A DNA stretch of 33,300 nucleotides, taken from assembly GCA_947488685.1 (NCBI GenBank), contig CANLAH010000007.1, positions 1 through 33,300 on the forward strand, written 5' to 3'. The translations under genes were made by a program, and so were the position numbers. The notes beneath the pieces are model-generated. The model saw nothing but the letters and a program-made list of their open reading frames with translations. It made no database searches and had not been told where the DNA came from. This document shows, one piece after another, positions 1 to 33,300 of the stretch (within the stretch, counting starts at the first letter, position 1; every line of letters starts with the position of its first letter). Origin of the DNA: Acidimicrobiaceae bacterium. Lineage in GTDB: Bacteria > Actinomycetota > Acidimicrobiia > Acidimicrobiales > Ilumatobacteraceae.

Positions 1-449
1 CTACGAACAATCGGCGAAAAATATCCGCCAGCACCGGCGTGAACAGGCATGCTGAATGGCAGTGGAACAGACAGAGCCCACATGGCGTTGCCATCACTTT
101 GTTTTTCAAATGCAATCGTGAGCACCCGTTTGTGGACACCTGACATCACGTGTTGGGCAGCCACAATTGCCGTCGATCCACCAACGCTGCCGGCAGTGTG
201 CACTCTAAACAACGGCTTGCCGCTTGCTGCCAATGAATCGGTCAACCACAACTCAGGCATCATCACGCCTTCGAGCATGTCTGGCGCTTTTCCGATGACG
301 ATGGCGTCAATGTCAGCCAGCGTCATGTTGGCGTCAAGTAAAGCCCGATCAACTGCTTCGCGTACAAGTCCAGCAATACTCACATCACCGCGACACGAGG
401 TGTGATGAGTTTGACCAACTCCAACAACAGCACAACGATGAAGCGCCAT
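1..449 (-). CDS. Thiolase-fold / lipid-transfer (Ltp, SCP-x-like) protein, N-terminal part, truncated at window edge
   Basis: Reverse-complement reading from ATG at 449-447 is open to position 1: MALHRCAVVGVGQTHHTSCRGDVSIAGLVREAVDRALLDANMTLADIDAIVIGKAPDMLEGVMMPELWLTDSLAASGKPLFRVHTAGSVGGSTAIVAAQHVMSGVHKRVLTIAFEKQSDG. Thiolase-like N-terminal domain; start overlaps upstream stop (TGATG). Absent from the ORF track because it runs off the edge. Confidence 0.85.
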   Translation of the reverse strand, partial: MALHRCAVVGVGQTHHTSCRGDVSIAGLVREAVDRALLDANMTLADIDAIVIGKAPDMLEGVMMPELWLTDSLAASGKPLFRVHTAGSVGGSTAIVAAQHVMSGVHKRVLTIAFEKQSDGNAMWALSVPLPFSMPVHAGAGGYFSPIVR

Positions 450-1504
450 CAGTTTCCTTCCAGTACAGCAACGATATTTTGTTGCAGACAAGCACCCTGA
501 GCCGCATGCGCAACAGCGCGATCGGCATCGCCCTTAAAGATTTGTCTAGCGGCTTGACCAAAACGCGCCAGTCCGGCGGCCATGAGTGGATTAGCAACGA
601 GCGCTCCGCCACTTGGCATCATGCGCGTAGTTGAGCGATCTATGCCCATTGATTGCGCCAAGATGATTTCGTGATGGCTATACGTGGCGTGAAGTTCGGC
701 AACATCAACTTTGTCCTTGGTCACGCCAGCATGAAACGAAGCAAGTGCCGCTGAATTGCTTCTGCTGAGATCTCGTAATCCAAGGTTTTGAAAATCAATC
801 CGATGATCGATGCCACGAATCCATGCCGGCCGATCACACATTTCTAGCGCTCTGTCTGCAGTGGTCATAATGATCGCAGCCACCCCGTCTGCCATTGCAG
901 GGCAGTCATGCGCGCGCAACGGATTTGCGGTCATGGGTTCGTCAAGCAACTCATCAGCGTCGCGGTATCCGTAGGCCAATACATTGGGGTTGTCGGCTGC
1001 ATCTCGCAAACTTCGCGACACAACATCTGCCATTTGACGTTCTGTCACAGTTCCGGCGTCAATCGCCGCGCGCGCGCCCATTGCCTCAAGCGAACGAAAT
1101 CCGGGCCACAGCGGAGCGACAACATACGGATCAAGTTGCAATGTCAGCGCGCGATTCATGTCACCTGCCGATGATTTACCATTACCAAACACAAGCGCAG
1201 TATTGGCTTCTCCAGTTTGGATTTTTACCCACGCCTCGTACAGTGCCCATGCGCCGTCCATTTCGACGTGACTCTCCATGATTGGTGGCCATGCGCCCAG
1301 TGCATCGACAGCGGAAACAAAACTAAATGGCTGACCTGTCATGTAGTCACAACTTCCGTGACACCAAAAATCAATATCGCTCCGCTGGACATTTGCACGA
1401 TTCAGGATTTCGTGCACGACAGGCACAATCATCTCCACCGGACTCAGGGTCGTCGCTGAGGTGTTTTGACCTTCGATGTAGGCAACAATTGCAACGTCAC
1501 GCAT
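449..1504 (-). CDS. Thiolase-fold / lipid-transfer (Ltp3/Ltp4-like) protein, 351 aa
   Basis: Translation has thiolase-like features (ESHVEMDGAWALYEAW; ELHATYSHHE; PSGGALVANPLMAAGLARFGQAARQI; GACLQQNIVAVLEG). Start overlaps the DUF35 stop as TAATG. Confidence 0.85.
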   Translation of the reverse strand: MRDVAIVAYIEGQNTSATTLSPVEMIVPVVHEILNRANVQRSDIDFWCHGSCDYMTGQPFSFVSAVDALGAWPPIMESHVEMDGAWALYEAWVKIQTGEANTALVFGNGKSSAGDMNRALTLQLDPYVVAPLWPGFRSLEAMGARAAIDAGTVTERQMADVVSRSLRDAADNPNVLAYGYRDADELLDEPMTANPLRAHDCPAMADGVAAIIMTTADRALEMCDRPAWIRGIDHRIDFQNLGLRDLSRSNSAALASFHAGVTKDKVDVAELHATYSHHEIILAQSMGIDRSTTRMMPSGGALVANPLMAAGLARFGQAARQIFKGDADRAVAHAAQGACLQQNIVAVLEGN

Positions 1505-1995
1505 TACAGATGCCTCGCATACACATCAAAATCTGCATCGGGTTCACCAGTTGGTTTGTAATACAGAATGTTCTCCAGCGACGGCGTCCACTCTGACTTA
1601 TCTTTCCAAACAGGCTCTACACGCATTCCCATGCGCACATCGGCAGCTTCACACTCTTGAATCAGATGCTGCATGCCAATATCGGCACCATCCAAAAGAA
1701 TTGTGGCCGCAACATATGGAATCTTGATTGTCTGACCAAGAAAGGGAACATTCACTACGCAAAACGTGGTGATGGTTCCGCGCGGGCCGACTTCTACTTC
1801 GGCAGCAAGCAATACTCCGCACCTCGGGCATATCCCATTTCGTGGAGGAAAGTACACGAGCTCACAATCAGGACATCGTCTCCCTATGAGTTTGCCATTT
1901 TCAAGACCACGCATGTATACAACTGATCCAGGTCCAGATGACCACGTGTAATCAATGCCAATTGGTGTGCGAATGCGCAAGATGTCGTCAGCCAT
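1504..1995 (-). CDS. DUF35 OB-fold protein with rubredoxin-like Zn-ribbon
   Basis: ORF 1504..2091; likely start is the ATG at 1995 (MADDILRIRTPIGIDYTW), overlapping the previous stop by 8 nt (ATGGCTGA). Zn-ribbon CPDC...CPRCG with VYFPPR, then OB fold ITTFCVVN...VPFLGQTIKIPYVAATILLDGAD. Confidence 0.85.
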   Translation of the reverse strand: MADDILRIRTPIGIDYTWSSGPGSVVYMRGLENGKLIGRRCPDCELVYFPPRNGICPRCGVLLAAEVEVGPRGTITTFCVVNVPFLGQTIKIPYVAATILLDGADIGMQHLIQECEAADVRMGMRVEPVWKDKSEWTPSLENILYYKPTGEPDADFDVYARHL

Positions 1996-2476
1996 GAGCG
2001 CCCTCTGGCTCGAAACACGTGATTGCCGTGATGGATGGAGTTGGTTCGGCTGCCCACACTGCTCGCACGCGCATACCAGTTGACATGTCACTTACAGAAG
2101 CGACACGAACTGCGTGCAACATTGGGGTATCTGCTCCGTCAAGAAGTATGAGTGCCCAAGCAAATGGTTGTTGCAATGTGTTGTCTGCAAATGGCTCTGG
2201 TTGCCAACTCCACGTCAGCACGAGGCCGGTATCGCTAACAGCCACCCACTCTGTGAGAGCTGCTCCGGTGGCGGGATCAAACTCGAGTGGCGGAACGTGC
2301 ACACTTGCGTCAACTCCTCGCGTTCCTTCAATTTTTTTTGCAGCAAGCGACGTTAAAAAACGACCTATGACTGCGCCCACCGTGCGGTCATAGGGATAGA
2401 ACAAGCGAAGTGGCGCCATCAACGAGCCATCGGGGCCAACCGTTGCAATTATGGGAGGTGTACCTGGGGCTGCCAC
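1988..2476 (-). CDS. DUF35-like OB-fold protein lacking Zn-ribbon cysteines
   Basis: 162 aa, GTG start at 2476. VHVPPLEFDPATG resembles the DUF35 linker and QQPFAWALILLDGADTPMLHAVRV matches the OB region of the neighbour, but the CxxC pairs are absent. Confidence 0.7.
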   Translation of the reverse strand: MAAPGTPPIIATVGPDGSLMAPLRLFYPYDRTVGAVIGRFLTSLAAKKIEGTRGVDASVHVPPLEFDPATGAALTEWVAVSDTGLVLTWSWQPEPFADNTLQQPFAWALILLDGADTPMLHAVRVASVSDMSTGMRVRAVWAAEPTPSITAITCFEPEGAHG

Positions 2477-2499
2477 GCCTTATTTTTTAGCACATGCTG

Positions 2500-2524
2500 A
2501 GTTTCTGACATGGTGTCAGAAACT
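2500..2524. promoter_or_regulatory. Perfect palindrome, candidate TetR-type operator (site 1)
   Basis: AGTTTCTGACA-TGG-TGTCAGAAACT: 11-bp perfect arms, 3-nt centre, in the divergent spacer between 2476 (-) and 2565 (+). Confidence 0.8.
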
Positions 2525-2564
2525 GATAGATTTTTTGCGCAGAGACTTTTTTAAGGGGGACATC

Positions 2565-3965
2565 ATGAGAAGAATTCTTGGAATCGCTGGAGTTGTCACG
2601 CTCGTAGCACTCAGTGCGTGCTCGGCTAGTGGATCAAGCGACGGCGCTGACTCCACCGCGCAGAGCGCTCCTGTCGACACGGCGGCATCTGGTTCTGACA
2701 CTGTCACATTCGGCACAATGGATAGCCCATGCGGAAAAGGCACTGCCACAGTTGACGCCACTCAAAACGGCGGACCAACACTTAAAGTCGTGGCAGCAAC
2801 AGATAAGGGCTTCACCATTACTCCTGGTCTTGACATCGAACTTGAAGATGCCGCCAAGGGCTTTGTTGGCTGGTGCAACGAACAAGGTGGCATCCAAGGC
2901 GTACCACTCGAACTAATCGAAGTTGATGCCGCTTTATTTCAGGTGCCTGCGGCGATGGAGAAGATCTGCGCAAGCGCATTTGCAATGGTGGGTGGTGGAT
3001 TGGTCTTTGACAATCAAGAGTTCCCACGCTTTCATGAATGCAAGATGATCGACTTTGCTGCGTACACAGTGACATCAGCAAAAGCGGGCTCAAATGGGAA
3101 AATTCAACCCATCCCCAATCCGGCACAAGTGAAGCCAACAAGTTGGTTGTTGTATCTCAAGAAGAATCATGCCGAAGACATCAAAAAGACCGCCATCCTT
3201 GCCGGAAACTTCGAAACTACTTTGAACGTTGCTAAAGGTCTCAAAGAAACCATGGAGATTGTCGGTGGCTTTGATTCAGTAGACATCATTGAGTACAACT
3301 CAGCAGGCGAAGCTTCCTGGACGCCATTCGCACAAAAACTTAAGGACAAGGGAATCACGGCGATGTCCTTTGTCGGATCACCCCCCGGAATCATCCCATT
3401 GCTTAAAGCAATGCAAGAAATTGGTTACAAGCCAAACGTAATTTTTAATGACGGAAACTTCTACGACTCTTCACTTGAAAACCTTGGACCAATGTCTGAC
3501 GGTCTCATTGCACGCACGGTGTATTCGCCTTTTGAAGAGAGCGCAAACTTTCCTGCAATGAGTGACTTCCTGGCCATCATGAAGAAATACAATCCAAGCG
3601 GCAAAATCGCTGGACTCGGCCTGCAGACATTCTCGGCTTATCTCATGTTTGCTCAATCAGTAAACGAGTGCGTCAAGACCAACAACAATGTCATTGAGCG
3701 CGAGTGCGTGCTTGCCCAAGCAAAAAAAATTACGTCATGGACTGCTGGCGGCTTGCACACAGAGACAAATCCGAGCGCAGGCACTCCCCCTAAATGTGGC
3801 ACCCTGATGCAGTTGCAAGGTGGCAAGTGGACACGCCTGTTCCCTGCACTTGGTAGCGCGGACGACAACGGCAATGGTTGGCACTGTGACGAAGATGGAG
3901 TTGCCAATCTGACTGGCTCGTACGGAGACGCAACGCCAGGCATTGACACAAGTCGACCGAACTAA
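2565..3965 (+). CDS. Branched-chain amino acid-type ABC transporter substrate-binding lipoprotein (Peripla_BP_6-like)
   Basis: ORF 2451..3965; true start likely ATG 2565 after AAGGGGGA SD. Lipoprotein signal MRRILGIAGVVTLVALSAC (LSAC lipobox); followed directly by Liv-type permease and ATPases. Confidence 0.88.
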   Translation: MRRILGIAGVVTLVALSACSASGSSDGADSTAQSAPVDTAASGSDTVTFGTMDSPCGKGTATVDATQNGGPTLKVVAATDKGFTITPGLDIELEDAAKGFVGWCNEQGGIQGVPLELIEVDAALFQVPAAMEKICASAFAMVGGGLVFDNQEFPRFHECKMIDFAAYTVTSAKAGSNGKIQPIPNPAQVKPTSWLLYLKKNHAEDIKKTAILAGNFETTLNVAKGLKETMEIVGGFDSVDIIEYNSAGEASWTPFAQKLKDKGITAMSFVGSPPGIIPLLKAMQEIGYKPNVIFNDGNFYDSSLENLGPMSDGLIARTVYSPFEESANFPAMSDFLAIMKKYNPSGKIAGLGLQTFSAYLMFAQSVNECVKTNNNVIERECVLAQAKKITSWTAGGLHTETNPSAGTPPKCGTLMQLQGGKWTRLFPALGSADDNGNGWHCDEDGVANLTGSYGDATPGIDTSRPN

Positions 3966-3998
3966 CTAGCCACAGCACTCGCTGGCGACACTAGAAAC

Positions 3999-6266
3999 AT
4001 GCAGCAACTCGTCGCATATACAGTCATTGGTCTTACGACTGGCGCAATCTACGCCCTTGCATCAAGTGGCCTCGTCGTCACATATGTGACATCTGGTGTC
4101 TTTAATATTGCCCACGGGGCAATCGGAATGATTGCCGCATTTTCTTACTGGCAAGTTCGCTTTGAGTGGGGATGGCCTGCCCCAGTTGCGCTCTTTGCCA
4201 TTTTGGGAGTGCTGTGTCCAGCACTGGGCCTTGTTATCGATCGAGTTGCTCTTCGCGGTCTCGCACAGGCAACCGAGGTCACGCGGCTCACAGCGACTGT
4301 GGCGTTAATGGCTGCGTTTATTGGCATCGCCACATGGATCTGGCCACCAGAAAATCGTCAACCGTTTCGTGGATTCTTTGATGGCAACAACGTGAGTGTC
4401 CTCGGCGTCAATGTGGGCTGGAACAAAATTATTGCTCTCATCGCCGCAGTAGTAGTAGCAGGGGGTCTGCGAATCCTGTTGTACAAGACTCGCCTTGGAA
4501 TACAAATGCGAGCCGTTGTCGACGACCGCAGTTTGGCCGAACTCAATGGTGCGCGACCAGCGCGCATCGCAAGTGCATCTTGGGCGCTCGGCGCATCGTT
4601 GGCTGGACTCGCTGGCATCTTGCTCGCCGCCGAGGTTCAACTCAATGTGGTGCCGCTGACATTGCTGGTCATCAATGCTTATGCCGCTGCAATCTTTGGC
4701 AGGCTCAAAAGTTTGCCGCTCACCTTTTTAGGAGCAATGGCTCTGGGTTTAACCGAAGCATATTTACTATGGGGTCAAGGGCAATCGTGGTTCCCCGAAA
4801 CAATCGGTGGCTTCTCCACTTCTGGCTTGCGACAGGCCACTCCAACAATTTTCCTTTTCCTTTTGCTTATGTTATTACCGCAAGCCAAATTACGAGCTGG
4901 TGCTGCGCGAGTGCGTGAGCGTTCGGCAATTCCACAATGGAATACCGCAATTTTGGGAGCAGCGGTTTTGGTCATCGGTTCAATTGCTGTGACCGGCATG
5001 ATGACTCGCTCAAACACGATCTATCTCATACAAGCGCTCATTATGGCCCTTGCAGTCGTGAGTCTTGTCCCACTCACGGGTTATGCCGGTTTGGTATCGC
5101 TCGCACCATTGACATTTGCTGGTATCGGTGCGGTGCTGATGTCCAAAATGCCCGGAGACGGAAACGTCGTCTCATTGATCGCAGTTGTCGTGGTTGTGGC
5201 GCTCATCGGAGCAGTCGTCGCATTACCTGCATTGCGACTTGAAGGCATTTATTTAGCACTTGCCACAGGAGCATTTGCCTTGCTCGTGTCAATCTTGGTG
5301 TTTAACCAAGGCAAGATTTTTTCCAACGGCGTTGCTGAAGTGCCACCATTGCGCTTACCTGGCGTAGATCTTTCACAGCCACGACCAAAAGCAATTTTCT
5401 TGTCTGTGGCGTTCGCCGTGGTCGGGTTGCTACTCGTAGCACTGCGACGCAGTTCATTGGGACGTCAGTTTGTAGCAATGAAAGATTCGCCACTTGCAGG
5501 AGCCACATTGGGCATGAACTTGGTGCGCACGAAAGCATTGGCATTTGCGATGAGTGCAGCAATCGCATCCCTTGCCGGAGCACTTGACGCTGGCAAGGTT
5601 GCACCAGATAACTACACGTTCGATCGCAGTCTTCCAATCTTATTGTTGGCGATCGTCAGCGGTGTCGGCTCGATCGGTGGTGCGTTTTTTGGTGGGATGC
5701 TGCTCGGGTCTAACACTGTCCTGGCTTCAATTGTTCCGTCGGTCTCAAACATCACGCAAGTCATGCCTGGCCTGATCGGGCTCAGCATGGGACGCAATCC
5801 CAACGGAACAGCATCTCAGATTGCCACTGGGTTTCGCCCCGTCACATCTCATCCACAATCACTCCTCACTGCTCTTAGCGGTATCGGCGCACTCTGGTTG
5901 CTGACATCAGTCGACATTATTTCGCATTGGGGATTTTTTGCCGCGCTCGTCATCTGGGGTCTAGGAATTGTGCCCAACCTGCCAGCACTCGCTGTCACGT
6001 CTGGACGATCCCGTGCGTTGTGTCTTCTTATCGCTGCTGTCGGAATGGGTATTGCAGCATTCTTTGACGACATCTTTGAGGCTGTGCCAACCGGTGGACG
6101 ATTGTTGGCAATCATCGTGTTGTTTGTAGTTGTTGGTAATGCAATACGCCGTATCCACACTCCCGTCGCGCCAACATCAAAATCATCACCAGATTTAATG
6201 GGACTGACTGGTTTTACTCCTGAAGAGTTGTCACAGTCTGATCGCGCAATCAAGGTGGTGCCATGA
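3999..6266 (+). CDS. Fused LivH-LivM-type ABC permease with extra C-terminal membrane segment
   Basis: 755 aa. N-terminal LivH features (GLTTGAIYALASSGLVVTYVTSGVFNIAHGAIGM), second half LivM-like (GYAGLVSLAPLTFAGIGAV ... LEGIYLALATGAFALLV ... SGVGSIGGAFFGGMLLG). Confidence 0.9.
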   Translation: MQQLVAYTVIGLTTGAIYALASSGLVVTYVTSGVFNIAHGAIGMIAAFSYWQVRFEWGWPAPVALFAILGVLCPALGLVIDRVALRGLAQATEVTRLTATVALMAAFIGIATWIWPPENRQPFRGFFDGNNVSVLGVNVGWNKIIALIAAVVVAGGLRILLYKTRLGIQMRAVVDDRSLAELNGARPARIASASWALGASLAGLAGILLAAEVQLNVVPLTLLVINAYAAAIFGRLKSLPLTFLGAMALGLTEAYLLWGQGQSWFPETIGGFSTSGLRQATPTIFLFLLLMLLPQAKLRAGAARVRERSAIPQWNTAILGAAVLVIGSIAVTGMMTRSNTIYLIQALIMALAVVSLVPLTGYAGLVSLAPLTFAGIGAVLMSKMPGDGNVVSLIAVVVVVALIGAVVALPALRLEGIYLALATGAFALLVSILVFNQGKIFSNGVAEVPPLRLPGVDLSQPRPKAIFLSVAFAVVGLLLVALRRSSLGRQFVAMKDSPLAGATLGMNLVRTKALAFAMSAAIASLAGALDAGKVAPDNYTFDRSLPILLLAIVSGVGSIGGAFFGGMLLGSNTVLASIVPSVSNITQVMPGLIGLSMGRNPNGTASQIATGFRPVTSHPQSLLTALSGIGALWLLTSVDIISHWGFFAALVIWGLGIVPNLPALAVTSGRSRALCLLIAAVGMGIAAFFDDIFEAVPTGGRLLAIIVLFVVVGNAIRRIHTPVAPTSKSSPDLMGLTGFTPEELSQSDRAIKVVP

Positions 6267-6976
6267 CCGCTCTTCTTGAGGTTCGTAGTGTTGCTGTTCG
6301 CTTTGGCGGTGTCATGGCGCTGTCAGGAGTTGACCTTGATGTGCAAAAAGATTCAATCACTGGGCTCATTGGCCCTAATGGAGCCGGCAAAACAACCCTC
6401 TTTAATGTGATCTGCGGAATCCGTCAGCCCACGACAGGTGTTGTGCTGCTTGACAATGAAGAAATCAATGGTGTTCCCACTCAAAAACGAAGTGCCATGG
6501 GGATTGGACGCACCTTTCAGCGACTTGAACTCTTCACCACCTTGTCGGTTTTTGACAATGTTCTTGTTGCTGCCGAACTCGCTCGCGTCAGCAATCCGCA
6601 TGCCGTTGCGCGCGAGCAGATCGAACTTCTTGGTCTGACTGATCGTGCCGACACGATTGCCGGAGAACTACCGACAGGATCAGCACGCTTGCTCGAAGTT
6701 GCGCGTGCACTTGCCGGGCGTCCGCGATTGCTCTTGCTTGATGAACCCGCCTCTGGGTTAGATGATGTCGAAACTCAACAACTCGGCGTTTTGTTGCAGC
6801 AACTTAAGTCACTGGGCATCACTGTCTTACTTGTCGAACATGATATGAGTTTGATCATGAAGGTATGCGATCAAATTCATGTGTTAGATCTCGGGAACGT
6901 AATTGCAAGCGGAACACCCGATCAGATTCAACACGATCCAAGTGTCATTGACGCATATCTCGGAGCAGTGCGATGA
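6263..6976 (+). CDS. livG: LivG-type ABC ATP-binding protein
   Basis: Walker A GPNGAGKTT, signature-like LPTGSARLLEVARAL, Walker B LLLLDEPASGLDD; ATGA overlap with permease. Confidence 0.92.
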   Translation: MTALLEVRSVAVRFGGVMALSGVDLDVQKDSITGLIGPNGAGKTTLFNVICGIRQPTTGVVLLDNEEINGVPTQKRSAMGIGRTFQRLELFTTLSVFDNVLVAAELARVSNPHAVAREQIELLGLTDRADTIAGELPTGSARLLEVARALAGRPRLLLLDEPASGLDDVETQQLGVLLQQLKSLGITVLLVEHDMSLIMKVCDQIHVLDLGNVIASGTPDQIQHDPSVIDAYLGAVR

Positions 6977-7689
6977 GTGGAATCGGCGAACCTATTCTTG
7001 AACTGAAAAATATCAGTGCGAGCTACGATGCTATTTCGGTACTGCACGATGTCAATATCACCGTGCGCCGTGGAGAAGTCATGGCATTGCTCGGACCAAA
7101 TGGTGCCGGAAAAAGTACGGTTCTCAAAATTGCTAGCGCCTTAATGCGTCCGACGCAAGGCTCCGTCCACATTGCTGGACACGACCTCACTGGAGCCGCC
7201 GCGAGTGAACTTGCCAGACTCGGCGTGTGCACGATTCCAGAAGGACGCGGGATTTTCCCCAATCTCACTGTTCGCGAAAATCTGGAGATGGCTGCCCGAA
7301 AAGGACTCTCTGTCTCGGTCATCCAAGAACGTGCTTTCGCACGTTTCCCAATCTTGGCTGAGCGCAGAACTCAACTTGCCGGAACATTGTCTGGTGGTCA
7401 GCAGCAGATGCTCTCGTTGGCGCGCGGTTTAGCAACCGATCCTGTTTTGCTGATGTTGGATGAAATGTCAATGGGGCTTGCCCCGATTGTGGTTGCCGAT
7501 CTGTACGAACAGGTACAAGCCATCGCTGCCGAGGGAGTCTCGGTACTTGTGATCGAACAATTTGCCCGCACCGTGCTCGGAATTGCAGATACTGCAGTCG
7601 TCATGTCTCATGGTCATGTTCGGTTCTCTGGTAACGCCCGTGACGTGGATGAAGCCACTCTGTCGAGCGCCTACCTTGGGACAAAGTAA
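6973..7689 (+). CDS. livF: LivF-type ABC ATP-binding protein
   Basis: Walker A GPNGAGKST, signature LSGGQQQMLSLARGL, Walker B LLMLDEMSMGLAP; ATGA overlap with livG. Confidence 0.93.
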   Translation: MSGIGEPILELKNISASYDAISVLHDVNITVRRGEVMALLGPNGAGKSTVLKIASALMRPTQGSVHIAGHDLTGAAASELARLGVCTIPEGRGIFPNLTVRENLEMAARKGLSVSVIQERAFARFPILAERRTQLAGTLSGGQQQMLSLARGLATDPVLLMLDEMSMGLAPIVVADLYEQVQAIAAEGVSVLVIEQFARTVLGIADTAVVMSHGHVRFSGNARDVDEATLSSAYLGTK

Positions 7690-7729
7690 TCTGACATCTA
7701 GCACCCCACACACCAGGTCAGGAGCCCAG

Positions 7730-8086
7730 ATGAACGAAGAACGAATCACTCAATTCACTGAAGAAGTTGCCGAACTTAAATTGCGTGGCGCAAAGGGCGA
7801 CAACGAGCGTTGGTTGTTGCTCATCGGATCAATCATGTTGGTTGTGGGAGTTGCTCTTGGTGTCGTCGGCGGAGTGATGGCCAGCGGAACTACCAACACT
7901 GCTGATCAAGTTGCTGCAATTGCCACCGGGAGCCTCGTCGGATTAGTGCTCGTCATCGCGGGCACTGCGTTGTTCTTGCGCTATTCAGCAGGTCGCTTTA
8001 TTCGCTTTTGGATGGTTCGTTTTGTTCACGAACAGCGCAGCGAGACAGATCGACTGATTGCGGCAATCGAGAAATCACAGAAGTAG
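7730..8086 (+). CDS. Small two-TM membrane protein of unknown function
   Basis: 118 aa from ATG 7730 (SD GGAG): MNEERITQFTEEVAELK... with two hydrophobic stretches (WLLLIGSIMLVVGVALGVVGGVMA; AAIATGSLVGLVLVIAGTALFL). Same strand, 40 bp after livF. Confidence 0.75.
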   Translation: MNEERITQFTEEVAELKLRGAKGDNERWLLLIGSIMLVVGVALGVVGGVMASGTTNTADQVAAIATGSLVGLVLVIAGTALFLRYSAGRFIRFWMVRFVHEQRSETDRLIAAIEKSQK

Positions 8087-8090
8087 AGAT

Positions 8091-9119
8091 TTAATCAAAC
8101 ACTAACTCTGCCATTGCTCGCAGAGTTGCGGGGCTTCCGCCCAACACAATGGTGGTGACGCGACTATCTTTCCATGCCTCAAGATCGTGCTTGATTTTTG
8201 CTCGAGAACCAACGAGACAAATTTCATCAATCATTTCGTTTGGAACAGACGCGATCGCTTCTGGTTGTTTGCCGTTTAAGAACAGGTCTTGAATCTTGTC
8301 AACTGCTTGTTCATACCCCAAGCGACGAAAAACATCTGCATGAAAGTTCATCTCTTGGGCACCCATGCCACCCACGTACAACGCCATCGTTGGGCGAATC
8401 GCATCGTAAGCCTTTTCAATATCGTCGTTTATGCTCACATTTACTGTTGGCAAGATTTCAAACTTGTCTGGCGTGGTGCGTGCACCGGGCCGTGACCAAC
8501 CCTCTTTAAGGTGCGAGAGATACAACTCTTCATGGCGCGGAGCATAGAAGATCGGAAACCAACCGTCTGCAATTTCGGCAGCAAGAGCGACGTTCTTGGG
8601 GCCTTCGGCTCCAATAAAAATTGGTAGATCTTCACGCACTGGGTGTGTCATGACATTGAGTGCCTTGCCTAGGTCCATTCCGCCGATTGCCGGAATCGGA
8701 TACTCAGGGCCCGCGTGAGTCAGTCGTTCTTCACGTGCCAAAATTTTACGAATGATTTCTACGTACTCGCGGGTGCGAGCAAGTGGTTTGTTAAAGCGCT
8801 GTCCATACCAACCTTCGACAACTTGCGGACCACTCACGCCAAGGCCCAAACAAAAGCGACCGCCAGACAGGTGATCCATCGTGATTGCAGCCATTGCCGT
8901 AGCGGTAGGTGTGCGCGCAGAAATTTGGGCGATGTTTGTGCCGAGACGAATAGTGCTCGTTTGCGAACCCCACCAAGCAAGCGGCGAAATAGCGTCGCTC
9001 CCCCATGATTCGGCAGTGAAGGCTGAGTCATATCCGAGTGATTCGACCATTTGAATTGTTTCTGGTATTCCTTGGGGCATCGAGCGTCCCCAGTATCCGA
9101 TGTGCCATCCAAGTTTCAT
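8091..9119 (-). CDS. LLM-class F420-dependent oxidoreductase, Rv3520c-like
   Basis: ORF 8091..9248; likely start at 9119 (MKLGWHIGYWGRSMPQG). TAESWGSDAISPLAWWGSQT, LGLGVSGPQVVEGWYGQRFNKPLARTREYVEI, GAEGPKNVALAAEIADGW match the family of M. tuberculosis Rv3520c as I remember it. Confidence 0.88.
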   Translation of the reverse strand: MKLGWHIGYWGRSMPQGIPETIQMVESLGYDSAFTAESWGSDAISPLAWWGSQTSTIRLGTNIAQISARTPTATAMAAITMDHLSGGRFCLGLGVSGPQVVEGWYGQRFNKPLARTREYVEIIRKILAREERLTHAGPEYPIPAIGGMDLGKALNVMTHPVREDLPIFIGAEGPKNVALAAEIADGWFPIFYAPRHEELYLSHLKEGWSRPGARTTPDKFEILPTVNVSINDDIEKAYDAIRPTMALYVGGMGAQEMNFHADVFRRLGYEQAVDKIQDLFLNGKQPEAIASVPNEMIDEICLVGSRAKIKHDLEAWKDSRVTTIVLGGSPATLRAMAELVFD

Positions 9120-9207
9120 ACCTGAATCGTAGTTCTCGCCTTCAGCAATTTCATAAGCGTCCGATACTCTATTGCTAACACTTGCTCGCATGCCTAAAGG
9201 GAAACAG

Positions 9208-10410
9208 ATGGAACTTGGATATACCTCCGAACAAGAAACAATGCGCAAAGAACTGCGCTCGTACTACGACAGACTTCTTGATGCAGACACGGTGGCGGCT
9301 CTCGCCAACGGACACGGCGTGGGTCCTGCGATGCGGGGCGTCTGGAAACAGATGTGCGCAGACGGTTGGGCTGGCATCGGTTGGCCAAAAGAATTTGGTG
9401 GACAAGGGCGCTCGGCGATTGAGCAATTTATTTTCTTCGATGAATCCATGCGTGCAGGTGCACCAGTGCCGATGCTCACAATTAATACAGTCGGCCCGAC
9501 CATCATGAACTACGGAACTCAAGAACAAAAAGATTTCTTTTTGCCAAAGGTATTAGCCGGAGACATCCATTTCTGCATCGGCTATAGCGAACCAGGTGCG
9601 GGCACAGATCTTGCTTCACTGCAAACTCGGGCAGTTCGTGACGGCGACGAATATGTCATTAATGGTCAAAAGATGTGGATGTCACTTTCGAGTGATGCCG
9701 ACTATTGCTGGCTTGCAGTGCGAACGGGTCCAACTGAAGCAGAGACACCTGCTGGCGAAAAATGGAAAAAACACAAAGGCATCAGCATTGTCATTGTGCC
9801 AATGAATACTCCTGGTATCACGCGTCAACCATTGCGTCTGATTGGCGAGCATGACATCAACGCGGTGTTCTTTGACAATGTTCGAGTGCCAGTGGCAAAC
9901 CGAATCGGTGATGAAAACCAGGGATGGACACTGATCACCAACCAACTTAATCACGAGCGCGTCACTTTGTGCTCCACCGGAATCGTCGAACGTGCTTTTA
10001 CTGATATTCGAGCCTGGGCAACAGAAACCATCATGCCTGACGGCCGTCGTGTTGCCGACCAAGAGTGGGTGCAGATTAATCTCGCGCGCGTTTTTGCCAC
10101 CATTGATGTTTTGCGACTGATGAATTGGCAAAGTGCATGGGAAGCAACGCAAGGCGTACTTGACATCGGCCATTGCAGCGCGATCAAGGTCTTTGGCACC
10201 GAGGGCTACCTTGATAGTTTCCGCTTGTTGTTTGAAATCCTCGGACCAGCCGGATATCTAATGGATGGCACGCCAGGCGCAATTCTCAGATCGCGCCTTG
10301 AATCGTCGTATCGCGGAATGTTGATTCTCACTTTTGGTGGCGGAACGAATGAAAGCCAACGCGACCTCATCACAATGTTTTCACTTGGCTTTCCAAGGAG
10401 TGCTCGCTGA
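9208..10410 (+). CDS. Acyl-CoA dehydrogenase (FadE-like), subunit 1 of tandem pair
   Basis: ORF 9172..10410; start likely ATG 9208 with SD AAAGG. GYSEPGAGTDLASLQTRAVRDGDEYVINGQKMWMS and GGGTNESQRDLI are acyl-CoA dehydrogenase motifs. Confidence 0.92.
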   Translation: MELGYTSEQETMRKELRSYYDRLLDADTVAALANGHGVGPAMRGVWKQMCADGWAGIGWPKEFGGQGRSAIEQFIFFDESMRAGAPVPMLTINTVGPTIMNYGTQEQKDFFLPKVLAGDIHFCIGYSEPGAGTDLASLQTRAVRDGDEYVINGQKMWMSLSSDADYCWLAVRTGPTEAETPAGEKWKKHKGISIVIVPMNTPGITRQPLRLIGEHDINAVFFDNVRVPVANRIGDENQGWTLITNQLNHERVTLCSTGIVERAFTDIRAWATETIMPDGRRVADQEWVQINLARVFATIDVLRLMNWQSAWEATQGVLDIGHCSAIKVFGTEGYLDSFRLLFEILGPAGYLMDGTPGAILRSRLESSYRGMLILTFGGGTNESQRDLITMFSLGFPRSAR

Positions 10411-11465
10411 TGGACTTTTCACTGACTTCCGATCAACAAGAACTCCAAGCACTTGCCGCGCAGATTCTGCGCGATGGCACCACTGTTGAACGCGTCAAAC
10501 ATGCATTGGCGAGTGACTCGGGTTTTGACATGACGCTATGGCGCACTCTGGCGACATCCGGTTGTGTCGGCATCGCTATTCCTGAAGTTGATGGCGGTGG
10601 AGGTTTGGGATTTTTAGAAGTTGCTTCTGTCCTGCAAGAAGTAGGCCGCACTGCTGCACCAATTCCAGCATTTGCAGTCATGGCTTTGGGTATCCCCGCC
10701 CTTGTGAGTGCGGGTCGTCACGACCTGCTGGCGGGCGTTGCTAGCGGAGACGTCATCGTCACGGCCGCAATTCATGAACCATCGGGTGACCCATATGAGC
10801 CAGCGCTTCGCGTTGCCAATGATCGCCTAACCGGAACCAAGATCTGCGTGCCTGCCGGAACAATTGCTCACAGATTTGTCGTCACAACACAAAATGGACT
10901 CTACGCAGTTGATGCTCAGGCGCCAGGCCTCACAGTGACGCGCCAGGACACAACGACTGGAACACCAGAAGCAATGCTGGAGTTCAATGAATCTCCTGCT
11001 GAAAAAATCGGTGACATGAATGCAATGCTGCAACTTCTGCGAATCGCAAGTGTTGGCACATGCATGATGGCTGCTGGCCTGTGTCAAGAAGCACTCAAAC
11101 TCACTGCCGCCTACACCACTACTCGTCATCAATTCGGAAAACCAATTGCTTCGCTTCAAGCAGTAAGTCAACGTGCTGGTGACGCATACATCGACACAGA
11201 AGCAGTGCGATTAACAGCATGGCAGTCTGCGTGGCGCCTATCAGAAGGTATCCCAGCCGACGAACAACTCCTGTCTGCTAAATATTGGGCAGCAGAAGGT
11301 TCACAACGCGTGGTTCGTGCTGCTCATCACTTGCATGGCGGCATGGGAGTCGATCGGGACTATCCGCTCTATCGCTATTACTTGCTGGCAAAACAAATGG
11401 AGCTGCAATTGGGTTCAGGAACTCCTTCCCTTCGTCGCCTTGGTGCTGCATTGGTCGGCAACTGA
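10410..11465 (+). CDS. Acyl-CoA dehydrogenase (FadE-like), subunit 2 of tandem pair
   Basis: 351 aa; TGATG overlap with subunit 1; TTRHQFGKPIASLQAVSQRAGD, AAHHLHGGMGVDRDYPLYRYY. Confidence 0.9.
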   Translation: MDFSLTSDQQELQALAAQILRDGTTVERVKHALASDSGFDMTLWRTLATSGCVGIAIPEVDGGGGLGFLEVASVLQEVGRTAAPIPAFAVMALGIPALVSAGRHDLLAGVASGDVIVTAAIHEPSGDPYEPALRVANDRLTGTKICVPAGTIAHRFVVTTQNGLYAVDAQAPGLTVTRQDTTTGTPEAMLEFNESPAEKIGDMNAMLQLLRIASVGTCMMAAGLCQEALKLTAAYTTTRHQFGKPIASLQAVSQRAGDAYIDTEAVRLTAWQSAWRLSEGIPADEQLLSAKYWAAEGSQRVVRAAHHLHGGMGVDRDYPLYRYYLLAKQMELQLGSGTPSLRRLGAALVGN

Positions 11466-11468
11466 TTC

Positions 11469-12128
11469 ATGAAAGACAATTTTCCACCTAATCCCGAATA
11501 CATGGAACTGCACAATCGCAGGTATGAGGTTCGTGCATTTCGTAAATCTGCCGACTGCGTGTTACTCCGCGGAATGGTGCGCGATGACAAGCCGCATGGT
11601 TTGTATTTAGAGGACGACACAGAACCACTCACCATTCATCACATGATTGTCGACATCGAAATCTCGTTTCCGTCGATGGTCATCCAAAGTGCCCAAGTAG
11701 TTTTTGAGAGTCATCCACACACAGAGTGCACCGGAATCGTCAATCATTATCAAGGACTCGTAGGTCTTTCGATTGCGCGAGGGTTCACCCATAAAGTTCG
11801 TGAGTTATTTGGCGGTCCGCGTGGTTGCACTCACGTCACTGCCCTACTCTCGGCAATGGCACCCGTAGCAATCCAATGCGCGTGGTCGATGCGCATTGCA
11901 AGCGCACGTGAAGATAAGTCAATGAATATCCCCAAAGAACAGATGACTCCAGAACAACGCGAGAATCTCTTTGCCATGAACCTCAATACATGTCACGTGT
12001 GGTCAGAAGACGGCGACACTGTTGCAACTTTGCGCGCAGGCGGAGACATCGAGCCACCCATCCCTGTGATGGTGCGCTTGAAAGAACTTGGTCGCAGCCC
12101 TGACGACTGGGCAAAGTTCAGGGCTTAG
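11469..12128 (+). CDS. DUF2889-family protein
   Basis: 219 aa; RRYEVRAFRKSADCVLLRGMVRDDKPHGLYLEDDTEPLTIHHMIVDIEISFPSM and LVGLSIARGFTHKVRELFGGPRGCTHVTALL are typical of DUF2889. Confidence 0.8.
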   Translation: MKDNFPPNPEYMELHNRRYEVRAFRKSADCVLLRGMVRDDKPHGLYLEDDTEPLTIHHMIVDIEISFPSMVIQSAQVVFESHPHTECTGIVNHYQGLVGLSIARGFTHKVRELFGGPRGCTHVTALLSAMAPVAIQCAWSMRIASAREDKSMNIPKEQMTPEQRENLFAMNLNTCHVWSEDGDTVATLRAGGDIEPPIPVMVRLKELGRSPDDWAKFRA

Positions 12129-13692
12129 CCAAAAGGGTTGCTTGGGCGACAGCCCATTTGTAGTCAGCCTTGCCAACTGGAGTGCGCTGCACGAGAGGCA
12201 CGAAGAAAATCTCTTTAGGCACTTTGTAGTCCGCAATAAGTCGTCGACAATGTTCGCGAAGTTCTTCAATAGATGCTGTTGACTCTGGACGCAATTGAAC
12301 AAGGGCTGTAACTTGTTGGCCCCAGCGTTCATTGGGCGTACCCGCGACAACGACATCAAAGACTGCGCCATGCTGCATGAGTGCCTGCTCTACTTCTTCT
12401 GGATAGATTTTTTCGCCACCGGAGTTGATGCACTGTGAACCACGCCCAAGCAACGTGAGAACACCTGGCGTTTCAAGAAAGGCTGCATCGCCTGGCACCA
12501 CCCAGCGCTTGCCGTTGTAGACGGGAAATGTTGCAGCAGTTTTTGCTTCGTCTTTGTGATAGCGCAAAGGGATATAGCCGCTTCGGGCGAGTCGGCCCAC
12601 TACGCCGATTGCACACTCATTGCCGTTGTCATCAAGAACAGTGCAATCTGGTCCGACGTCGAATCGCAAGACAGTCTGCGCTGCACCATCATCCATCTTT
12701 GATCCTGCTGCGCCTGTCTCAGAGGCGCCGAAACTGTCAAGGATCAAAACATTCGGGAGCGCTTCACGCAACTGTTGTCGCACTGCAGATGTGAGGGGTG
12801 CTCCGCCGTTTCCGATGCTAAACATATTGGAGAGATCGTATTTATTTGCTGGTGCTTCAAGAAGTGCTTCGGCTAGTGGACGAGCCATTGCATCGCCAAC
12901 TGTGCTGATGGAGTTTGCTTTGCCGCGTTCAGCCAAAGCCAAGATCGCGTGTGCATCAAAACGCGCAAGGGTGTACAGCACGAGCGTTCCGCCAGCAACA
13001 AATGCGTTGCCCATTAGCCATTGTCCGCCGCCGTGCATCATGGGGCCAATCGCCATCAGACGCATTCCGGCTGGTGCGGCCGCCGCTTCTTGACCAAGCT
13101 GTTCTGGAGTGTTGATTGGTTGCTTCTGGCGCGCACTGTTCATTGCGCCTAAGGCGATGTCTTCACTGCGCCATACAACACCCTTTGGCATACCAGTCGT
13201 GCCACCGGTGTACAGAACGTAGATGTCGTCGCCAGAACGTTGGTCAAAATTGCGCACAGGCGACGCGTCCGCAATTGCTTTTTCGTACTCGGGGCCCATT
13301 ACTAAGATATTTTTGAGTCGTGGCTGACTCGCCTGTATCAGTCGAACGACATCAAGGTATTCAGGAGCAACGATGGCAGCCACGCAGTCGGCGTTGTCGT
13401 AGATGTATCGCAACTCCTCTTCGACATAGCGATAATTCACATTTACTGCAGCGGCACCAATTTTGGTGCATGCATAAAATGCTTCAACCCACTCATGACG
13501 GTTCATTGCATGCACGGCGACCCAGTCACCGCGCTTGATTCCGATTGACAGCAGATGATTGGCTAATCGCGTGATGCGATCGTCAAGTTGGGAATACGTG
13601 AACTCGATTTCGTTTGTAATGATGGCTGGTCGATCTGGAACAGCATCCGCAACGATTTCAAAAAAGTCAGCGAGATTGTTTTGGCGTGTCAT
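12118..13692 (-). CDS. AMP-forming acyl-CoA ligase, FadD19-like
   Basis: 524 aa; YVLYTGGTTGMPKGVVWRSEDI, FGASETGAAGSKM, LLGRGSQCINSGGEKIYPEEVEQAL, catalytic-region TPVGKADYKWA. Resembles mycobacterial FadD19 as I remember it. Confidence 0.88.
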   Translation of the reverse strand: MTRQNNLADFFEIVADAVPDRPAIITNEIEFTYSQLDDRITRLANHLLSIGIKRGDWVAVHAMNRHEWVEAFYACTKIGAAAVNVNYRYVEEELRYIYDNADCVAAIVAPEYLDVVRLIQASQPRLKNILVMGPEYEKAIADASPVRNFDQRSGDDIYVLYTGGTTGMPKGVVWRSEDIALGAMNSARQKQPINTPEQLGQEAAAAPAGMRLMAIGPMMHGGGQWLMGNAFVAGGTLVLYTLARFDAHAILALAERGKANSISTVGDAMARPLAEALLEAPANKYDLSNMFSIGNGGAPLTSAVRQQLREALPNVLILDSFGASETGAAGSKMDDGAAQTVLRFDVGPDCTVLDDNGNECAIGVVGRLARSGYIPLRYHKDEAKTAATFPVYNGKRWVVPGDAAFLETPGVLTLLGRGSQCINSGGEKIYPEEVEQALMQHGAVFDVVVAGTPNERWGQQVTALVQLRPESTASIEELREHCRRLIADYKVPKEIFFVPLVQRTPVGKADYKWAVAQATLLAKP

Positions 13693-14810
13693 CAGCCAGC
13701 AAACCCATCCAACATGTCAGTGAATCCGTATTGGTTGTGTGGACCAATAACCATCGTCTCAAAAAGTCCATACCCAACATGCGTGCCGTGCTTGTCGGTG
13801 TATGTGAATTTTGCCGATGCATCACAGATTCCAAACATTCGGGCAGCACCCTCTGGAGTGGTGAGATCAATGTGTACACCTTCTACTTTGAGTGGTCCTT
13901 GATACATACCGTGTCGCCAGTCTGCGTCGTATCCGTATCCGGTGCCGATGCCGATGTGCACTGGCAGCATTGGTTCGGCAGTGATTGTGAGCGGTGCTTG
14001 ACCATGTGGTTGTACGGTGATTGTTCCACCTGTTGCCAATCGAGTTCCGGTTTGAAATGTGAGTTTGTGCTCTGGACGACCCAGCAACTCGTGTCTGCCG
14101 TCTGCCCACACCCGAGTTGCTTGCTCTAATACACGTGAGCCATCTTGGCGCTCTTGCATGATGATGAGCAATGAATGATCATCGAATCGAATTGGCGTGT
14201 AGATCCAGAACCAACTAAACGGATCACTCGCACGTATTCCGGCAGGCTCGCTTTCTCCGACTGGACGGATGCCCCACGAGCGATCTCTTGTTCCCCAGCA
14301 GTTGTCATCAGTAAGTGACATCTTTGTGCCGTCTACGGTGAGCGTTCCTGTCCATCCGCCTGTTTGGGCAAGGCGGGATGAATCAAAAATAATGCGGCCG
14401 TGTTCGCGAATGTAATGGCTTGGCTCCATTGATGCAGGCATCGCGCCGTTCCAGACAGCATCAAGTTCGATACCCCATTCATTGGGTTCGCACGTCACTC
14501 GCAAGCGCTCGAGGGGTATTTCAACATCGATACTGATTGGACCGACTGACGGGCGCAGTCGGTTAGCGCCTTCAACTTCGCGAGATGCCCTAACGACGCG
14601 ATGCTGACCTTTATATGACACCAGTACAAACGCATCCATCACACCGAGATTGATATATGTTCCGACCCCAACGACGAACATGACCGATCCATCTTTTGTG
14701 AATCCGTTGAAGTAGTAACGATCATAGAAATTACGGTCACTTGTTGTCACGTGGGACATTGATTCTGATGATTGATGAATTGGGTAATCATCAAGTGGAT
14801 TTGGCATCAT
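13692..14810 (-). CDS. Conserved hypothetical protein (possible CrtC/AttH-like beta-barrel fold)
   Basis: 372 aa; contains DNCWGTRDRSWGIRPVGE and GYDADWRHGMYQGPL; stop overlaps the ligase start (TGATG). Function not recognisable from sequence alone. Confidence 0.7.
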   Translation of the reverse strand: MMPNPLDDYPIHQSSESMSHVTTSDRNFYDRYYFNGFTKDGSVMFVVGVGTYINLGVMDAFVLVSYKGQHRVVRASREVEGANRLRPSVGPISIDVEIPLERLRVTCEPNEWGIELDAVWNGAMPASMEPSHYIREHGRIIFDSSRLAQTGGWTGTLTVDGTKMSLTDDNCWGTRDRSWGIRPVGESEPAGIRASDPFSWFWIYTPIRFDDHSLLIIMQERQDGSRVLEQATRVWADGRHELLGRPEHKLTFQTGTRLATGGTITVQPHGQAPLTITAEPMLPVHIGIGTGYGYDADWRHGMYQGPLKVEGVHIDLTTPEGAARMFGICDASAKFTYTDKHGTHVGYGLFETMVIGPHNQYGFTDMLDGFAG

Positions 14811-14835
14811 TTAGTTTGCTCCGAACTGTTTTGAT

Positions 14836-15747
14836 TTATATTGTTGTCAAAAGCGGCGCGACATCACGACCAAAGGCCTCAAGTTGCTCGCAATATTGTG
14901 TCACGGACTGGGCTTTGAACCGCACCTGTAGTTGATTGACGCCCACTGGCGTACTTTCCAGAATACGTTCTGCGATCTGTTGTGCAGATCCAGTAATTGT
15001 TGCTTCACCAACATCAAAAGACGGAGTACCGATATGAAGAAATGGGGTGATATGACCAATCACAAAAGATCCTGAACGACCTGCGGACTGGCGCTCGTTG
15101 TTGAGTGCATCGACCATGTCCTGAGATGCTGGGCCCTGGGGCAACCAGCCGTCGGCCAGTCGGGCTGCGCGACTAATTGCGGATGCCGATGACCCTGCGA
15201 CCCAAATCGGTGGTCGCGGAGATTGCATGGGCCGGGGTCGTGCTCCAAACCCACTCACGAATTCGTTCTCAAGTGCTTGAGCCAAAACTGGAATGGAAGT
15301 ATTCATAGATTTTCCGCGTGAATGAAAGTCGATACCAAGATGCGCAAACTCTGCTTCGACGTGGCCCGCTCCGACGCCACAGATGGCACGTCCATTGCTG
15401 AGGTAATCGAGATTCGAAAATTGTTTCGCTGCCACAAGTGGATGCCGGTATGGCAGCACATAGACATGCGTTAGTAATGCAACGCGAGTAGTGAGCGCTG
15501 CCAGCCAACTCAGTGTCGAGATCGGATCCATCCAGTGGGTTCCCATGCTGTTAGCCACTGACTCGGGAAGTGCAACATGATCACAGACTCCGATATAGGC
15601 ATAGCCATTGTTGTCGCAGGCTTGTGCGACTCGGGCTAGGTCGTCTGGTCCTGCGGTGCGCTCCCAGTCTGCAACGAAATATGCGCTGTGCGCCTGTATC
15701 GGCAACTGGATTCCGTAGATGCGACGACCGCTTGCCACTTCTATCAT
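14836..15747 (-). CDS. LLM-class (F420-dependent type) oxidoreductase
   Basis: 303 aa; YGIQLPIQ, GVCDHVALP, LTHVYVLPYRHPLVAAKQFSNLDYLSNGRAICGVGAGH, PIWVAGSSASAISRAARLADGWLP. Confidence 0.85.
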   Translation of the reverse strand: MIEVASGRRIYGIQLPIQAHSAYFVADWERTAGPDDLARVAQACDNNGYAYIGVCDHVALPESVANSMGTHWMDPISTLSWLAALTTRVALLTHVYVLPYRHPLVAAKQFSNLDYLSNGRAICGVGAGHVEAEFAHLGIDFHSRGKSMNTSIPVLAQALENEFVSGFGARPRPMQSPRPPIWVAGSSASAISRAARLADGWLPQGPASQDMVDALNNERQSAGRSGSFVIGHITPFLHIGTPSFDVGEATITGSAQQIAERILESTPVGVNQLQVRFKAQSVTQYCEQLEAFGRDVAPLLTTI

Positions 15748-15756
15748 CTAGTGATT

Positions 15757-16938
15757 TTAGACAGGTCGACGAGCATTTAAAGAAGTCACGTTGTCGAACA
15801 AAATTCGCTTCTGATCCTGAGGGGAAAACAGCTTGTAGTCACTGATTCCTTCTAGAGGAGATGGCAATGCTTCAATGTGTGGCCAGTCACTGCCGAACAG
15901 CACACGATCTGCACCCATTAATTGAGCAACTTCTTCAACATCGTCTTCCCAGAACGGATTGATCCACCAATTGCGACGCAAAGTCTCAACTGGGTGCTCC
16001 TGAAAATATCCTGGCATTTTGTGGTGCGTGCTTGCCAGTTTTTTCTGAACATCTTGCAGAAATCCAGAACCATTTTCGACGGACGCCATGCGAATGTTTG
16101 GAAACCGCGTGAACAGTTTGTCAAAGACTGAAGTGATGATGAAATCTCCGGCTGCTCGCTCGATACCAAAGCTCTTAATGCTCGGGCGGAAGCCTCCGTT
16201 AAACGAAGAACTGAAGTTGTCTTCGGCGTATCCGTTTGAGGAGTATCCGCTGTCACCCGCGTGCACGACAACGGTGATCCCAGACTCGTTAACCCGCGCC
16301 CAGAAGGGATCGAACTTGGTGTCAAACGGCGAAAATTGTCCGTCCTGAGTGATCGGTGCTGCTGTGCGCATCACGATGGTGCGTGCATCATTGGCGAGCG
16401 CCCATTCGAGTTCGGTACATGCCCACTCTGGATCGGCAAGTGAAATGTATGGTGCAGCAAAAATTTTATTCTTGTAGTTGAATCCCCAATCTTCAAGTAC
16501 CCATCTGTTGAACGCTGTGAACGTCAAGGCCACGGCACCTGGATCGTGTTTCAGAAGTTCTTCGTACAGCATTCCTAGAGTTGGAAACAGCCACACCGCA
16601 GAAAGACCAAATCCTTCGATCGTGGCAACACGTGCATCACGATCTCGATACTCAGGACGGATTGCCTCGCGGTCGACTAAGAACTCCCACGGCTGACGGC
16701 CGTTGGGGTTGCCCCGAAAATATTCATACATTGCGCCGGGCATGGCGATGGGGTCAAAAGTTGCATTAGTGACTGCACGACTTATTTTGCCACCCACTAC
16801 ATGGTATTTGCGCTTGCCGATCTCGGCCCACTGAACGCAACGCGGTCCATGTGCTGGATCGAGGTGTCGAGTAAAGGCATCGATTGCTTCGTAGTAATGG
16901 TTGTCGCAATCAAATGGCTGAAAATCTAGTCCGGTCAT
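15757..16938 (-). CDS. Amidohydrolase-2 family metal-dependent hydrolase
   Basis: ORF to 16980; likely start ATG 16938 (MTGLDFQPFDCDNHYYE). TVVVHAGDSG, SVENGSGFL, RVLFGSDWPHIEALPSP. Confidence 0.87.
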   Translation of the reverse strand: MTGLDFQPFDCDNHYYEAIDAFTRHLDPAHGPRCVQWAEIGKRKYHVVGGKISRAVTNATFDPIAMPGAMYEYFRGNPNGRQPWEFLVDREAIRPEYRDRDARVATIEGFGLSAVWLFPTLGMLYEELLKHDPGAVALTFTAFNRWVLEDWGFNYKNKIFAAPYISLADPEWACTELEWALANDARTIVMRTAAPITQDGQFSPFDTKFDPFWARVNESGITVVVHAGDSGYSSNGYAEDNFSSSFNGGFRPSIKSFGIERAAGDFIITSVFDKLFTRFPNIRMASVENGSGFLQDVQKKLASTHHKMPGYFQEHPVETLRRNWWINPFWEDDVEEVAQLMGADRVLFGSDWPHIEALPSPLEGISDYKLFSPQDQKRILFDNVTSLNARRPV

Positions 16939-16978
16939 GGCATTGCCCCTTGTTCTCGTTACCACTACATTACTTGTC

Positions 16979-17704
16979 ATGCTACAAATTCACCATCACG
17001 GGGCCGTACGAATTCTGACGCTTGACAGACCAGAAGCCCGCAACGCGATGGACCACAGCCTGTATATGGCATTGGGAGATGAGCTCACCGATGCAGCCAA
17101 TGATGACGATGTTCATGTTGTGATGGTCACGGGTGCTGGTCCTGCCTTTTGTGCGGGACAGGATCTTCACGAGATGGCTGCGCTGGCAACTGGCAGTGTG
17201 TCGTTTGCAGGTGGTCATGGTTTTACGCGCATGATGGATGTTCTTGAGATATTTCCTAAGCCGATTATTGCTGCGGTCAACGGAGCAGCAGCCGGCATTG
17301 GGCTAACGATACTCCTGCATTTTGACATCGTGTTTGTTGGGCAAAGTGCACGACTGCGAGTGCCGTTTTCAGAGATGGGAGTGCCGCCAGAAGCCGCCAG
17401 TAGCGCACTGCTGCCCGAGCGAGTGGGCTGGCAAAAAGCATCTGAATTGTTATTCACGAGTTCGTGGATGAGTGCTGAAGAAGCCGTGCAGTACGGACTC
17501 GCCCTGCGCCTTTTTGCAGATGACGTACTTCAAGAAGAGACTCTAAAAATGGCACTTCAAATTGCATCATTTGATGGTCGCGCTACACGCACTTCAAAAG
17601 AACTCATGCTGGCAGCGCGCGGTGATATTTCGATTGCCGCGCGAGCACGCGAAAATGCAGCGTTTGCTACGTTGTTTCGCACACGACGCGAGTCAAAAGA
17701 CTAG
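16979..17704 (+). CDS. Enoyl-CoA hydratase/isomerase (crotonase) family protein
   Basis: ORF from 16937; internal ATG 16979 (MLQIHHHGAVRILTLDRPEARNAMD). TGAGPAFCAGQDLHEMA, PKPIIAAVNGAAAGIGL. Confidence 0.88.
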   Translation: MLQIHHHGAVRILTLDRPEARNAMDHSLYMALGDELTDAANDDDVHVVMVTGAGPAFCAGQDLHEMAALATGSVSFAGGHGFTRMMDVLEIFPKPIIAAVNGAAAGIGLTILLHFDIVFVGQSARLRVPFSEMGVPPEAASSALLPERVGWQKASELLFTSSWMSAEEAVQYGLALRLFADDVLQEETLKMALQIASFDGRATRTSKELMLAARGDISIAARARENAAFATLFRTRRESKD

Positions 17705-18849
17705 AGGCGTTCGATAATGGTGACGTTGGCCTGACCGCCACCCTCACACATTGTTTGCAATCCATAACGACCGCCTGTGCGTTCGAGTTCGTGCAGCAGA
17801 GTCGTCATGAGTCGAGCACCCGTTGCACCAAGTGGATGACCAAGTGCAATCGCTCCCCCGTTGACATTGACTTTGGCGTGATCTGCACCAAGTTCTCGCA
17901 TCCATGCCATAACGACAGGAGCAAACGCCTCATTAATTTCTACAAGGTCGATATCGTCAATGGTCATTCCGGCTTTTTGTAGCGCTCTTTTGGTGGCCGC
18001 TATCGGTGCAGACAACATCATTATCGGATCATCAGCCAACACGCTGATGTGATGGATACGTGCACGCGGCTTGAGGCCATGTTGTTTGACGGCGCGTTCG
18101 TTCGCAATCAATAATGCAGCAGAGCCATCGCTGATCTGACTTGCGCATGCTGCAGTGAGTTGCCCGTCTGGTGTAAGTGTTTTCAGTGAGCGGATTTTGT
18201 CCCAGTTAGGTTCGCGCGGTCCTTCATCATGTATCACGCCGTTGAGCGGCTCGATTTGTGATTCAAAGCGGCCCTCGGCGATTGCCCTGATTGCACGTAG
18301 GTGACTCTCAACAGCAAACTCTTCCATCTCTGCACGAGTAAGTTTCCATTTGCTCACCATCATTTCGGCACCCACAAACTGACTGACTTCACCTGTGCCA
18401 TACCTAGTTGTCCAGCCAGGTGAACCTGTAAACGGATCGGAGAATCCGAGCGCTTCACCCGCCAACATCGCCGACGAAATGGGGATCATGCTCATGTTTT
18501 GCACACCACCAGCAACAACGAGATCCATCGTGCCGCTCATCACTGCTTGTGCGGCAAAATGCACAGCCTGTTGTGCAGAACCACATTGACGATCGATAGT
18601 GGTGCCCGGAACATGTTCTGGCAAACCAGCAGTGAGCCAACACGTGCGCGCAATGCATCCTGCTTGAGGCCCAACTGAATCAACATTGCCAAAGACAACA
18701 TCATCAACAGCATTGGCATCAACGCCGGTGCGATCAATCAGGGCCTTAATGCTGTGTGCCCCAAGATCTGCTGGATGAACCTGTGAGAGGCCACCACCGC
18801 GTCGACCTACAGGAGTGCGAACAGCGTCGATAATAAATGCTTCAGTCAT
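17701..18849 (-). CDS. Acetyl-CoA acyltransferase, FadA6-like
   Basis: Likely start 18849 (MTEAFIIDAVRTPVGRRGGGL). DRQCGSAQQAVHFAAQAVMSG, NGGAIALGHPLGATGARL, GLQTMCEGGGQANVTIIERL; retains nucleophilic Cys and C-terminal Cys. Confidence 0.92.
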   Translation of the reverse strand: MTEAFIIDAVRTPVGRRGGGLSQVHPADLGAHSIKALIDRTGVDANAVDDVVFGNVDSVGPQAGCIARTCWLTAGLPEHVPGTTIDRQCGSAQQAVHFAAQAVMSGTMDLVVAGGVQNMSMIPISSAMLAGEALGFSDPFTGSPGWTTRYGTGEVSQFVGAEMMVSKWKLTRAEMEEFAVESHLRAIRAIAEGRFESQIEPLNGVIHDEGPREPNWDKIRSLKTLTPDGQLTAACASQISDGSAALLIANERAVKQHGLKPRARIHHISVLADDPIMMLSAPIAATKRALQKAGMTIDDIDLVEINEAFAPVVMAWMRELGADHAKVNVNGGAIALGHPLGATGARLMTTLLHELERTGGRYGLQTMCEGGGQANVTIIERL

Positions 18850-18925
18850 GGTTTTGAGTCTAGTTGGGGAACTCCGCATCTCCCGAGTAAACGGTAGGCC
18901 ATCTCCCCTGATTCAAGATCCTTCG

Positions 18926-19702
18926 TTAAGGCTCCCAGCCATTCTCTGTTTTGCGCCAACCACGTGCTGCGTCGCTACCGCCGTCGACATGGATAGTGGT
19001 GCCGGTAATAAAACTTGACGCACTCGATGCCAAAAATACCGCTGCACCAGCGATGTCATCTGCGCTACCCCACCCCAGCGCCAAAGTGGCACCGTAATCA
19101 CGATCACCAACAAGTAATGTTTCGTCACCTGGAGTATGCATCGCGTCTGGGGCAAGGGTGTTAACCCGAATATTGCGCGGACTCAATTCAAGAGCAAGTG
19201 TGCGACTGATGTGTTCTACGGCAGCCTTCATAGCGCCATAAATACCAAAGCCTGGAGCGGCGCGGTATGCCTCCACTGACGTGACATTGATAATCGAGCC
19301 GCCCTCCGACATTTTTGGAACGCACGCGCGAATAAAATTAGTGACACTTGTGAAGTTTTCATCAATGACAGAACGCTGGCCCTTATCGTTTACGTCAAGA
19401 ACCCACGAATAGAATGTTCCACCAGCATTATTGACAAGCACATCAATACGGGGCAGATCAGCGACCCATGCATTGACCGCATTGGTATCGCGCACGTCGA
19501 GAACAGCCGTGACACAGTTTGCGCCCAGATCACGAATACGTTGAGCAACACTCTCCATGTTGTCTGCATCACGATCACAAATAAAAACGGACGCACCAAA
19601 GTTTGCATACGCCAATGCAATAGCCTCACCAAGACCTTTAGCGGCACCCGTGACAATGATATTTTTGCCGTCTAGTCGAAACGCATCTTTTGCTAGCACC
19701 AT
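18926..19702 (-). CDS. Short-chain dehydrogenase/reductase
   Basis: Likely start 19702 (MVLAKDAFRLDGKNIIVTGAAKGLGEAIA); GIYGAMKAAVEHISRTLALEL; TGTTIHVDGG. Confidence 0.9.
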   Translation of the reverse strand: MVLAKDAFRLDGKNIIVTGAAKGLGEAIALAYANFGASVFICDRDADNMESVAQRIRDLGANCVTAVLDVRDTNAVNAWVADLPRIDVLVNNAGGTFYSWVLDVNDKGQRSVIDENFTSVTNFIRACVPKMSEGGSIINVTSVEAYRAAPGFGIYGAMKAAVEHISRTLALELSPRNIRVNTLAPDAMHTPGDETLLVGDRDYGATLALGWGSADDIAGAAVFLASSASSFITGTTIHVDGGSDAARGWRKTENGWEP

Positions 19703-19703
19703 G

Positions 19704-20498
19704 TCAGCGAGCCTTCCAGTCAATGCGCTTGCCGCTAGTAAACATTGCTTGACCTTCGGCCATGGCTTCGGGAGTGTTGCCCAGCACAACGAGATGAGGT
19801 GCTGTAGCCAATGCTTGGGCGCGAGCCATATTGCGCGCTGCCCACAACGCGCGCAATGTGCCCTGCACTGCAGCCGCTGGTTGTGACGCGATAGCGCTAG
19901 CGATTCGGCTTGCGGTTTCGTGCAACTGCTCTATTGGAACAACGTCTTGAACAAACCCCACCTCGTAGGCACGTTTGGCAGTGAGGCGTTCGTGGTTTCC
20001 CATGAGCGCAATGCGAGTGAGTTCGCCCCACGGCAATTGTCCGTACAACAAGATCGGTTCAAACGCAGCGGTCATGCCATATGTGGTGTGCGGGTCAAAA
20101 AAAGTTGCATGATCTGCCGCCACAATGGTCTCGACTTCTCCGAGCAAATAAAACGCACCGCCACACGCCATACCGTTGACGGCTGCGACAACGGGTTTCC
20201 ATAAGTTTGCCGATTTTGGCCCGAGGCGCAAGCCTGGATCGTTGATTGTCATTGGGCCATTGGGTTGGGGTACGTCCCATGTGCGATCGATGCCCGTGCA
20301 AAATGCTTTATCGCCGGCGCCAGTCAACACAATGGCACGCACAGAGTCGTCGGCGCCGAGGCGATGCCAGGCATCTTCGATCTCGTCCACAAGGGTCTCG
20401 TTAAAGGAGTTGTGGGCGGCGGGTCGATTGAGCGTCACCCAGCCGACCGCTCCATCTGTCTCGTAGCCAATTGTGGTGTAGGCGTTGTCCGTTGCCAT
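19704..20498 (-). CDS. Enoyl-CoA hydratase/isomerase (crotonase) family protein
   Basis: 264 aa; GAVGWVTLNRPAAHNSFNETLVDEIEDAW, TGAGDKAFCTGIDRTWD, KPVVAAVNGMACGGAFYLL. Confidence 0.9.
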   Translation of the reverse strand: MATDNAYTTIGYETDGAVGWVTLNRPAAHNSFNETLVDEIEDAWHRLGADDSVRAIVLTGAGDKAFCTGIDRTWDVPQPNGPMTINDPGLRLGPKSANLWKPVVAAVNGMACGGAFYLLGEVETIVAADHATFFDPHTTYGMTAAFEPILLYGQLPWGELTRIALMGNHERLTAKRAYEVGFVQDVVPIEQLHETASRIASAIASQPAAAVQGTLRALWAARNMARAQALATAPHLVVLGNTPEAMAEGQAMFTSGKRIDWKAR

Positions 20499-20576
20499 CT
20501 GCGTCTTTCTTGATCTGTCTTGATCTGTCGCTTTGCCTAGAATGCCCTGAATGGTCTGTGGGTCTTATGTTACTTA

Positions 20577-20599
20577 CAATCTGACAGACCGTCAGAAAC
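20577..20599. promoter_or_regulatory. Candidate TetR-type operator (site 2)
   Basis: CAATCTGAC-AGACC-GTCAGAAAC; right half identical to site 1, left half 6/9; TCTGAC-N5-GTCAGA core is perfect. Lies in divergent spacer 20498/20618 directly after a TACAAT -10-like hexamer (20575..20580). Confidence 0.7.
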
Positions 20600-20617
20600 C
20601 AATGCTACAGTGCCCCT

Positions 20618-21826
20618 ATGCGCGAATTACCTAAAATCATCTCCGTTGACGACCATGTCATTGAACCTGCCACCGTGTGGACAGACCGTATCCCAAAAAA
20701 ATACCAAGATGTGGCACCGCGCATTGAGCGACGCACCGTCAAAGAGATGTCGTTCATTGGCGGAAAGTTCACCGCTATTCCTGGCGACAAGGGCGACAAG
20801 GGCGAAATGGTGGACTGGTGGTTTTATGAAGACCTCCGTCGTCCACTGACTCGTCTTGACACTGCTGTGGGTTTTGATCGCGATGACATCACGCTTAAAG
20901 GAATCACCTACGACACGATGCGACCTGGTTCGTACTTAATTAAAGATCGTCTTGAAGACATGGACATCAATGGCATCGAAGCTTCGCTGTGCTTCCCTAC
21001 TTTCCCTCGGTTTTGCGGACAGACGTTTACAGAGGCAAGCGATAAAGATTTGGCCACGCTGTGTGTGCAGGCTTACAACGACTGGATGATTGAAGACTGG
21101 TGCGGAAACTCTGGTGGTCGATTGTTACCGCTCACAATCGTGCAACTCTGGGATCCCATCGCGGCAGCAAAAGAAGTTCGACGAAATGCTGATCGTGGTT
21201 GTCACGCAGTGTGTTTTAGTGAGATACCTGCCAACTTGGGATTGCCAAGTATTCATGATGAAAACGGATACTGGATGCCGTTCTTTGAAGCCTGCAACGA
21301 CACCGGCACAACCATCAACATGCATATTGGTTCTGGTTCAAAAATGCCAAGCACCTCACCTGATGCGCCGGCGGCTGTTGGGTCGGTGCTGACATTTGCA
21401 AACTGTTGCTTCAGTATGGTGGATTGGCTCATGAGTGGACTGTTTACTCCATTTCCTGATCTAAAAATTGCGTACAGCGAAGGACAAATCGGATGGATCC
21501 CGTACATCCTTGAGCGCGCCGATACGGTGTGGCGAGAAAATCGCGGATGGGGTGGCGTCGCAGACAAAGTCTTCGAGTTGCCGAGTGAACTTTTCAAGAA
21601 GCATGTCTACGGTTGCTTTTTTGATGATGCGTTTGGTCTAAAAAATATTGAGTCCATCGGCGTCGACAATGTGACATACGAAAGTGATTATCCGCATAGC
21701 GATAGCACATGGCCTCACACTGCCAAGTTGGCTGCCGAACAGACTGCAGATTTATCAGATGAAGTGATGTACAAAGTCTTGCGTGGCAATGCCATCAAGA
21801 TGCTCGGTATCACACATCTGTCCTAA
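20618..21826 (+). CDS. Amidohydrolase-2 family protein
   Basis: 402 aa; IISVDDHVIEPATVW, INMHIGSGS, DNVTYESDYPHSDSTWPHT. Confidence 0.88.
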   Translation: MRELPKIISVDDHVIEPATVWTDRIPKKYQDVAPRIERRTVKEMSFIGGKFTAIPGDKGDKGEMVDWWFYEDLRRPLTRLDTAVGFDRDDITLKGITYDTMRPGSYLIKDRLEDMDINGIEASLCFPTFPRFCGQTFTEASDKDLATLCVQAYNDWMIEDWCGNSGGRLLPLTIVQLWDPIAAAKEVRRNADRGCHAVCFSEIPANLGLPSIHDENGYWMPFFEACNDTGTTINMHIGSGSKMPSTSPDAPAAVGSVLTFANCCFSMVDWLMSGLFTPFPDLKIAYSEGQIGWIPYILERADTVWRENRGWGGVADKVFELPSELFKKHVYGCFFDDAFGLKNIESIGVDNVTYESDYPHSDSTWPHTAKLAAEQTADLSDEVMYKVLRGNAIKMLGITHLS

Positions 21827-23409
21827 TGCGCGCTGATCTTAAACACGGCACCATTGCGCAATTGGTGCGCGACTGCGCGACACAATACGCCGATGTTGAG
21901 GCCTTGGTTGACGGCGACATCCGTCTGGGCTACCCCGAATTTGTCCAAGAAGTTCAGCGCACTGCCCGAGCATTCATGGCCGCAGGACTGAGTCGCGGTG
22001 ATCGCGTCGCTATGTGGGCGCCAAATATTCATGAGTGGGTCATTGCTGCTCTTGGTGCACTCACCGCTGGTGGAGTGATTGTGCCTCTCAATACCCGCTT
22101 TAAGGGTGAAGAAGCTGCGTATGTCTTGTCTCGCAGTCGCGCCCGATTCTTGTGCTGCGTCAATGGTTTTCTTGGCAACGAATACGTGTCAATGCTTCGC
22201 GCTGCTGACACCAGTGTCCCCGATCTCGCCACCATTGCGGTGCTGCGCGGAGACACACCCCACAACACGGTGTCGTGGACAAATTTTTTGTCGGCGGCAG
22301 ACACAGTGTCTGCGGCACAACTAGACGAACGTGTTGCAAGTATTTCTGCGAGCGATCTCTCCGACATTATTTTTACAAGTGGCACGACAGGTCGCCCCAA
22401 AGGCGTAATGGCAACACACGAACAAAATCTCCGTGTGTTTGAAGACTGGGCTTCAATTATTGGACTGGCTCAAGGTGATCGCTACCTCATTGTTAATCCT
22501 TTCTTTCATACGTTTGGATACAAGGCCGGAATCATTGCATCACTTCTGAAAGGTGCAACCATAATTCCCGAAGCAATCTTTGATGTTCCGGCAGTACTGC
22601 AACATGTCAGCGATGAAAAAGTCACGATGTTGCCGGGTCCACCGACACTGTATTTATCTATTCTCAACCATCCAGATCGAGATAAGTTTGATCTGAGTTC
22701 GCTGCGTCTCGCAGTTACGGGTGCTGCTGCCGTGCCAGTTGAGATGATTAAGCGAATGCGCGAAGAACTTACTTTCAAAACGATAATCACTGGTTATGGA
22801 CTCACTGAATCCACCGGAACAATCAGCATGTGCCGGCCCCAAGATGATCCCGAGATCATCTCAACCACAAGTGGCAGAGCAATTCATGACGTCGAAGTTC
22901 GTATCGTTGACGACAACAACCTTGAAGTACCCCGCGGCACTGCTGGAGAAATTGTTGCTCGTGGATACAACGTGATGAGTGGTTATTTCGAAGATCCTGT
23001 TGCCACGGCCGAAGCAATCGATTCAGACGGATGGCTTCACACGGGTGATATCGGAGTGATGGACGCTAATGGTTATATCGACATCACTGATCGCAAAAAA
23101 GATATGTTCATCGTGGGTGGATTCAATGCATATCCAGCCGAAATCGAAAACTCATTGCTTGGCCACGGCTCAATCGCACAGGCGGCAGTCGTCGGTGTGC
23201 CAGACGAACGCCAGGGCGAGGTCGGATGGGCTTTTGTCGTGGCGCGAACAGGTGCAACAATTGACCCAGATGGTCTGATTTCTTGGTGCCGTGAGCGCAT
23301 GGCTAACTACAAAGTGCCCCGGCGCATCGTGGTGGTCGAAGCCTTGCCCACAAACCCGAGCGGCAAAGTTCTCAAGTACGAACTACGTGCTCGAGCGGCA
23401 ACTATGTAA
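21826..23409 (+). CDS. AMP-forming acyl-CoA ligase, FadD3-like
   Basis: 527 aa; TAATG overlap with previous gene; DIIFTSGTTGRPKGVMATHEQNL, GYGLTESTGTISMC, DRKKDMFIVGGFNAYPAEIE, TNPSGKVLKYEL. Confidence 0.85.
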   Translation: MRADLKHGTIAQLVRDCATQYADVEALVDGDIRLGYPEFVQEVQRTARAFMAAGLSRGDRVAMWAPNIHEWVIAALGALTAGGVIVPLNTRFKGEEAAYVLSRSRARFLCCVNGFLGNEYVSMLRAADTSVPDLATIAVLRGDTPHNTVSWTNFLSAADTVSAAQLDERVASISASDLSDIIFTSGTTGRPKGVMATHEQNLRVFEDWASIIGLAQGDRYLIVNPFFHTFGYKAGIIASLLKGATIIPEAIFDVPAVLQHVSDEKVTMLPGPPTLYLSILNHPDRDKFDLSSLRLAVTGAAAVPVEMIKRMREELTFKTIITGYGLTESTGTISMCRPQDDPEIISTTSGRAIHDVEVRIVDDNNLEVPRGTAGEIVARGYNVMSGYFEDPVATAEAIDSDGWLHTGDIGVMDANGYIDITDRKKDMFIVGGFNAYPAEIENSLLGHGSIAQAAVVGVPDERQGEVGWAFVVARTGATIDPDGLISWCRERMANYKVPRRIVVVEALPTNPSGKVLKYELRARAATM

Positions 23410-23461
23410 TACGGGCCATCCTGCCTACACTTCTACACACTGACAAATATCGGGGGACATT

Positions 23462-24568
23462 ATGCGCGGAATCATTTACGACGGAACCACGTCACGACTA
23501 GTTGAGGGAATCCAAGTTCGCGATCCTGGACCGCGCGAAGTCATCGTTGAAATCGGGGCAGCCGGCCTCTGTCACAGCGACGTCAGTTACATGAGTGGCC
23601 TCTACCCTGTTCCGTCACCTGGCGTGTGTGGTCACGAAGGAGCCGGAATCGTCACGACGGTCGGCAATGCCGTCACGCATGTGAAACCGGGAGACCATGT
23701 CATTATTGCCACCCTGTCTTCGTGCGGAATGTGCGAGTACTGCGCGTCTGGACGCCCAACGGCGTGTCGGGCAACTCTTGCCAACTGGAGCCAGCCTTTT
23801 ACCTTTGAAGGAAACCCGATCTTTAATTTTGCAGCGACAAGTGCTTTTGTTGAGCGCACATTGGTGCGCGATGTGCAGTGCGTCAAGATTCCCGATGATG
23901 TGCCGCTGTCGTCAGCGGCCATTGTGGGATGTGGTGTAGTTACCGGAATGGGTGCTGTTTTCAACAGAGCAAATGTTCAGCGTGGACAGAGTGCTGCAGT
24001 CTTTGGTGTTGGAGGGGTTGGACTCAATGTCATCCAGGCGCTGCGTGTTCAGGGTGCAACCACAATCATCGCGATCGATACTGTTCCCGAAAAAGAATCA
24101 ATCGCCCGAAAATTTGGAGCCACCCACTTTATTGACGGCAAGCGCGAAGACATTGTTGACGCAATTGCTCAAATCTGCCCATCAAGTGCCACTGCACCAC
24201 GTGGTGCGTTTAACTCTGGCGGCGTGAACTGGGCATTTGATTGTGTCGCTCATCCAACCGTTACATGGAATGCGCTTGAGTCACTGGACTGGGAAGGAAC
24301 TGTTGTCGTCATCGGTGTCGCATCGCAAACAGCAGAGTTCAAAGGCTTGTATGGTCGCCTCACTCAGGTCGACAGAGGCATCATCGGTTGTCGCTACGGC
24401 TCAATCTCGCCACATCGCGATATCCCACGGATTATAGAGATGTACCGTCGCGGAGATGTGCTACTTGATGAACTTGTCACAGCGATTCATCCAATTGAAA
24501 AGTGGCAAGACGCAGTTCATGAGATGGAAACTGGAGCAGTTGCTCGCGGCGTTTTGTCGTTTCAGTAA
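23462..24568 (+). CDS. Zn-dependent medium-chain alcohol dehydrogenase
   Basis: 368 aa; GLCHSDVSYMSG, GHEGAGIVTTVG, structural-Zn motif CGMCEYCASGRPTAC, Rossmann GVGGVGLN. Confidence 0.92.
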   Translation: MRGIIYDGTTSRLVEGIQVRDPGPREVIVEIGAAGLCHSDVSYMSGLYPVPSPGVCGHEGAGIVTTVGNAVTHVKPGDHVIIATLSSCGMCEYCASGRPTACRATLANWSQPFTFEGNPIFNFAATSAFVERTLVRDVQCVKIPDDVPLSSAAIVGCGVVTGMGAVFNRANVQRGQSAAVFGVGGVGLNVIQALRVQGATTIIAIDTVPEKESIARKFGATHFIDGKREDIVDAIAQICPSSATAPRGAFNSGGVNWAFDCVAHPTVTWNALESLDWEGTVVVIGVASQTAEFKGLYGRLTQVDRGIIGCRYGSISPHRDIPRIIEMYRRGDVLLDELVTAIHPIEKWQDAVHEMETGAVARGVLSFQ

Positions 24569-24580
24569 TTCGGTTCAAAG

Positions 24581-26071
24581 ATGCAACTTCCCCCTGCCCC
24601 GTTGACAGGGAACTTCAGTTCTGTCCTCGATGTCTTTGATGAGGTCATTCGGGTTGCGCCTCTCCACGAAGCATTTGTTCAACCTAGTGCCAACGCGCCA
24701 ACACGTCGATTAAGTTTTGTTGACTGGGCGACACAGGCTGATGCCTTGGCTGGCTGGTTACACGAACAGGGTGTGCGCAAGGGAGATGTTGTTGGACTGC
24801 AATTACCAAGCGGTATCGACTATGCAATCGCATACCAAGCCATTGTTCGTGTTGGCGCACTCGCCACTGGCATAAACCCACGCCTTGGTCCTAGTGAGAT
24901 TAGCCACATCATTGCACGTTGCGAACCCGTGTATGTTTTCGACGGCGCTTTGCCAGACTGCCACGGTGGAGACCCATTGCGACGACGAGTCGCTCTTGAA
25001 TCAACAGATCCGATGGCCATAGTTTGGACTGGCGGAACAACTGGCTTTCCAAAAGGTGCGTGGTTTGATCATGCTTGTCTTGAAGCAATGTCACACGGTG
25101 CTGCACCGCTGAGCGTTGTCGGTGATCGCCGTTTGTCACCACTCCCCTTTGCTCATATTGGGGCAATGACGCGTGTCTGGGATGAATTGATGCATCTCAT
25201 CACCACAGTGATTGTGCCGTCTCCATGGACTGCCGCTGGTGCGCTGAGTGCAATCCATTCCGAACGCGTCAGTGTCAGTCAAGGAGTCCCGACACAGTAT
25301 CGAATGATGTTTGATCATCCAGACTTTGCAGCGACTGATACTTCTCACCTACGCATCGCTGGCATTGGTGCAGCGCGTATTCCTCCCGAACTCGTAATGG
25401 AAATGCAAGAAAAACTAAAATGTCCGGTTGTGGTGCGCTACGCCAGCACAGAAGGATGCCTAGCAACCGGAACCCGACTCGACGATGACATTGAGACCAT
25501 CTGCACAACGGTGGGCAGACCAAATGGTGGGGTCAAGATTCGCATTGTTGCATCTGACGGTTCAGAATGCGCGCCGAATGAAGTCGGCACGGTGCAATTG
25601 CACAGCCGTGCACGAATGCGCGGATACTGGAAAGACCCCGAACTTACGAATCAATCTATTACGCCTGACGACTGGCTGATCACAGGTGATCTTGGTCGCG
25701 TCGATGCAGTTGGCAACTTGCATCTCGCTGGGCGCAGCACCGAAATGTATATCCGAGGTGGCTATAACGTGTATCCAATTGAGATTGAAAATGTTCTTGG
25801 CACGTATTCAGACATCTTGAGCGCGGCCATTGTGGGCGCATCTGTGTCAGACAGATTAGGCGAGATCGGTGTACTTTTTGCCGTTGCCCGACCGGGGACA
25901 ACACTCGAACTGTCAGCCATCCGCTCCTTTGTTCAAGCATCTTTGGCCAACTACAAGGCTCCCGATATCTTGGTGGTAGTTGCAGAACTTCCGCTGACAT
26001 CACTAGGCAAAGTAGACAAGAAGCAACTACAACCAACAGCAGATCAGGAGGCCGCCCAATGGTCGCGCTAG
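24581..26071 (+). CDS. AMP-forming acyl-CoA ligase
   Basis: 496 aa; IVWTGGTTGFPKGAWFDH, YASTEGCLATG, GRSTEMYIRGGYNVYPIEIE, TSLGKVDKKQL. Confidence 0.9.
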   Translation: MQLPPAPLTGNFSSVLDVFDEVIRVAPLHEAFVQPSANAPTRRLSFVDWATQADALAGWLHEQGVRKGDVVGLQLPSGIDYAIAYQAIVRVGALATGINPRLGPSEISHIIARCEPVYVFDGALPDCHGGDPLRRRVALESTDPMAIVWTGGTTGFPKGAWFDHACLEAMSHGAAPLSVVGDRRLSPLPFAHIGAMTRVWDELMHLITTVIVPSPWTAAGALSAIHSERVSVSQGVPTQYRMMFDHPDFAATDTSHLRIAGIGAARIPPELVMEMQEKLKCPVVVRYASTEGCLATGTRLDDDIETICTTVGRPNGGVKIRIVASDGSECAPNEVGTVQLHSRARMRGYWKDPELTNQSITPDDWLITGDLGRVDAVGNLHLAGRSTEMYIRGGYNVYPIEIENVLGTYSDILSAAIVGASVSDRLGEIGVLFAVARPGTTLELSAIRSFVQASLANYKAPDILVVVAELPLTSLGKVDKKQLQPTADQEAAQWSR

Positions 26072-27606
26072 ATACGGTTCTCGACACCACGAACAAAACT
26101 TTGTGGCAACTCATTGAAGAACGCGCCTCTACAACTCCAGACAAGTGCATGGCTCGAGATGAATCTGGCCGAACAATGACGTATGGTCGTTATCGCGAGT
26201 GGTGCCTTCAAGTTGCAGCAGGTCTTTATGAGATGGGTATTGGCATCGGATCAAAAGTGTCTTGGATCATGCCATCACGATTTGAATCATTTGTACTCAC
26301 TGGCGCTCTGAGCAGACTCGGTGCAATTCAGAATCCGATTCTGACGATCTATCGTGCACGTGAAGTGGGTTTCATCGCTCAACAAAGCGACTGTCAATTC
26401 CTGATTATCCCCAATGTATTTCGTGGTTTTGAGTATCCGGCAATGGCAACAGAAGCAGTGGCCAGACTGAGCACGACGGTCGTTGTGGCTGATCCAGATC
26501 TGCCAGAAGCAAGTCCAACAATTCTGCCCGCCTATGTGTCTGCGCTCAAAGAATTGCGGTGGTTATTTTATTCTTCCGGCACAACCGCAGATCCAAAAGG
26601 AGCCAAACACAGTGACTACTCTTTGTCTGCGGCCAACAACGGAATGCAATGGAGCATGCAGGTTGGGCCCGATGACAAAGCAGCAGTTGTCTTTCCGATC
26701 ACACATGTCGGCGGATTGGTTTGGTTATTTAATGCGATGCAAACTGGTGTAGAACTACTCATGGTTGAAACATTTAACTCAACTGAGACACCAAAGTATC
26801 TCGGAGATTGTGGCGTTACATGTGCTGGTGCTGGCACTGTGTTTTGGCTTGCGTATCTCAACGCACAGCGACAACTGCCGGCCGGTGAAATATTAATGCC
26901 AACTGTTCGTATCTTTAATGGTGGCGGTGCCCCAAAACCAAAGACCTTGCACTACGAAATGCTCGCCGAGTTAGGTGCTCCCGTCATTGGCGGCTGGGGT
27001 CTCACGGAGAGCCCAATTAACACAATGGTGCACGTTGATGACCCCGATCATAAAAAAGCCGAGACCGATGGTCGCGCGTGTCCTGATGTATTACTTCGAA
27101 CGGTCATTGACGGTCGCAACTGCAATGCTGGCGAAGAAGGTGAACTGCGCGTCAAAGGTCCGCAGGTATGCATGGGATACCTGGATGCGTCTCTTGATGC
27201 TGACGCTTTTGACGAAGATGGGTGGTTTCGTACTGGAGATCTCGGAGTAATCGACGCGGAAGGTTTTGTCAGCATCACTGGACGCCTAAAAGACATCATC
27301 ATTCGCAAAGGTGAAAACATCAGCGCTAAAGAAATCGAAGATCTGCTTTACGCTCATCCTGCAATTGCTGATTGCGCTGTGATTGGACTTCCGGACGCCA
27401 GCAGCGGAGAACGTGCGTGTGCGGTGGTCGTTCTGAAAGAAGGCAGTTCTCTGTCTCTTCCAGAAATGGTCGACTACCTTCGCAACAAACAACTATCAAT
27501 GCACAAAGTGCCAGAACAACTCGAAATTATCAATGTTCTCCCACGCAACCCAAGTGGCAAAGTACTCAAAAAAGACCTCCGTGTCACCTATGGTGGCAGG
27601 ATCTAA
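26059..27606 (+). CDS. AMP-forming acyl-CoA ligase
   Basis: 515 aa; overlaps previous ligase by 13 nt; LFYSSGTTADPKGAKHSD, GWGLTESPINTM, GRLKDIIIRKGENISAKEIED, RNPSGKVLKKDL. Confidence 0.9.
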   Translation: MVALDTVLDTTNKTLWQLIEERASTTPDKCMARDESGRTMTYGRYREWCLQVAAGLYEMGIGIGSKVSWIMPSRFESFVLTGALSRLGAIQNPILTIYRAREVGFIAQQSDCQFLIIPNVFRGFEYPAMATEAVARLSTTVVVADPDLPEASPTILPAYVSALKELRWLFYSSGTTADPKGAKHSDYSLSAANNGMQWSMQVGPDDKAAVVFPITHVGGLVWLFNAMQTGVELLMVETFNSTETPKYLGDCGVTCAGAGTVFWLAYLNAQRQLPAGEILMPTVRIFNGGGAPKPKTLHYEMLAELGAPVIGGWGLTESPINTMVHVDDPDHKKAETDGRACPDVLLRTVIDGRNCNAGEEGELRVKGPQVCMGYLDASLDADAFDEDGWFRTGDLGVIDAEGFVSITGRLKDIIIRKGENISAKEIEDLLYAHPAIADCAVIGLPDASSGERACAVVVLKEGSSLSLPEMVDYLRNKQLSMHKVPEQLEIINVLPRNPSGKVLKKDLRVTYGGRI

Positions 27607-27621
27607 CGAAAGAAGAACATC

Positions 27622-28362
27622 ATGGGCAAATTAGACGGGAAAAAAGCAATCATCACGGGTGCTGGCTCCGGCATTGGCAAAGCGACTGCGATTCGATTCG
27701 CTGCTGAGGGAGCACGTGTTGCGTGCGTCGATCTGCGCGGGGCACAAGACACTGTGTCTCAAATTGGTGGCGACGCATTTGCTCTTGACTGCAATATTGC
27801 AGATGCCAGCGCAGTCGAATCAATGGTGGATAGTGCTGTTGCCACGATGGGTGGTCTTGACATCTTGTGCAATATCGCTGGTATCGGACATTTTGCGTGG
27901 AGCCACGAAGAACCACCTGCAGAGTTTGACAAGATACTCGCCGTCAACCTGAACGGCACCTTCTACACGTGTCGCTTTGCGCTTCCCCATCTACTCGCAG
28001 GAGGCGGCGGCGTGATCGTGAACACTGCAAGCACTGCTGGCTTAATTGGGCAACCATGGAGTGCGGCATATTGCGCCAGCAAAGGCGGAGTCGTGATGCT
28101 CACAAGGGCTCTGGCGTATGAATACCGTGACCAAAATATTCGCGTGGTGGGCATTGCCCCTGGCGGCACTAATACAAACATTATTAGTTCGTTCTCGAGT
28201 ATTCCAGAAGGAGCCGACTACAAATTGATTAACAAGTTGATGACGCCGGTAAAAAATGCAGACCCATCAGAAATTGCTGGAGCATTTGCATTTGTAGCGA
28301 GTGACGAAGGTCGATTTATTACTGGATCGATTCTCACCATTGACGGCGGAATTGTTTGCTGA
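27622..28362 (+). CDS. Short-chain dehydrogenase/reductase
   Basis: 246 aa; GKKAIITGAGSGIGKATA, NIAGIGH, SAAYCASKGGVVMLTRALA. Confidence 0.92.
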   Translation: MGKLDGKKAIITGAGSGIGKATAIRFAAEGARVACVDLRGAQDTVSQIGGDAFALDCNIADASAVESMVDSAVATMGGLDILCNIAGIGHFAWSHEEPPAEFDKILAVNLNGTFYTCRFALPHLLAGGGGVIVNTASTAGLIGQPWSAAYCASKGGVVMLTRALAYEYRDQNIRVVGIAPGGTNTNIISSFSSIPEGADYKLINKLMTPVKNADPSEIAGAFAFVASDEGRFITGSILTIDGGIVC

Positions 28363-28363
28363 T

Positions 28364-29338
28364 TTATTTTGTAGGTCGATGCCCGATAATGCTGGCACGT
28401 TCCATTATGCGAATATCTGGATAATAATCACTCGCTGCGTAATGCTGAACAGCGTGGTTATCCCAAAATGCAACGCTGTCTTTTTGCCACTGAAAACGGC
28501 ACTGATACTCAAGATACGTTGATTGCCGCGTTAAGTGTGCAATGAGATCTTCGCTCTCTTGATGTGACAAGCCAACAATGCGAGTAACAAAAAATGGATT
28601 GACGTACAAATACCTGCGACCAGTGACGGGATGTCGCGGCGCAACCGGATGATGCATCACCGGATACTGCAATCGCATCTCAGCTTGTTTTTCTTCTGTT
28701 AATCGAACTCCAAAGGACGGCATGAAGTCATGCTCCGCTTCAAGATTTTCAATCTGAGCCTTTATCTCTTCAGATAAGCCGTCGTATGCAGCGTGCATGT
28801 CACAGAACAGTGTGTCTCCGCCAGTTTCTGGAACCTGAAGTGCGTGCAATACCGCACCTAGTGATGGAATCTCTCTCCATGTGACATCGTGATGCCACGC
28901 ATTTTCGTATCCGCCAACTTCTGCTGATTTTGCAAACCTCACCAATTCAGGTTTGCCATCAGTTCCTGGCAAAAACGGATGCAGTTCGAGTTCTCCGAAC
29001 TGCGCAGCAAATGCAATGTGCTGATCGGCACTTAATGGTTGGTCACGAAAAAAAATTACTTTGTACTCAGCCAGCGCCTGCTTGACTTCTGCCAACACAC
29101 TGGATGCCAATGGTTTTGTGATGTCAATATCATGAAGTTCAGCGCCAACAGTTGCCCCAAGTCGCTTGACACGAAATGTTTTCCACTGCAGCGCATTGAG
29201 ACGCGCTCTCTCTGCGGCCAGAAATAGAACAGGCCCTACGGTCATCTGCCCCACATGAATCTGTCTATTAGAGAACCTGATCGCTGGATCTCCGGCGTCT
29301 TTGGCTTTTTCTAGATCTCGCTCTTGTGTTGTCGACAC
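28364..29338 (-). CDS. TauD/TfdA family Fe(II)/2-oxoglutarate-dependent dioxygenase
   Basis: FRVKRLGATVGAELHDIDITKPL, VIFFRDQPL, metal motif HxD in NAWHHDVTW, VPETGGDTLFCDM, DNHAVQHYAASDYYPDIRIMERASI. GTG start at 29338 with SD AGGGGG; an in-frame ATG at 29245 is an alternative start. Confidence 0.88.
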   Translation of the reverse strand: MSTTQERDLEKAKDAGDPAIRFSNRQIHVGQMTVGPVLFLAAERARLNALQWKTFRVKRLGATVGAELHDIDITKPLASSVLAEVKQALAEYKVIFFRDQPLSADQHIAFAAQFGELELHPFLPGTDGKPELVRFAKSAEVGGYENAWHHDVTWREIPSLGAVLHALQVPETGGDTLFCDMHAAYDGLSEEIKAQIENLEAEHDFMPSFGVRLTEEKQAEMRLQYPVMHHPVAPRHPVTGRRYLYVNPFFVTRIVGLSHQESEDLIAHLTRQSTYLEYQCRFQWQKDSVAFWDNHAVQHYAASDYYPDIRIMERASIIGHRPTK

Positions 29339-29350
29339 GGCTTACCCCCT

Positions 29351-29380
29351 TTTGAGGACGACTCTTCCGAGCCCCTCAAA
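29351..29380. repeat. Inverted repeat (7-bp arms, 16-nt loop) in dioxygenase leader
   Basis: TTTGAGG (29351..29357) and CCTCAAA (29374..29380), just upstream of the dioxygenase SD. Confidence 0.45.
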
Positions 29381-29405
29381 TCCGATGATAGTGCCTCTCC
29401 TGGGG

Positions 29406-29428
29406 GTTTCTGACGGTGTATCAGATAC
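29406..29428. promoter_or_regulatory. Candidate TetR-type operator (site 3, imperfect)
   Basis: GTTTCTGAC-GGTGT-ATCAGATAC; left half identical to site 1, right half 7/9; divergent spacer 29338/29443. Confidence 0.65.
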
Positions 29429-29442
29429 TCTCGCGGGTGGCT

Positions 29443-30630
29443 ATGGATCTTAGATACACCGAACAAGAGCAGACCTTTCGGGCTGAGTTGCGGGCGTGGC
29501 TCGCCGATGTATTGCCGTCGGTCGCCCCAGAGCCCCATCGCGATGACTGGAAAAATCGACGCGTCTGGGATACCGGATGGCAACGGATGCTTTTTGATGC
29601 TGGATATGCCGGAATCAATTGGCCAAAAGAATACGGCGGTCGGGGTGCCACGCCGACCGAACATTTAATTTTCTTAGAAGAAACTGAACGCATGCGAGCG
29701 CCTTATGTGGGCATGAACTTTGTTGGACTACTGCACGCAGGACCAACGCTCGTGGCCGAAGCAAGCACAGAACAAAAGGCACATCATCTGCCATCGATTC
29801 TCAAAGGAGATCATGTCTGGTGTCAAGGCTTCAGCGAACCAAATGCCGGAAGTGATCTAGCAAGCCTGCAATGTCGTGCCATTCGTGACGGAGACGACTA
29901 TGTCATCACTGGTCAAAAGATCTGGACAAGTTTTGCGCACATCGCCGACTATTGCGAGATGCTTGTGCGCACCGACACCGAAGTTCCTAAGCATCGCGGA
30001 ATCACATGGTTGATTCTGCCGATGGATGCCAAGGGGATGGATATTCGACCTTTGCGAACAATGGAAGGCAGCACTGAATTTTGCGAAGTCTTTTTTGATG
30101 AAGTTCGAGTTCCTGTCGCAAATCGGGTCGGAGACGAAAACGACGGATGGCGTGTTGCAATGGTGACCTTGTCGTTTGAGCGTGGCACCGCCTTTGTGAG
30201 CGAAATGTTGCAATCGATGGAACTCGTGCGAGATCTTGCTGATCTTGCAAAAAAAGTCACTCGCAACGGATCAGCTGCATGGGATGACACAGGACTCCGA
30301 CGTGATATCGCACATCTGTCTGGCGAACTTGATGCTCTTTGGTCGCTCACCAAGCGCAACATCAGCGAGGCGCAACGCACCGGCTTTGTTGGTGTCGGCG
30401 GAAACGTCTTCAAACTTGCTTATAGCGAACTCCGTCAGCGCCTCGGAGAATTGTCTCTGCGCTTACTTGATCGCGCATCACTCTCACTTGACGACGTACA
30501 CGAATTACCCACCGGAAAACATGTTCATGGGCGCATCCACGCACTTTCGATTGGCATTGCAGCCGGAACATCTCAAGTACAACGCAACATTGTTGCCGAG
30601 CGCACACTCGGCTTGCCCAAGGATCGATAA
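29443..30630 (+). CDS. Acyl-CoA dehydrogenase (FadE-like), subunit 1 of second pair
   Basis: Likely start 29443 (MDLRYTEQEQTFRAELRAWL). GFSEPNAGSDLASLQCRAIRDGDDYVITGQKIWTSFA; GTSQVQRNIVAERTLGLPKD. Confidence 0.93.
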   Translation: MDLRYTEQEQTFRAELRAWLADVLPSVAPEPHRDDWKNRRVWDTGWQRMLFDAGYAGINWPKEYGGRGATPTEHLIFLEETERMRAPYVGMNFVGLLHAGPTLVAEASTEQKAHHLPSILKGDHVWCQGFSEPNAGSDLASLQCRAIRDGDDYVITGQKIWTSFAHIADYCEMLVRTDTEVPKHRGITWLILPMDAKGMDIRPLRTMEGSTEFCEVFFDEVRVPVANRVGDENDGWRVAMVTLSFERGTAFVSEMLQSMELVRDLADLAKKVTRNGSAAWDDTGLRRDIAHLSGELDALWSLTKRNISEAQRTGFVGVGGNVFKLAYSELRQRLGELSLRLLDRASLSLDDVHELPTGKHVHGRIHALSIGIAAGTSQVQRNIVAERTLGLPKDR

Positions 30631-30639
30631 GGAAGTCTG

Positions 30640-31599
30640 ATGGATTTTTGGCGCACGCAAGATCAAGAAGCATTACAAGACGGGATTCGTTCTTTTTGTC
30701 AGGGACGTTTTCCGATTGAGTCTTTGCAGCCCATCGAAGCCACTGGCGGACGCCTTGATCGAGCGGCATGGCGAGATTTGGCTGGAGTTGGCGTTTTTTC
30801 TTTGCGCCACGATGGTTTCAGCATCACAGACTCAGCGCTTGTCTTTGAAGAACTCGGACGTGCATTAATCCCTGGGCCGCTCACCGCAACATACTTAGCC
30901 GCGACGCATTTGCGCACAGTTCTTGAAGGTGCAGACTCTGGCGAACGCATCGTGGGTCTTGCTCAAGTTGCCGAACCTGTCACCATGGCAGAACACTTAC
31001 TCGACCTGGATTCCTTGCTCATCTTGCAGGGTGATTCGATTGCTGTTGTCGATCCAAACTCTGTGCCCACGCAGGTTGTTGAAAGACCTCTTGATCCTCT
31101 CACCCCTGTGCACGTGATGTTGTCTGCGACTGGTGGCGAAATTGTCGCAACGGGCGACGTAGTTCGTCAATGGTGTCGCGAGGGTGCTGTACTCACTGCG
31201 GCGATGCAAGTCGGAGCAAGTTTTGCGGCCATTGATCTGGCTGTTGAATACGCCAAGGGGCGCGAGCAATTCGGACGTCCGATCGGAGCGTTTCAGGCCG
31301 TTAAACACATGGCTGCAGACATGTTGGTAAAAGCAGAAGTCGCGCGTGCTGCGACATACGCAGCGGCAGTCAATCTTGATGGCAATGGCGACGACGATCT
31401 TGATCGAGCAGTCAGCGTCGCCAAAATGCTGGCAGGTGATGCTGCTCTCTTTTGTGGCAAGATCGGAATCCAGATCCATGGCGGAATGGGATTCACGTGG
31501 GAAGTAAATGCGCAGCGCTACTGGAAACGTGCAGTTGTTCTAGACACTCATTACGGAAACAGCGAGATGCATGCCGATGCACTTGCTGGATCGATGTAG
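30640..31599 (+). CDS. Acyl-CoA dehydrogenase (FadE-like), subunit 2 of second pair
   Basis: 319 aa; MDFWRTQDQEALQDGIRSFC; AKGREQFGRPIGAFQAVKHMAADM; IQIHGGMGFTWEVNAQRYWKRA. Confidence 0.9.
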   Translation: MDFWRTQDQEALQDGIRSFCQGRFPIESLQPIEATGGRLDRAAWRDLAGVGVFSLRHDGFSITDSALVFEELGRALIPGPLTATYLAATHLRTVLEGADSGERIVGLAQVAEPVTMAEHLLDLDSLLILQGDSIAVVDPNSVPTQVVERPLDPLTPVHVMLSATGGEIVATGDVVRQWCREGAVLTAAMQVGASFAAIDLAVEYAKGREQFGRPIGAFQAVKHMAADMLVKAEVARAATYAAAVNLDGNGDDDLDRAVSVAKMLAGDAALFCGKIGIQIHGGMGFTWEVNAQRYWKRAVVLDTHYGNSEMHADALAGSM

Positions 31600-31630
31600 T
31601 GATATTGCGTGCACACACAAAGGAGTCATT

Positions 31631-32533
31631 ATGAAAATCTGTGACGGACGAGTAGTTGCTATCACGGGCGCAGGTCGCGGTATTGGTCGTGAACATGCCC
31701 TTGCCTTTGCTGCAGCAGGCGCAAAAGTCGTTGTCAATGATCTTGGCGCGTCACTCACGGGTGACCCCACCGATGAGACACCCGCGCAAGAAGTTGTACG
31801 CACAATCACATCAATGGGTGGCGAGGCAGTGGTCAACACCGATGACATCTCTGATTGGGATGGTGCTGGTCGATTTATTGCGCAAGCGATTGACGCTTTT
31901 GGAGCGCTCGATACCTTGGTGTGCAATGCCGGCATTGTGCGGGACCGCATGTTGGTCAACATGAGCGTTGACGAATGGGATGCTGTGATGCGTGTGCATC
32001 TGCGTGGAACATTTTGTCCTGTGCGACACGCCATTGGATACTGGCGCGAACAACACAAAACTGGCAATGCTCGCGATGCTCGCATCGTGACTACCTCGTC
32101 TGGCGCAGGTCTCTTTGGAAGTGTGTCTCAGGCAAATTATTCTGCCGCCAAAGCAGGTATCGCCACATTTACCATGGTTGCAGCAGCCGAGCTACAGCGC
32201 TACGACATCTTGGCCAACACCATTGCTCCGAGTGCTCGTAGTCGCATGACAGAGGATGCATTTGCTGAGATGATGGCCAAACCTGACACAGGCTTTGACA
32301 AAATGGACCCAGCCAACATCTCCCCTGTTGTGGTGTGGCTTGGCAGTAGCGCGTGCAATGTCACAGGTCGGGCATTCGAAATTGCTGGCGGAGAACTCAG
32401 CATTGCAGATGGTTGGCAACATGGCGTACCTTTTGACAAAGACGACAAGTACGATGCAGATGAAATCGGAGCAGTTATCACTGACCTGATTCGTAACGGA
32501 CCGAGCCAAGCGCCGGTATACGGAGCCTCATGA
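31631..32533 (+). CDS. Short-chain dehydrogenase/reductase (17beta-HSD4-like type)
   Basis: ORF from 31571; start ATG 31631 with SD AGGAG. GRVVAITGAGRGIGREHALAFAAAGAKVVVNDLGASLTG, VCNAGIVRDRMLVNMS, ANYSAAKAGIATFTMVAAAEL. Confidence 0.9.
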   Translation: MKICDGRVVAITGAGRGIGREHALAFAAAGAKVVVNDLGASLTGDPTDETPAQEVVRTITSMGGEAVVNTDDISDWDGAGRFIAQAIDAFGALDTLVCNAGIVRDRMLVNMSVDEWDAVMRVHLRGTFCPVRHAIGYWREQHKTGNARDARIVTTSSGAGLFGSVSQANYSAAKAGIATFTMVAAAELQRYDILANTIAPSARSRMTEDAFAEMMAKPDTGFDKMDPANISPVVVWLGSSACNVTGRAFEIAGGELSIADGWQHGVPFDKDDKYDADEIGAVITDLIRNGPSQAPVYGAS

Positions 32534-33165
32534 CACAAGTAACTGCAACAGATGGACGTGTCATCGGCTCACGAGCCACAATCACACGCGTGCGCTTACT
32601 AGAGGCAACTGCCAAGTTGCTTAATGAAAACAGTGCTCTTGATCTCAAAGTTATTGATATCACCCGCGAGGCAAATACATCTCCTGCAACTTTTTATCAA
32701 TACTTCACTGATGTGTCAGATGCAATTTTAGATCTCGCCTATCAAGCAGGAGAAGACTCGCTACCGATGCTTGTGCATCTTGATCAATCCTGGGATGGCG
32801 AAGCCGGAAAAGAACATGCTGTGGCGTTCACGACAGAGTTCATCGCTCATTGGCAAGCGCACTCTTCAATTTTGCGGTTGCGCAATCTGCGAGCAGAGGA
32901 AGGCGACACAAAGTTTCGCGATCTGCGTGGCGAGGCGATCAAGCCCTTTATGAAAGGCCTCACTTCTAAGATTGCAGCAGGTCAAGCAGACGGACGAATT
33001 TCTGCGCACATCAATGCATACGCCACGGCAGCAGCCATCATGGCAATGCTCGAACGTCTTGTTGCGTATTTACCCGAGTTCAACCGTCGAGGTGTGCAGC
33101 CAAACGATATGGTCGAAACACTTTCTTGTTTAATTCTGCAGATTCTGACTGGTGAGAAGTGCTGA
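32530..33165 (+). CDS. TetR-family transcriptional regulator
   Basis: 211 aa; ATGA overlap with SDR; HTH region LKVIDITREANTSPATFYQYFTDVSDAILDLAYQAG. Confidence 0.9.
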   Translation: MTQVTATDGRVIGSRATITRVRLLEATAKLLNENSALDLKVIDITREANTSPATFYQYFTDVSDAILDLAYQAGEDSLPMLVHLDQSWDGEAGKEHAVAFTTEFIAHWQAHSSILRLRNLRAEEGDTKFRDLRGEAIKPFMKGLTSKIAAGQADGRISAHINAYATAAAIMAMLERLVAYLPEFNRRGVQPNDMVETLSCLILQILTGEKC

Positions 33166-33175
33166 CGCACACACG

Positions 33176-33300
33176 ATGAGTTCACTTGCTGGTCGCATTG
33201 CTGTCGTCACTGGCGGAGCAAACGGAATCGGAGCAGCCATCGTCGAGCGGCTTAGAGCAGATGGCGCCACTGTCGAGATTGCCGACATTGCTGCATCACC
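33176..33300 (+). CDS. Short-chain dehydrogenase/reductase, N-terminal part, truncated at window edge
   Basis: ATG 33176: MSSLAGRIAVVTGGANGIGAAIVERLRADGATVEIADIAAS, open to the window end; Rossmann TGGANGIG. Confidence 0.85.
   Translation, partial: MSSLAGRIAVVTGGANGIGAAIVERLRADGATVEIADIAAS

Follow-up and report, generated by a model that had tools for sequence, protein, structure and literature searches.

A palindromic motif as the probable operator of a TetR-family regulator at putative steroid-catabolism genes of Acidimicrobiia

We found that three palindromes in the window (the whole stretch of 33,300 nucleotides analysed here) share the core TCTGAC-N5-[GA]TCAGA, and that they are quite likely operators of the TetR-family protein encoded at 32530..33165, which would govern a steroid-catabolism regulon. 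The candidate regulon originally predicted from the window alone is borne out on a larger scale, as the motif recurs genome-wide in promoters of CoA-catabolism genes and tracks this TetR over 298 genomes. Going beyond that prediction, the regulon takes in putative steroid side-chain and C/D-ring genes, extends past the window's borders and is also present in other phyla. To our knowledge, the regulation of bacterial steroid catabolism is mostly understood from mycobacteria, their relatives and Comamonas. Judging from sequence comparison, many freshwater and soil bacteria seem to govern their steroid-degradation genes by such a TetR-motif switch, and in them the TetR appears to stand in for, or beside, the two steroid regulators of Mycobacterium.

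Three palindromes in divergent promoters

Scanning of the window located TCTGAC-N5-GTCAGA exactly at 2504..2520 and 20580..20596, and with a single departure at 29409..29425, where ATCAGA replaces GTCAGA; the common core of the three predicted sites is thus present as described.

2500..2524, no strand: putative operator site 1, AGTTTCTGACATGGTGTCAGAAACT, exact match, between the DUF35/Ltp cassette (-) and the Liv importer (+)
20576..20600, no strand: putative operator site 2, core TCTGACAGACCGTCAGA, exact match, between the ECH-SDR-thiolase operon (-) and the amidohydrolase operon (+)
29405..29429, no strand: putative operator site 3, GGTTTCTGACGGTGTATCAGATACT, one mismatch, between TauD (-) and the FadE-FadE-SDR-TetR operon (+)

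The genes on either side of these sites are as follows.

449..2476, minus strand: lipid-transfer gene (PRK07937) and two OB_ChsH2_C/DUF35 genes, divergent from site 1
2565..7689, plus strand: Liv-type importer 3' of site 1, with binding protein, permease and two ATPase-sized ORFs
17701..20498, minus strand: crotonase-SDR-thiolase operon, divergent from site 2
17701-18849, minus strand: thiolase PRK07801
18926-19702, minus strand: SDR of the operon divergent from site 2
19704-20498, minus strand: crotonase, assigned from its clustering with ECH genes next to sites elsewhere
20618..28362, plus strand: operon of Amidohydrolase_2, AMP ligase, ADH, two AMP ligases and SDR, 3' of site 2
28364..29245, minus strand: TauD/TfdA dioxygenase, divergent from site 3
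29437..30630, plus strand: acyl-CoA dehydrogenase, large subunit type (FadE), from Pfam and PDB relatives, start from orthologs
30640..31599, plus strand: acyl-CoA dehydrogenase, second subunit, IpdE2-like (match below cut-off)
31631..32533, plus strand: SDR oxidoreductase, PRK07791 subfamily
32530..33165, plus strand: TetR-family regulator, presumed repressor, from TetR_N and TetR_C_38 matches, co-occurrence with the motif and an AlphaFold2 model

Each of the three sites lies inside a divergent promoter spacer, which we confirmed with gene starts corrected from orthologs. The start of the Liv binding protein moves to 2565, placing site 1 about 45 bases upstream, and that of FadE to 29437 (MDLRYTE..., as in relatives G007 and G010), so that site 3 ends 11 bp 5' of the FadE start codon. 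The pattern TCTGAC-N5-RTCAGA gives five strand-matches in the window, compared to a chance expectation of 0.01 (the mean in dinucleotide shuffles of the window). On rescanning the rest of the window we found no extra copy at zero or one mismatch, in agreement with the original reading; two-mismatch matches at 1033, 11991 and 31271 fall in coding DNA and look like chance. Site 1 had been called a perfect 25-bp palindrome, and it is a palindrome of that length, but its three central bases depart from symmetry.

The consensus compiled from the sites is W-TCTGAC-R-N3-Y-GTCAGA-W. Inverted repeats located in spacers could also be RNA terminators, other structural elements or chance repeats, an explanation that we consider almost certainly wrong given that these are found immediately 5' of starts in divergent promoters rather than at gene ends, that the half-sites are constant across the compiled sites while the N5 centre varies, and that the phyletic tie to a TetR described below refutes it in the main.

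Site 1 has the same sequence at the same place in relative G021, a match that carries no footprint information because the entire spacer is nearly identical there. With the site 1 spacer common only to near-identical genomes, footprinting was limited to spacers 2 and 3, and in both the palindrome is conserved in relatives. The site 2 palindrome is a conserved island of an otherwise diverged spacer in the window's own genome (G000), G021, G007 and G010; site 3 likewise forms a conserved island, with its position kept in G021, G007, G010 and L176.

Within the Liv importer, the first of the two ATPase-sized ORFs was confirmed by Pfam. The permease (3999..6266) is a 755-aa ORF with two BPD_transp_2 stretches, apparently two Liv permeases fused. 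A Liv-type binding protein adjoining a site in another genome (G028, L087) proved to be no close relative of the window's.

Recurrence at catabolic genes across the genome

The window's own genome is a 1.94-Mb draft, 83% complete, in which the exact pattern occurs five times compared to zero for the control pattern, and the pattern with up to one mismatch 15 times compared to four. Reading gene context from stretches around the sites plus a contig sample, we recognized eight good-context sites, three in the window and five outside:

C6:28357: between FadE and a luciferase-like monooxygenase
C6:32066: between an aldehyde dehydrogenase and an amidohydrolase
C53:3966: between a crotonase and an SDR
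C53:10077: between an SDR and FadE
C69:8373: between an amidohydrolase and a luciferase-like gene

All five exact sites and all eight good-context sites are intergenic and at catabolic genes, in a genome where intergenic DNA makes up about 8.6% of the sampled contigs. The remaining 7 of the 15 matches with at most one mismatch lie in coding DNA or unrelated spacers; their number is about what the control predicts, and we regard them as background. The 201 kb of other contigs were used only to estimate the intergenic fraction and to provide a Pfam background, and their zero count was discounted since site-bearing contigs had been excluded on purpose. High-GC genomes (G026, G029 and Streptomyces) have unreliable gene calls and were left out of intergenic counts.

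Among 60 site-adjacent proteins from ten genomes of the order, Pfam identified 11 acyl-CoA dehydrogenases, eight Amidohydro_2, six SDR, four ECH (crotonase), four OB_ChsH2_C, three aldehyde dehydrogenases and three CoA-transferase III, while for 47 proteins flanking divergent spacers elsewhere in the window's genome the listed families included no acyl-CoA dehydrogenase or Amidohydro_2. Sites are mostly 10 to 100 bases 5' of start codons, and pairs of CTGAC/GTCAG half-sites are enriched at a spacing of 5 only. The genome-wide scan therefore concentrates the sites in CoA-catabolism promoters instead of scattering them at background frequency in coding DNA, and supports the motif as a putative regulon motif.

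The TetR protein and its tie to the motif

The TetR gene is the last of the FadE-FadE-SDR-TetR operon downstream of site 3. Its product matches TetR_N with 26.3 bits (cut-off 24) and TetR_C_38 (PF19352) with 78 bits (cut-off 23.9), and its AlphaFold2 model (pLDDT 92.5) has an all-helical fold with an N-terminal HTH. The recognition segment SPATFYQYF is invariant among 55 TetR relatives. By sequence, the protein shares a trait of its family, a palindromic putative operator in a divergent or its own promoter.

Across 298 genomes of the order, we counted 400 sites in the 85 with this TetR compared to 36 in the 213 without it. At least two sites were found in 63 of the 85 TetR genomes and 3 of the 213 others (p 1e-41), and stratification by family, using the 13 mixed families, leaves 36 of 50 genomes with TetR against 1 of 56 without (p 1e-9). 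For the window's genus (25 genomes), the four genomes with at least three exact sites are exactly the four with a close TetR ortholog. Searching within 5 kb of TetR genes in GTDB genomes of Acidimicrobiia, Myxococcota, Deltaproteobacteria and Gammaproteobacteria yielded 21 exact and 24 one-mismatch sites, with 0 and 0 for the control pattern. In L156, L165, L178 and L181 no more than about 70 bp separate the site from the TetR match start downstream of it, and in G025 and G244 it adjoins the TetR gene. There were 17 TetR genomes without an exact site; in several of these a version with one or two mismatches lies close to the TetR gene, and in others none was found.

Alternatively, the motif could serve as operator for a different regulator co-inherited with the catabolic genes, the TetR being a passenger. 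TetR and catabolic genes do travel together, with ipdA found in 119 of the 298 genomes including 81 of the 85 with TetR, and for that reason co-occurrence alone cannot separate regulators of one gene set. However, the motif is missing from most ipdA genomes without TetR (38 genomes with 13 sites in all, compared to 368 in the 81 with TetR; at least two sites, p 2e-13), which argues that the motif follows the regulator and not merely the pathway. Consistent with this, 15 of 24 sampled TetR genomes have the motif, with at most one mismatch, upstream of ipdA, compared to 0 of 6 sampled genomes without TetR. Further points against a passenger role, which we judge improbable, are that several lineages have sites directly 5' of their TetR gene, that a small inverted repeat shaped like this one suits a TetR dimer, and that the HTH is invariant. 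On the pattern of sites and genes, it is very probable that the window's TetR binds the palindrome.

In three genomes (G028, G101 and G163) two to five exact sites are accompanied by no TetR match, perhaps because of draft gaps or a replaced regulator.

Putative steroid pathway genes at the sites

Gene identities in this section were assigned by homology. Downstream of C6:28357 are genes for FadE, a MaoC+DUF35 protein, a second FadE, a 136-residue protein, a lipid-transfer thiolase and a P450. The best solved relatives of the FadE-type proteins in this operon are 6wy8 and 4x28, which we take to be ChsE-type dehydrogenases; those of its ChsH2/ChsH1 proteins are 4wnb, 4w78 and 6ok1, named ChsH2/ChsH1 in the PDB. 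The window's own FadE (29437..30630) is closest to 4x28 chain A and 6wy8/6wy9. Downstream of C53:3966 follow a crotonase, IpdA, IpdB and an NMO/FabK-like protein (IpdC-like), with 6con/6co6 the best PDB relatives of IpdA (1e-98) and 6co6 that of IpdB (2e-78), entries that presumably represent IpdAB. The gene order of this operon matches the echA20-ipdA-ipdB-ipdC of the published KstR2 gene table (PMC5380842). Going by these homologies, one motif covers both putative side-chain and C/D-ring genes in this genome.

A real regulator and motif could nevertheless serve a non-steroid pathway for branched or cyclic acyl-CoA, such as those of a terpenoid, a bile acid side chain or a cycloalkane. Model searches of the window's own genome (83% complete) for KshA and the 2,3-dioxygenase gave sub-threshold matches only, leaving the ring A/B genes not found, so that the compound actually consumed might be a bile acid, a steroid already degraded in part or some other polycyclic terpenoid. 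Several regulon members have no known steroid role (amidohydrolases, Liv importer and TauD), and regulon contents differ between genomes. Against this, sets of IpdA/IpdB/IpdC-like and ChsH1/ChsH2/Ltp genes occur in matching gene order, and the best PDB relatives come from the steroid pathway, making a non-steroid pathway rather unlikely in our estimate.

Comparison with known regulators

The motif was predicted to differ from the operators of KstR and KstR2, and our comparison agrees. For KstR2, whose operator was given in that prediction as AAGCAAGnnCTTGCTT, counts in five genomes were not above control. The KstR operator is TnnAACnnGTTnnA (PMC1995591), distinct from TCTGAC-N5-GTCAGA. KstR of M. 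tuberculosis (Rv3574) is an autoregulated TetR-family repressor of sterol side-chain genes with sites often between divergent genes (PMC1995591). The system described here resembles it in regulator family and in sites between divergent genes, but the window's TetR belongs to another subfamily, TetR_C_38; a side-chain-like operon that the TetR may control follows C6:28357. No KstR ortholog was detected in the window's own genome, where the best match to NCBIfam transcr_KstR NF033703 scores 33 bits against a cut-off of 280, and none of G000, G021, G007 and G039 has a gene near that cut-off. The larger genomes G026, G029, G164, G293 and G123 have KstR-like proteins that fall short of the KstR cut-off with at most 164 bits, so the TetR may act there beside another regulator.

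KstR2 (Rv3557c), also of the TetR family, controls ipdA, ipdB, ipdC, ipdF, fadA6, fadE30-33 and fadD3 (PMC5380842; PMC6678751), and in M. tuberculosis the work is divided, with KstR acting on the side chain and rings A/B and KstR2 on rings C/D (PMC6678751). In the majority of sampled TetR genomes noted above, the motif lies upstream of ipdA, a gene that the TetR may control; unlike in the KstR2 regulon, putative side-chain and C/D-ring genes are here under a common motif. Among 46 PDB matches of the TetR profile, none is named KstR2.

The closest solved sequence and, by Foldseek of the model, the nearest solved fold is EthR of M. tuberculosis, whose identity to the TetR over the fold is only about 19% and whose operator has been described as larger and more complex rather than a simple palindrome (PMC4482099).

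Proposed mechanism and implications

KstR and other TetR repressors suggest how the switch would work: a TetR dimer most likely sits on W-TCTGAC-R-N3-Y-GTCAGA-W between divergent promoters and would block transcription on both sides, which fits the placement of sites, mostly 10 to 100 bases 5' of start codons. Its release would come from a pathway intermediate, most probably a steroid-derived CoA thioester. We infer binding, repression, inducer and growth substrate alike. At site 3, presumed to be autoregulatory, the TetR would repress its own operon. The predicted regulon would comprise a sterol side-chain operon (ChsE, ChsH1, ChsH2, Ltp and P450), a C/D-ring operon (crotonase, IpdA, IpdB and IpdC-like) with divergent SDR/ligase genes, and the window's FadE, amidohydrolase, thiolase, Ltp/DUF35 and importer units.

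It is plausible, though by no means assured, that these TetR_C_38 proteins form a third, undescribed class of steroid repressor, one that would unite the roles of KstR and KstR2, act as the main such regulator in many Acidimicrobiia, and occur across Myxococcota and Proteobacteria with a conserved operator. The pair of motif and regulator may allow steroid-catabolism genes to be listed directly in metagenomes across a mostly uncultured order, and such listing could include members that homology alone would miss, such as the amidohydrolases, TauD and the Liv importer. The TetR is also a candidate sensor of steroid metabolites, and the arrangement raises the question of why this lineage would use one switch and mycobacteria two.

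Related motifs elsewhere

We found no match to the motif with 5-nt spacing in the open-access literature. SAV151, a TetR of Streptomyces avermitilis that controls sav152-154 (PMC10933834), has reported sites with TCTGAC/GTCAGA or CTGAC/GTCAG halves (PMC10933834 Table 2). The half-sites are as here, but the printed spacing is 10 instead of 5; SAV151 is a possible distant relative of the window's TetR.

Eight Streptomyces loci (L191, L201, L206, L207, L210, L211, L214 and L217) carry a conserved variant, TCTGACG-N3-CGTCATR, located 2.4-3.8 kb downstream of the start of a TetR with 36-39% identity; in L207, an ORF near it reads like PdxH. Four loci titled 'Bifidobacterium breve' (L141, L148, L167 and L185) have Acidimicrobiia-like TetR genes, and their organism labels look wrong. 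On a plasmid of Sphingomonas paeninsulae (L219 11878..11894), ACTGAC-N5-GTCAGT lies about 75 bp 5' of a related TetR (37%), divergent from a CoA-transferase/ligase/crotonase operon, with the same spacing as here and the outer base changed.
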